A stretch of DNA of 64,000 nucleotides from Pisaster brevispinus (lineage: Eukaryota > Echinodermata > Asteroidea > Forcipulatida > Asteriidae): the NCBI GenBank assembly GCA_023634235.1, contig JAMKCF010000001.1:12720258-12784257 (forward strand), given 5' to 3'. Shown here one piece after another: positions 1 through 64,000 of the stretch. A program made the translations under genes and the position numbers. Every line of letters starts with the position of its first letter. Position 1 is the stretch's first letter. A model generated the notes under the pieces. The model searched no databases, had not been told where the DNA came from, and worked only from the letters and a program-made list of their open reading frames with translations.

Positions 1-2930
1 TGATTCTGTTGAAGATTGTCTGGAGGTGGGGCTGGGGTCGCCGAGCTTGGGCAACGGGATTGCAGAAATGCCTTCTTCGCTATCTGATGACGTCTCTGAC
101 ACCCCGATCTGCTTAGTAGCTAAATAGAGCCTTAGTATTTTGCATTTGGATTTGTTGTACATCTCTTCCACAGTTTTGCTGTCATCGAACAAAACATGAG
201 TGGCATCTGTCATGAACCATTCAAAGTCAGCAATTTTACCTCGGCGACTTTCTCCCGACGGAAAAAACCATTCTGTTTACTTGTTTACCCAGACTTTCCA
301 GTGTCGCATTTGTGTTGAATGATTCATGCTTGGTTCCGCCTCCTGATGGTGCCTTGACTTGCTTGTAGCCTTTTATTGATCCATCATAGTCGATCCATCC
401 AACCTCAACGCGTCTCGTTTCTTTTTTGGCATTTTGGTTTCCATGTTGCCCTGTAGAACTTAAGTTGTGTTCAGTTCTCCCTTTCTTGACATTCAATTTG
501 AGTCTCGATTAGGCCTCGCCTTTTCACTGAAGCACTGTCGTCAGAAGTACTTGTAGATGCACTAGCCTCATCTGTGCATGTTCGTAAAAATGCTGTCACT
601 GCAACCCTGTCGCCATATTTGGGTATATATTTCTCCAGTTCCTCATCCTTGAGAAGGCTGATCACTCCAGTGTCTATCTGCATATAAAAATCAAACCAAT
701 GTGTTAATTTTTTGATTTTGTGTTTTCAACATGTTCAATGTATGTCAACATTTTCGTCAATGGATTACTGTAAACATAAAATACTTAATAATTGGGAAAA
801 CATTTAATACGCCAACTTTGTTTGTTTCTTCAGAACAGAGTTTTGACAGGGCAATTACCTGAAAGATTCCCCAATCTTCACATACAGCTAAATGCTTCAT
901 TTTGAAAAAAAAGAAGATATTTCGAGAAAAATAACTGAGGATATTGGGCAAATCTTCAAAAAGTATTATTCTCTTGCTTACTGTAAACGTGTGCTTTTGT
1001 TTAAAGATCCAGCCTTTCTTTCTGAACCCTATCGGGACCGGGCTATTGGGGAGGACTAAGAGAACTTCAGGAAGGAAGGAAGGGGATTCAGGGTTGTTAC
1101 GTGAGACAAATTGTATTGAACAAAAGTTCCACTACTTCTATCCCCACAACCCCATCTACGGAACCCATACAAAGGGACAGTTTACAAAAAATGAAATGTA
1201 AAAACATGTTATTTCGTTCCCTCGAAATAATTTATTTCGTTCCTTCGAAATAACTTTTTCTCTTCCAATGTGTTGTTATTATTATTATTTTGTTTAAACA
1301 TATTCCTCTTTTATGCGTAATTTTGATGATGTTAGTTTTGTAGCTGTAATTTTCAATTTACCTTATCTTCTTCCATTTTCTCGATCTCCTTTTCGGCCAT
1401 TTTTCTTCTAAGCATAAAGTGCCTTAAATTTCCATTCATGACTTGTCTGAAAAAAACCCACAAAAAACAAAAAATTAGGCCTAGCTGCTGCCAAAAGCGG
1501 CCTAATTGCTTACTAAACCAAATGATCTCTGGTGTAAATGCATTTAAATAGAGTTACATTTGACGCTATGCTTCGACCCTAGCACAGTCTGTCTCAAAAG
1601 CTGTGGAGATGGACTGTACTTGGGACGAAACTGAGAAAACTGAAAAGTACACAAATGAATTGCAAATCATTACAGGAATCAGACCTGCCAGGACAGATCT
1701 TTTTTAAGGGGGGGGGGGGGTACAGATGTGTGGACTTTCATCTTTGAAGGGGCACGGTCATTTTTGTTTTTTGTTTTGCTAAGAGCATTGTCATTGAAAA
1801 ATCTTGAAGTCTATGGGGAAAATGAAGGGGTACCAAATACAAGACTAGGGCAAAGAGGGCCGTGGCCTTCAAGACCTTTGTAGCCTCCGTATAATTCCAG
1901 GCATTGGTCAATAATGATAAGGGGATTCTTAAAAATATTTTCCCGAAATACTGCATCATTCGATTTTCATAAAACTTTGTTCAAATGCTCCTCAAAAAAT
2001 CTACGATGGTTTAAAGCAAATACATTACACATATAAAGTTTCTAGTAAGTGTTTGTCCCCCCCCCCGTTTTTGATAAACAATTTTTTCTTGTGTAATTAT
2101 TTAACTTTTCCAAATAAATGTTTTTGTTTTCTTACCTAAACCACACCCAAAAATGTCAGGGCCCTCAGGTTCGACAATCAATATAATTTACATATTGAGG
2201 GAAATGTAAAAAACAGGAAATATTTAATACCGTAGTAAACTAATTTTAACTGCAAATCGTTTACACAAATCAAAAATATACAATGACTTAAATGGGTGTA
2301 ACATGTAACTGAAAGGGGCATTATAACGGATTCACTGAAATAATGTTTAATAACTGGCAAAACATGCACAACAAACGAACATGTGAATGTATACTTTTGA
2401 CAACTTTGGTGACTGAAACTGCTAAACATTGGCAATGACCGAGTTAAAAGTCATGTCTCGGACAGAACTATGCCTTTATCCCAAGAAACAGCTTTCGGTC
2501 AGACTCGGTCCCTGTATACCCAAACTCGAAAAGAAAGTGTTGGTGTAATAAACCATGGAGCGACTTGTGCATGAAGTCTCTGTTGTGTTCTTCGAAACAA
2601 AATGGCGCAGTGAAGACAACAACGTTACATGAGAACAGCATGAGTAAATAATACGTGTGTATCCCACTGTACGTGTGTGCACACAGTATCACTACCACAG
2701 TACTAGCAGGCATATCAGCCACATCAGGTTTAACAAATGAAAGGTGCTTGCGCGACGTTCAACCTGCTCTGCTTGATTATTGTTAATTGATAATGATATT
2801 CAAATGTAATAATTGTTCAACTTTATACAAACATTTTATTTCTGTTATTTAAAGCGTCTTACCTTGAACACGATCAACCCAAATGACATCTGATCGGGGA
2901 ACACACGTGCAGCCACACAGTTCAGTAGTT
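1..2930 (-). pseudogene. G2E3-like SAM-like/HECT gene, 5' part, frameshifted and cut by the window edge
   Basis: A likely 5' noncoding exon ends at 2863 (AAG|GTAAGA). Exon 2 (1446-1362; acceptor TTTTTTTCAG, donor AAG|GTAAAT) starts with ATG at 1439 and codes for 26 residues, exactly the length and phase of the matching exon in element B. Exon 3 starts at 677 with IDTGVISLL, followed by YIPKYGDR, the second half of a SAM-like motif. Then come VEVGWIDYDG, SGGGT, and after a frame change FFPSGESRRGKIADFEWF, matching the conserved module upstream of the HECT domain in element B. Frame changes are needed near 490 and near 270, so this copy is probably dead. The HECT domain itself would lie left of the window. 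Confidence 0.75.
1157..1252 (+). repeat. Solo terminal repeat of the element A family, inside an intron of the element A gene
   Basis: The sequence begins TACGGAACCC, has AAAGGGACAG about 12 bases in, and then TTATTTCGTTCCCTCGAAAT. This matches the reverse complement of the element A terminus at 3371. It lies between the start-codon exon (ends 1362) and the next exon (starts 677). The 6 bases outside it (CCCATC) do not match those outside the 3371 end (GACAAG), so the two do not form a simple inserted unit. Confidence 0.6.
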
Positions 2931-2946
2931 CAGTAGGAACTCATAA

Positions 2947-3371
2947 ATGCTATTTCGTAGGAACGAAATAACACTTCAATATTGTTTTCTCTTACATGTC
3001 TCCTTACTGGCCTCATCTGAATATAATTTGCATACTGAGATAAATGAAACGGCATTTCATGGACTCCGTAGCAGTTAAAGGATTTCGAAGGAACGAAATA
3101 ATAATTCGTGGTAACGAAATGATTTTGAGGGAACGAAATGATTTTGAGGAAACAAAATAAATTAATTCGTTCCCTCGAAATAATCTATTTCGTTCCCTCG
3201 AAATAATAATTCGAGGGAACAAAATGATATTTCGAGGGAACGAAATGATTTCGAGGTAACGGAATACCAATTCGAGGGAACAAAAAAAATATTTCGAGTG
3301 AACGAAATAATATTGAACTTTTTTTTTACCTTTTCATTTTTTTGTTCACCTGTCCCTTTAGGGGCTCCGTA
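2947..3371. repeat. Right terminal inverted repeat and subterminal array of element A
   Basis: From about 3080 to 3310 there are many variants of a 16-20 bp unit built on TTCGAGGGAACGAAAT, in both orientations. Many form the near-palindrome TTATTTCG...CGAAATAA. The outer part (3311-3371) ends in GGGGCTCCGTA. The same type of array is found next to the ends of element B with different flanking bases, suggesting binding sites for the transposase; that role is inference. Confidence 0.65.
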
Positions 3372-3523
3372 GACAAGGGTTTTGAAGGCTATATCTTTAA
3401 CAAGTTGGCTGCAGCTACTCAGATTTCGTTTCAAGAGGCCTAACAATATGTTAGCTTTAACTGTTATTGTATTGATATGTTTGTTCCACGACATGTCTGA
3501 AGACAGCTCCACCCCGAAGTAAG
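3372..3523 (-). mobile_element. LINE reverse-transcriptase fragment (3' part of RT), truncated by element A
   Basis: On the minus strand one frame reads YFGVELSSDMSWNKHINTIT, then LLKRNLSSCSQ and VKDIAFKTLV. This is the familiar C-terminal stretch of non-LTR reverse transcriptases (LGVxxSxDLSWNxHI...RRNL...KxxAYKTLVRP). The frame stops abruptly at 3372, where the terminus of element A begins, so the LINE copy was in place before that insertion. No endonuclease or catalytic RT motif is left. Confidence 0.75.
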
Positions 3524-3668
3524 TTAATTTTCTTTTCGTTATTGCACGACAGGTGCAGCGCGCTCGTTAGAGCGTGCCATTATTACGTAAGTTTTCTTTC
3601 ACATTCTCCCTTAAAACCAGGGCGTTTTCAGCCTAGTAATCACTCTCGGTAGAGCAACTTACCTCGCT
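3524..3668 (+). repeat. Direct repeat, copy 1, of the YR retrotransposon
   Basis: About 145 bp, beginning TTAATTTTCTTTTCGTTATT and ending CAACTTACCTCGCT. It is roughly 93-95% identical by eye to 6797-6944. It lies just upstream of the gag start, as the left (A1) repeat of a split-direct-repeat element would. Confidence 0.75.
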
Positions 3669-3705
3669 ACACTCTAAACTTATAATACCGTACACAAACC
3701 CGAAG

Positions 3706-4311
3706 ATGAATCCTGAGGCTTCGAATGAAGACATTCTTTTGGCAATCCAAACTTTGTCAAGCAGTATAGGCACCAAGGTGGAATCAGTAATTAAAAAACA
3801 ACAAAAATCAGCTGACATTGAATACGAATTTTAGAGCATTGGGAACAAGGACCAGTTTCGACATACCGAAAAACTAAACGCTCTGGTCGAATCGGCCATT
3901 GCATCAATAAAGGTCGGAGACATTAACTCCGGATTGGGCCAACTTAATTCAGTTCTAGAGCTGAATAAACAACGTCAGAAGCTTATCAAGGTTGCAGATA
4001 GATCTACACAAGGCTGGGCAACCGTTAAAGAATACATCACGGATGAGTTGGCAGATGACTCCGGAGACGAAAAGAGACTGAAAAAGGCAGAAAAGTCTGC
4101 TGCATCCAAAAAGGCCGAGCACAAGAAATCTAAGGTGAAGCCCACTGGTCCTTCCTACAGCCATGGAGCCTCATCTCGTGCTCCTTATTCTTTTCGTCCT
4201 TTAGCCACCAGTCATTTCAGCAGCCCATACCGACCAGAAAGTCGCACCTGTTTCCAGTGCGGCATTACCGGGCACGTCCTGACCAATTGCCCTTCCTTAC
4301 GTGCACTATGA
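3706..4311 (+). pseudogene. Gag-like protein of the YR retrotransposon, with an internal amber stop
   Basis: The frame opens with ATG at 3706 (MNPEASNEDILLAIQTL) and would give about 201 residues. It is broken by TAG at 3832-3834. The C-terminal half is rich in Lys/Ser, and near the end there is a CCHC zinc knuckle, CFQCGITGHVLTNC, at 4249-4290, the nucleic-acid binding motif of retrotransposon Gag proteins. The frame ends at 4311, overlapping the start of the polymerase region. The stop makes this copy non-functional unless read through. Confidence 0.75.
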
Positions 4312-6388
4312 CAACCACAAAGACTGCAAACTCCAGCCACCGGACTCTCAGACACATCCGGTCATTAGAAACTGGGAATCAGCTGAAGGCGATATACCCG
4401 ATCACATACCCACAGGCGTTAAAGGTAAACTTAAACCTTGTATTTTATTCTGGAGAAATGTTCTCAAAGCAAGTCCCTTTGTATTAGATGTTATAGAAAC
4501 AGGTTATAAGATTCCGTTTTATTTAGAGCCACCACCCATTGTATTTAAAAACAAAAAGTCCAGCCTAAACCACGCCCAGTTTGTTGAGACCGCCATTTCC
4601 GAATTGGTCACAAAAAGATGCATTGTAGAATTAGACTCCCCGCCATATTGCTGTATTCATTTAACTGTTGCAGAAGGGAAAAAGCTGCGCTTGGTCTTAG
4701 ATTTGCGGCACCCGAACCATTTCATTTGGAAATCAAAGTTCAAGTACGAAGACCTCACCCATATCGCTCCATCACTTGACAGTAATCAGGTGTATATTTC
4801 TCATTCGACCTTGAATCTGGATATCAACATGTAGAGATATTCCCGCCACATCAGAAATACTTGGGGTTTTCCTGGCATCATTGCGATAACCATGTTAGAT
4901 ATTACATGTTTACTGCCCTTCCATTTGGATTATGCAGCGCATGCCACCTTTTTACTATACTAACAAGGCCGCTAGTGTGTTTTTGGCACTCTCAGGGTAT
5001 TATTTCTTTCATGTACATTGACGACGGTCTTATCATTTCACCAGACCATGCTTCAGCGCAAACTAGCAAAATTATCGTGCAAAATACCATCAACAATAGC
5101 GGCTTTGTTGTTCCTAGTAAAACAAAATGTTTATGGGAACCCACTGAAGAAATACAATACTTGGGTCTCATCATTGATTCCAGGAATTTCCTGTTTCGCA
5201 TACCACAGAATAAACTGTACAAACTTCTGTCAACGATCTCAGCAATCACTTCGGCTCACCAAGCCAACAACTGTGTACCAGTTAAACAGCTGGCATGTTT
5301 TACGGGTCAAGTGATCTCATTGTCTCTAGCATTGGGCCCTATCACTAGATTGATGACCCGTGACTCATACAGATCAATCGAGTCAAGAAATTCCTGGAAT
5401 AAATCGATAATATTACACAACGACACTATAGCTGAACTCGGATTCTGGGCCCAAAACATCGTTTCTCTTAATGGCTTTTCCATCAGACTCAGACTTGTCC
5501 CATCTATGACCATTTATTCAGATGCCAGCGAAGTAGGTTACGGCGGATATGTTGTAAACCAACCAAATCTCAAGATTCAAGGAAACGGGTCACAATCAGA
5601 AAAACGCAAAAGCTCAACTTGGCGCGAACTAGCAGCGGTTTAACTTACTCCTAGAACTACAACACGTGGTTTCTCACAAAACTATCAAATGGTGTACTGA
5701 CAATTCAAATGTGCCAAAGATAATCACTTGTGGTAGCGTCAAACCCGAACTACATAACATTGCATTGTCAATACATACTTTGTCTAAGAAACACGATTAC
5801 ATCCTACTTCCTGAGTGGTTACATAGAAATGAGAACAAACTCGCTGATAAGATAAGCAAATTTCAAGACTTTGATGATTGGGCATTCGATTCTATGTCAT
5901 TCAATCTCATAGACAATCTTAGGGGACCCCACTCAATAGATCGCTTTGCCTCACCTTACAACGCAAAACTCCCCAGGTTCAACACTAGATTCTGGTGCAA
6001 AGTGGTATGCGGCGTAGATGCCTTTTGCCAAAGCTGGGCATCTGAAAACAACTATTTCTGTCCCCCTGTGTCCCTAATCATACAAGTCATTAAACGTATT
6101 ATTGCGGTCAAAGCAACAGGCACTCTAGTAATCCCCACATGGACAACATCATCATTTTTGCCCTTTGTCTGCCCAGATGGCATACACCTAGACTATTCTA
6201 TTGTAGATTGGAAAGTATTGCAAATATCATTCAACCCTTCACCATTTGGCCAGAGCAGTTTTCCGAAAGAATCCCAATTTTGCATGCATAGCTTTGAGAT
6301 ACGATTTTTCACAATCTTTCAGATTTTCGATAACGGGGTTTGTCTTTCTCCTCTCGGCAGCTGTCCCGAATGTGCCGTTCACGCATAA
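4301..6388 (+). pseudogene. Reverse transcriptase-RNase H of the YR retrotransposon, frameshifted
   Basis: Three consecutive frames together cover RT and RNase H. RT motifs: LRLVLDLRHPN, then after a 1-nt shift near 4806 DLESGYQHVEIFPPHQKYLG, FTALPFGLCSA and the catalytic YIDDG at 5014-5028. RNase H motifs: IYSDASEVGYGG (first Asp), STWRELAAV (Glu), then after another shift near 5640 WCTDNSNV (Asp) and HRNENKLADKIS. The C-terminal part has GPHSIDRFASPYN and RFNTRFW, a stretch typical of DIRS/Ngaro polymerases that I know only as a conserved block after RNase H. Two frame changes inactivate it. Confidence 0.8.
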
Positions 6389-6796
6389 ACAAATAAAATA
6401 AAAAAAATCTTCTCTATAAACAGTCGCTCAAAAATGTTGACGAAGCGAAGATTGTGTATGATTGAGAGAGATGATTGTACATAACAATGCAGTTTATTGT
6501 ATTTGGGCTAGTTGTAGCCGATGCCGATTTGCGTCCATCACCATAGTGGATGGTTTTTTAAAACCAGTAAAAAGGGACCACCTTCAATTTTCCCCCAGAT
6601 GATATATATTTGTGCCTTTTTGCTTTACCCTTTCCTTGGCGTTCTCTAAATAATATGCGAGGCGAGCACCTCCGTCATTCCAATGTTCACCAAAACATTA
6701 CGTTTGTGTTGTTTTTTCTTGCCCATTCTTGTAATTATTACAAGAGGAAAATTTAGAACAGAAATAATTTTGTAACGTAAGAATGGAGTAAGAAAA

Positions 6797-6944
6797 TTAA
6801 TTTTCTTTCCGTTATTGCACGACAGGTGCAGCGCGCTCGTTAGATTGCATGCCATGATTACGTAAGGTTTTCTTTCACATTCTCCCTTAAAACTGGGGCG
6901 TTTTCAGCCTAGTAATCACTCTTGGTAGAGCAACTTACCTCGCT
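6797..6944 (+). repeat. Direct repeat, copy 2, of the YR retrotransposon
   Basis: Same sequence as 3524-3668 with a few changes, including a small insertion near the GCGCGCTCGTTAGA motif. It falls after the end of RT/RNase H and before the recombinase. The 400 bp before it (6389-6796) hold no gene I can recognise. Confidence 0.75.
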
Positions 6945-8099
6945 TCCCAACCCGCCCTATCCCCCCTAAAAAAAAAATAAAAAATAAAATCCCATGACTT
7001 TGCTCGGAGTAAGGATAGCGCGACCTACGTCCAACATCCTAGTCGCGTCCATGGTTCCTCCACAAGTTGGGGTTTTACGTGGCCACTGAGCGCTGATAAA
7101 CTCAGCCTGGTGTTGGACGCCGAGCTTTCGTTGCACGTTTTCAGCAGCAACACCAATTGTGCGGCAAAACAAGTGCATTTTAAGCGCGCTTGCCACTATT
7201 TTCTTAAAACAACAGATAATTTTCCTTATCTCAGATTGTCTGCAGACTGGCTGATTTAGCCATGATTTAGCTTGTATTGCATATACGTATTGTAATGAAC
7301 ATGCTTTGTGTTGCATTCCAAGCTCCTTTTGTTATAGTGTTTAAACACATGTGCTGGCTCTGTTCTGGCCTACAATGAATGTGGTATGTTGTGCCAGATG
7401 GGGTTACAATGTAGTCACTTATGTTAGTTATTTATCATTCCCTTGCCAGCCACCATTGGCCTGCAAGGAATGCGTTCACATTATTTGTATCATTATTTCC
7501 CCTCAATTTAGATTTACCGATTACTAGTGCATTTAAAATAACAAATAATTTCCTATTGGGTATAAAACCAAGGCACCAAATCTAGGTGTGGCATTCTAGA
7601 ACTGTGGCTTGGGACATCAGGGTGGTCGGACGGCGGCTCTATATTTTCTATGTATAAACTGAAGGCTCTCAGTACAAAAGTACTAACACAGATAGTGGTC
7701 AGCCTACATGTATTTATTTCTGTATAATTTATTATCTGCACGTCGTCCGGCCTGGTTCATATTGTTAAAAGGTAAAGTTGTATTTATTATTTATTAATTG
7801 AGTGAGGAGTGTCCTTAAATTTCCCCAACTCAGCCAGTTGCTACGTTTTGCTTTATTAATTGACTTTATTATATGTATTTTGTTCATGTCCCCTTTGGGG
7901 AGAATTACAAGATGAGCGAGTACCTGCATTTTTGTTTCCATTTTTGAGTTGTTTTTATGTCTCTGAGTTTAGCAAGTAGTTCCCCTCCTCTTCTGGCGGA
8001 TGCAGAGTTGATCCGTTACAGTATACATAGCACTTTGGCTATGGTAGTGAGCACAACTTTTGCTGCTCTCTTTTTACTTTGTCTGTATCAGATAGATAG
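6945..8099. other. No gene seen; interior of the YR element or junction between two copies
   Basis: No coding frame with recognisable motifs. The stretch contains a short pyrimidine/poly-A run near 6950-6990 and otherwise unremarkable AT-rich sequence leading to the recombinase. Confidence 0.5.
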
Positions 8100-9097
8100 T
8101 TGGCACTCTCTCATTCAACAACCGACCCGGAACTGAAGCAACTTGCCCTTGGAGCCCTACCAAAATTACTAATGTCATCAAGAGCACACTCAACAACAAA
8201 ATACAGCAATAGTTGGAAACGATGGGAATCATGGGCTTCATCCAGGACCAACGTCAAATCGTTTCCCGTCAACCCTACTGATTTCGCCCTATATTTGTCT
8301 TCATTTTATTCATCTGGTCATAAAACGGCAGCAGATTCCGAGCAGCCGCTGCTACCTGAGCACATAGCTTGGCCGGATTACCGTCACCCACAGACGATCC
8401 ACTGGTCAAAACAACCTTACAAGGCTACAGGAGACTCACAGCGTCGACCCCAAATCGGAAGGAACCGGTAACACCCGAAATCATGGCAAAACTTTACAAT
8501 CTCACGGGCAACCTAGTGCAGCATTTGACGATTTACGCATCCTGTTCGTTTGTTACGCAGGTTTCCTTCGTTTTAATGACATCAGTAACGTAAGACGCAT
8601 GGACTGTAGCATACTCAGTGACAGACTCATCATACGTTTATGCAAGTCAAAAACTGACCAATACCGCCAGGGCAACAATATAACCATTGCAAGAACACTT
8701 GAGCCAACTTGCCCGGTTGTAATCACAGAACGTTATTTCCAAGCATTGGACGATCCCGACACTTCTCCTCTACCGGTGCTTCGCAGAATTACACGTTCCA
8801 AAAGCGGTCTTGTTCCTACAACTCATGGGCAAAGCTCCCGTTTCCTCTTCTCATGTGTCGCTCCACGCCAGAACCAGAGAGATTGTACTACAAGCCCTTC
8901 GACCATTCGTTCCAGATATTCACAAATTTGGCCTCCATAGCCCGAGGTCAGGAGGGGCAACTGCAGCTTCAAATGCCCTACTCCCATCTCACTTAATATC
9001 CATGCATGGAAGATGGAACTCCGAAAAGGCCAGAAATGCATATATAAAAACTGATCCGCAAACACGTTTACTTCCCTCCTCGGTACTTGGAATTTGA
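8100..9097 (+). pseudogene. Tyrosine recombinase of the YR retrotransposon, frameshifted
   Basis: An N-terminal region (8121-8340: KYSNSWKRWESWASSR, core-binding-like) is followed after frame changes near 8345 and 8512 by FVCYAGFLRFNDISNVRRMD, the box-I region of tyrosine recombinases of DIRS/Ngaro elements. Then come KTDQYRQGN and, after another shift near 8800, HSPRSGGATAASNALLP (the H-x-x-R motif), HGRWNSEKARNAYIK with the second His/Trp and the likely nucleophile Tyr. The enzyme would circularise or integrate the retrotransposon DNA. Three frame changes show that this copy is dead. Confidence 0.8.
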
Positions 9098-9184
9098 ATT
9101 TAAAAAGATTGTGTATAATGGGTCGTACTAATTAGCGTCAACAGGCCCATTTCACCACAACTCAAGACAACTCAAGACAACTTT

Positions 9185-10088
9185 ATGTTAGGACCTGTTT
9201 ATTTGCATTGGGACGGAACGTACAACACCTACCAAAGGTTATTTTCACATGTACAGGGTATGCTGAATTTACAAGTTAGTGAAACTCATCTTTGGTTTAG
9301 TAACCTTAAAATTGGTTCTGATGAGGAAAAGGCTTTGGTAAAGGCTGCCGAACAGTGTTTTAGTGGTGCAACATTTGTCTTGTGTACCAGGCATCTAGAA
9401 GAAAATGTGGGCAGATTTTTAATTCAAAAGGTTGGGACGACAGATAAAGTCAAGGGTGAAGTGATAAATGAAATATTTGGTAAAGATGGACCCATCAGTG
9501 CAGATAATATTGTTGATTTTGAGTGCGAGGTAGTTCACTTGGGTCAGTTATATGAACAAAAGTTACATGAACAAAAGTTATCTGGTTTTGTCAACTATTT
9601 TAAGAATAAGTTGGTACCTTCAATGAGAAACTATGTCATTGGTCCCCGCATGAGGAATAAGTGTATACCACTAAATTGGAAGAATAACTGTTGCGAATCA
9701 ATGAATCATATCATAAAATTATCAAGTAACTGGAAGCCGTCAAAACTGCCTGATTTAATAAACAATTTGCAGGACTTAGTAAAACTGCAGTATTTAGACA
9801 TGGAACGAGCAATGATTGGTCAGGCAACTACGAGATTGCACCATGGGTTTCTTCCAGATTTAAAATTCATCCACAGGTCTGGGCAACCAAGTCAAACACT
9901 GATAAGAAGAATCTGTTTCACAAACACTGATAAGAAGAATCTGTTTCACAAAGTCTTATCTTGGAAAAAAGACAGGTCATTATTTGTTACTTCATTGTAA
10001 ACTCAAAATTCCAAGGACACCACTTACGGCAAAAAAGCCAGGCCAACGGAAACGTATCCGAAAAGCAAAATTTCACAGTTGTCACTAC
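9185..10088 (+). pseudogene. MULE-like transposase fragment
   Basis: The open frame 9185-10000 (271 residues) reads LHWDGTYNTYQRLF, IGSDEEKALVKAAEQCF, VLCTRHLEENV, then NNCCESMNHIIKL. The pattern GSDxExAL...F...LC..H...N followed later by N.CESMN is what I associate with Mutator-like (MULE) DDE transposases: the Asp of GSDEE and the Glu of CESMN would be two of the catalytic acids. There is no start context and no N-terminal DNA-binding domain. After a frame change at about 9998 a basic tail (GQRKRIRKAKFHS) continues to about 10088. It is probably a truncated copy; no terminal repeats were found. Confidence 0.6.
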
Positions 10089-10461
10089 TTATGATATTCT
10101 TGACATTTACTGAATGAAATACCATTTTTTTTATTTGTTCCTATAGTTTTTTTTTTTAACCAGTATGGGTCCTAATATTTGGAAACTCTAATCATTTAGA
10201 ACTTATACTCTGTTCTGAATTGAATGAATGGATCTCCAAAACTTAATAAACCAACAGTCACTTATTGAAAAACATACTTAAAAATCGTTTTTGTAAACAA
10301 GGGCCATCTTCAACCAGAGTAGATGTACAGAACTCTCTTCCAACCCTGCACATTACAATCAGTATTCTAGGTAAGAATGTGCTCACCACTGATCATGTTT
10401 TCTTCTAAAACTTTGTCATCAAAATCTGACAATCTACCTCCGTTTTGAGGCTCGTGTATAA
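10089..10461. other. No gene seen between the MULE fragment and the piggyBac end
   Basis: AT-rich sequence with short homopolymers near 10120-10165. No coding frame, no terminal repeats that I can pair. Confidence 0.5.
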
Positions 10462-10692
10462 CCCTTTCAGTACTGCCGATGTGCTCAAAAAAGCATTCCA
10501 CTTCGTGACCACCGAGTCCTTATGGCACCTAACTATTTCCTCTCTTGTTTACCATGGAGGCTCACTAGCACACACACAAACAGTAATTTCTCAAAATGTA
10601 AATTGCGCCCTCAATCCCATGCAGGCCCCGCGTGCGTGCATCACCCCGGCAACTTTAAAACCTGCCCGCGTCCCCTCCTTGGCGTGCCCTCC

Positions 10693-10894
10693 ATGGCCGA
10701 TGAAATTGCTAAAATTTTGGACGAAATCTTTGCCGATAGCGGTTCCGACATGTCCTCTGACGATGATTCACCACATTATGTGTCGGAAGAAGACAGTGAT
10801 GATGAGCCCATCGCCTTGACATCGACAGCATCCTGTTCATCCAAGACCAAGAAGCCGAATTTCCGGTGTGGATGGCGTGAAGCCAAGTCTTACA
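10693..10894 (+). pseudogene. piggyBac transposase, N-terminal part (split gene, part 1)
   Basis: ATG at 10693 starts MADEIAKILDEIFADSGSDM, followed by an acidic stretch (SDDDSP, EEDSDDEP). This is the acidic N-terminus usual in piggyBac transposases. The frame ends at the CACTA terminus (CACTG at 10895). Joining 10894 to 44182, with the duplicated CA counted once, keeps the reading frame and gives ...CGWREAKSYT followed by RRPPVQFTANTGATEDF, just what is expected before the transposase core. The insertion therefore hit an open gene. Confidence 0.85.
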
Positions 10895-11370
10895 CACTGT
10901 AAAAATATTGGGCAAAAAATTACCAATTTTTTTACCCAACGTTGCTTAAAATATCAACATGCCCATCTTTTAAGTACTTTTTCCCCCATCTCAGTTGGGC
11001 ACTCTGATTGCCAAATAATTGGGTAATACTTCCTTATTAATAGTTGGGTATATTTTGGTAGCCAACAGTTGGGTTATTTTTTGTTTACCCATTTTCTGGG
11101 CATTTAATAAATTATCAATTACCCATTTATTGGGCGATGATTTTATCCATGATCTGGTTAAAATGTTTAACCATTTACGGGGTATATAATAATGATTAAT
11201 TACCCATTTATTGGGCTATGATTTTATCCAAGATCAGGTTAAATCCGCTAGGTTTTACCCAACTAATGCACACCTTGTTTTTCAAAAATGCCCCTTAATT
11301 GGTAATGATTTACTCAACAATAGGGTAACATAAGTATGTTATTTACCCAATATACCACATACCCCAATTA
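10895..11370. repeat. Left end and subterminal repeats of the giant CACTA element
   Basis: After CACTGTAAAAA there are more than a dozen variants of TTGGGTAA or its complement TTACCCAA over about 480 bp (for example TTGGGCAAAAAATTACC, AATTGGGTAATAC, TTACCCATTTATTGGGC twice). CACTA transposases bind subterminal repeats of this kind; here that role is inferred. Similar motifs occur at 43860-44179 in inverted orientation. Confidence 0.75.
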
Positions 11371-12657
11371 GGGTATAAATGCCTTTAAAAGAATGTAAGA
11401 CAAAAACAACGAAGAACAAATATTTAATTCTCACAATTAAGAGTCTCATTTTTTATTTTAGTGTCTGGAACAATTAACATCGTACAAATATAACTTTCTG
11501 GATTACATCGTATACAAAAATAACACTCTTTTCTCTTCCAATTATACTAAACAAAAATGTTCATCTCTCATAATCATTAGGTCAACAATTAACTTTTGGC
11601 AAGAACAACTCTAATATGGGCTGTGTATTGAACGACAATTTGTACAGACAAACGTTTTAGGCATTCTTCTGGAGTGAAGAAAAAACATTCACACTTTGAT
11701 CTTACTTATTTTTTGTTACAAAAGGTAAGTCACTGGAATTTTTCTTTAGGTTTGTTACAAAAGTTTTTTTCATGCCGGGCTGACTTAAAGTGCCTTAGAA
11801 ATTTGCCTTATTTTTTACCATGATGAGACAATTTCCTTGCTCTTTACACTCTTACAGCCTAGATACATAACACTTCTAAAGTTTTTGAAGAATAAACATA
11901 CATTTTATGTGTCAAGGAAATATTGTAAATGAATTACCTGTAAATTAAGTTATAGGCCATGTCACACCAGACCGTTTTTTTCAACGTATGAAACTTTAAT
12001 TCAAATGTCCACATCACTTTGGGGGATAGTATTAAGACATTAGTAAATAATTTCTTTTGTTTGCAATTTAGTTCTGGCTCAAAATTGTCTTGAAAACTGC
12101 CCCTTATGACATAATTGATCAATTGGCTTGGCTTACATCAGGCAAATCTCCAGGGTGGTCCAGAAAAATCAGACACCTTTACAAAATTGTAATTTCCAGA
12201 TAAAATACATCGGTTTTTTTTGTTTTCAGGTTAACTTAGCATGTAGAGACTTCATTAGACACAAAGACAGTTTTCAGTCCAGGAGCACACCAAAATTCTT
12301 AGACACTTATAGCAAAGTTGTCAAACAACTAAGTAGGTTGATTTTATATATCATATGTCTCAACATAAAAAAAAGAGATGTTACTTCTACACATAAGTTG
12401 TGTACAAAAGTTAACATGGCCTGTAAAAAAAAAAAAAAAAATCCTTCCTTATCTCCTTTTTCCCTCAGCTGGTTTCCCTAAGAAGTTTTGCTTTGCTTAC
12501 TATTTTTTCTCCTAATGTAACAAAATAATATAAAATATTTTCTATCAGAACAATTTATGAATTTTGCCAAAAAATGCCGAACTACAAAACTTTTAAACAC
12601 TGGCTAAACTGGCTTCATGAAGATCCTGTGTAGGCAATCGTCTTTGATACATCTTAT
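11371..12657. other. No gene seen between the CACTA left array and the accessory gene
   Basis: AT-rich, with short direct repeats such as GTTACAAAAG at about 11715-11765. It probably holds the 3' untranslated region of the accessory gene that ends at 12658. Confidence 0.5.
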
Positions 12658-15600
12658 TTATCTATTCTTAAATGAGATGTAGGAACGCAATGCCCTGAGT
12701 GTACTTGGCTCCTTAGTCCCTTTGCTACAACCTTGCTGGAAAACAACACTCTCAAAAAAAGACCACACATCAGCACACTTACTCTGGAATTCGCAATCCA
12801 GAACATAGTGCAACTTGTAGCAGAGGTCTAAAGCACAAAGTAACGAAGGCACTGCAATCACCTTCTTCTCCACTATGACGAAGACACTTTTGGGCTGGAG
12901 CTTGTCGACTAGTGAGTGATGCAGTGAGAGCACAAATGGCTGGGAGCGAGTCTCAACATCAATGTTCCTTGTGTACTCAGGGACGTTCAAAATCTCCTGA
13001 GTCAAAAATAAATGGTGCATGGAAAAATTTATAATTTCAGCCAAATGTTTCATTTGAATTATTTTAATTGACATTTAAGTCTGATCAAGTATCAAGGCAA
13101 GGAGTGGTTTGCTTTCATTTAAATTTATAGATGGGCTCTGATGCAAACAATACTTTGTAAAATATATTGATCATCTTAAAACATCTGCTGAAAGAAAAGA
13201 AAAGGAGCACTAATCAAGTACAATTTGAAAAACAATAAAAGGATCAACATTGAAAAGCATGAATCCAGTGAAAGTATCGAGATATCTATAGACTTTTTTC
13301 CTTTTTTATCCGTTGAACTTCTACTTGTCCAGATTTGGTGTCCTTTCATATGATTTGTTCAATTTACCAACGTTTTTATCCAAATGCACTGCAAAGCACT
13401 GCATGTCGGTGATCAAGAACCAGCATGTTCAAAAATGTGCAACAATGGTCGTACTTACAAGTTGTGTGTCAATGAAGACTTCTTGGGCTTCTCTGTAAGT
13501 AACTCGGCCTGCTGATGTCTTCTTATTATGTCCCTTGAGGATAAGGGGATCATAAAAATGACCAGGTTTGTCCTCTGCTCTGTAGACGTTGGAAATAAAA
13601 TAATAAATAAATATAACTAATTCAAATTTAATACAAAATAAAGCTAAACATTATTGATAAAAAGCATGGTCTCATCCAGACATACATTTTTATGCTCCTT
13701 TATATAAACGTCCCACAAGTGGTTTTTACTAGGTCAAGTTGATTGAACATCTCTTACATAAACTTCATGTCATTGAATTAACACTTATGTTTGAAAACAA
13801 AAATCTTCTGAAATATATATTGATTTGCCTCATTATATTCCTTTTACGAGTGGAGACCTTCACTTAATAAAACAATTTTATTTTTCAAACAACCTTAAAA
13901 AACTCAGCCGTATTTATCCCAATCCAATTTCATTTCATTTCATTTCTGGTTGTGAAGCCAAGGATTCTCAGAAAAAAAAAATATTCATGCGCACAATACT
14001 CCATAGACTGAAGACAAGGATGGAAGTTTCAGTTTTAGTTGTGGGAAGAAAACCCCACAGATTTATTCCAAGAAAAACCCCCGCGATCAGGAAGGGACTG
14101 AAAATGTTACCCCCAAAGTTACCCTTATGGGATTCGAACCGGGGTCCTAGAGATGGGATTAGAAGAAAGATACAACATGCCAACCCAACAATACCTTCTG
14201 GAAGTGCATCTACTTTAATGGTGGCAATCAAACCCAGTGCATCTCTCCAAAAAGGGATCTGTTGCGTGCCATATTCGATGATGATTGGTACCAGATGCGG
14301 CCATCTATCTGTGAGATTTGATGCCTTGTCAGGGTACTTGAACCGGAAGTCATGTTCAATCTGTAACAAGAAGAATAAGAACTTAAATGTCTTTTTATTA
14401 ATGTTTTAACCCACCAAAAGACCAATTGAAAATATAGATTCCTTTCCCAACCTAGACCATGTAAAATGGCATGGGATGGAGGGGAAGTTGCAAATACATA
14501 AAATGCTATTGCACCCTCTCTTATCCCACCCTCAAGACTAAACTTCCCTTCCTTATACTACACAACCAGTGTTGTCTGATGCATGTGCAAATGTAACTAC
14601 CAATACCATACTTAATTGTAAAGAGCCATCCTAATCCTCACAAGAAACATATGTTGACACCGAGTGCAACACGAAAAAGTATAGGGCGAACTGGGTCTGA
14701 GTTGGATATGGGACGCAGACTCGCTATATTTTTTACAAATTTCACGAGCGCGCGTGTGATAATGAATTTATCTCCAAGCAAACTTGATGTGCAGATGGAG
14801 TTATGAGAACAACGCAATATGCACCGTGCAATAATCGACTGTGCAGTATAGGTTATTGGCACACTGTTGTTGCTACAGATTGACCAATCAAAACCGAGGA
14901 TTCAAGTTTGCTTGAAGATAATATGTAATGATCATTTCACTTAGGAAGTAACTAGCATACTACAGTAACATACCATCCCCTCATCCAGGAGCCTTGGGAA
15001 TTCTGCAATGATTTCTGCAACAGATCTGTTGCTACACTTTATCCAATTCTGTCTGTACTCTGAAGTTTCTGTCATGAGTTTCACCACTTCCTCTCTTGGT
15101 TCAATGTTCTCCTTTAGCCAACTGATCTTCTCTTCAATGTCGTTTGTCCTCTCTGGGTTTATCTGAGGGCCTGCAGTTGGTGACTCTTTTTGTAAAAGAT
15201 AAAAGCAAAATAAAAGCAAACAAAAAACCATCATTAGTAATCATCATGCAACCATCTATACAAAATCTGCTTTTCACAGAGTACCATGTTGCGGAAGGTT
15301 AATATTATTTCAAACATGTTCAGTTTAAACGAAGTAATTAAGCCACCCATGCCACTGATTGATCATCAGGAAACAACTGTAAAACTTTAGTGGATTATGT
15401 AAGATAATTCACTTTGGTATGATTTTAGATCAATTTCGGGGGCTTAAAGCAAGTAAAGCGTGTGAAACTTGTTTATTAATACCTTTCTCTGTTTTGCTCC
15501 TCATCAACATTTGTTTACGCACATATCTCAAATGCTCTTCGTGATATCCAACGGCTGGACATCTACTTGCTCCTTTCGAGTAGAACGCTTCCTGTTAAAC

Positions 15601-18600
15601 ACAACAAATAATATTAAATATTTCAAACCGATCAGACATATCAAAACTTGTTACTAGAAGTAAAAAAGGTGGAAACTTCATTCATTACACAACAAATGCA
15701 ATGATGTATGGTCATGGCAGAGAAGACTTATAGCTTATTTCTAATCTTCATTGTTTTTATACGAAGAGCAACTTATCTTTCAATAACAAAATATTGCGCA
15801 GTACAGTAACTTTGTCTCAATAAAGCATTTTTAAAGCATCCCAAACAAACAATGAATACTCACATATCCACTTATGCCTTGTGTATCCCTCAATTGAGGA
15901 AATGCAGTAATGATGCTCTGAGCTAGGGCACTCTTCTCAAATGAACTTGGGCTGTGTAATGAGTATAAATAAACCCAAACATCATTATTTTTTACAACAG
16001 CTTTGCCAGGCAACCAGATTTTAAGTGTTTTATTAGAATGTGGAAAACCAGAAACTCAATGGCAAGTCTGAAACTGTATCAGCATAATTTTCTTGATGCT
16101 TTGTTAAAAAAACCTTCACACTATTGGTTCAGAGAAAAAAGAACAAATAACACATACATAGATTGAAAATTGTAAATGGGCATAGGTAGAACTTGACAAT
16201 AGTTGGAGCGATTGTGAAAGTTGTGCTGAGTGCAATAAATCTCCAGTTTTCTGTATGTTATGCCTAAATTGATCATCTTGTGTACAAAACCTCATAATTT
16301 ATTGTAAACAAAATGTTCTGTCAGTACTTTTCAATCAAAATTCCACAATGAAAGGTGCAAGTTCAAGAAATTAAAAAGGGCTTGTAACTTGTTTAAATGT
16401 AAATATAGAGAAAGTAAAACTTACTTCTTTCCACAAGTTTCCACAAGGTGCGACACAAGAATTGTAACAAGGGTATGGCGAACCTTCTTTGACAGGAAAC
16501 CTTGAGAATTTATCTGCTTAATGACATTTTTACCAGCTGTAGTTTGGTTGAGTATCACCAAAGCATCCTGTAATACAAAATTTAAAGCAATTTGTTACAG
16601 ATAGAGTTTTGTGTCATAATCATCCCCCCGTTTTTTTTGTAGAGGAGTGAAAAGTTATGTTGTTGTTTAAATATTTATGTTTTCTTTCTTTTTTTATAGA
16701 AGATGGTTTTCCCAAGTTTCTGTTTTATTTTTTAAATGGCCCCCTGTCAGCTCCTTTACTCTATTACAATTGTTATAGTTTATCTTTGCAAAGCACAAGT
16801 CACAGTTTAATGTGTTGTGCTCCCCCCCCAAACAAAAATAATAATAATAAAATAAAACAACAAAATAAAGAAATAAACAACTTAAAAAAGGCTGCGTACT
16901 CTGTACTTACAAACAAAACTGTTCTCTTGCTATGGAAGCAGGTGACAAAGTTGATTGTGAGGACACAAAAACATCTGACCTAAATGGATCCCATTGTGGT
17001 GAAGCTACACCAAAAAGGTCATGACTCCCAAAATTGAGAGTAACTGGAAACGTTGTCATCTGCACATCTTGTGGTTTATTTTGTGTACAAAAAATATAAT
17101 CATTTAAAATGTGCTCAAATGTGACTTTACACAACCGTATTGAGTTGTTTTCATTGTCACAGGCAATTTGCTACAGTTTCAAATGTAGCATAAGACCCCT
17201 TCCAGTTAAAATCAAAGGAAAACTTAGGGACCTTTGAGAGTTTTATAAAGTAGCTGAATTATATATAAACTGTATGTGGATATACATTTTTTAACAAGTT
17301 CAAATGACTTAATGTTTTTATATCACTAAACCAAAAAGGAAAATGACTGGGTAAATTTGTTAGATACATTTGGGTGAAAAAAGAACATTTTACTAGAGTG
17401 GGATACTGAACATGCAGCCTGGGGGTTGACGTGCCACTGCTCTACCAACTGAGCTAATTTTTAGCCCTGTTTATTGTCAATATTCTTTGTTCAGGGTGTG
17501 AGTCAGATGCCATAATACGTTAAGATACGTGTACAACCTGGGAAGAGGCAGCCAGGATACACATTAAGGGGATGCGGTTCCTTTTGTAAGAATTATTAAC
17601 CAAGGTTTACTTACACTTATACAACTTGAAATGGTGCTATTATATACCATGCTTGATCTGTTTTGCTATAGCATTTGGTGACATGAAGAGGACGACACAA
17701 ACACAAATCTTGGGGCTGTAGTACAAGTATCTCTTGATGGGATTCTCTCACTGCATACGAATGTCTGTGTCTGTTATAGAAGCTCGTCTACCATAAGTTG
17801 ACAACAAAGTGCAAATTGTTTTTCACTATAACGATGTGCTTGAGTTGCCCAAACTGTGGGCCACTATCATTCCAGTGAGTGATTAACATGCAATTTGGCT
17901 TAAACTGATAGGATTGAATACTAACCCTTCCTGACACAGTAATTGTAGTATCTATGGTACAATCAAGAGCAGCACAAACATAATCTGCCTCATCTAAAGT
18001 TGAAACGAGCACATTTAGTTGGTCACTGATTTCCACATCATAGGATAGGGGCTTTCTTAATAAGAAAACATAGCTCTGTTGCTGTTGATGTCTGTCAGCG
18101 ACAGTTTTTGCAATATTCTTATAATTGTTGCAAGCTCTAGCCCATCTCTTGAATGGTTTGTGTTTACCCTCCTTACGCAAGCTTGAATATTGAACCAAAG
18201 GCCCTAGCAGCCTTATCAGTCTGGGGTAGTGGACAATGAAATGGTGTTTAGGGATGAGGTGCCTATCCGGAAAGACTTCAAGAAATAAACGATGGTGATC
18301 CCTAATCAGTGCCTTTAGGACATATGTGCCTTCCTGGCTTATATAAGGAGCCATTGTTATCTTATATATATCCAAGAGAAGCAAGAACGGTTCCCATACA
18401 TCAGATTTGTCATCAACCAGGTCTCCAATAATTAATGGCAAGTACAGGGCTAAGCACTTCATTTGAGAAGCCTTTTGGCCACTTGAACCAGAAGGATTTG
18501 TCAGAGCAGATGGTTGGATTTGGCTAGGTTTGTTTTTTTTGTCTGAGAATCCGTAGCCAAATGCAGATACACGGTTATTCAGTTCTTCAAGGGTGAAATT

Positions 18601-21600
18601 GTCTTGACCCACAAGGGCACCTATAACCAGTTTGAATTCCAAGGGCATGACACCCTCTAAGAAATCATGCATCACATCAGGTGCAAAGTTTTGCCATACA
18701 TGGAAAGCACTCAAATTATTAAGCTCTGACCATCGCTTAATGCCTGTCTTTGAAATATCATCTACGGCAAGGTCTTCATTGAAATTTCCTTCATCTCTTG
18801 AAATAGACATATCTTCTACAAGTTGACAGCGAGTCAATTCCTTGGGGGCTCTACAAAACCGACATGCATAATTAGCAGAAAAGCTGTCAGTGAAGCCAAG
18901 CAATTCATGGATACCCAGGTTATCATCAATTACCTGAAAAAGGACAGGCCTCACTTTACCTGCATATGAGTCACATACAATCTCAAGCCCATTTCTCTCC
19001 ATATCTTTGAAATCTTTGACAAGTATTGAAAGTACCTTATCAATGCCATACTGGTCAACTATTTTTCGTTTTGCGCATGCAGCCAACAGAATATTATTCA
19101 AGGAAGACTGAAACTGTGCAGGTAGACAAATGAGGCTAACATAGAAGGCTGTTAGTTTGTTGGTTCCCTTTTTAGAGCCAAGAGGGTTTCCTGTCTCGTA
19201 GTCATCACTGTACAATAGTATGGGTATTATCAAATCATTACTCCCAGAAAAAGTTGTCCGATAATAGCTTCCATCACGATATGTCTCAAGCAAGAGAGCA
19301 TCTTGAGAAGCGTGTTGGTCCAAAATTGCATCCATTACTCCTGGCAGCTCTAAGTGTTTTTTGATGGTTTTGAGTATTGGGACATACTGAAAAGTATCTT
19401 TTTAAAGTTGTTGTCTAACCCCACCTGTTGTATTGTCACTCTGTGAAACAAATGATCTGCCAATAGATATGTCTTCAGGGTTGATCAAAACACCCTTTTC
19501 TTTGAAAAACTGGTTTTGTTGGGCCTGTGTTCTCAGTCCATTGAAGGTTTTTTTTTAACCTTCAAACTCTTCAAACAAATCCTTGAATTTGTCAGAATGC
19601 GTCTCTTCTATAACAATGCTGTTTTTCACTTCTGTCACCCTTTTCTCTAGATAACTAACTACAGTCTGAATCAATTCCTCGGTTTCACATATGACAAGCT
19701 CAATAGATGAGTAGGGAAAGAAGATGCTTTTATGTTGGCAATAAAATGAGATACTGCTTCAACAACATCATTTGTGTTGGGGTCACCTTCGTTGTCAAAT
19801 GCATACTGCTCAGTCCTATTTTCATCTCCCTCTTCATCATCATCTTCAAAATCGTGACTGCCAAGTTGGTCTCAATCTGATCCAGCTGCCTCAGAAGTAA
19901 CACGACCCATATCATGGTGCAATTTAATGTGGCGTTTATATGAGGAGATGTGCATAAAAGAAGACAGACATCCATTCTGTCTGCAAATTATGTGAGTGCT
20001 GCTCCCTGAGTGTAGGTTGTGTAAGTATTTCAAATGATTGAAGAGTTCGTTTATCCCACCCTCAATATCATGCAAGCACTTGAAGCAAAACATTGTTAAT
20101 AACTCACTCGTTCTTTTAAGTAGTTAGTGAACTTCACTCTTATTCCTACTTTTGGAATAAGCTGTTTAATATCTTCATCTGACAAAAGGGACAGAGCTTC
20201 AAGATCGATGCAGTTTTCTGTTGGTACAAAAATAAGCAAACAAACAAAAAGAAAAAAGTTTTTTTTTCCTCTTTGACATCTTAAAAGGGGTGGAACGCCA
20301 TTTTCTAAACCCTCAATAGACTGTGACAGTCTCTCGCGTACATGTGTTCAAATGTTGGGACTTGTTAAAGTATGACATGATTTTTTTGTTCTTTCAAATG
20401 TTAAAGCAAAATTCATGCGAGTCCAACACCATGTTCCTAGGGCCCAATTTCATAGAGCTGCTTAACGTCCGATTCTGTGCTTACTGCGCGATTTCCATTT
20501 CATATTGCTGCTAAGCACACGAAAAGGCATAATAACCTTCCGGTGCTTACTGTATGAACATGAATGACGTGACAATGCAAATCCATGGTGAACGCGCAAG
20601 ATGGCTGCCTCATTTTCTTGCTAACCTGTGAAATACGCTTAAGCAAATATGCTATAGTTAGCACGAAAATTTGCTTACTGGTATTGGGCCCAGGTCTTGC
20701 CCGCCCTATTCTGACTCCTTAGCTTCCAAGAAAACGTCCATCCCTAAAATAACATGCGAACAATTTCATTACCAAATGGGTATCAAATTTCTGAAATCTG
20801 TGTGTGTGTGTGTGTGCGGTAACAGTGTCCCGATAACAGAGTCTGTATTTACAATGCAGATTTAAACTGCCAAATAAGTGAGAACATTGTTTTTTATGAC
20901 TGGTCCAGCAAAAGTGTTTAGCTATCTGGGCCCAAAAGCAGCTAAACAAAACAAAAACTACACTTATCAGAATAAGGTTACAGTCCAAATAACCATTTAA
21001 ATTGTATGTATCTGTAACTGGTATCCTGCTTGTGTTTGCTTAACAGAGATCTTTTTTCTGCTTAAGCAGCTCTATGAAATTGTACCTTGTGGTCCATTGA
21101 AACATTTCTTTAAAACCACGCTCTCTTTTTGAAAAGGTTTATACGAGAGTTTTAACGATTGTGGAAGATTTCTTTTAAGCAAAACGGTCAGCAATCCTTC
21201 CAAATCTAACATTCTTGAACACGTGTACATCGCGTTGAAAGCTTAATACATTGTACGAGTAAAGTTTGTCAGGATTTGGCTTGATTTCATTATCCGTACC
21301 ACTAGAGAGCCCGAGTATAAATGCCAACGACCGCATCAGGAGCCCTTACAAAAACAACTTGTGCCTTTTGGAAACAGGAGGCAGTTAAGAGTTTATTTGG
21401 ATGCTCAAAGGGCTCTGGTCCAACTCTTAGCCGATATTAAAAATACAAATAAAAAAAGATGCACCAAGATTATTTCCAGAGGGCAGTAGTGGGGGAAACA
21501 AAGGACACGCTTTACGTGCACCAAATTATTTGGTTGAAGTACTGATATGTTAAACAATGATGATTGATGATAAATTGACAATTAACACGTTCAGAAGAAC

Positions 21601-24600
21601 GTTGTTAAAAAATTAATCAGTACTTAGTATTTTTCGTCAGTTAAACTCATTTCATTTGATTCTACACTGAATTTGCATTATTTAATAAAAGGTTTATTAA
21701 AAAAAATTTATAGGATTGATATCAATATGAAATCTCACAGACCACAATCCTAGAAAAATCCCAGAAAAATGTACGATATCTACCAGAAATACTTAGGGGC
21801 CATTCAGAGGAGTCAATGTTTAGGTTTTTTAAATATATACAATTTATAGTAGGTGGGCGGGTCAAAAGAAATTCAGCTTACAGTTAAGATATAACAACAA
21901 ATTAGCTTCTTTTTTTTTAAAGGGGAAAATACCCAGCCCATCTCTTCAAGATCGTCTGCTATGTCAGTGCCGTCTATTGTTATCGGTCAACCTTGTTTTC
22001 GATACAACCGACCTTCATCCCTGCAAGAGGCAAGGCAGCAACATTTTCCTCAATGACGAGGTTGCTTGCTGGAAGCCAGGAAAAGCCTTTGGAAACTCCT
22101 GAGCTGGGAGAGCATTGATCAAAAATATCTGCTTCAATTGAGGCATCATTTTTATCTTCAGTGCACATGGGTATAAGTCTTTCAATATTTGTAAAATCAA
22201 AACTTGGGGCGTGTGGTTGGGTAAAAAAAAAAAAAAAAAAAAAGATCGCCATTTTTAAACATTGATTACTCTACATGGCCCCTTATTTTGAATGACGCAA
22301 CTAAGATAAGCCTGTTCATATGAAATAAAAATCCTGACACAACATTAACAATTTGTTGACGTTTACACCGAAACATGAGCGCCACATTTGATAAAATTTT
22401 CACAGGTTGTTTGCAGGGCAAGTCTGATTTTTAAAAAAAACTAGGGTGCGGGAGTACATTTACCCTTCCGAAACACAACTACGCACTTTCCTTTCAAATA
22501 GAATGGGGATATTCCATCCATGCATCTGGCCTTTGCCTCAATATTCTTCTTTTGAAAGTTGATAGCCCTCTCCCCGAGTTACCTCTCTAATATATCGAGG
22601 GAAAAAAAATAAATCCACTCATAGGGATCCAGCGTATCCTAAGCTTATTTTTTTCGACAGCTCCACACTTCACAGTGAAACTCATTTTTTCAAGAACCAC
22701 TTTCCTCGCACCGAGACTTTCTTGGATTATTTCTTTTTTGGGGGACCGCGGGCGTTTTATGATTTTGGAATGCAAGATTGCTTCCACAAATTGATTATAT
22801 CATTTGATGGGTAAGCGGGCTTCTCTTGGAGGCTTACCCTATCAAGCAGAAAGGGAGGAAGAGCAGGGCTGCCTGGTCTTTAATTCCTCTCACCTTTTTT
22901 TTATCCTTAGGAAATAAAGAAGGAGGATGCAGCCATTGGTGAATCAACTTTTACTCTGATGCACCATTTCTCTGTGTTCGTTTCTTCACCATTTGCTCTT
23001 TATTTTTGTAGGTTTTTCTTCGAAAATGATGTACATGTATGCAGCCCCATTGCAGGGATTAGGGTCACTGCTGACAAACAAGTCTGAAACCAGGCTCCAA
23101 ATTTTTGAAGGTGCTAAAATCATGGCATTTCCACTGTTTGGTTTTCCCCGGGAAGTATAGATTTCAGGGAGCTTCTTTGAACGGCAGCTTCAGCACGATA
23201 CTACATCAAAGAACACTGGGGAAAAGTCTTCACAAGGCAGACATTAAAACAAGTTTGATTTCAAACGCAAGTCTGAAATTTCCCACTCCTGCCATTAGGA
23301 CGCCCACTAGTCGTGCATAAATAACTCAATGTTTTTGAGGAATATATTTACCTAGCTTTTGTAACCACATTCTGTACGTTAAATTCATAATGAATTTATC
23401 AACTTCATTGTTATTTGAAAACTAACATCACAAAAATCCCCCCAAAATAAATAGAATTAACGCTACAAGCAAGAACATGTACACACTTATCCACGTATCT
23501 TTATTTGATTTCGTCCTGTAATTTTCGAAAAAGGAAACACAACAACAGCACTCGTGAATATTTAACTTGGTGGAATTGATTCCCCTTGACAACTTAAACA
23601 CCATGACAAGATTGATGTTCTGCAGCTTGCCATCAGTAGAGTACGGGTATTCTCGGGATACCAAGGCAAAGAAACTAATCAACTATTCCTCCTTGTAATC
23701 GGATATTTTCACTCATTCATCCCGCACCTCTTCTGTTTATTTGTGTTGTTTTGGAGGGGGGGGGGTTTCAATATGGGAATGCATTCCAAGGTTCATTTCC
23801 AGACAAGAACAAAGAAACTTGTAATCTGTACGAGATTGTTTTGGATAAATTTACCGCTGTGTCAATGACATCAAGGAGTGAGACCTGGCCTTAACTAATT
23901 CATTTGAGGTCTCTCTTACCTTAAGACGAACAGAAAATGCGCAACAGACATGTACTGTGTTGCCACCATCTTGGTCATGTTCCCTGTATCTAATAACAAT
24001 GAATTCTGATATTCATTGAACAAAAAGGAACCAGACTATTTTATCTTCCAGCCTCTGTTTGGTAAACACTGATTTGGATTGGGGAAATATCAAGATGGCC
24101 TATACCAAGGTCTATAGACCTTATGTACACGACATTTGAGTTGGAACCCTCAGCTAGAGGTCAAGAGAAGGTTGCTCATTGGCCCATTCTGGGCACCGAG
24201 CGTGCGTAGCTGTGCGTTTTCATCATCATTTTGCAGATAAACCTTGCAATTTGCCATCATCCCTGAGGTCAAACGATGGAAACGCGCATGTGTGTGAGCA
24301 CTGTGCACAACACTCAGCCATTTGGGGTCTTCCCGCTGTTTGGGGCTTTTGAGGTCATATGCAAGGTGTCCATAAGATAGCGGCATGATGACATCATTTG
24401 AAAAAAACACGGACTTATCTCCGTGCCTGGATCATGTTCAGACAAAAGGTAGGACTATGCATGTGTTGTACAACATACAACCCCAACATATTTTACTTAG
24501 TGTGTTCTTGAACACAATGGCATCTTTCTCACACAAAGTTTGCACAGATTGTATAAAAGCTGCGTCCAAATTGGCGGCTGCGGCTGCAGCTGTTGCTAAG

Positions 24601-27600
24601 AGTGTTGCTATGAGCATCCTAAGCATCAATGCCCGTCCACATGACGATCAAGCCACAGTCGCAGCCACTGATACGGACCTGGCCAATGTTTCTGGCAATG
24701 CAGTCGATGTCTCTGAATGCCCTCTTCAACAACCAACGGTCTACCACCCGTTCAAAGGCTTCAAATTAAATGGTTCCGGCGTATAATCTTTCATAGCAAA
24801 ACGCAGAATGGGTGCAACTAAATACACAATTGTACATATCAGTTACCGCAAAATGATGAGCCTGAGTTTAATATAACAAAAATGTACGCATGTACATCTT
24901 AAATGTATAATATCATGCAGGGGTAAATGAATAACTTGGATACATTATCCATAATCCCTACCAGAATCGTGCCAAATCTCCCCCATCAAATTTATGTCAA
25001 TATGCCTTTTTCTATTTAGATTACCTTAAAAAAAAAAAAAAAAAGATCATTAACAAAAACATGGCCTAACTCATCTAAGCAAATATTTGAGTGCCGTCAA
25101 TGCCCTGTATTCGGTATGTGTACTACTTACTACATCCAGGGCACTTTATATTAAAACATTCTGGATTGGCCTGGGGTGAAATTTCATGCGGGGGACTCTT
25201 TAGCTCTGCGTTTCGTTGAACCCATGCATACAAAGAAGAAAATATGAAAGTGGTGCATATCGATTACAGTATTGCCTTGTTTTGATTGGCATATCCATTA
25301 CATTCAATACATGCTAAGGAAAACATGCCCAGTCGAAACGCCACGACCAAACCCACAAAAAAAAAAAAATCAAAACAGGGAAAAAATCAATAATTAGGTT
25401 TCAATGATGCTGATGAGGGAAGCGTCTGTAAGCAAGCGAGCTAGGGGGGTTAAGGCGGACGAGTCTCTACTGACTCACCCAGGGCCCTGCTGCTCAGCCA
25501 ACCCACTCGTACAGCTAACAAATGGGCAAGTACGCGATGAAGAGACATGGAGTGTGTGCTGTAGTTGCCTCGGGCGAGAAAAAGAAGAAAAAAAAAAAAA
25601 AACCTGTTCTGTTTGCGGGCAGAAAGAGACGGTAGAAATGTACGATCCCTAAGTCTTGGGTTAAAATCATTCTGTTGTTTTCACGGTTGTTGAGGATTTT
25701 TACACAACGCCAAGATTTGTGGTGTTGTTCTAGACTTTGTAGTTGATGAAAAGGGAAATTTTATGAATGGGAACGTTTTGTTTATTTATTTCTAATTTCA
25801 TCCCGGGAGATCCATTCAGTGAGGATAACTAACTGATCTCCCATGAATCCCACCTCACATAAAAACTACAAAGATGCTATTAAAATATTCAGAGTAAGGG
25901 TTACAAAGTTTCACCGACGCATGGTTGCGAAATAATGCATTTGTTGCCATTATACACAAAAATACTTGTGGGCGGGGGAACGCAATCTGACCCTCCATAA
26001 GCATTGGGTTGTCTATCAATAAGAATTTAAAAGAAAAGCAATCTGACTCGTCTCACAATGAACGTTTTGAAGAAACCTGCATTCCCTTTCTCTCCACCAA
26101 TGGTTAACTCTCCTTTCGACTATGTTCACATCTTCACTTGTAGAAAAGGAAACTGCTTGTGCCTGGCACTGAAAGGCATCCTGTAATCATTTTGTTGTTT
26201 ATTTTTTATGTTCGCCAGCAAAGACTACCGTTTCCTTTTCTTTCCGTTGAACCCGGTCTGATGTTTACATGAACGACTGTACAGTTTATGTAAACCCTAA
26301 CACAACACTCCTACTAAAAGTACATGAGACGACAATATTTCCAAGGCGCATATATATATACGGAACAACATGCACTGACAATAATTTGTCCAATGATCCA
26401 GACGTAGACCGCCATTTCCTGTGCATCTCTCTCCAGCTGGCACCGTAAGCCGCATGGCTCATTCTGCCTGGATGTTTTCCTGACCTTTTGTGGAAAATGT
26501 TTTTATTAAAGCTTCAACTCTGACTATCCTCAACGTCACTTACGGCACACCGTGTGATTTGTCACTCCCCATCGCGTATTGTTACATGTTTGGCGGAGGG
26601 GGGAAGGGAGATAGTTGGTTGCCACGAGCTTCATCTTGAACATCAAAATGACGATTGATTATTGCTTGAAATAAATGCATTACTTGTGCCATCACTCAGA
26701 GGTACCGCGCACACGACACACTACAAAACCAATATGAAGGTCCCTGATCGTTTCCTACATCATATGGAAGCGTTTCTTGCTTCACAAAAACCCTCGTAAT
26801 CATCACTATTACTACTCATTTCATCGACAAAATGTTCATCCTTTGCACAAATCAATAGCTCATGTTTGATACAAAATGGTACTTCACAAGTGAGCACGCC
26901 ATCTACATGTATCCTGCTATTTGCCATACAAGTGATATTGCATACATAATTCGTAATTTATGTTTAATCCCTCACTGTACAACAAGTTCATGACAAATAT
27001 TGTCCTCATCGTGTTTATCGCAACAATGTTGACAGCCACTTAAAAGTCCTTTTAAAAAAGTGAGACTCAAGAACCACCAGTGGATAAGTAAAGACCAAGA
27101 GTTATTTTGAAATGAGATACTTTCTGACGGGATGAAGGGCGAATACAAATCATCTGTTTCTTTCTTTGTCTGGTTCTCTCTTCAGTGTTTTCTGTTGTTG
27201 TTGGACGACCGTATCAGCTTACACTTCATCATTACAATGGGATTTGCGGTTCTAAAAAAAGAGACATGAGCTTGCCATAGACTCATGCCATGCTGTGATA
27301 TGTCACAATCCTCAAATGCGACAGAACTAGTAAGGGAAGAGAAGAATAGGCGGCAAGGTTTTAAACGGTCATTTAAAACTGGCAGGGTCATGGCCGTGCG
27401 ATAAAGGACCGAGCCGAAGAGGTCCTGCATCGTACGGTCACCAATCTTTACTGCCCAATCATAAATACCTTCCATTAAAGACACCCAAAAACCTTTAAAA
27501 GTTAAACAAGTTTTTAGTCATATTTCGTCGCCCACCAAGTGACTCTGATAGGTTAAGTTCGATCATGATTTACAAAGCAGCAAGGTTGTGATTTGTCTGT

Positions 27601-30600
27601 GTTTAATGGCATAAGATTTTTTGTGAGGACGATGAACGGTTTTTTTTTTTTTCATATTCATGTCGCTCTTGGCATGTGCACATTTCCAAGAACTACACGA
27701 GATGTCTGCCAGAACTTGGCATTCCAAAAACTCCCATTATAAATATTGTATGGTTTGTCTCTATTTCAGGCTGATTCACATGCAGTATTTATTACAGAAT
27801 GGGCAACCAAAAAATACATGTAATAAAAACTCAAGTTCCTCCCTTCTTGAGCCATGCACATTCCTACAAAAAAGGATATACGCAGTCCTTGGATAATTCC
27901 AGTCAGGATTTGCGATATTTCTCCCCCCATTTATTGCATTTCTCTACATGTCAGGTATCAAGGAATACTTGATTAGATCTTGGGTCCCTTTACTATAATT
28001 ACCGCAACAGGAAAGGACAATTTGGGGCTTCACTTCCCGACGAGATTTGACAGAGCTTACTAGTGACAAAACAAGACTTTCTGCCGAGTGCCTGTTTTAA
28101 TTTGATTGCAGCGCTTTTCTTTTTTATAAACATTACGTCGTCTGATCTGACAAGATGTTGGCTAACGTTCACCGGGTTCAACGCTCAAATTAAATACTGT
28201 GAAAGACATTTTTAAAACATGGACAGCTTATGAAAATCCGACTGCTGCTAACGAATCCCAGGGGTGAGAGTCATTGCTGACAATAAGGTCTGAAACTAAA
28301 GGATCCAAATTGTAGGAGGTATGTTGAAATTATGGCATTTTCACCTTTTAATAGCCCCTGTGGTTATACAAAGATTTCAGGGAGCTTTTAGGAAAAGCAT
28401 CTTCAGGGCTAGAGGAGTGGATTCAAGAGCTGAATTTGATCATACCTGGAGAAAATGACATCTGATTTTCTTCGCCAGGCAGACATAAAAGTATGAATTT
28501 AGTTTGAAAGTCTATAACTTCTCATCCCTGAAATCAAGTAACATATAATGTCGATGCATCGTATACAAAATTGAAAAGAAAATCTACACGGGGTTGGGCT
28601 CGATTCGTAGGATACAGAAACTGTCAACACATCTCCAATGTGATCACAGAGAATGTACTATCACCACAACTTTTTGAGCGCTACATAAAATATCGAAAGA
28701 GGAAACATGGAAATCCAAAACCTACGGAGCCCGGGAGGTGACATCCCGAAAAAAAATTATTTCGTTTTCTCGTGGAAATAATTGTCACGATTTCGTTTTC
28801 TCGTGGAAATAATTGTAACTACGTGCGTCCTTTTTCCAAGCACGGAGTATTGGTGTGGGCCGGCCCTACGTGGGAACGAGATTGTGGAAACGAGTTGAAA
28901 TGCACATGGCCGGCGGACAGCACACTCTAGCTGCACATCACGGTACCGCACATCACAGTGTAGACTGTGTTCATTGCGTGTAGTCGACCAAACGTGAGTA
29001 TTCATTATTTCTTTCCTCCTTGTTATCATCATGGAGGTAGGAATCTCGGGTATCTCCATGGTATTATTTAGCATACACTTAAGTCATGAACGTTGGTTCT
29101 GTCGTTCTGACGTTGGTTCTTTCTTTCGACATGTTTGGGTTATAACTCATAACTGCTAGCACTCCCTCATGCGGGCTGCAGTGCAGATTAGATCCATGTA
29201 TGTGTAGATAGGATTAGGAATGGATCTATAGGCTGATGATAGGCTGTCTATTTTATTTATTTATTTATTTTTTATTTTTTTTGGGGGGGGGGTCTACACA
29301 AATCGCTCGTCGTACGGCTATGGTACTACCACCGCCACCGCCACCGCCACCGCCACCGCCACCGCCACCGCCACCGCCACCGCCACCGCCACCGCCCCCG
29401 CCACCGCCCCCGCCCCCGCCCCCGCCCCCGCCCCCGCCGGGGTTCATACTTTACAAAGTGCTTGAAAATGAAAGCACATCAGGCAGAATATTTCCATTAA
29501 AAAAAATTACCTTACCACCAACTTTTACCTAGTGAGTTTTATGTAAATCAGTGAACATTTTTGTTTTTCAAACTAACCACTTGTAGGGACTCTAAAATCA
29601 AACAAGTTCACTGATACTGATAAATAGTGATATCTTGTTTCTGTTTTACCACAGGTTTTAAACAAGGCTGTATCATGGCAGACCTCTTGATAAATTTTCT
29701 CAAGGAAAGAGGTATTGATAATGAAGAGCTTCAAGCTATTAGGGATGACAAGGTATTGAAGTGAAACTCTTGTTTTACATACTTTGGGAAATGTTTTACA
29801 TGATATCATAACCCTGTTTTTATGGTTGAATCCTCATTACCATTGGCGCCAATGGGCCTCTTACAAATTTTTAACTATTGAACCGTAACCTAAAATAATG
29901 CTCCTACCTCTATTGCAGCTAAACAGAGTGTTAACTTTAATTATTGTGTTTTAACTGTCACTACAGCTATTAATTTAATACTCTTGGTGTTGAGCCATGT
30001 TGGAAAAATTACATACTGTACACACATGCAATAAAGGATCAACATTTGGTGCATTATTATCACTCTGTTTATTTGTTACAATCATTTGTTTTTCTAGATT
30101 GACTGCAGCACACTATTGCTAATGGAGGACACAGCTATGAAGACTTACATACCAGCCTTTGGGGACAGACTGGCAGCAGTTTCATTTTGTAAAAAGCAAG
30201 AAAAAGTGCAATCCACTGAACCCACTGTGCTTGATAGGCTCATGGAGAAATTTTCCAAAAGAAGAAAGAACCCATCGGTTGATGGTAATACATGTTCCCG
30301 TTCCAAGGCAGCAAAAGGTAACACAAATGCCATGAAAAAGGACAGACGTATAGAACTGGGGTGGTTAGATTATGATGCGACCAATAAGCAATACAAGCAT
30401 GTTCGAAACCAGAAGGGAGGCGGTACCCGTCAACTTGTAATTAACAAAAATCTGGGAAAAGATGCAATAATGGAAAAAGGAAAGCTGCTCTTCTTTCCCG
30501 ATGGGAAATCTAAGATGGGCATGGTGGATGATTTCACTTTCTCAATGCAAGATTTCAGAGGCTGTTGTATGGACAAATCTACTATTGGCGAGCTGTACAG

Positions 30601-33600
30601 CCAGACTAGTGTTAAACTTCTTCGGCTGTATATCTGCACCAAGCGCCTTGAAGTGCAACAACCCTTATCTTCAGGTAATAGCTCATCTGATGATGGTAGT
30701 GATCTAAGAAAATCACCACAAATTTATACCAGTAGTGATCATGATGAAACAGAAGTACAGTTTGGGAAAACTTCCCATGCAAACCCTTTACAACTTGACA
30801 AGACACTTCCATGGGAATGTTCCCCAATCCAAGCTGAAGTGTACCTAGAAACTGTTGATCTTGATTTATACACAGAAGTTGTAGAAGAAGTTGTAGAAGT
30901 GCCTATTCTTCAAGTTGAGCAGGAGAAAGCAGATGAAGACTTGAGCTTAAATGATAAATCAACTGAAGCTGCCCAGCCAGAAGTACACACAAATGATTTA
31001 TTCACCATGGATGACAACTGCCTGAACATACGTCTCCATCGCATACACATTCAGAGGGAGATGATAGCAATTTTCAAGACCCCAGAAATAATTAATACAC
31101 CAATAAAAGTTTCTTTTGTAGATGAGGCTGGGGAAGATGCAGCAGGAGTATCAAGAGAGGCATATAGTGCCTTTTGGGTTTCCTTCTTTAGCACATCGGC
31201 AGATGGGGAAGATTGTAGAGTGCCATCACTATGTCCAGAGTACGGACTTGAAGAATTGCAATCTATCGGCCGTATATTATCGAAAGGCTACCTCGATCAT
31301 AAGGTGTTTCCCCTTCAAATGGCTCCAGCTTTCTTCCAGGCATTAATTGTTGGCGAAGAAACAGTATCAGCTGAAGACCTTTGTGAGTCATTCTTATTGT
31401 TTCTTAGTGATACTGACAGAGAAGCTGTTAAGTCAGCACTAGATGGTCATCTCTCCAACGACGACAAAGACGTTTTTGAAGATCTGCTTGACCGAGAGGG
31501 ATGCCATGCCATACCCAAGATGGAACAGGTTCGAACAGTTGTTATGCAGATGGCACATAAATGCATATACAAAATAGCAACTATGCTCTAGAAGCTATGA
31601 GGCGAGTCGTGCAAGACTCGCTGGCCAGTGTTTTTCCAAATGTGGAGTCCATAAAGTCCATGTACTCCGAACTGAAGCCCACGTCAAAGAAAGTTTGCGA
31701 TTTACTGCATGCCGATCCTCAAAACAAGGAACAGTCAATCGTTAAGATTTTTGATGCAATTCATTCGAGCACAGGACAGTGAGGGGCTTGCAAAACTGCT
31801 CAGGTACTTGACAGCCTCCAGTATCATCTCTGTATCAAGGATTTTAGTAGAATTCAAGGACATTACTGGACTTGCTCGCAGGCCAGTTGCACACACTTGT
31901 GGTCCGGTTCTAGATCTGCCATCCACATACACGACATATAGGGATTTCAGGAATGAATGGCAAGCAGTTTTGTCTTCTGGATATCTCAAGATGGACATAA
32001 TGTAGACCTACAGTACATGCAACTACATGTTCATATAGAGTACCGTGAACCCTCTTGCAACAATATACCTTCAAAAACACATTATGGAGTAAGTTAAGAT
32101 TTAAGAACAACAATATTGAACACCAACTAATATTGGAATTTATGCCAAATAGCTAACAAACATTTTTTTGTGAACCTTAAATTATTTGTTTAGTGCTACA
32201 TAAGTTTAGTGCCACACTACTTTGGTGTAATGTTTAGGTATATTTCATGGAGGGAAATTTATGGAACATTATTTTAGGCATTATTAAACTATTTATTAGA
32301 CTAACAAATGGGGTGCAGGTAGGGTACAACATAGATACACTGTATTGGCACCCATGTTTAAAACAAAAGGTTTTTTCTTAGGGGGGGGGGCATGGCTCCC
32401 AGGCCCATTGACGTCCAAGGATCGGTTTTCCTGAAGCTGTATTTTGCCATGCAAAGCTTCAAATCATATTAAAGTGATTCTTGTATACTGTATAACTATT
32501 GTTATAATGTTGATTGAGTATGTTTAGTTAAGCTTACATACAGTGTTAATTTCTTATAAAAACCGTTGTAATAAACAGTATTTCTTGTTGTTTTATATAC
32601 ACAGGTTTTAAAGCCATTTTGATTTTAAAGGGTGTGTACAACATTGGTAATTGTCAAAGACTAGTATCCACACTTGATGTGACCCAACATATACATGAAA
32701 TAACAAACCTGTTAAAGTTTAAGCTAAATCGGTCTTCAGAGTCTGCATGAGAAAACAGTGAAAAACCCCTAAATATGTGTTATAAAAATATAAAAAATTC
32801 AAACATCAGATTTTATCCTGCAGGAATACAGTTGTTTTACTCATTTCCTAAAAACTATGGCATTTCAAGCAAAACTATTTCAAGGGAAGTTTTCCACCAT
32901 GTCCATCTTTATACCATGTAAGTTATAAGCAAATCTGTGAACATTTATATTTTCAACTTTACAATGATGTGAACACCCTTTAATCTGTTATTTTCTTTGG
33001 CACTGTGTTTTTGTAATGGTTTCTTTACTTTTTAAATTGTTTCCATAGTTTTTTATCACTGTGTTCTGGGTTGAATTTCACAGATTTCCTGTGTGTTGGC
33101 TTTGATTTAGGTTTCACTTTTGCTTTTGGTCATTGATTTATAATCAATAAAGTTATTTGTTATTTGTTTGCTTGTTGAGAAACCTACATTTTGAGTCACT
33201 GTCCCACTTCTTGCATTTCCTCACGTCTTTACCCTAGTCGATCGTTAGATTAATTTAGTTGTTCTTAAGTGAGTTTCCCCAGCGTTTAGTTTTATTTAGT
33301 TATATTCAAGCGGTCCATTTTTACAGGTTACTTATGCAAAAGCTGTCTATGAAAAGTTGTATGCTGTAAAGTATTGTGGAGCCCATGGAATTGGGCCCCC
33401 CTTTTTAATTGTTGATAACCCCTTTTCTTTGTTTTGGTATCAACCTTAAACCCTTATATTGTATTTACCTGTAAGAAGGAATGGAATAACCCAAATGCCA
33501 CATCAGCAAGTGCATCTTAGAATTACAGGAAGTGGCCTTGGCTCATTGTTATACCAGCAATGACCCCGTCTACATGCTTTATAATAGTTCTGTATTCTTA

Positions 33601-36600
33601 CATCTTTGACTGATGACAACTTATTATTTCTTTTAAGAGTCATTGACTACATATTAAAGCGCCTCGTATAGGTTGTCATTTTTGATAGTCGTACGTGCGC
33701 AACAGTATGTCTTTTTTTTTTTTGGGGGGGGGAGTTATGCAAATGGGTACTAATCAATATCCCAAAGGGTTTCCTTCACAAAGGGACGAGATACAAATGT
33801 AGATGAATACTTCAATTTAATGCATATTGCACATACTGCATTTTTTACATTGGAAGTTGCAAAACTAAAGTTCATACAGACAAGCCCCTCGCTGGATACA
33901 CCACTGCTTGTTAATAATATGCCATTTCTATAGGGTCTGCGAGACTTGGATCAAGTTGTTGACTTTTCAGGGATTTGCCAAGAGAAAGTAAAATTTAGTT
34001 TAAAGCAATAGTATGGCAATTTGGTCTTTATTTCATTTACTCATGGATTTAAATGACATTCACTATTTACTTCTATATGCCCTTTATGTCTTTGAAGTAT
34101 GTACAATCATGATCTCTCCTTTGATGAAAAGCCGACACTTTTGTCTTACCAAATTGCAACCTGATTGGTCAAATTGACGTACGCGCAATTTGCATAAAGG
34201 CCAGCCCCGCTGCCCCGGGAAAAGTTAGCTTAGGCTGTATCCGAATTGTTGCTAAGGACGTCCTATACTTCAGCGCATGATGACGCGGAAATCTAGCCGT
34301 AGCCGTAGCTGTAGCCGTTAATTCGGACACGGCCTTACCTTCTTGGCTTACGTCCAAACTAAACAAGGGACGCCACCGAGGCAAGTCTTACAATAACAGC
34401 CAAGCGGCAGAGGGAGCTACTATCAAAACTGTCAGAGCCAGTGTGTTGCACAACGGCTCTGATACACAGCGGGGGTCATCTGCGGCGAATAATGTATTTT
34501 ATCGTTTATGCGATACAATAAAATATTGCCGTCATATAGACCCAGCTGGATGATGTTAGCACACTACTGCGATTTCACTATATAATTATTAATAGAATTT
34601 ATAGGACCCATATCATTATTGTCGCCGTATTGAAGATTATCCCATCAAAAGATGAAAATAAAACTAATTCCAACCAAAGGGCAACTACAGTTGTTGTTGG
34701 GGGGGGGGGGGTCAGGAAATATGGATAGGATGAGGGGTATGCCGTACTACACATACTCAGATTTCACCATATAATTGTATACATTGTCACCCAATATGAT
34801 TATTATAGCCGTAATGAACCGAACCCCCTTACAGGATTATTTCAAAAAGGGAAAGAAAGCCAGATTTCTATATCAAATTCAATATCGCCGTAATACAAAT
34901 GCCTCCCTTCAGGATGATTTTAAATTGGGAAATATTGTCAAAATTCAATGTTTATCTAAATATTACCGTAAACAGCGTGGCCAAATGGAGGATAATTTCT
35001 CAAAGGGATAAATATCATTCTGATTTTCATATGATTATTCATCTTCACGTCCTGACCTTATAGTTACCAGGGGTCTAGTTGTACACATCTTTCCTTCATA
35101 CTATTGGATACCCTTTACAAACCCTGTTCAATTGTATTCAGTGTGTACATGTCTACATATTTATAAACATGTCATCACTTATCAAAAGGCAATGAGCTTT
35201 TAATAACTTAAAACACCATGTTCATACGATATTTGAATTAGTGTTCACATACCAACGTTCTTTATTTATTATGTCCTTTTTACAATTGAACACTGCCGAC
35301 ATGTAACTCATTCCTTTTATCATTTCAAATATAATAAATTATTCTGTGCAACCTCAAATTTGTGTCGAATGACAATTAATTTGTAATTGCATTTACTTAC
35401 AATACTTTCTTTACATACACATATCAATATTATAAAATGTTAACCTAGACTCTCCTGAAACGCCCTCTATCGGCCATTACCCACACCACGTCTCCGCGCC
35501 TCCAGCTTCCCCCGTCTTCACGAAAGCATCATGCCCCCCCTCCACTGTCATGCACGTCTTCCCCCAAGCCATTGCCCACACCACGTATCAGCACCCTTCA
35601 CGACCTCACCACCCACGTCACACTTTGACTCCCTACGCCCCTAACAATTTATCTGATTGATTCATTCCTTATCAATCGCACAAAATACATTCCCACACAG
35701 TATGTATCGTACACTACATAACACTGCTTTTACCGAGTTATAATGTTTTTACCATTTCACAATTAAAGCCACTCACTATTTTTTCTACATACTTGACACA
35801 ACTATATCATTTTCATTTGGTGTATTTTTAATTGAATTTGAAATTATTGAAAAGTCACACAAATGAAGGTTTTGAACAAAAAATTGATTTGATTGAAATG
35901 TTGGAGTTTGACATTAGTTGCTATTGCGCTTGTTCACACACTGGTTCACATACGCAATTTATTAGTTGTGCGCTGTTGAATGTTGAATAGCAAATCCCAT
36001 TCCTCATGGGCGAACAGGTCTTTGGGGGCAAATAGGTTTTTTAGAGCGCCGACGCAGAATATGGGAGCAACAGTGAATGTCAATATGTCATGTGATGTGA
36101 GTTCCACCATTCAAATCAAATGACAAGGATCTGTGTCAGTTACATGTGTAAAATAATTTACATGTATATCATGAAACAAAATAAATAACAATCTGTGAAC
36201 ATAGTTAGCAAATGCTACTTGCTTTCATTGTGTAAAGAAATAAAGATCGATTGTATTCAAACTATAACACAAGGTTGTTTCTTCAATTCTTATGGCAAGA
36301 TTTGTGTTAAAGAAGACCTAAGGTAAAACCACCACGATCTCCCGTTGAAGATGGAGATACAAATCAATGGCTTGATAGACATCCATTGGTTCAGTTAGGT
36401 TGTCCCTTCTCATGATATCTACACACAACTCGTATACATCTGGGTCACAAGGTATAGTGGAACGAAATGTTGCTTTACTGTCGCATACAGTTATTTCTTC
36501 ATCACCAACAGAAGATAGCTTGTCTTCAACACCCCAAATCTGAGGTGTATAGTACATCAGGATGGGACGTCCACTCGGTACACGGACGTTCTTGGAGGGT

Positions 36601-39600
36601 CTGATAGTGTGGGTGTTCCACATTTCAACTGTCTGGTCAAGTTCTCCCTGTCAAAATAATAATACGATAAAAACCTCGTCATAGTAGCCCGAGTGAAATA
36701 TACTACTTGATCCCATGTGCAACTTGGCTGAATTTGTACTTCGCCGGGTACTGATTCAAACGTTAATGAATTCCAAGTCTCATGCACAAGTTGGTCAAAC
36801 CTCCTAAACTCCCCGAGGTACAGTATATTTTTGCAGCATGGATTATGCAGTTGTGTTAAGCCCGGTTCATACTTCCTGCAAATGCAAAGCGAATAGTGAC
36901 GTCAGAAACGGAGATTCGCAGCGAAACATTCGCAAGAGTTGAGCCCTACCCACTGTGAATAATTCACAATGAATTTATGACGTAACAATTAGCTTTGCAT
37001 TCGCAGGAAGTATAACCGGGCTTAGAAAGGCACAAAGGATATTCACAAAGATTGATTTAATTTGTAACGGTGACATACATCAGCTATGAGTTTTTTCATA
37101 AAATTACACCAAAATAAGTTTGCACATTCAGTTTTATGTACGCACCTACTCTCCACATGAATTGAGCTGGGGGGAAAACCTCCGCCCAAAAACGTGGGTT
37201 TCTATTCGAAAAATCATGTCACCTCCTGATGCTATGTGGGCATAGGGCCAAGAAACAGCCCAGCGTATTGAAACTATTTAGTATTTATGGGGCTATCGGT
37301 CATCACCACGGTCATTGGTTTGGTGATGCCCATTAGACTTTAAGACTAGAGTATTTCACCTGCATTAGACTCATAAAACAGAACTGGACGAGGTTCTTGT
37401 CCAGAAAGTCCCCAGTAAAGTCCCCTCTCTCCAGAAGGTTTCTGAAAATGTCAATCCAAAAGTGAGTACATTCTTTCCGCAAGAAACTCCACCAACATTC
37501 AATCCTCTGGTTAGCAGTGCTCGCTCCTTCTATGTAAACTCTTTCTCCTCGGTCATCGCGATGAAAGAATTGTTGGAAAGCACGAATATGTCCATTTTCT
37601 GTGCCACGATCACTGCGCACGATGCATGGACAACCACCGCATTACTTTACAGCTTCCAAAAAGTATCCTCCAACTACTTTTGGATCATTATTTGTATGAT
37701 ACACATTTAACCAAATGATTTGTCTTGAGTATCCATCTATACATCCACTGATGCACAAACCGTAAGGTTTTAACTTGTCGTAGCCATCGACATGCCATAT
37801 GTAGTTTGGTCCTTTGGCAAAATAAGCACGCCTGACAAGACGTCTGGCTACTCTTAATTGTACACCTTCTGGATCCATTGCTTTCAATATCAGTCGAACA
37901 TCTTCTTTTCTGACACGAAGGCCACTTTGTTGGCATTTGGCATACATCATTCGGTACCCATGTAGCTGGCCCGATCCCTGTAATTGATTCTGAATGAACT
38001 GTATGACATCAGCCAAATTGCTGTATCTTCTACGATGAAGATTGATTGACACCAACAGCCGCTTAAGATGTCTTTCACTTATAATTATGCTGTGTTGTTG
38101 TGCCAATACAAAAAGTATATCTTTGTATGCCATCCCAAGGTCAAAGTACATTTTAATTAGTAGATCACGACCAGTCTGTGCCATATTATTATTATTATTA
38201 ATATTAATAGTAAAAATCGTAATTATATACCTTAAAAGTTCAACCAAAGTGGTCCCAAAGAAGTTCAACTATGCGCGAGACTTACACGGTCTATTGTCTT
38301 TGGTGTTGTGGAATTTACTAGAAAACTACTTTCGCGAGAAAACGAAATTGTGAAAATTGTTTCCACGGGAAAACGAAATCTTGAAAATTATTTCCACGAG
38401 AAAACGAAATGTTGAAAATTATCTCCACGGGAAAACGAAATTTTGAAAATTATTTCCACGGGAAAACGAAATGTTGAAAATTATCTCCACGGGAAAACGA
38501 AATGTTGAAAATTATTTCCACGAGAAAACGAAATGTTGAAAATTATCTCCACGGGAAAACGAAATTTTGAAAATTATTTCCACGGGAAAACGAAATTTTG
38601 AAAATTATCACCACGGGAAAACGAAATTTTGAAAATTATCTCCACGGGAAAACGAAATGTTGAAAATTATCTCCACGGGAAAACGAAATGTTGAAAATTA
38701 TTTCCACGGGAAAACGAAATGTTGACAATTATTTCCACGAGAAAACGAAATGTTGACAATTATTTCCACGAGAAAACGAAATCGTGACAATTATTTCCAC
38801 GAGAAAACGAATTCGTGACAATTATTTCCACGAGAAAACGAAATCGTGACAATTATTTCCACGAGAAAACGAAATCGTGACAATTATTTCCACGAGAAAA
38901 CGAAATCGTGACAATTATTTCCATGAGAAAACGAAATAATTTTTTTTCGGGATGTCACCTCCCGGGCTCCGTAAAAACCGTCTCAAGAACATCAAAATGA
39001 AAAGTCTCTTTCCTTGAGTTGAACCGTGAAGGATCGTCCGGAGGATCTGAAAAGAAATTCCTCCCTCGTCCCTGAGATGCTACTTGTGGAGGACAAGTCC
39101 TCCCTGGACCAAGCCTCTGGAGGAATAACATTCTTGTCTGGATGACTCCTACAAGACAACCTCCAGTTGTGTCTTCAGCGTCTACGAATGACTCGGAATA
39201 CTTCACATTCATTCCATTGATTGTCTTCCTTCACTGCGCCATTAATCTTTAAGCAAAAGTGCATCTGCCGCCGCATCTGATTTATGTAGCACTGCTTTTT
39301 TAGTCTTGAGAGACATTCCGGGCTACCTTTACATTGTACATGTACAGTGTGCCAATTCATTATTCATTTGTACTGTTAAAAGATTTAGTTTGCGATAATG
39401 GCGATACTGCTGCTGACAGCAAAGTACGCTTAATACTCACTTTGAATCAAGATAAGGTACAAACATCATGTACGGCATTTGTAACGTTGGCGAACCGTAA
39501 CTGTTTGTAAATGTGCGTACTGTATGTTTGTCTTCAAACCACATTCTCAAGACGAGTTGTCTAAATCCACAAAATATTATTTATTTATTAATTTATTTAT

Positions 39601-42600
39601 TTATTACACATCCAACAGCACAATTAGCGGGATGAATATGAAATGAGAAGAAATATTCAGTTTAAGATGTGGGAGGAAAATCCCAATGGGGAAAAAACCT
39701 TCGCAATCATGTAGGGACTGAAAAACACAATACACATGCTCAGGTCCGCGATTCAAACCGGGGTCCACAGAGGTTAAAGGCAGGGAACGAATACCAGTAT
39801 TTACAACACAATTTTCATGCTTAGATTGTACAGACAACGGTATTTTGCTTTTTTTTTTCAAATATGTGTCCTGTATCATTTGGGTAGAGCTCTTCCCCAC
39901 TTCCCATCCTCCACATCTGCTTGCCCCCTCATTTTGCCTACTGTACATAGCATAAGTTCCCTCCTTACAATTTCCTTTACATTTTACAGTACAAGGCAAC
40001 TTTTATGACTTGGACTTTGTCTACAAAACGTTTTAAATATATATTTTTTTTTCCGGCACAATATCAAAGTCACAAAAAAAAGTCACTGCGCATAGCATGT
40101 CCAGAAACCTTGAAAATAACGTTTGTTAAACTACAGTAAATTCAGATCCGGCAAAATAGTCACTGCCTTTAAAGTATCTTACACCATGTATGTTGTCCCA
40201 TAGTTATGCTGGCAATGACTGCGCAAAAGATCTCACAAGTAGGCCTACATGACGTTGATGGACAACATTTTATTACGGGCGAGGGCCAAAATAAAAAATC
40301 ATTTCAACATTAAAACGAATTTGAGACGCAGGAAAGTTTTGGAATTTGTCCAGACATAGAATATTTCACCATATTTTAAGATAAATTAAAACAAATTATG
40401 GTTAAAAAGGCTAAGTAAAACGAAATACCAGTTGATCGTCCGTTTTTTTCAAAAAGGAGGATGAGGGCCTTTTAGTTTTTTATTTCTTTCGAATGTGTCT
40501 TTTTGAAAAAAAAAAATAATAAAATTTTAAAAAATAATAACTAGACACTAAGTGTTTGTGAACAAACACAAAGCTGTTCCGTTTTGTTGTGCTTTGATTA
40601 ATTGATCCAGACATTTAAAGTGAGCCTAAGTTCAAGATTGAACGATATGGTTCCATTTCCGGTTGACCCGGAATTAAAGGTCAACATGGGGTTACGGTAA
40701 CCCAAGGCTTATCTTCATTGCTCAAAGGGTTTATAACTGAAAACAAAGAAAATCGGCTCTGTAGTTCTTGAGATATGGTCCCACTTCCGGTTGACCTAGA
40801 AGTAAGATCAACATTGGGTCACGGTAGAACAAGGCTTATCTTCAATGCTCAAAGACTCTATTACTGAAAAAAAATTGAAAATGGGTTGTGTAATTCTTGA
40901 GTAATGATCCCACTTCCGGTTGACCCGGAAGGAAAGGTTAACATGGGGTCATGGTAACCCTAGTTCAATCTTTAATGCTCAAAGGATCTATAACTGAAAA
41001 GAAATTGAAAATCGGTTGTGTAGTTCTTGAGATATGGTCCCACTTCCGGTTGACCCGGAAGTAAAGGTCAACATTGGGTCACGATTTCCCAAAACTAATC
41101 TCCAATGCCAAGGAGTCTATAACTGAAAAAAGGTTTGAAAATCGGTTGTGTAGTTCTTGAGATATGGTCTCACTTCCGGTTGACCCGGAAGTAAAGGTCA
41201 ACATGGGGTCATGGTTACCCAAGGCTGATCTTTGGTGCCCAAGGAGTCTATAACTGAAAAAAGTTTGAAAATCGGTTGTGTAGTTCTTGAGATATGGTCC
41301 CACTTCTGGTTGACCCCTAAGTAAAGGTCATGCAACATTGGGTCACGATTTCCCAAAACTAATCTCCAATGCCAAGGAGTCTATAACTGAAAAAAGTTTG
41401 AAAATCGGTTGTGTAGTTCTTGAGATATGGTCTCACTTCCGGTTGACCCGGAAGTAAAGGTCAACATGGGGTCATGGTTACCCAAGGCTGATCTTTGGTG
41501 CCCAAGGAGTCTATAACTGAAAAAAGTTTGAAAATCGGTTGTGTAGTTCTTGAGATATGGTCCCACTTCCGGTTGACCCCTAAATAAAGGTCAACATTGG
41601 GTCACGTTTTCCCAAAGCTAATCTCCATTGCCCAAGGAGTCTATAACTTATTAAAGTTTGAAAATCGGCTGTGTACTTCTAGAAATATGGTGCTGCAAAG
41701 ATTAACTAGTTAAATATTCAAATGTAGCGCCCGGGACAAAATCGTCGAGCGCCCTGGGCAACAGAATCACGACGTACATGTACACATGCACAAGCCACCG
41801 TTTCAATACGCTATAGATCGATATTTTTGTATAAATAGTGTGCAGCGACTGGTACCCAGAAGTCGGCTATTTCGTTACGGCATTTCGCGTGCATTTTTCT
41901 CTGTGTCGCAGGGCATCCTGACTACATTTTTAGTCGATGAACGGAACCTTGTCTCCAAGCCATTGGTGTCCGATTTGTCACTGAATCGTTAATTATCGTG
42001 GACATTGTTCTACTTTGATTAGTTTTAATGACCAGGAACATTTCTTATTAAAAGCAATTAACTTTTCAAAACAGTTTATGTAATTTAGGAAACTAATTCG
42101 TAATTTTAATTGAAAATATCGTGTTTTTGACTGTCAAAACATTTGCCCTTTCAGCGCCAAGTGTTTTGTACACAGAACAAAAACGCGCCAACAAATGACG
42201 TCATTGATGACGTTTTATGAATTGTTTGCCACGCTGCAGAGCTACATAATAAGACGAGTCTATATTTGAAAACAGTTTGAGGATCAGACATATACTTCTT
42301 GAGATATGGTTGGAACAAGATTGCCTAATTAAATATTCATGTCATCATAACTCAGCTAATTAATGAAGAACTTGAACAATTTTACTCTTAGCATAATTTC
42401 ATGTAAGATCTGAATCTCCCATATTTATTATTTTAAAGCTTAGGTTCGTACAAAATCGTGTACAAAAGCTATGGCAATTTTGACAGAAACAAAGAATAAT
42501 AATAATAAAAATAATAATCCCAAGAAAAACAAAACCTGTTCCGACTGCTAAGTCGGAACAGCTAATAATAATAATAATAATAATAAAAATAATAATCCCA

Positions 42601-43800
42601 ACAAAAACAAAACCTGTTCCGACTGCTAAGTCGGAACAGCTAAAAAGGATGCGGCCTCAAAAAAGGATGAGGGAGGGGACAATCAACTGGAAACACAACT
42701 GCTGAAAAAGCAATATTTTTGTTTAAAATTATATTTTAAATATCACAATTATATTGATTTATTTCTCAGGTTTTTACAAATTACAATAATAACATGTACT
42801 AACATCTTTATCGACATAATATATGTAATATCAATGAATTTTGGGTAGAAAAAGAATTTTATTTTTTCTGATAAAAACTTTTTACAAGGTCTATTTTGAC
42901 GCTGTGTCGTTGACCAATCAGTGACCTCGTTTCGCGGCCGGAGCCGATCGTTAACAATACGAAGTCACTGATTGGTTCCTCTTTCCGAACTGCTGAACAC
43001 TGAATGTAATGAGAGAAAAAACTCACAATGCTCTACAAAACCCGTTTCCTTTTTCACTTGACCTCAAGTGGATGACCTTATTTTACTCTTTCTCCTTAAT
43101 GTTTTGACAAGTACAATGTCAGGAAACCCGGGATCATAGACAAGTTTGCTTTCAAAATGTGACTCTTATTTTTTCTCATGTTCAAAACATCGACGTTTAA
43201 CGTTAACGTTAGTTGTACTTTCTTGTACTTTTCCAGATGGAAACTCATTTTTTGTTCTCCAAAACAAAACAAAACTGAAAGAAAACACGTTTACAACTAT
43301 CTTTCATGTGAAAAGTCTATACAATTTTACAAGACAGAGACGATGTTCATGGATGACGAAAACCATGCTGTGGATTCTTCTGTTCTCCCCAGGCTGCCAG
43401 ACAGAGCAGGGATTGCGCAGTACATTAGTTTGGGGCATGCACGCACACTACGTGAACGCAACACAGCAAGCGAAGGGCGTCCATTGTAATATGCAGTCGT
43501 CAGCCAGTAACGTGGTAGGCTGCCTAGCTATAGCAACAACAGTTCTCAACATAAGCGAGCGAGGCAGCCATTACGTAGTGTACGTGTAGGCCTACAGTAT
43601 AACAGCAACAACAGTTCTCAGGTTCTAGTGAAAGTGTTAGGCTCATAGAATTGATAACTTCCCAATTGTTTGTATGAGAACAATAAATTTTGTAAATTAA
43701 TACATGACAACTTATACTCACCTTTGAAAGTTTCCCCAAGGTCGTTCGACAATCCCCAGCTCTCCAACAGCTCCTCGACACTTCCGTCTGCCACCGCCAT
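12658..43800 (-). CDS. SAM-domain, SAMD3-like accessory protein of the giant CACTA element (about 10 exons)
   Basis: Exons by eye (minus strand): 43800-43722, 20217-20108, 17059-16911, 16567-16425, 15951-15864, 15591-15483, 15185-14974, 14360-14195, 13577-13459, 12996-12658. All have GT/AG borders, and the phases agree from the fourth exon to the stop, without a single stop or shift; only the join of exons 3 and 4 is out of phase. The first two exons make a SAM domain. Later parts (SFEKSALAQSIITAFPQLRD, EEKISWLKENIEPREEVVKL, EFPRLLDEGM, ALDLCYKLHYVLD) match a multi-copy protein family of fish and invertebrates often labelled SAMD3-like; its function is unknown to me. Predicted length is about 500 residues. 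The transposase lies within its third intron (between the second SAM exon and the next). Confidence 0.75.
13925..14160 (-). mobile_element. tRNA-derived SINE, copy 1
   Basis: On the minus strand the head contains a B-box-like GGTTCGAATCCC (about 14130-14141) after ACCCC, followed by a body with TTTTCAGTCCCT, GCGGGGGTTTTTCTTGG and GTGGGGTTTTCTTCCC. The tail end shows repeated ATTTC on the plus strand near 13925. The body matches 39570-39790. It lies in an intron of the SAM gene directly after the exon ending at 14195. Confidence 0.6.
17400..17462 (-). repeat. tRNA-like sequence (probably a SINE head, not a tRNA gene)
   Basis: The minus strand reads TTAGCTCAGTTGGTAGAGCA (A-box region), then a CCCCCAGG stretch and GTTCAGTATCCC (B-box-like). 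The 5' and 3' acceptor strands do not pair properly and the B box is mutated, so I do not call a functional tRNA. Confidence 0.5.
17788..20093 (-). pseudogene. C2H2/Tnp2-type transposase of the giant CACTA element, degraded
   Basis: ATG at 20093 starts a region with two C2H2-type fingers (CFKCLHDIEG...HLKYLH and CRQNGCLSSF...HIKLHH). Then comes an acidic stretch, and from 19335 to 17788 an intact 515-codon frame with IPILLYSDDYETGNPLGSKK, VIDDNLGIHELLGFTDSFSA, YACRFCRAPKE, FAPDVMHDFLEGVMPLEFKL and FPDRHLIPKHHFIVHYPRL. This is the Tnp2-like core of animal CACTA/EnSpm transposases. Between fingers and core there are an in-frame TGA (about 19874), a shift near 19720, a shift near 19555 and an in-frame TAA (about 19403). 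The enzyme would cut and join element ends; this copy cannot be made in full length. It lies in an intron of the SAM gene. Confidence 0.8.
20108..20217 (-). CDS. Exon 2 of the SAM gene (second half of the SAM domain)
   Basis: The acceptor CAACAG precedes AAAACTGCATCG. With the single G left from exon 1 this reads ENCIDLEALSLLSDEDIKQL, then IPKVGIRVKFTNYLKER, and the donor CGA|GTGAGT follows in phase 0. ID.E.L..L.DEDI..L.P..G.R.KF.. is the second half of a SAM domain. The exact phase match with exon 1 is the main support for joining the two across 23.5 kb. Confidence 0.8.
20440..20692. mobile_element. MITE-like repeat with GGGCCCAAT ends
   Basis: Starts GGGCCCAATTTCATAGAGCT and ends GGTATTGGGCCC, so short inverted ends are visible. 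Repeated GCTTA(A/C) words occur inside. A partial copy in the other orientation (GCTTAAGCAGCTCTATGAAAT) lies at 21059-21085. Confidence 0.55.
20799..20816 (+). repeat. (TG)n microsatellite
   Basis: Nine TG units in a row. Confidence 0.9.
23035..23295 (+). repeat. Dispersed direct repeat, copy 1
   Basis: Shares TCACTGCTGACAA, AAGTCTGAAAC, ATCATGGCATTT, AGATTTCAGGGAGCTT and AGGCAGACATTAAAA in the same order with 28255-28540. Divergence is high, perhaps 30%. Confidence 0.6.
28255..28540 (+). repeat. Dispersed direct repeat, copy 2
   Basis: Counterpart of 23035-23295. It ends about 180 bp before element B. Confidence 0.6.
28723..28816 (+). repeat. Left terminal inverted repeat of element B
   Basis: 94 bp: an outer GC-rich part (TACGGAGCCCGGGAGGTGAC) followed by two 31-bp units containing TTTCGTTTTCTCGTGGAAAT. 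It matches the reverse complement of 38880-38973 with one difference. Confidence 0.9.
28850..32005 (+). pseudogene. G2E3-like protein: SAM-like N-terminus, conserved GW module, HECT E3-ligase domain (two frame changes)
   Basis: A noncoding exon ends at 28993 (AAC|GTGAGT). Exon 2 (29655-29752) has ATG at 29675 and 26 codons (MADLLINFLKERGIDNEELQ...). After a 345-bp phase-0 intron exon 3 starts at 30098: IDCSTLLLMEDTAMKTYIPA completes a SAM-like region. Residues about 109-209 hold RRIELGWLDYD, GGGTR and FFPDGKSKMG; an acidic linker follows; from residue about 335 there is a HECT domain (VSFVDEAGEDAAGVSREAYS, LSKGYLDHKVFPLQMAPAFF). The catalytic Cys is in AHTCGPVLDLP, codon 31898-31900, 35 residues before the stop. 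Two opposite frame changes (near 31563 and 31770) interrupt the C-lobe approach. Expected role: ubiquitin transfer to an unknown target. Confidence 0.8.
29327..29439 (+). repeat. (CCACCG)n / (CCCCCG)n microsatellite
   Basis: About 113 bp of CCACCG units grading into CCCCCG, in the first intron of the HECT gene, next to a run of T and G. The proline-rich frame across it is an artefact of the repeat. Confidence 0.9.
32627..32981. mobile_element. MITE of the GGGTGTGTAC family, copy 1
   Basis: Begins AAAGGGTGTGTACAACATTG and ends ACAATGATGTGAACACCCTTT, imperfect inverted repeats. The interior matches 54837-55135 over most of its length. It lies downstream of the HECT stop codon. Confidence 0.7.
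32982..36317. other. Element B interior between the two convergent genes: no gene seen
   Basis: Besides the MITE at 34233-34334, this 3.3 kb holds AATAAAG at about 33147 as a possible poly(A) signal for the HECT gene, a G-run at 33723-33732 and one at 34698-34712, and a pyrimidine/CCCAC-rich patch at 35455-35640. No coding frame with motifs. Confidence 0.5.
34233..34334. mobile_element. Short MITE with TTA duplication (PIF/Harbinger-type)
   Basis: 102 bp, starting GGCTGTATCCGAATTG and ending AATTCGGACACGGCC (inverted), flanked by TTA on both sides (34230-34232 and 34335-34337). A TTA/TAA duplication is typical of PIF/Harbinger MITEs. Confidence 0.7.
36318..38184 (-). pseudogene. DDE integrase/transposase of element B (two exons, one in-frame stop)
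   Basis: Exon 1 is 38184-37360 (ATG at 38184, MAQTGRDLLIKMYFDLGMAY; donor CAG|GTGAAA). Exon 2 is 36647-36318 (acceptor TTTTGACAG), joined in phase 0 to give SLMQ-GELDQTVEMWNTHTIRPS. Total about 384 residues. Motifs: YIWHVDGYDKLKPYGLCISG, IDGYSRQIIWL, VRSDRGTENGHI, ANQRIECWWSFLRKE. The catalytic acids would be Asp133, Asp192 and Glu229 (D-x58-D-x36-E), as in rve-type integrases. This is the integrase-core family seen in many fish and invertebrate uncharacterised proteins. TAA at codon 181 (37644-37642), between the two Asp, is the only defect seen. The gene faces the HECT gene. Confidence 0.85.
36859..37022. mobile_element. MITE inside the integrase intron
   Basis: 164 bp with inverted ends AGCCCGGTTCATACTTCCTG and AGCCCGGTTATACTTCCTGC (the latter on the minus strand), flanked by TA on both sides. 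TA suggests a Tc1/mariner-type passenger. It accounts for part of the 712-bp intron. Confidence 0.75.
38325..38973 (-). repeat. Right terminal inverted repeat of element B with an expanded 31-bp minisatellite
   Basis: From 38973 inward the terminal repeat continues as about 20 tandem units of 31 bp (core AAAACGAAAT...TTATTTCCACG). The left end has only two. Units near the tip carry GTGACAATT, deeper ones TTGAAAATT, so there are two unit types. The array ends about 140 bp upstream of the integrase start codon (38184). Confidence 0.9.
39570..39790 (-). mobile_element. tRNA-derived SINE, copy 2
   Basis: Same family as 13925-14160: CGGTTTGAATCGCG head, TTTTCAGTCCCTACATGA, GGTTTTTTCCCC and GATTTTCCTCCCAC on the minus strand, ending in a (TAAA)-type tail (plus-strand TTTATTTATT at 39580-39603). 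It lies in the first intron of the SAM gene, outside element B. Confidence 0.6.
40620..41700 (+). repeat. Satellite-like tandem array, about 8 units of 130 bp
   Basis: Each unit has CACTTCCGGTTGACCCGGAAG, then AAAGGTCAACAT(T)GGGTCA and AAAATCGGTTGTGTAGTTCT. Unit starts are near 40654, 40783, 40911, 41041, 41171, 41301, 41434 and 41564. Units 4-5 and 6-7 are almost identical as pairs, a recent 263-bp duplication. A single degenerate unit remains near 42285. It lies in intron 1 of the SAM gene. Confidence 0.85.
42485..42640 (+). repeat. Duplicated (AAT)n plus hairpin unit
   Basis: Two copies of about 80 bp, each an AATAATAAT run, then AATCCCAA(G/C)AAAAACAAAACC and the perfect hairpin CTGTTCCGACT-GCTA-AGTCGGAACAG. 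Confidence 0.8.
42910..42977. repeat. Short inverted repeat
   Basis: TGACCAATCAGTGACCTCG and CGAAGTCACTGATTGGTTC form arms around about 30 bases. Perhaps a small MITE remnant. Confidence 0.5.
43722..43800 (-). CDS. Exon 1 of the SAM gene (first half of the SAM domain)
   Basis: ATG at 43800 gives MAVADGSVEELLESWGLSND, then LGETFK, ending 1 nt into a codon at the donor AAAG|GTGAGT. VEELLESWGL...ETFKEN is a classic SAM beginning. It lies 380 bp from the CACTA right end. The next exon is 23.5 kb away. Confidence 0.8.
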
Positions 43801-43859
43801 AATTATCTGTACTGTGTGTGCAGCACTGCACTGACTGACTGGCGCTTAAACGCGTTGAA

Positions 43860-44179
43860 GTATTCACCCAATGTGGTTAAACTTTACCCAACTGATGTGT
43901 TTATTACTCGTTTTGGGGAAAGATGCCCAACGATGAGGCAGAAGAAAAATGTCTTGCTATATAATGGGTAAACTCACCTTTGCTATCTGAAGACTGATAA
44001 ATAATACCCCACTGATGTAGTATATTTACCATTTTGTTTAGTGTTTTTGTTTCAGTTAACCAACAGGGAAAATGTCACACATGTTGGACAAAGTATTAGC
44101 CAACAAACTCATGAATTATTACCTAGTTTGCCCATTTTCAGATTACCCATCAACTTCTTTGCCCTTCATTTTTACAGTG
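43860..44179. repeat. Right end and subterminal repeats of the giant CACTA element
   Basis: CACCCAAT, TTTACCCAACTGATG, GATGCCCAACGATG, AATGGGTAAAC, ACCCCACTGATG and TTTGCCCATTTTC precede the terminus TTTTTACAGTG at 44179. They are the counterpart of the left array. The start codon of the SAM gene (43800) is just inside, so these sequences may also act as its promoter region. Confidence 0.7.
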
Positions 44180-45735
44180 CACCCGGCGACCGCCTGTGCA
44201 ATTTACAGCAAACACCGGGGCTACAGAAGACTTCAGTTTGTTCTCCCCCATACAAATCTTCAAACTGTATTTTTGTGAAGCAGTGTGGCAGATGATGGTA
44301 GATGAGACCAATCGTTATGCTGACCAAACTTTGGGTGCGGGTGCAGAAAATCAGCGTGCTTGGAGACCAACTAATGTACCTGAAATGATGGCATTCCTGG
44401 CCGTACTTCTTTGCATGGGAATCAACAAAAGGCCTCGTTACTCCATGCATTGGTCCAGGTCTCAAATTCTACGAAGTCCCCTGTACTCAGCAACCATGGC
44501 TCGTAACCGATTTACTGCAATCCTTAAATTTTCCACCTCGCCAACAACAGAGATGTGGAGGACGACTCTTCCCGTGACAAACTTTCAAAAGTCCGCCCAC
44601 TGTTAAACATCGTACTACCATCATTCCTCCGGGTGTACCAAGCCTGGAAGAAGCCTTTCGCCGGACGAGACCATGGTAAAGTTCAAAGGACGACTCAGCT
44701 TCAAACAGTACATGCCACGAAAGGCCGCCAAATGGGGATTGAAATGTTTGTCATTGAACGAATCAGACACAGGGTACACATGTGCCTCGGACTTGTTCAC
44801 AGGATCGCAGCCCATGTCCCCACAAGGACAGTCCTCTGTAAGTTATCCTGAGACACACCATCCATCCGATCTTGGGGCACCAGGCAAGGTAGTCTTGAAC
44901 CTTTTGCAGGGACTCGAACATAAAGGACATTGCATCTACATGGACAATTGGCTTACTAGCCCGGCTCTGTTCTCCAAATTGTCGGAGCTTGTGGAACTGT
45001 GCGCTATACCACCCTAGGGATACCCGATGTTGCAAACCCCAAGAAGTTCCCCATGAAAAGCGGAGCAGATCCCCAATTTTATCAGAAAGCAGGCCAACTA
45101 TGCGTTATGTGGCAGGACACAAAACGTGTCACTCTCCTGTCAAACTATGGCGATTGCAGTGTCACTTGTAAACAGATTCGCAGCCAACTTCAACAGGACA
45201 TCATGATATCCAAAAACCGTGCATAGTCGACGATTACAATAAACACATGGGAGGCACGGATCTGGCAGGACAATTGTGCACGTACTATACTCACAGCCAC
45301 AGAACACTAAAATGGTGGAAACGAGTATTTATCACAATCCTAGACATCTGTTTGCTTAATGCTAATGTCGTATACAACAGCATCCATACAAACGAGAGCT
45401 TGTCTACTTTGGATTTCCGGGTCAAGGTGATAGAGGGACTTATTTCAACATTGGAGTACAACCCAGTTCAGCATGCCAGTCAACTGTCAAGTGGTTCAAA
45501 CGCCCTTTCAAGTCCGCACTTTCCTGGTCCGAATGTTGGCGGGAAGAAACGCGACTGTGTTGTATGCAGTTCGACCTCTAATAGAAAACAAACTCGCATG
45601 ATATGTAAACAATGTGTAAAGCCAATGTGTGTTGACCATGGAGGAAGGAAAATAGACTCTTTTCCTTCCTCCATGGTTATACAATGCTTTGAAAATTTCC
45701 ACACCAAGCGATTAATTTGTTTCAATACTTTTGGA
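44180..45735 (+). pseudogene. piggyBac transposase, core and C-terminus (split gene, part 2)
   Basis: Motifs in order: VDETNRYADQTLG, MGINKRPRYSMHWS, MARNRFTAILKF, then after frame changes near 44532 and 44641 RSLSPDETMVKFKGR (first catalytic Asp) and QYMPRKAAKWGLK. YMDNWLTSPALFSKL has the second Asp. After changes near 45003 and 45210 comes DDYNKHMGGTD with the third Asp. The C-terminus has the Cys-rich pattern CVVCSS...CKQCVKPMC. The DDD triad is present, but four frame changes and the 33-kb insertion make it non-functional. The 3' end is partly duplicated at 45765-45925. Confidence 0.85.
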
Positions 45736-45925
45736 ACACCTCCCCCCCCCCCCCCCCCGCTACAATGTTGGGGGGTAGAAACGAGACTGTGTTGTATGCA
45801 GTTCGACCTCTAATAGAAAACAAATTCGCATGACATGTAAACAATGTCTAAAGCCAATGTGTGTTATACCATGCTTTGAGAATTTCCACACCAAGCGAAA
45901 AATTTGTTTCAAAACTTTCGGAACT
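45540..45925 (+). repeat. Tandem duplication of the piggyBac C-terminal coding region
   Basis: About 45540-45735 and 45765-45925 share CGACTGTGTTGTATGCAGTT-like sequence through AATTTCCACACCAAGCGA. Copy 1 has an extra perfect palindrome (45635-45677) that copy 2 lacks. A run of 17 C separates them. Confidence 0.8.
45635..45677. repeat. Perfect 18-bp hairpin in the piggyBac tail
   Basis: ACCATGGAGGAAGGAAAA, 7-base loop, then its exact complement. It lies inside the Cys-rich coding stretch of copy 1. Confidence 0.85.
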
Positions 45926-45954
45926 TTCTTGAATCCCAAACGAGCATGCCAGTC

Positions 45955-46490
45955 AACATTGAGGCGGGGGGGGGGGATAGTACTTCGAAAGTACAAGTAT
46001 AGCACTTTGCGAATTCCTTATTTACATATTGGTTCATGAAAGGTGTAAATTTGTACAGCTCATTTCCTCCGACATTAAATGTGGTAACGAATAATAGTTT
46101 GGATTTCAGCAGTAATTTGGTTCCAGTTCATATTGTGCGTAATCAAACCTTTCTTTTTTTTCTTTAGGCAATATTTTTATATTGAATGATGAATCCTGAG
46201 AGCGCCAACCAAAGTTTCCAACATTGAGGCGGGGGGGGGGGGGGAGAGGATAGTGCTTCGAAAGAAAAACAATTGCACTTTTGGAATTCCTTATTTACAT
46301 ATTGGTTCATGATAGGTGTAAATTTGTACAGCTCATTTCCTCCGACTTTAAGGGTGGTAACGAATACTAGTTTGTATTTTAGCAGTAATTTGGTTCCAGT
46401 TCATACTGTGCGTAATCAAACTTCTCTTGTTTATTTTAGGCACTATTTAATGTTAGTTCCTTCTTTACATATGAGTTCATGATAGGTGTT
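45955..46490 (+). repeat. Tandem repeats of about 265 bp in the piggyBac 3' region (left block)
   Basis: Each unit has GAGGCGGGGGG, TTCGAAAG, TTCCTTATTTACATATTGGT and CAGCTCATTTCCTCCGACAT. Two full units and part of a third precede the LINE; the rest resumes after it at 50275. Confidence 0.8.
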
Positions 46491-46497
46491 AATTTGT

Positions 46498-47687
46498 AAC
46501 CATCTCCACCAGACGTTCCAGTCTGCTTACAAATCTAACCATAGCACTGAAACGGGTCTTTTACGTGTTAAAAATGACATCATGCGAGCCATTGACAAAA
46601 ATATGGCAGTTCTGCTCGTTGCGCTTGACCTGTCGTCTGCCTTTGACACGATCGACCACAATCGTCTGATTCATCGACTCTGTAAATCGTTTGGTTTTCA
46701 AGGTTCAGTTCTGCATTGGTTTTATGGTTATCTTGCGGGACGCCGTCAACGTGTTTGCATCTCTGGTGCTGTTTCTGATGATCAACCCGTTAATTTTGGT
46801 GTTCCGCAGGGTTCTGTTATTGGACCATTGCTCTTCACCTTTTACACTCAACCAGTCTGTTTCATCATTGAGAATCATAACATGATGTACCACATTTATG
46901 CAGATGACACCCAAATTTATACTTATTTCAACCCTTCAATTGCAGGTGAATCAGATCGAGTACTCAACAAACTCTTCTTGCATAACTGACATTCGACACT
47001 GGATGACTTCCAACAAAATGAAACTTAATGATAATAAAACACAGCTTTTCAATGCAGGTAACACGTGTCTTGAACGCACTGCCAGAAATTGCCCTTGAAA
47101 TTGGTAATTCCATCATTCGTCCATCTCCCACATTTAGAAATCTTGGAGTTGTATTTGACTCTACGATGTCCATGTCTCCTCACATCACATCCGTCTGTCA
47201 ATCTGTTAATTTCCATTTACGCAACCTCCACCGTATCCGCAAGTTCATTGACCACAACACCTGTAACCATGCAGTTCGCTCGCTCATTATATCTCGCCTA
47301 GATTACTGCAACTCTTTATTGTATGGTATCAATCAGGGTGAGATCACAAATTACAGAAGCTACAGAATCGTGCCGCAAGACTTATTTATTCTACTGATCG
47401 ATCTCACAATGCATCACAACTCATTACCCAACTACACTGGCTTCCATTGAATCTCCGTCTTCTCTTCAAATTACTTCTTATTGTATATAAATCCCAACAC
47501 GGTTTTTCACCCTCCTATCTTTCAGACCTATTGTTCTCTCACCACTCAGGTCGGGAGGGGCTTAGGTCTCAATCTGATACTTCTCGCTTACAAGTCAATA
47601 TCAACACAAAGGCAGCAGCAGACAAGCGTTCTCCATCGCCGGTCCAAAAGAATGGAACAAAATCCCACATAAAATTCGAGCCTCACC
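46498..47687 (+). pseudogene. LINE reverse transcriptase remnant
   Basis: RT motifs: FQSAYKSNHSTETGLLRVKN, LLVALDLSSAFDTIDHNRL (first Asp), VPQGSVIGPLLF, MYHIYADDTQIY (catalytic DD at about 46903). After frame changes near 46980 and 47060: MTSNKMKLNDNKTQ, NLGVVFDSTMSMSPHI and LDYCNSLLYGI, then LHWLPLN and YKSQHGFSPSYLSDL. At least three frame changes. The last 20 or so codons lie beyond the hAT insertion (50085-50139). Confidence 0.85.
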
Positions 47688-47744
47688 CAGGGGCGTCAAT
47701 CCGTCTTGAAATGTGGGGGGGGGGACAGCAGGATCATTTACGGC

Positions 47745-47865
47745 GTGGGGTCCAGGGGCCCGCTCAAGGGGCCCGCTGGTGGGGTCCAGGGGCCCGCTCA
47801 AGGGGCCCGCTGGTGGGGTCCAGGGGCGAAGCCCTTGGCGGGGGTTCAGGGGGCGGAGCCCCCTG
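47745..47865 (+). repeat. GC-rich short repeats in the hAT element
   Basis: GTCCAGGGGCCCGCTCAAGG occurs twice and AGGGGCCCGCTGGTGGGGTC twice, followed by GGGGCGAAGCCC and GGGGCGGAGCCCCC hairpin-like words. Confidence 0.8.
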
Positions 47866-47949
47866 AAGCTGTTGGGTTTTAGCATGTTTGAACGACCTAG
47901 AAAAGCTCTCCTTGCTATAAATGTTTATATATAAAACTTGGACTTGGTT

Positions 47950-48338
47950 CAGAGAGAGATAGAACAAGCGACACTAATAAAAGCCCAACATACATGATAT
48001 TTTATTCTTATGGGCAATTCCACTGTAACGCGTGCTACACTTAAAGGTGTCCTTTTACATACATGTACTTTATGCGCCAGATATTAAACATATTTGGTTG
48101 GAATCTTTATTTTTTGAATTTTAACAACCAACATTCAAGGCTCAGAGAGAGATAGAACAAGCGACACTAATAAAAGCCCAACATACATGATATTTTATTC
48201 TTATGGGCAACTCCACTGTAACGCGTGCTACACTTAAAGGTGTCCTTTTACATACATATCTGTACTTTATGCGCCAGATATTAAACATATTTGGTTGGAA
48301 TCTTTATTTTTTGAATTTTAACAACCAACATTCAAGGC
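47950..48338 (+). repeat. Tandem duplication (about 193 bp x 2) in the hAT element
   Basis: TCAGAGAGAGATAGAACAAG starts both copies and CAACCAACATTCAAGGCT ends both; a 4-base indel and one substitution distinguish them. Confidence 0.85.
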
Positions 48339-49604
48339 TAGATCCTCATAATATTTTGACCAAAAAAAATTGTTAACTTTTGTATGCATGGGACAGCTGC
48401 GAACATCGGTAACTCGTGCTACACGCAGAGGACATGCAAAAACATTACTCATTTACATTTTGTTGGTGTCCTAAAACAAAAACAAATAAATTCTAATGGA
48501 TTCTATGATAAGTAAAAAATTTGCTTTGGTTCAGGAAACTTGTAAAGTCCATGGTTGTTTATAATAGGTTCTTTCACTTGTTCATCATTTAATTTTGCAG
48601 ATAGAATGTTTATCATCCTTTTTTTAAGGCCACTTCCAGTAACATACATTTCCAGCTATGTGCGTAACAATAAAGTATGCGATTAAAAGAAAAATGAAGG
48701 ATGTTGATTAAAATTTGACGAATCTTTCTTGTATACCATATTTCAAAGATAACAAATTTATCAAATTTTACGGACAACTGCTTATGTTTAAAACAATGGG
48801 TCCATTTAAAGAATATCTAAGTTATACAGGATTTGTCCACTAACAAATACACTATCAGAACAAATAAAAATAAACAAACAAATAAAAAATGGTGATGACA
48901 TGAGGGCAAATAGAGAGAACAATGAAAAATTAGTCTATGATTTTGATTTTGCAGATTCATCGGGACATGCTGGTCAGATTCATCGGAACATGAAAGTGTG
49001 AAGAAAAGAAAAATATAATTTTATTTTTTTGAGTCATGTCCACTTTTGGCTTGAAAGTGCCCACATATAACTTTAATCACCAACATATCTTATTTGTTAT
49101 TTGTTTCTAGCGAAATCTTCCAAAAGTGTGAAGTCTGGAATCGGAATTGCGGAAATTCCTCTGCAATATATTGCGCTATCTGTACATATTTCCGCACTCA
49201 ACAGCATGTCCTACTATTTTTATTTGGACTCATGCGCAACACGCAGTGCATCATATCCTCACATATGTGAGGCTGCGCTTTTCAGGAAGGAAGAAGGAAG
49301 AATGTTGATTTCTGCCAGCATGTCCCGATGAATGTGACAGACCATTAAATAATTTATCCGCTCCTGCGTCATTCAGCCTCAGTACTGTTCATCAAAAAAT
49401 TAAATGTTCACTCATTTGTTCTGTTCTTAATTGAAACTTGAAAAGCTGACTTATGTTGGTTACTCGGTTACTTACCATAGCTGCCTTCGATGCTGGGGCT
49501 ATTTTTGCTTTTTTACCATATGCATGATCAGTATGCTTAAAAGACAACCAACGCGCATAACGAGTAATTCATATACATTTTGGGGCTATTGAAGTCTTTA
49601 GAAC

Positions 49605-49935
49605 ACACTCTTTTGACGGCTGTTTGGTGCAACCCGCTAGCATGTCCCAAGTTCGGGCGGTCCACTGAGTAAATGGTCAATCGATTTCGGGCTGTACGTA
49701 GATAGCGCGTCACCGGAAGTAAACTTACAGTACCATCAAATTCTTCAGATCACGCTCTTTCGGGGGCTGTTTAGTGCGACACGCTATCGTTTGTATAACC
49801 AAGGATACGAAGTGTTTCCAATTGCGGGCGGTTTCGGGTGGTCCAGTGAGTAAATTGCCGAGCAGTTTCGGGCGGTGCATCGACTAAAAGCGTTAGCTTT
49901 ACTACAGACAGCGCGTTACCGTAAGTCATACAGTA
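49605..49935 (+). repeat. Imperfect duplication in the hAT element
   Basis: CACTCTTTTGACGGCTGTTT / CGCTCTTTCGGGGGCTGTTT, then CGGGCGG and GTAGATAGCGCGTCACCG / CAGACAGCGCGTTACCGTAA appear in the same order twice. Confidence 0.6.
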
Positions 49936-50272
49936 GATGACACATTCAATTGCCCCTATAATATGAGATACATGAATTAAAACAAAACTGGGGGGGACAT
50001 TTGATATGGTGTCCCCCACCCTTCAAAAAGTTGGGGGGACGTGTCCCCCCGTCCCCCCCCAGGATTGACGCCCATGGCCTCACCATCCATTCAGACTTTC
50101 AAAACATCCCTCAAAACTCACTTGTTCTCCAAATCACCATAGAATCTACTTTCCTGTACATCTCCAGGTGTCTGATCTTGTTTTAGTTGTTTAAAGTTGA
50201 TATTGTTTTTTGTTTCCATTGTAAAGCGCTTTGATCTTGTTAAAAGCGCTATATAAGAACCTGTGTATTATA

Positions 50273-50590
50273 ACAGCTCATTTCCTTTGACATTAAATGT
50301 GGTAACGAATAATAGTTTGGATTTTAGCAGTAATTTTGTTCCAAGTCATATTGTGCCTAATCAAACCTCTCTTGTTTATTTTAGGCAATATTGAATGTTG
50401 AATCCTATGAGCGCCAACCAAACTTTCCAACATTGAGGCGGGTTGGGGATGGGGAGGGGGATGGTGCTTCGAAAGAAAAACAATTGCACTTTTGGAATTC
50501 CTTATTTACATATAGGTTCATTAAGGCGGGGGATGGTGCTTCGAAAGGAAATTATTAAAACCTTCTGTTTATTTTAGGTTTCAGAAAAAA
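50273..50590 (+). repeat. Tandem repeats in the piggyBac 3' region (right block)
   Basis: Continuation of the 45955-46490 repeats on the other side of the LINE, starting CAGCTCATTTCC. This shows that the LINE inserted into the third unit. Confidence 0.8.
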
Positions 50591-50970
50591 AATTTCCGAG
50601 GGAAATAATTTTCATGCAGATTGGTATGAACAGCAACTTTGAAATGTTAAGTTTTCACATTGAAACTACTCAATTTGGTATTTATTGGTCATAATACCAA
50701 ACCTCGAATATATGTTTAAGGCGATCAATTAGTCAAAGGCAATATGCCAAAGGAAACAGTCATTTCATCAAATACTTCATTGTCAACATTGGTTGCTTGT
50801 ACAAGTTGCATTCTGTGACTAGGACCTAGGCTAACCCCAAACTGCCTTGTGAGGGCGCTGTAACCTAAAACTTTACAGAATACTCTTGGTAACCAGGTAG
50901 TCATGTCGATGAAAATTCTCTGGTCACCATTGCATTAGTTGCAAGTATCTGTTGGTACTGAAAGGGATAA

Positions 50971-51830
50971 TGTAATGCCTTGTGTACACACAGAATAGCA
51001 ATTAAATATAAGGAAAAGAGTTTAAAACTTTAAATCTCCCATCATCCTCCTTAATCTTATTCCAGTCTCAACAATAAAACATGTGAGATCAATACTATAT
51101 ATATGTTATAACAAGAACCAAATTTGGAAGTTTCAACCTACCTGTGGCAATGAAAATTTTGAACAATTCGGGTGCTTAATCTTCTAACACAGACACAATG
51201 CTTTAATAATTATAAAGTGCATTGCCTCTAGACAGTTTTGTTTGGGGGGGGGGGTGGGAAGGCTGTAACTTCCTACAAGAAAATTGATACATTAGCATAC
51301 TGGAAGGGGGTTTCAGAAGGACCGCTGAAGAACAGTCCTTCGGATCGTCGAAGGAGAGTTACATGTCATTGCAACTAAAAACTGTAGGCTGTAGGCTGTA
51401 GGCCTACATGTTATTGTTTTAATCTTTGAAAAAAATTGCGCCCAATGTCATTATAGACCTAACACTGTTATAGGCTGTGTGCAGCATGCAGACTGATTCA
51501 TTAGTAAATAGGCCTAGCTATAATAACAAACTAGGAATATTTTTCTGAGTCTAAGCATCAACAACCAAAACATAGGGAACAGATCATAGGTTAAGGAAAA
51601 TAAGGTGCACACAAACTATAATCACACACTATATTGTAAAAAAAATACTAGCCTACTTTACAGTTTTAAGTTACACCATAGTTATACTGCCAGTGCAAGC
51701 AATAATAGTCATATTGGTCAGCCATGATCAACCAGAGTCAGAATCCAAAAAAACGCCTCTACTGCCCTTAATTGATTTTACTACAAAGTACATTCGCTCC
51801 TGTCCTAAAACTAAATTAATTATGTAATTA
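50971..51830. other. Flank between the piggyBac element and CACTA element 2: no gene seen
   Basis: About 860 bp, AT-rich, with a G-run at 51242-51254 and a triple GTAGGCTGTAGGC near 51385. This may be older genomic sequence in which both elements landed. Confidence 0.5.
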
Positions 51831-52140
51831 CACTGTAAAAAATTTCTTGTATATTTACAGTAGTTTCTTATGTCAATTAGGTACCACAAAGGTGACTTCC
51901 TCGTACAACATACATTTTTCTGTGTTGTAGTTCAACATAGGTTAAAGTTCTGTTGTAAACCAACAACGGTGTCTACTTATTAATTAAGTAGATTCTACTG
52001 TAAAATTGTCTGTACGTCAACAGATGGCGCTTGTTAATGTACAACTGTTCCCTGTTGCCCAACAACCACTGCTTGTTTCTAGACAATAGAACTGTGTTTG
52101 TACAATATTTACAATATTTTGACAACAATTAAGAATGTAG
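51831..52140. repeat. Left end and subterminal repeats of CACTA element 2
   Basis: CACTGTAAAAAATTTCTTG, then repeats of GTACAACATAC, GTTGTAGTTCAAC, TGTTGTAAACCAACAAC, GTACAACTGTT and TGCCCAACAAC. Confidence 0.6.
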
Positions 52141-53469
52141 ACTTGCAGACATAACTACACATTGAAACTTTAAGAATATGACTTTGTAAACACATTTTAT
52201 TGAATACTCCCCAATGACAATTAATGTTTTTTATGCAATACAACATTTTAACACCAGCTGTAATAAAACTCATTCAAGAAGCAATTTAAAACTCAGTGTA
52301 CATGTATTTACATCTTTCACAAATAGTTTAAACTCAAGGATAAAAACAGTTTTAAATGTGAACAAATAAATATATTTGAAAATTCATATTGCATAAATCA
52401 ATAAGTATCTAATTGTTAAGGTATAAGTTAAAGAAATATTTTCACTGAGTTCAAATAAGTTCATATAATGGTGGGTTTGCCGGTTATCTGCACAAATGTA
52501 TTTGGTATAAATAAACAATAATTTTGTTAGAAAAATGGCTTATCCATGGTATATTTGACATTCATTTTTTAAATTTAAAAAATTTCTAATTACCAATTTG
52601 AATTGTAAATAAGGACCTTATAACACGGAACCGATGAAACAAAATGTTAACTTTCCATAGGAATGTAATAGTTCATTTCAAAACATTTCTGTAATCAGGA
52701 ATGTGACTGAATGGGATAAAATCATTTTCTGTACCATATACCATTTTGTCGCCGGGAGATAAAGCCCATATAAACTAAACTGTCCAAAGCCCATCAAAAT
52801 CTATCGGCTGAATATGCTTGATTCCGATTGATTCAGTTCCCTACCAGATTGATACATTGATTGATTTTGATTGAGTTTGTCTTTCAGCAATTTAAAGGGA
52901 AGGGTCTGTATGGTTATCACTCAAAATTAATTGCAACAAAAACTTACTTGGTTAGTAAGTACAGCAGCTTTCGATAGTAAAAAGCATTTTGAGAATCAAT
53001 TCACTTCGGAGTAATTGTGGTTATGGAAAAAGACATCAGTTTTTATCCCCAAAAATTTGAATCTGAGAAGCGTTCCTGTCAGAAACGCTTCTCAGAATGT
53101 GTATTCCTATTGCGGACTATTCTTTCAGCAAGGACATAACTGCTCCGGATTCTCGGCGATATCTAAAAAACACTCCCACCTTTTGAAATGAAATTTTCAT
53201 AGGTTAAATTAATTGTATATATGTACATTTAAATAGGACTAAAACAATCGAATGGTTCAAAAAACCAAACTTTCTAGTTGATTTCTGTGGAGTTGGAAGC
53301 CTACTGTACCAAACCAGTCAAAATACTCAAAATGTTAGTGGTTGATTCAGTACTTGAGCAAAAAGTGCATTGGTTGTTTATGATTGATTCAGTACTGTTG
53401 AATATTTACTGTCTCAGTTTTGGCGGATTTGGTATGGTTTCTAGCGAAAACATTTTGGGAGTTAGGGTT
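52141..53469. other. No gene seen in CACTA element 2 between its end and the first MITE
   Basis: AT-rich. A short perfect inverted repeat GAGAAGCGTTcctgtcaGAAACGCTTCTC lies near 53068-53094. Confidence 0.5.
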
Positions 53470-53685
53470 AAAGGGGCCCTCTCGCCTATCCTGCGGTTGT
53501 GTACAGAATCATAAACTAGTGAGATGAACCCAGCAGCATGTGACCTACATCCTGGGTGCATGAGATTACATCGCGGGAGGTTGGGTTGTGGGAGGGCAGG
53601 ATGTAGGTCACCGCGCTGGTTGGTTCGTCTCGTCAGTTTGTGATTCCATGCACATCAACAGCAGGACAGATGCGATAGCCCCTTT
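53470..53685. mobile_element. Foldback MITE with AAAGGGGC ends
   Basis: Starts AAAGGGGCCCTCTCGCCTAT and ends GATGCGATAGCCCCTTT. The two halves are complementary almost throughout (GATGAACC / GGTTCGTC and GTGACCTACATCCTG / CAGGATGTAGGTCAC). Probably a full-length palindromic MITE. Confidence 0.75.
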
Positions 53686-53903
53686 AAAGACACCAAATAT
53701 CACAATCATGTTATCTTAAAGTTATCTTACGAACTCTTTGTAATTATAAATACATGTAACAGGCTTGTAAAATATGAACATCGTAATATGTTATTGGGGA
53801 CGCAACGATTCTATTGTGAATGCTGGGAGGTCTGAAACAAATGTACAAAAATAAACACCTGCCTCATCTGCAAACATTTATAAAATCTGCAAACATTTAT
53901 AAA

Positions 53904-54168
53904 TGGTCAACCTGCCACTCCAGTCTCAAGAACAGTGTGTTTATGTACTGCACACTTTATCATTTGGTAATTTGGTGTCTGCTCCAAACACTATCATGCC
54001 ACATTTATCCAGTTATAAGAACACCAGCTTTAACCTGCCATATAGCATGGGCCTTCTTGAGATTGGATAAATGTGACATGTTTGGTGTAGACACCAAATT
54101 ATGCACTTCGATAAAGTGAGCAGTGCACTCACTGGTTGTGAGACTAGAATAGCACTGTTAGCTTGACC
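53904..54168. mobile_element. Second foldback MITE
   Basis: The left half GGTCAACCTGCC...CAGTCTCAAG...AATTTGGTGTCTGCTCCAAAC...CACATTTATCC is complementary to the right half ending GCTTGACC. Arms of about 105 bp at roughly 75-80% match. Confidence 0.7.
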
Positions 54169-54193
54169 ATGCCTGAATGTATGCAGATTTAGC

Positions 54194-54203
54194 ATTTTTT
54201 TTA

Positions 54204-54234
<31 letters not shown>

Positions 54235-54241
54235 TTTTTTT

Positions 54242-54272
<31 letters not shown>

Positions 54273-54363
54273 GTACATCCTGTTTCAGAATCCAAGCATT
54301 CACAAAGCCGAAAATAGGTGTGATTGAAACAACCCCCCCCCCCCCAGCGGCGGGGGGGGGGGA
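54194..54363 (+). repeat. Poly(T)-poly(G) tract and C/G runs
   Basis: TTTA repeats, then more than 25 T followed by about 22 G; a second pair (14 C, then GCGG and 10 G) at 54331-54363. These are likely unstable and error-prone in assembly. Confidence 0.85.
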
Positions 54364-54836
54364 GGTCTAGTAACGGACCAAGACCTTATAAGTAGTTGTC
54401 ATTACTTGGGCTTTTCTTTATGTTTTTTAAATCCTGGTTTGTTATTTCTTGTTCATGTAGTTTCTTTCACAATTTATGCCTTTAACATTCTAAAGGAAAC
54501 AAAAGTTTAGCAGTAGTGTAATTGAATGTCAAAACACATGCCTTTAAATATTTCTGCAAATTTGAATGCAGTTTTGATCAACTGCTCAATTTGGTGGTTA
54601 TTTTGTTAAATGGAATGACTTAACAGCACTTTTGCCTAGTCTTAAAACAACTTTGAATAGCCATTTTCAACAGCATTCAACTTCGCGCAAAATAGATTTG
54701 TTGAATTGGCTGCTCATTTGCTTAAATTTACGTACGATGACATAAATGAACATCTTAAAAGGCACAATTATTAACCAGGATCAGGATCCTCAAAATTATT
54801 TTAACTTGATGTTTACATGTATGTTTTGGTTTAATT

Positions 54837-55135
54837 AAAGGGTGTGTACAACATTGGTAATTGTCGAAGACTAGTATCCACACTTTATGTGACCCAACAT
54901 ATAAATGAAATAACAAACCTGTGAAAGTTTAAGAGTCATGAGAAAACAGTGAAAAACCCCATTATGTTTTTTTTTTTTTTTCAAACATCGGATTTTGTCC
55001 TGCAAAACTGTGGCATTTAAAGCAAAACTATTCCAATGGAAGTTTTCCACCATGACCATCATTATACCATGTAAGTTACGTGCAAATCTGTGAACATTTA
55101 TATTTTCAACCTTACCAATGATGTACACACCCTTT
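54837..55135. mobile_element. MITE of the GGGTGTGTAC family, copy 2
   Basis: Ends AAAGGGTGTGTACAACATTG and, inverted, AAAGGGTGTGTACATCATTG. Interior matches 32627-32981. Confidence 0.75.
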
Positions 55136-57399
55136 TAAGCTAAATCGGTCTTCAGAGTCATGAAAAAACAGTGACAAATTGTATCGTCTTTGTAACAGTT
55201 TTAAAAACTATGAACAGTTTCTAGAGCACTCTACTGTGCAATCTGGAAGGGTCTAGATCTAATAGTTTGGGCGATTTAAATGTGATTGTGTTCTCCAAAA
55301 ACTTGTATTACACGCAAAATATAAAACTGACACTTGAAAAGTGCCTGATAGTGATAGTGTAAGTATGTGAGATTTTTTTGTATGGTGTCACGCAGGGTTA
55401 AAGGCAAGAGAACTCTAAATTTTTGCTTCTACAGGGCCCACTTCTGTTCATAGTCGTTTAACTTGTTACAAAGACTGATAACCTTGTTGTTCGGTCCTCC
55501 AGATGTGTTCTTCTTTCTTTTAGATTCACGTTCTGGTCGTATATCAAAAAACAATCTGGGTAAATTGACACAAAAGATACAAAGGAAAACATTTTCATTA
55601 CCTTACACCTAATGAAAACTGATCAATACATAATTTAGAAGTTTCCTTAAAAGCATACATATTTCAAATTTGTTTCCCCTCATAGGTCTTTGCAACTACG
55701 GGTAATTTTGTAGACATGAACCCAGTTTCTGCTTCTTGGGGCCTCAAAAGTGGACGCACATCCCCTTCCCACCCCCATTGACTTTCAGAAGAAAACATCA
55801 TATTTTTATTTTAACAAATATAAATCGCTATACCTTTCAAAAGGTCACACTGAATTTTACAACAACTTTTAACTGATAAAATGAAACTGGCCATCGATGT
55901 CAACATTTGAGAGGCCTACTTTTCTAAATCTCAGATCAGTTAACTGTTTTTTCATAATGCAAACTATCCAGCAACTTAAATTTGATTAGCCAAGATTAAT
56001 AAGCTTCAATGGTGGTTCCACTATAATTCAGATCATTAAAAAAGGGAATGAAACACATGTTAACTTAAGTTGACACTTCGCTTCAATAACAGACTTTATG
56101 AATATGACAAACTACAGTAGTGCAACCCTTTGCTATCGCCTTCACGTAGAGGTGAAAACCAGTTAATTATTGGCTCATCCAGTGCTTAGGTTTACGTCTC
56201 CATTGTTTCATTACTGTTTTACCTCTAAGAAGGTGGCAGGACGAATCAACGCAACAGGTGTATTAAATGACGATTTCAAGAATTGTTATTACAACTTACC
56301 TCTGCAAGAATTCCAGAGTAGCAGCAATTTCTGCAGGGTACTTGATGTTAAAAACATAGGAGATAAACCACAGCTCAATACCTTGTAATAACGAGGTCGA
56401 TTTTATCCGTGGTTCGCCGTCTATACAAATTTCAAACCGCGTTGCAGTGAACGGATTGGGACCTGTAGTAAACAAAATTCAAAGTACATACGTAACAAAA
56501 AAAGGAACAAGACTATGAATCCAACTAAAACTCCAACCCTAATTTTGTATTCGTCCTAATAAAATTGATCCTTAAATTTGTTGGTATATATCCACACAAA
56601 GCCCAGTCCATATTTCCTGCAAAGTGACATCATTTTGCAGCAAATAATTTACCCTTGGTAATAATGTGCAAATTTCTTCTGAACACTTTGCATGAAGTGT
56701 GAATGATCCAGGGTCTGTTAATGCTGATATACAATTATTTAGCAGGTCTCGTTAATATGAGACCAAACACTAAGCATGACCTATTGATCTAACATTTAAT
56801 TTTTAATTTTTTTTAATAGATTATGAATAAACTGTTTGTTTTAATGACAGTGACTTTAAAAAGTGAACAATTATTTCTGTTCTATCCTTAGTTACCTGCA
56901 TAGACCAACATTGGGCTTTCCCTCAAACTTTCAAACTCATCAGAAGTGGCCGTTTCCTAATATAAGATAAAAGATGAAGATATTTTAACTTTAATGTTGT
57001 TGTTTTTTTCCCCTTCTCCCCCCCCCCCCACCTGTTTTCATTTCTTTGTTTGTTTGGGGTTTTTTGGGGGCGGCTTGATTCTGCATACTTCAAGGGAAAA
57101 GATAGTATGAATGTTTTTGTTTTGTTTTTGGGTGTTTATAAGTTTGCTGAATTACAGAGTATTTGTGTTTTTATGTTACAACTTAAATTGTTGTACATTT
57201 TGTGCATTCCGTTTTGAATGATTTATTTTCTTTAGAAAACAGACTTCATGAACGCCTCCATAAATAGGTCACTTGCTGACATGGCTAGACCAACTCCGTG
57301 ACATCACACGCATTACATAAAAGATAATCATGAGTAAATTTGTTAATAGAAGGAACATTTGTCATTCCTTGAGCTATTCCAGGGAGTAATGAATCTGGG

Positions 57400-57740
57400 A
57401 CTTCCAATTGGCAAACACCTGGCGTGTCAGGGCAGAGCGGTCAATGTTCACCAGACCCAAGCTCTGGTGTTGTCAGCAGCAGAGTGTGGGTTCAATTCCC
57501 TGTCATGGCACCTTTGCCCTTGAGCAAGGCACTTAACCATAATTGCTTTGTCAAAAGTTGGGAAGGTAGCTAGTGCATTCTTCTCTACCAACCAGGCTCA
57601 TATAGTGGACGATACCCATGCCTACATCCTTATGGACTGTGAAGGGGGTAACCCTGTTTCAGCCCTTGGAGTAGGCGGCAACATGTCCCTGGTGACAGTT
57701 GATTTGGGTCGATAGCCGTCCGGCCTTGTGAGTTGGGAGA
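57400..57740 (+). mobile_element. tRNA-derived SINE (second family)
   Basis: GGCAGAGCGGTCAATGTTCA, GTGTGGGTTCAATTCCCTGT (B-box-like) and TTGCCCTTGAGCAAGGCACT, AACCATAATTGCTTTG. The last words are shared by widespread SINEs of fish and invertebrates. It lies in intron 3 of the CIDE-N gene. Confidence 0.7.
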
Positions 57741-57894
57741 TATCTCGTAAAAAAAAATGCCACTTGGCAGACCCTGTCAGAACAATTACTTGCTGGAATA
57801 GCTCATATGTAATGAAAATGTCACGGACAGATTCCAATCATGTCAGCAAGTTTATGTGGGAGTTGCAAGTGACCTATTTAAGTGTGTAAACTCA

Positions 57895-57966
57895 GTGTCT
57901 GGTGGTTTAGTAGGTAAGACATCTGCTCAAGATTACAGCGCCTTGGATTTGAATCCCACTTAGGTA
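57895..57966 (+). repeat. tRNA-like sequence
   Basis: TGGTTTAGTAGGTAAGACAT (A-box-like) and GGATTTGAATCCCACT (B-box-like). Acceptor arms do not pair; probably a SINE head. Confidence 0.5.
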
Positions 57967-60036
57967 ACATACCTGTGGATTGAAAGAACATATTATAGTG
58001 CTTATCACACATTGGCATGAGGGTAAAACCAAATAACTTGAAAGTACCTTATATCCCTTCAAGAAGAAGTCCTCCTCCCTAAAATATTGTGGGAGAGTGC
58101 ATATGGCCGCACAAGAAGATACAGTTTCTTGAGAGGGTGATTCAGCATAACCATCTTGAATCAGTGTTTGCCATCGGTCGCTGATTTTCTTCTTCTCTGT
58201 CATGAATTGAAGAATAGAGCTGCCCTTAGAAGCTACATTGGTTGTGAACACCGTATTCGTCTCATGTCCAACAAGATACTGGAAATGATCTGACAAATGG
58301 CGAGGCTGAAATAAGAAAGGCCATGACTGCTTTACATCATGCAGAGATGCTGGCTGCTTGTTGATTTCATATCGTTGGTTGATATATGTAGATTTCATGT
58401 GCTCTACAACTCTAGAGATGTCTTTGTCTCTCTTCGGATACTCCTGCTGCAGCCAGGTTTTCTTTTCTTCCATTGACTCCTGGTCCTCTCCATCAGGAAA
58501 TGCTGTGGGTTGCCACTGTGAACAGCCATAAGTCTTTCACAGGAGTTTTTCTGGGGCATTTACTTGTAGTGCTATTCAAAGCAGGCTGCTTCCGTTTTTC
58601 AGCCATTGCATGACGAATTGAGTGGTGATTATAGTAAGTTGTTTCCAGCGATCGGGCAAACCCTTCAACACCCGTTCCAGAATCATTTTCGAATGATGCT
58701 GTAGACATGTCAACAATAGTGTTTACTATGGCTTTGAAAATCGACCTACAAGGTCTCTCTACGCAATGGATAAACTCGTCCACAATGATCTTTTGTGTTA
58801 GCAGTCTATCTTTAGGTGATGGCCTACGGTTTTCATTCAATGCAGCTTTAAAAGTATGGGGCCACCTGTCTTTCCTTACTGAGAATCTCCTCTGTGAAGT
58901 ACTAGTAGCGTCATTGTGAGCTGTAAAGTAGGAAAGCAATTCTGTTTTAAGTGCACATATTGGGCAATAGATTGAGTACTTATTACAGTGTGAAAAATAT
59001 TCTGAGCCTCTAAACCTTACGTTAAAGTGGTGTCAAGTGTCGTTTCATTTGACTAGAGGGAAACCCGGACTTCACGCGGGTCCAGCTAGTTGAGTTAGTA
59101 CACCTGAATATTAACACCTGCTTTTTGTAAGCATTGTCGACAGTCTCATGATGATTCACACAATGACCACGTGACAACAGTAAAGTCCTGAACACAAAAT
59201 GCTATCCAGTGCTCCTGTCCCTGCCACCCATACACGCCTTCCTATCCCCCATGTCCTTGTGTTCCCGTCCAGTGTTCCTGCCCCCCCCCCCCAAACATTT
59301 ACTTTTGGGGGGCAGCTTGCAACTCTCTCCATAGGCCAATCATTATTTTACCTACCATTTATAGACACTGCATAGAGAATATCTCCTTGTTGCACCATTC
59401 CCAAAGCTATGTCATCATCCACTTCAGTCTCGTCTCCTAGCTGGAGTTGAACATTTTTGATGCCCATCTTGAGACGAACTGTATTTAAAGAAAAGGGGTT
59501 GAGAGCAAAGGTCTTTGTAAAAGGCATTGATAATCTTTTTATCATTCAATTCAATTCAAAATGGTTTATTGACAAATCAAGAATGGTAAATATAACCAAG
59601 TGGTAGATTTTCAGCCAATGGTATTGCTTATACTTATAGTTGTTTTTTACTGTATTGTTTTAAGTTTTTTAAAAATCAGATACATAGCCTAGTTAAAAAT
59701 TACTGCACTTCTGCTTGTTGGGGGAGTGAGATGTATTTTTTTTTTCAAAACAAAACTGGTATCGTTATAATCACAAAATTCTCACCATTGTCTTTAAGGT
59801 CCTCCAAGTTCTTCCCTGCTACTATCTTTTTCAGTTTTCCATTGGAGGTCAATATTTTGTATGGTGTGGAGGCAGCCATGTTGTGTATTACAGTCACAAC
59901 TGATAGAAACACTGAATGCTGAAGTTTGGAAAGAAATGTCTCTTTTAGTCAAGGAAAGCACTCTTTGGTACCACGTAATCACACCTGAACTTGTTATACA
60001 ATGCAAGGGGATAATTATATGGAAGGTCGTCAGCCA

Positions 60037-62583
60037 TTAAACACAACAAACTGGACTGGTGGTCCTCAGCATTGGCCATCTTAAACAGGTTGATTGCTGC
60101 ATCCCTCTCAACTCTTGAAGTTTAACAACTAAGTATAGTGACTGCTCACACAGTAGTGCACATTGGATAACTCCCATTCGAACTTTCTGCCAATTTATCA
60201 TACTGGTGACAATGATTTGTCCCTTCTTGTAATCAGTCCCCTTGTATCGTACATCATGTGCTATAGATACACTATGCTGAGTCTCTGCACAAAACATTGG
60301 ACAGGCAAGCAGACAAGATTGAAACTGCCGATTGTAAAATTCCATTGAAAATTCTGTTGCATGCTTCACTTGCAGTTTGGGAGGATACAGCCTGGACGTG
60401 CTGTATGAAGCTTGCAGCATTTGATGACGTGTGGACAGTGTTTTGGAGACATTTACACAATTTTGAGAGGACGATATGACATATTTGAAGTATTTGTGCT
60501 TACTTTCAAAGCGCATTGTCCATACCCAGATTAGGGGTCCGAATATAAGTGTTAGTTCTGAATAATGAAGAAGAAAGTGGTGCTTCGGGCGCAATGCAGT
60601 GTCGGGAAACAATCTAGCACGATCTAGCAGGTATTCTTCTGTACAGGTTTGTAAGTGCTCAACTTGTCCAACAGAAAGCCTAGGTGCTGTGACTAAACCT
60701 GTAACTTCCTGAAGTTTTAGCAATACCCTCCAAACATCATCATCAGTATCTACTTTATCCCAAATGAGTAGATGAAGAAATCGTATAAATGTCCAATTTT
60801 GGACAGCGTGACCACTCAGTCTTTTGCTTGTGATGTTTTTCTGTGCAGGTATATCACCTTTGTCAGTTCCATGGAAGCCAAATTCAGTTATGCGTTTATT
60901 TAGTAAGTCAGCATCAAACCATTTTTCTGTGTTTATCATCTATTTTAAATAAAGCAAGACATCATAGCTGACGACTCCTTCAGAGAGGTCATGGCCAAGG
61001 CAAGGTGGAAGTCCATCACAAACATGGAAATGTCTAAACTGATTAAACTGGGAATTGCCTTTGATACCCATCACTGAGACACCATTTGGATCAAGATGCA
61101 ACCTGTTTACACACCCTTCATAATGACGTTTGGTGCGCGGCTCTCCAACTGAAACTGGATCTTCACTGAAATGTTGTTTGTGTATACAACAGAAGCGGCA
61201 AAAAAAATTTGCGGAAAAACTTTCCAGAAAACCACCGATGCCATGAGACCCCAAATTGTCACCGCATATCATACACAAAAAACAGTGTATTGTATTCCCT
61301 TCTGGACCAATAAAACCATTTTCTTCTAAATCCAAAAGATCGGTGATAATTGGCTGGAACACTTTTTTGGGAAACTGTTTATAGTCCGACTCCTTACAGA
61401 GCAAAACCAGTTGCATTTGATCAATTTTTGACCTGTTAAAGGTGTGAATATTTCCTAATGACATATAAACACTAAGCAGCTTGTGTTTTTTTCTAGCTGA
61501 CCCCGATGGGTTCACCACTTCAAATGCATCCTGGTACAATATCAGATGTATTGCTGTATCATCTTCTGCGAAGGATGAATTATTGTAGCAAGACCCACTT
61601 TTCCAATCTGAAAACACACCGTCCTCTGGAAGATCTTGATTTGTATATTGTTCATATACTGATTGGCCAGAGAGGAGATTTTTCAACGTCTCCTTGATAG
61701 GAATATAATGCATGTAGCAGTTTTTTCTAGTTCTCTCATTTTGACCAAGTAAAAGTTCAACAGGTTCAACATAATTGAAAAGGGATTTATAAAGTCCCAT
61801 TTGATCGCAAATTTGTTTTATGAACATCTTTAAATATGTTATTTTTTCTGAGCGAGTCAACAATTTGGTCGATGTTATCCCTTTCAAATCCGTCTTCAAG
61901 AAGCAGCTCTTTAATTTCTTAGATCCTGTGTTCATCAGCAAACCCATGGAGTTCAACCACATTGTCAATCAAAAACTGTATTGTCTTGTTTGGTAAGTGA
62001 TACTTGGCCTGTAGTTGGATGTATAAGAGTGCTGCCTTTTTTCAAAAGTTGACTTTCAAATTCTTCATTGTTATCTGGGATGTTGTCTTCAATTTGATCA
62101 CCATCATTTTCTTCAACAGACTCATCGATGAACTCTGCTCCTCTTGCATTAACATACTCAACAGCAATACCCAAGTCATTTTTGTGATATCTGGAGATGT
62201 TGCTTCGAAAGGAGTTGACACTATTAAAAGAGTTAGTACAATTCAAAAATGGACACTTGACTGCAATGCCGCTCTATGTGAAACACAAGGTGTTTTTTAA
62301 AATTCTGCAAATCATCAAACTGCTGCTGACATACAAGAATTTGACACTTGTATATTGCTTCCTGTTGAAGTTGAGCGTCCGCACCTTGAAAGCTTTGAGC
62401 AGTGTGGAATTTGATGGTGTGTGTACTTAAGGACTTCAAGTTTAAAAAAGTATTTGACTTGAGAGAACAGCTGGCAACAGGGCATTTGTATTGAAAATTT
62501 GGTTCATTTTGATGTACAAAACGACAGTGTTTTATGCATGCATCAGCGCTTGGACCCCGAAAACCACAGCTGCAGGCATTCAT
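60037..62583 (-). pseudogene. C2H2/Tnp2-type transposase of CACTA element 2, degraded
   Basis: ATG at 62583 begins MNACSCGFRGPSADACIKHC. Four C2H2-type fingers follow (the last, CPFLNCTNSFNSVNSFRSNI, is reached after a shift near 62267). The core has GSCYNNSSFAEDDTAIHLIL, VVNPSGSARKKHKLLSVYMS, MICGDNLGSHGIGGFLESFS, ANFFCRFCCIHKQ, CLGHDLSEGVVSYDVLLYL and FPDTALRPKHHFLLHYSELT, aligned in order with the Tnp2 core at 17788-19335. Defects: shifts near 62267 and between about 61965 and 61800, in-frame stops near 61918 and at 60940-60942. The enzyme is dead here. It lies upstream of, not inside, the accessory gene. Confidence 0.8.
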
Positions 62584-64000
62584 CTGTTACGACATATGGT
62601 CCATGCCATCCACGGATATATTGACAACGTTCAAGTCTGTGTGTACTTAGTCACTTACATGTACGCCAAATGCAGTCTTGATTGGGGATTGTTGCCAGTT
62701 ATTTCAAGGATTCAAACTTTGTCTGACCACAAAGCAGTGTGTATCTGTAAAAAAAAGAAAATAGAAAACAAAATTATAATAATTTAAATTTCAAGTTTTT
62801 GCATGTTGGAGTCACAATCTAGGGTTATAATCTCTGATTAACTCTAAACAAACAACACAATCACTCAAAAGGGAATAGTAAACAAAATTCAAAATAAAAC
62901 ACAATACCCAATAAAAGGTTCTTTGTGATTTTTTGTAATACCTGAAACCACGCAAAAAAGAATTCAAACTTGTGAATAACTTAGAAACATGTGCATGCTT
63001 ATCCGAAAGATAACTAGTGTTGTTGTTTGTACCCTCAAATTCCCATAAAAAAATTTAAAAACAATTTGACAGTGATTTAGAAAAAATAATAAATAAACAA
63101 ATTAATCAACTGAAATCATTTTCAGTATGGGCCTGATTGTCCATACGTTGAAACACTATTTACGACAGCAGAGTTGATAGTGTTAAAAATACAATACACT
63201 GATTTATTTTTTACGCTGGAGTGGAAGCCTGACTACCATACCCCATCCTAGCAACCCTATTCCACGGTGCGCATGGGCCTGTTGCGTTATCAGAAGTGTG
63301 GAACAAAATAAGCCTATATCGCCTCTGCGTCCCATATCCATATCCAACTTGGCCTTCGACCTTAGGCCTACATGTGGTATGATATGGTTAGCCAACAGTA
63401 ACAACATTATAAAACAAAGAACTTTAGGAAAAAATGATCCCAAATCCAGGCAATCCTACATAGGCCTAGATAGGTTAGTCCAAAAAAATATGCACACAAA
63501 ATTATGTTAATGATGATCACGAACATAAGTGATACTACTACTACTAGGCCCCTAATTAATACAAGTATATTATACATGCTTGTAGGTCTTAACATGAAAC
63601 ATAATGATTAAACGATAATTTATGAATATGACTCTCAGACTGAGTATGGGAGTCATGCTTATCCTATAAAACGTTAGCAGGTCATGCAGGTTAGGCCTAA
63701 CTTTAGTCTTATCATTTTTTGTGGTTGTGTACATGGTGTACCGGGAAAATCATAGCAAAAGAAATTGACGTGGTCGTTGTGGATGTTGTGACTTTCCCTG
63801 GGGCTTCAATACGAAAATGCAAATGTAATTTTTCTTTTTAACTGAGTACAGAAACAGAGCCCCAGTTACTCAGAGTCAGTCTCAGAGTTTGGGTCTTTTC
63901 AAACACAACACTCAACAGTTAATCATTCATTTCTTGTCAATTGTCATGCATGGCCACGATGCCCAGTAGTACCAGTACGTTAACATAAACGCTGCCAAAA
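62584..64000. other. No gene seen at the right edge
   Basis: AT-rich sequence of CACTA element 2. By analogy with the giant element it may include the promoter of the transposase gene. No CAGTG terminus with subterminal repeats was found. Confidence 0.45.

Follow-up and report, generated by a model that had tools for sequence, protein, structure and literature searches.

HECT-type E3 ligase genes as putative second genes of IS3EU-type transposons in Pisaster brevispinus

Does a DNA transposon carry a ubiquitin-ligase-type gene as regular cargo, and if so, what might the gene do for it? The question is raised by a 64,000-nt stretch of Pisaster brevispinus DNA (GCA_023634235.1, JAMKCF010000001.1:12,720,258-12,784,257, forward strand), here called the window, to which all coordinates refer unless stated otherwise. 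An IS3EU-type DNA transposon copy of 10,251 bp occupies positions 28723..38973 and is flanked on both sides by a perfect 6-bp duplication, AAAACC (28717..28722 and 38974..38979), as an earlier sequence-only reading had claimed. The boundaries proposed there also hold, since a paralogous target site free of the insertion (C2:11375969-11376339) carries just one AAAACC at the position of the element. Two convergent genes lie between them. The transposon had been called complete, which is true of its structure but not of its genes: the transposase carries a premature in-frame stop and two indels disrupt the HECT reading frame, so the genes of the window copy are not intact.

The proposed 94-bp ends do match at 93 of 94 positions, but they are composite: a 36-bp terminal inverted repeat is joined to two units of a tandem array with a 31-bp period. 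The left repeat (TACGGAGCCCGGG..., 28723..28758, plus strand) begins identically in two sister copies, C7 and C16, and its counterpart lies at 38938..38973 on the minus strand. In either sister copy, the left and right ends agree perfectly over their first 36 bp, yet differ at 30 of 94 positions. The left subterminal array (28760..28816, plus strand) has just two units, starting at 28760 and 28791, compared with approximately 17 in the sister copies; the right array (38338..38937, minus strand) holds 19.4 copies of the 31-bp period. The termini read TACGG..CCGTA in the window, C7, C16 and C1c copies and TACGA..TCGTA in C12 and C1b.

The HECT gene, on the plus strand, is predicted to start with a coding exon at 29675..29752 (MADLLINFLKERG...), supported by splice consensus and matched in C7 and C16. 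The 345-bp intron proposed earlier (29753..30097, GT..AG) has the splice consensus and is retained as a prediction. A further 661-bp intron had been proposed (28994-29654 as read here); it would fall in the 5' untranslated part of the gene. The main exon (30098..32005) is interrupted by indels near 31,560 and 31,775 in the window copy, whereas its frame runs uninterrupted for 637 codons in C7 and C16. Splicing was rejected as the cause of the break, since the sister-copy frame is continuous there. Alignment places the predicted catalytic cysteine codon (HTC) at 31898..31900. The HECT C-lobe with AHTCGPVLDLP, the motif recognized in the sequence-only reading, scores 23.4 bits alone, just below the Pfam cut-off of 23.9; the window region with X at the breaks reaches 30.7 bits, and the domains of C7 and C16 score 34.6 and 35.0 bits, respectively. 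A profile search against the PDB gave 53 sequences at E<=0.01, every one of them named as a HECT-type ligase. The full-length element thus appears to encode a putative HECT-type E3 ubiquitin ligase of 663 aa. It shares a collinear HECT domain and the catalytic HTC with the HECT E3 ligases in the PDB (HUWE1, TOM1 and the NEDD4 family) but is distant from them (best, HUWE1; profile E 8e-10), and its N-terminal half has no PDB match. The conserved N-terminal region also gave no convincing Pfam match, and the SAM-like domain suggested earlier found no support, with no SAM match in Pfam at E<=1. An AlphaFold2 single-sequence model of a 497-aa ORF had a mean pLDDT of 38 and was set aside.

The transposase gene lies on the minus strand. 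Exon 1 (37360..38184) encodes an IS3-like DDE (rva_4) domain with the premature stop at 37642-37644, and is followed by a predicted 712-bp intron (36648..37359, GT..AG) and exon 2 (36318..36647; GELDQTVEMWNTH...). An ORF at 36560-36898 (minus strand) was rejected as exon 2, as the frame from 36647 continues the protein and the ORF sits in the predicted intron. The catalytic residues D133, D192 and E229 were found where they had been placed; the D-x58-D spacing is counted across the in-frame stop at residue 181. Across 20 aligned rows, these residues are conserved in 20/20, 18/20 and 20/20, respectively, the two missing second aspartates comprising one in a gap and one unaligned. The protein matches rva_4 at E 1.7e-31 and NCBIfam IS3 at E 3.5e-10, the latter below the model's own cut-off. 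A 384-aa IS3-like DDE transposase is accordingly predicted for the full-length element; the C16 copy lacks the splice donor. Scans of IMG/VR with both proteins and of GTDB with the transposase returned no relatives.

The TACGG..CCGTA termini, the 6-bp duplication and the IS3-like DDE transposase bear out the earlier guess that the element is of the IS3EU type, as judged against published descriptions of IS3EU. IS3EU and GingerRoot are described as having TA..TA termini, usually 6-bp duplications and an IS3/IS481-like DDE transposase (PMC10045372), and the window element resembles them in its TA ends, duplication length and DDE type. HHCC, which IS3EU transposases lack, is also absent from this transposase, judging by its sequence. 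The fungal TET+ IS3EU elements are described with ends TAYGG..CCRTA, 6-bp duplications and a second gene opposite to the transposase, the second genes of fungal IS3EU being alpha-kinase and TET/JBP dioxygenase (PMC12730594). The window element shares their arrangement, similar ends and duplications; however, its second gene is HECT and its host is an animal. The term 'HECT' is absent from the main text of both papers. Ginger1 offers a different comparison, with an OTU or Ulp1 protease domain at the transposase C terminus that hydrolyses ubiquitin or SUMO, and 4-bp duplications (PMC2836005). Both encode a ubiquitin/SUMO pathway domain, but here it is a separate ligase gene, in contrast to the protease domain fused to the Ginger1 transposase. 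Neither OTU nor Ulp1 is among the element's Pfam matches, and assignment to Ginger1 or Ginger2 (4-5-bp duplications; TGT ends in Ginger1) was rejected given the 6-bp duplication and TA ends. A literature search on HECT and transposons, covering mostly freely available papers largely judged by listing, yielded no paper on HECT in IS3EU, and 'transpos' is absent from the main text of Marin 2010 (PMC2837046).

If the HECT gene is regular cargo, other copies should carry it. Both genes are present in all three full-length copies that were found to share these ends, each with a 6-bp duplication of its own: the window copy, C16 (GAAAAC) and C7 (GTGTAC). C7 and C16 are 99.74% identical over 9.3 kb, which points to recent movement, and their 500-bp flanks are without similarity. 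The families C12 (CTTAAG), C1b (GGAATT) and C1c (GACAAG) likewise hold both genes. Ten copies display ten different 6-bp duplications, those of C12, C1b, C18 and C10 coming from a scan that demanded a matching pair and found one in 4/9 regions, some ends lying beyond the scanned stretches. Two short gene-less derivatives with the ends of the window element also exist.

Genome-wide, 20 of 28 HECT loci have a related transposase locus no more than 20 kb away, two of the 20 having one transposase in common, and all 20 pairs are convergent (22/22 when Pfam HECT matches are added). The expected number of pairs is 0.16 under uniform placement and approximately 0.6 allowing for crowding on C1. Together with the three full-length copies, this upholds the earlier proposal that an E3-type gene is regular cargo. 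Eight HECT loci are unpaired, and on the transposase side, just 22 of 80 loci have a HECT locus within 20 kb for which they are the closest transposase. The same convergent pair recurs in the ten diverged families compared, between which HECT is 19-56% identical. The HECT cysteine is kept in 15/15 loci covering that position (approximately 11 families; the alignment has 19 rows, a subset of the HECT loci, and four lack coverage). Between C7 and the window copy, a single pair with one decayed member, HECT shows 15 synonymous and 10 nonsynonymous changes (dN/dS 0.185; Fisher p 3e-5); the transposase, with 3 and 6 changes, is uninformative. Purifying selection acts on the HECT gene in this pair of copies. 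HECT and transposase codiverge weakly (Spearman 0.42; permutation p 0.044). The convergent pairing, the conserved cysteine and the dN/dS of 0.19 in one pair indicate that this transposon lineage has long had HECT as a second gene under selection.

What such a gene would do can be proposed with some confidence. We give a probability of roughly 60% to the reading that the window holds one damaged copy of a low-copy animal IS3EU-type cut-and-paste transposon with two convergent genes in its full-length form, whose HECT protein would act in trans as an active E3 ligase on some protein that keeps the element in check, modifying it. The transposase would bind the 31-bp subterminal arrays (21-bp in other families), which have periods close to whole turns of the helix, cut at the TA ends and insert with a 6-bp stagger. 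Loaded with ubiquitin on its cysteine, the HECT protein would tune transposition or host control; its likeliest target would be either the transposase or a host factor for silencing or repair. The occurrence of the pair in several distant relatives within the genome suggests that the transposon draws on the cellular machinery for protein tagging.

The copies lacking HECT count against an essential role of the gene in cis. In a sister family, family B, HECT is missing from 15 short copies that have a transposase match and present in 3 full-length ones, so the gene is not required in cis; the ends of the short copies match the query at 98-100% identity, indicating recent spread. Both the counts and the spread would also fit a brake, in which HECT ubiquitinates the transposase, clearing it and limiting self-damage, with the HECT-less copies as escapers. 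However, shorter elements may simply move better, and 12 of the 15 carry a TAG inside the transposase match (at the same position in the three compared), so they probably rely on other copies, and HECT is made by some of those as well. We regard a brake as unlikely. If HECT acts in trans, copies without it could still spread while full-length copies exist. At about even odds, HECT would be a core, selected second gene in an animal branch of IS3EU, trans-acting for transposition or against host control, with the HECT-less, transposase-bearing derivatives as parasites of two-gene elements.

Purifying selection alone is silent on who benefits, and with 8 of 28 HECT loci unpaired, the gene could serve the host cell, as host-serving cargo or en route to domestication. 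Yet the copies under selection sit in recently moved elements and this one genome yielded no conserved host copy standing on its own, which makes host benefit improbable. Transposons capture genes, and many HECT matches in the genome contain stops, as a passively captured host gene without function for the element might. The recurrence of one convergent pair across ten such diverged families, the cysteine in every covered locus and the low dN/dS in one pair all disfavor passive capture, to which we assign the smallest chance of all. The trans-acting E3 ligase, if true, would be a case of a transposon attaching ubiquitin rather than removing it, from a separate ligase gene kept beside the transposase across diverged families. 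As HECT-plus and HECT-minus elements with almost the same ends occur naturally in this single genome, the role of HECT is testable with matched elements. The pair is also a caution for annotation, since gene models in animal genomes that look like HECT or other E3 ligases may belong to transposons.

The left edge of the window (1..3371) is the right part of a second HECT and IS3EU element (C1:12712669-12723628; 10,960 bp; duplication GACAAG), with HECT matches at 73-460 and a 21-bp array at 3082-3314. The segment 1157-3371 was considered as a short nonautonomous element of its own and rejected, as its sides share no duplication and 3371 is the right end of the larger element, which starts upstream of the window. 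A small TTAA-flanked nonautonomous element is nested between the HECT and transposase genes (32625..32983), and a second copy of it lies near 54835.

The window contains a DNA transposon of 10,251 bp at positions 28723 to 38973, flanked on either side by AAAACC (6-bp duplication). These boundaries, proposed from the sequence alone, were verified by joining the two flanks and querying them against the genome to which the window belongs (512 contigs, 549.7 Mb). Of the three matches obtained, two were the flanks and the third was C2:11375969-11376339 on another contig, where the joined site is unbroken (357/371 columns identical). This is a paralogous empty site rather than an allele, and because it has a single AAAACC, it sets the boundaries to the base. 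The inverted-repeat ends agree at 93 of 94 positions, as claimed before, but only the first 36 bp of each end are a true inverted repeat; the remainder is a 31-bp unit present twice in tandem, part of an array that reaches 19.4 copies at the right end.

The element carries two genes. The IS3-like transposase on the minus strand matches rva_4 (E value, 1.7e-31), as well as rve (3.9e-5) and the NCBIfam IS3 model (3.5e-10), the latter two under the cut-offs of those models. Its predicted catalytic residues D133, D192, and E229 are found at these positions, and the frame is broken by a stop codon at residue 181. The HECT gene on the plus strand is disrupted by two indels; with X inserted at the frame breaks, it matches PF00632 with 30.7 bits (cut-off, 23.9). 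In addition, a profile built from eight HECT loci retrieved 53 distinct PDB sequences at an E value of ≤0.01, every one named a HECT-type ligase, with HUWE1 as the best match (8e-10). The N-terminal half of the protein contains the conserved motif GGGTR..LFF..GKS.KG; this conserved region has no PDB match and only weak, single-member Pfam matches, and the SAM-like domain suggested by the sequence-only reading was not found. The window copy is a decayed member, which cannot be expected to produce full-length HECT protein or transposase.

Twelve candidates were scored in a search for the same ends, giving lower bounds. At least three complete long end pairs exist, namely the window copy and its sister copies C16 (10,749 bp; duplication GAAAAC) and C7 (11,210 bp; GTGTAC). 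Both sister copies hold both genes, the arrangement that the earlier reading had proposed to look for, and HECT is present in all three full-length copies found. The HECT exon is uninterrupted over 637 codons in C16 and in C7. The spliced C7 transposase comprises 384 amino acids, and the GT donor of this gene is lost in C16. C7 shares 99.74% identity with C16 across 9.3 kb and about 96.5% with the window copy across two long matching stretches; the 500-bp flanks on each side of the three copies show no mutual similarity. Two gene-less short derivatives, on C11 (725 bp; GTAATA) and C13 (235 bp; GGCGCC), have their own duplications, and single ends lie at C17, C8, and C1:16.02 Mb.

Across the genome, a 180-amino-acid transposase query gave 93 matches (80 merged loci) and a 497-amino-acid HECT query gave 38 (28 merged loci). 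For 20 of the 28 HECT loci, a transposase locus is found no more than 20 kb away; the orientation is convergent in all 20 cases, and one transposase is shared by two of these HECT loci. Uniform placement predicts 0.16 pairs; about 0.6, by our own arithmetic, is fairer because both kinds of loci are crowded on the window's own contig, C1. This contig makes up 6.25% of the assembly yet holds 17/28 HECT and 28/80 transposase loci (binomial P of about 1e-14), and could represent a transposon-accumulating chromosome, for example a sex chromosome. The eight unpaired loci could be truncated, have a transposase partner too diverged for detection, or be host adopted. Unpaired loci with the same HECT type and no transposase detected nearby include C1:18975937, C114:96569, and C1:19567991. 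With Pfam HECT matches included, 22 of 56 merged loci are paired, all 22 convergently, and many of the 34 unpaired ones are multi-exon clusters resembling host HECT genes.

Element ends were found in four of nine regions scanned; for the others, some ends fall outside the examined DNA. Three further families have complete, sequence-delimited elements with both genes and their own duplications: C12 (14,871 bp; CTTAAG), C1b (12,937 bp; GGAATT), and C1c (C1:12712669-12723628; 10,960 bp; GACAAG). The right part of C1c occupies window positions 1 to 3371, placing a diverged second HECT-bearing IS3EU element just 25 kb from the main one. Identity among ten families compared is 19 to 56% for HECT and 37 to 70% for transposase, and the pairing is therefore old. 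The HECT catalytic cysteine is retained in 15/15 loci covering it (4 of 19 rows lack coverage). Between C7 and the window copy, HECT shows 15 synonymous and 10 nonsynonymous changes (ratio, 0.185; P = 3e-5); the transposase shows 3 and 6, which is not informative.

A sister family, family B, with ends TACGAAAGCCCATTAG, has at least 18 complete end pairs. Among the matches listed, three full-length copies (14,871, 14,286, and 13,870 bp) carry HECT, and 15 short copies (2.5 to 6.6 kb) each have a transposase match and no HECT match; HECT-less copies have therefore spread. Sequence was inspected across two short copies (C10 and C18) and, for 12 others, in 2-kb stretches on the HECT side. The deletion break points are identical in all 14 copies inspected. 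Of 15 stretches sampled, 13 have these break points, none has HECT, and two (L069 and L073) are uninformative; stretch L065 combines the break points with a weak 67-bp match to the deleted part. A TAG lies within the transposase match in 12 of the 15 short copies and in none of the other three, and the stop falls at one common place in three copies compared. Transposase for the HECT-less copies is probably supplied in trans, and family B counts against an essential role of HECT in cis.

The conserved HTC cysteine, together with the selection on the gene, suggests that the HECT protein performs an E3 step. Such a step could help the element if it removed a factor that acts in silencing or repair, or restrain it if the transposase were the protein removed. 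The 15-to-3 ratio of short to full-length family B copies, among the matches listed, is compatible with help and with restraint alike, and it also fits a plain advantage of short elements.

Each of the four families examined has subterminal tandem arrays, which differ in unit sequence and reach up to 66 copies. Their period is 31 bp in the window and C12 families and 21 bp in C1b and C1c, about three and two helical turns; periods this near whole turns hint that a protein may bind the arrays in helical phase. Within the window, arrays lie at 38338 to 38937 (main element) and 3082 to 3314. Ten copies of the motif CGAGRRAACGAAAT are present in the main element and three in its neighbor (1157 to 3371), with none elsewhere in the window.

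IS3EU elements are described as having TA..TA termini and, usually, duplications of 6 bp (PMC10045372), and the main element is assigned to this group on its termini, duplication, and transposase. In fungal IS3EU, an alpha-kinase gene and the transposase have opposite orientations, and the TET+ families have TET/JBP between the two (PMC12730594), whereas the second gene here is HECT. Ginger1 bears OTU or Ulp1 (PMC2836005). We met no report of HECT with IS3EU or DNA transposons in the literature covered, Repbase and most subscription papers being outside its scope.

The window also holds other repeats. A small TTAA-flanked inverted-repeat element is present at 32625 to 32983, nested in the main element, and at about 54835 to 55140. 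DDE_Tnp_1_7 transposase pieces in separate ORFs (44127 to 45810) are presumably piggyBac-type, and RVT_1 reverse transcriptase fragments lie at 4786 to 5640 and 46486 to 46986. Long ORFs occur at 17788 to 19401, 57907 to 59032, and 60037 to 61968 (minus strand); the stretches scanned (17791 to 19401, 57910 to 58536, and 60943 to 61968) have no Pfam match at an E value of ≤0.01. By eye, 17788 to 19401 and 60940 to 61968 seem related to each other and may belong to a further large transposon that carries a second gene. Finally, a 130-bp tandem repeat spans 40644 to 41691 in about eight copies.
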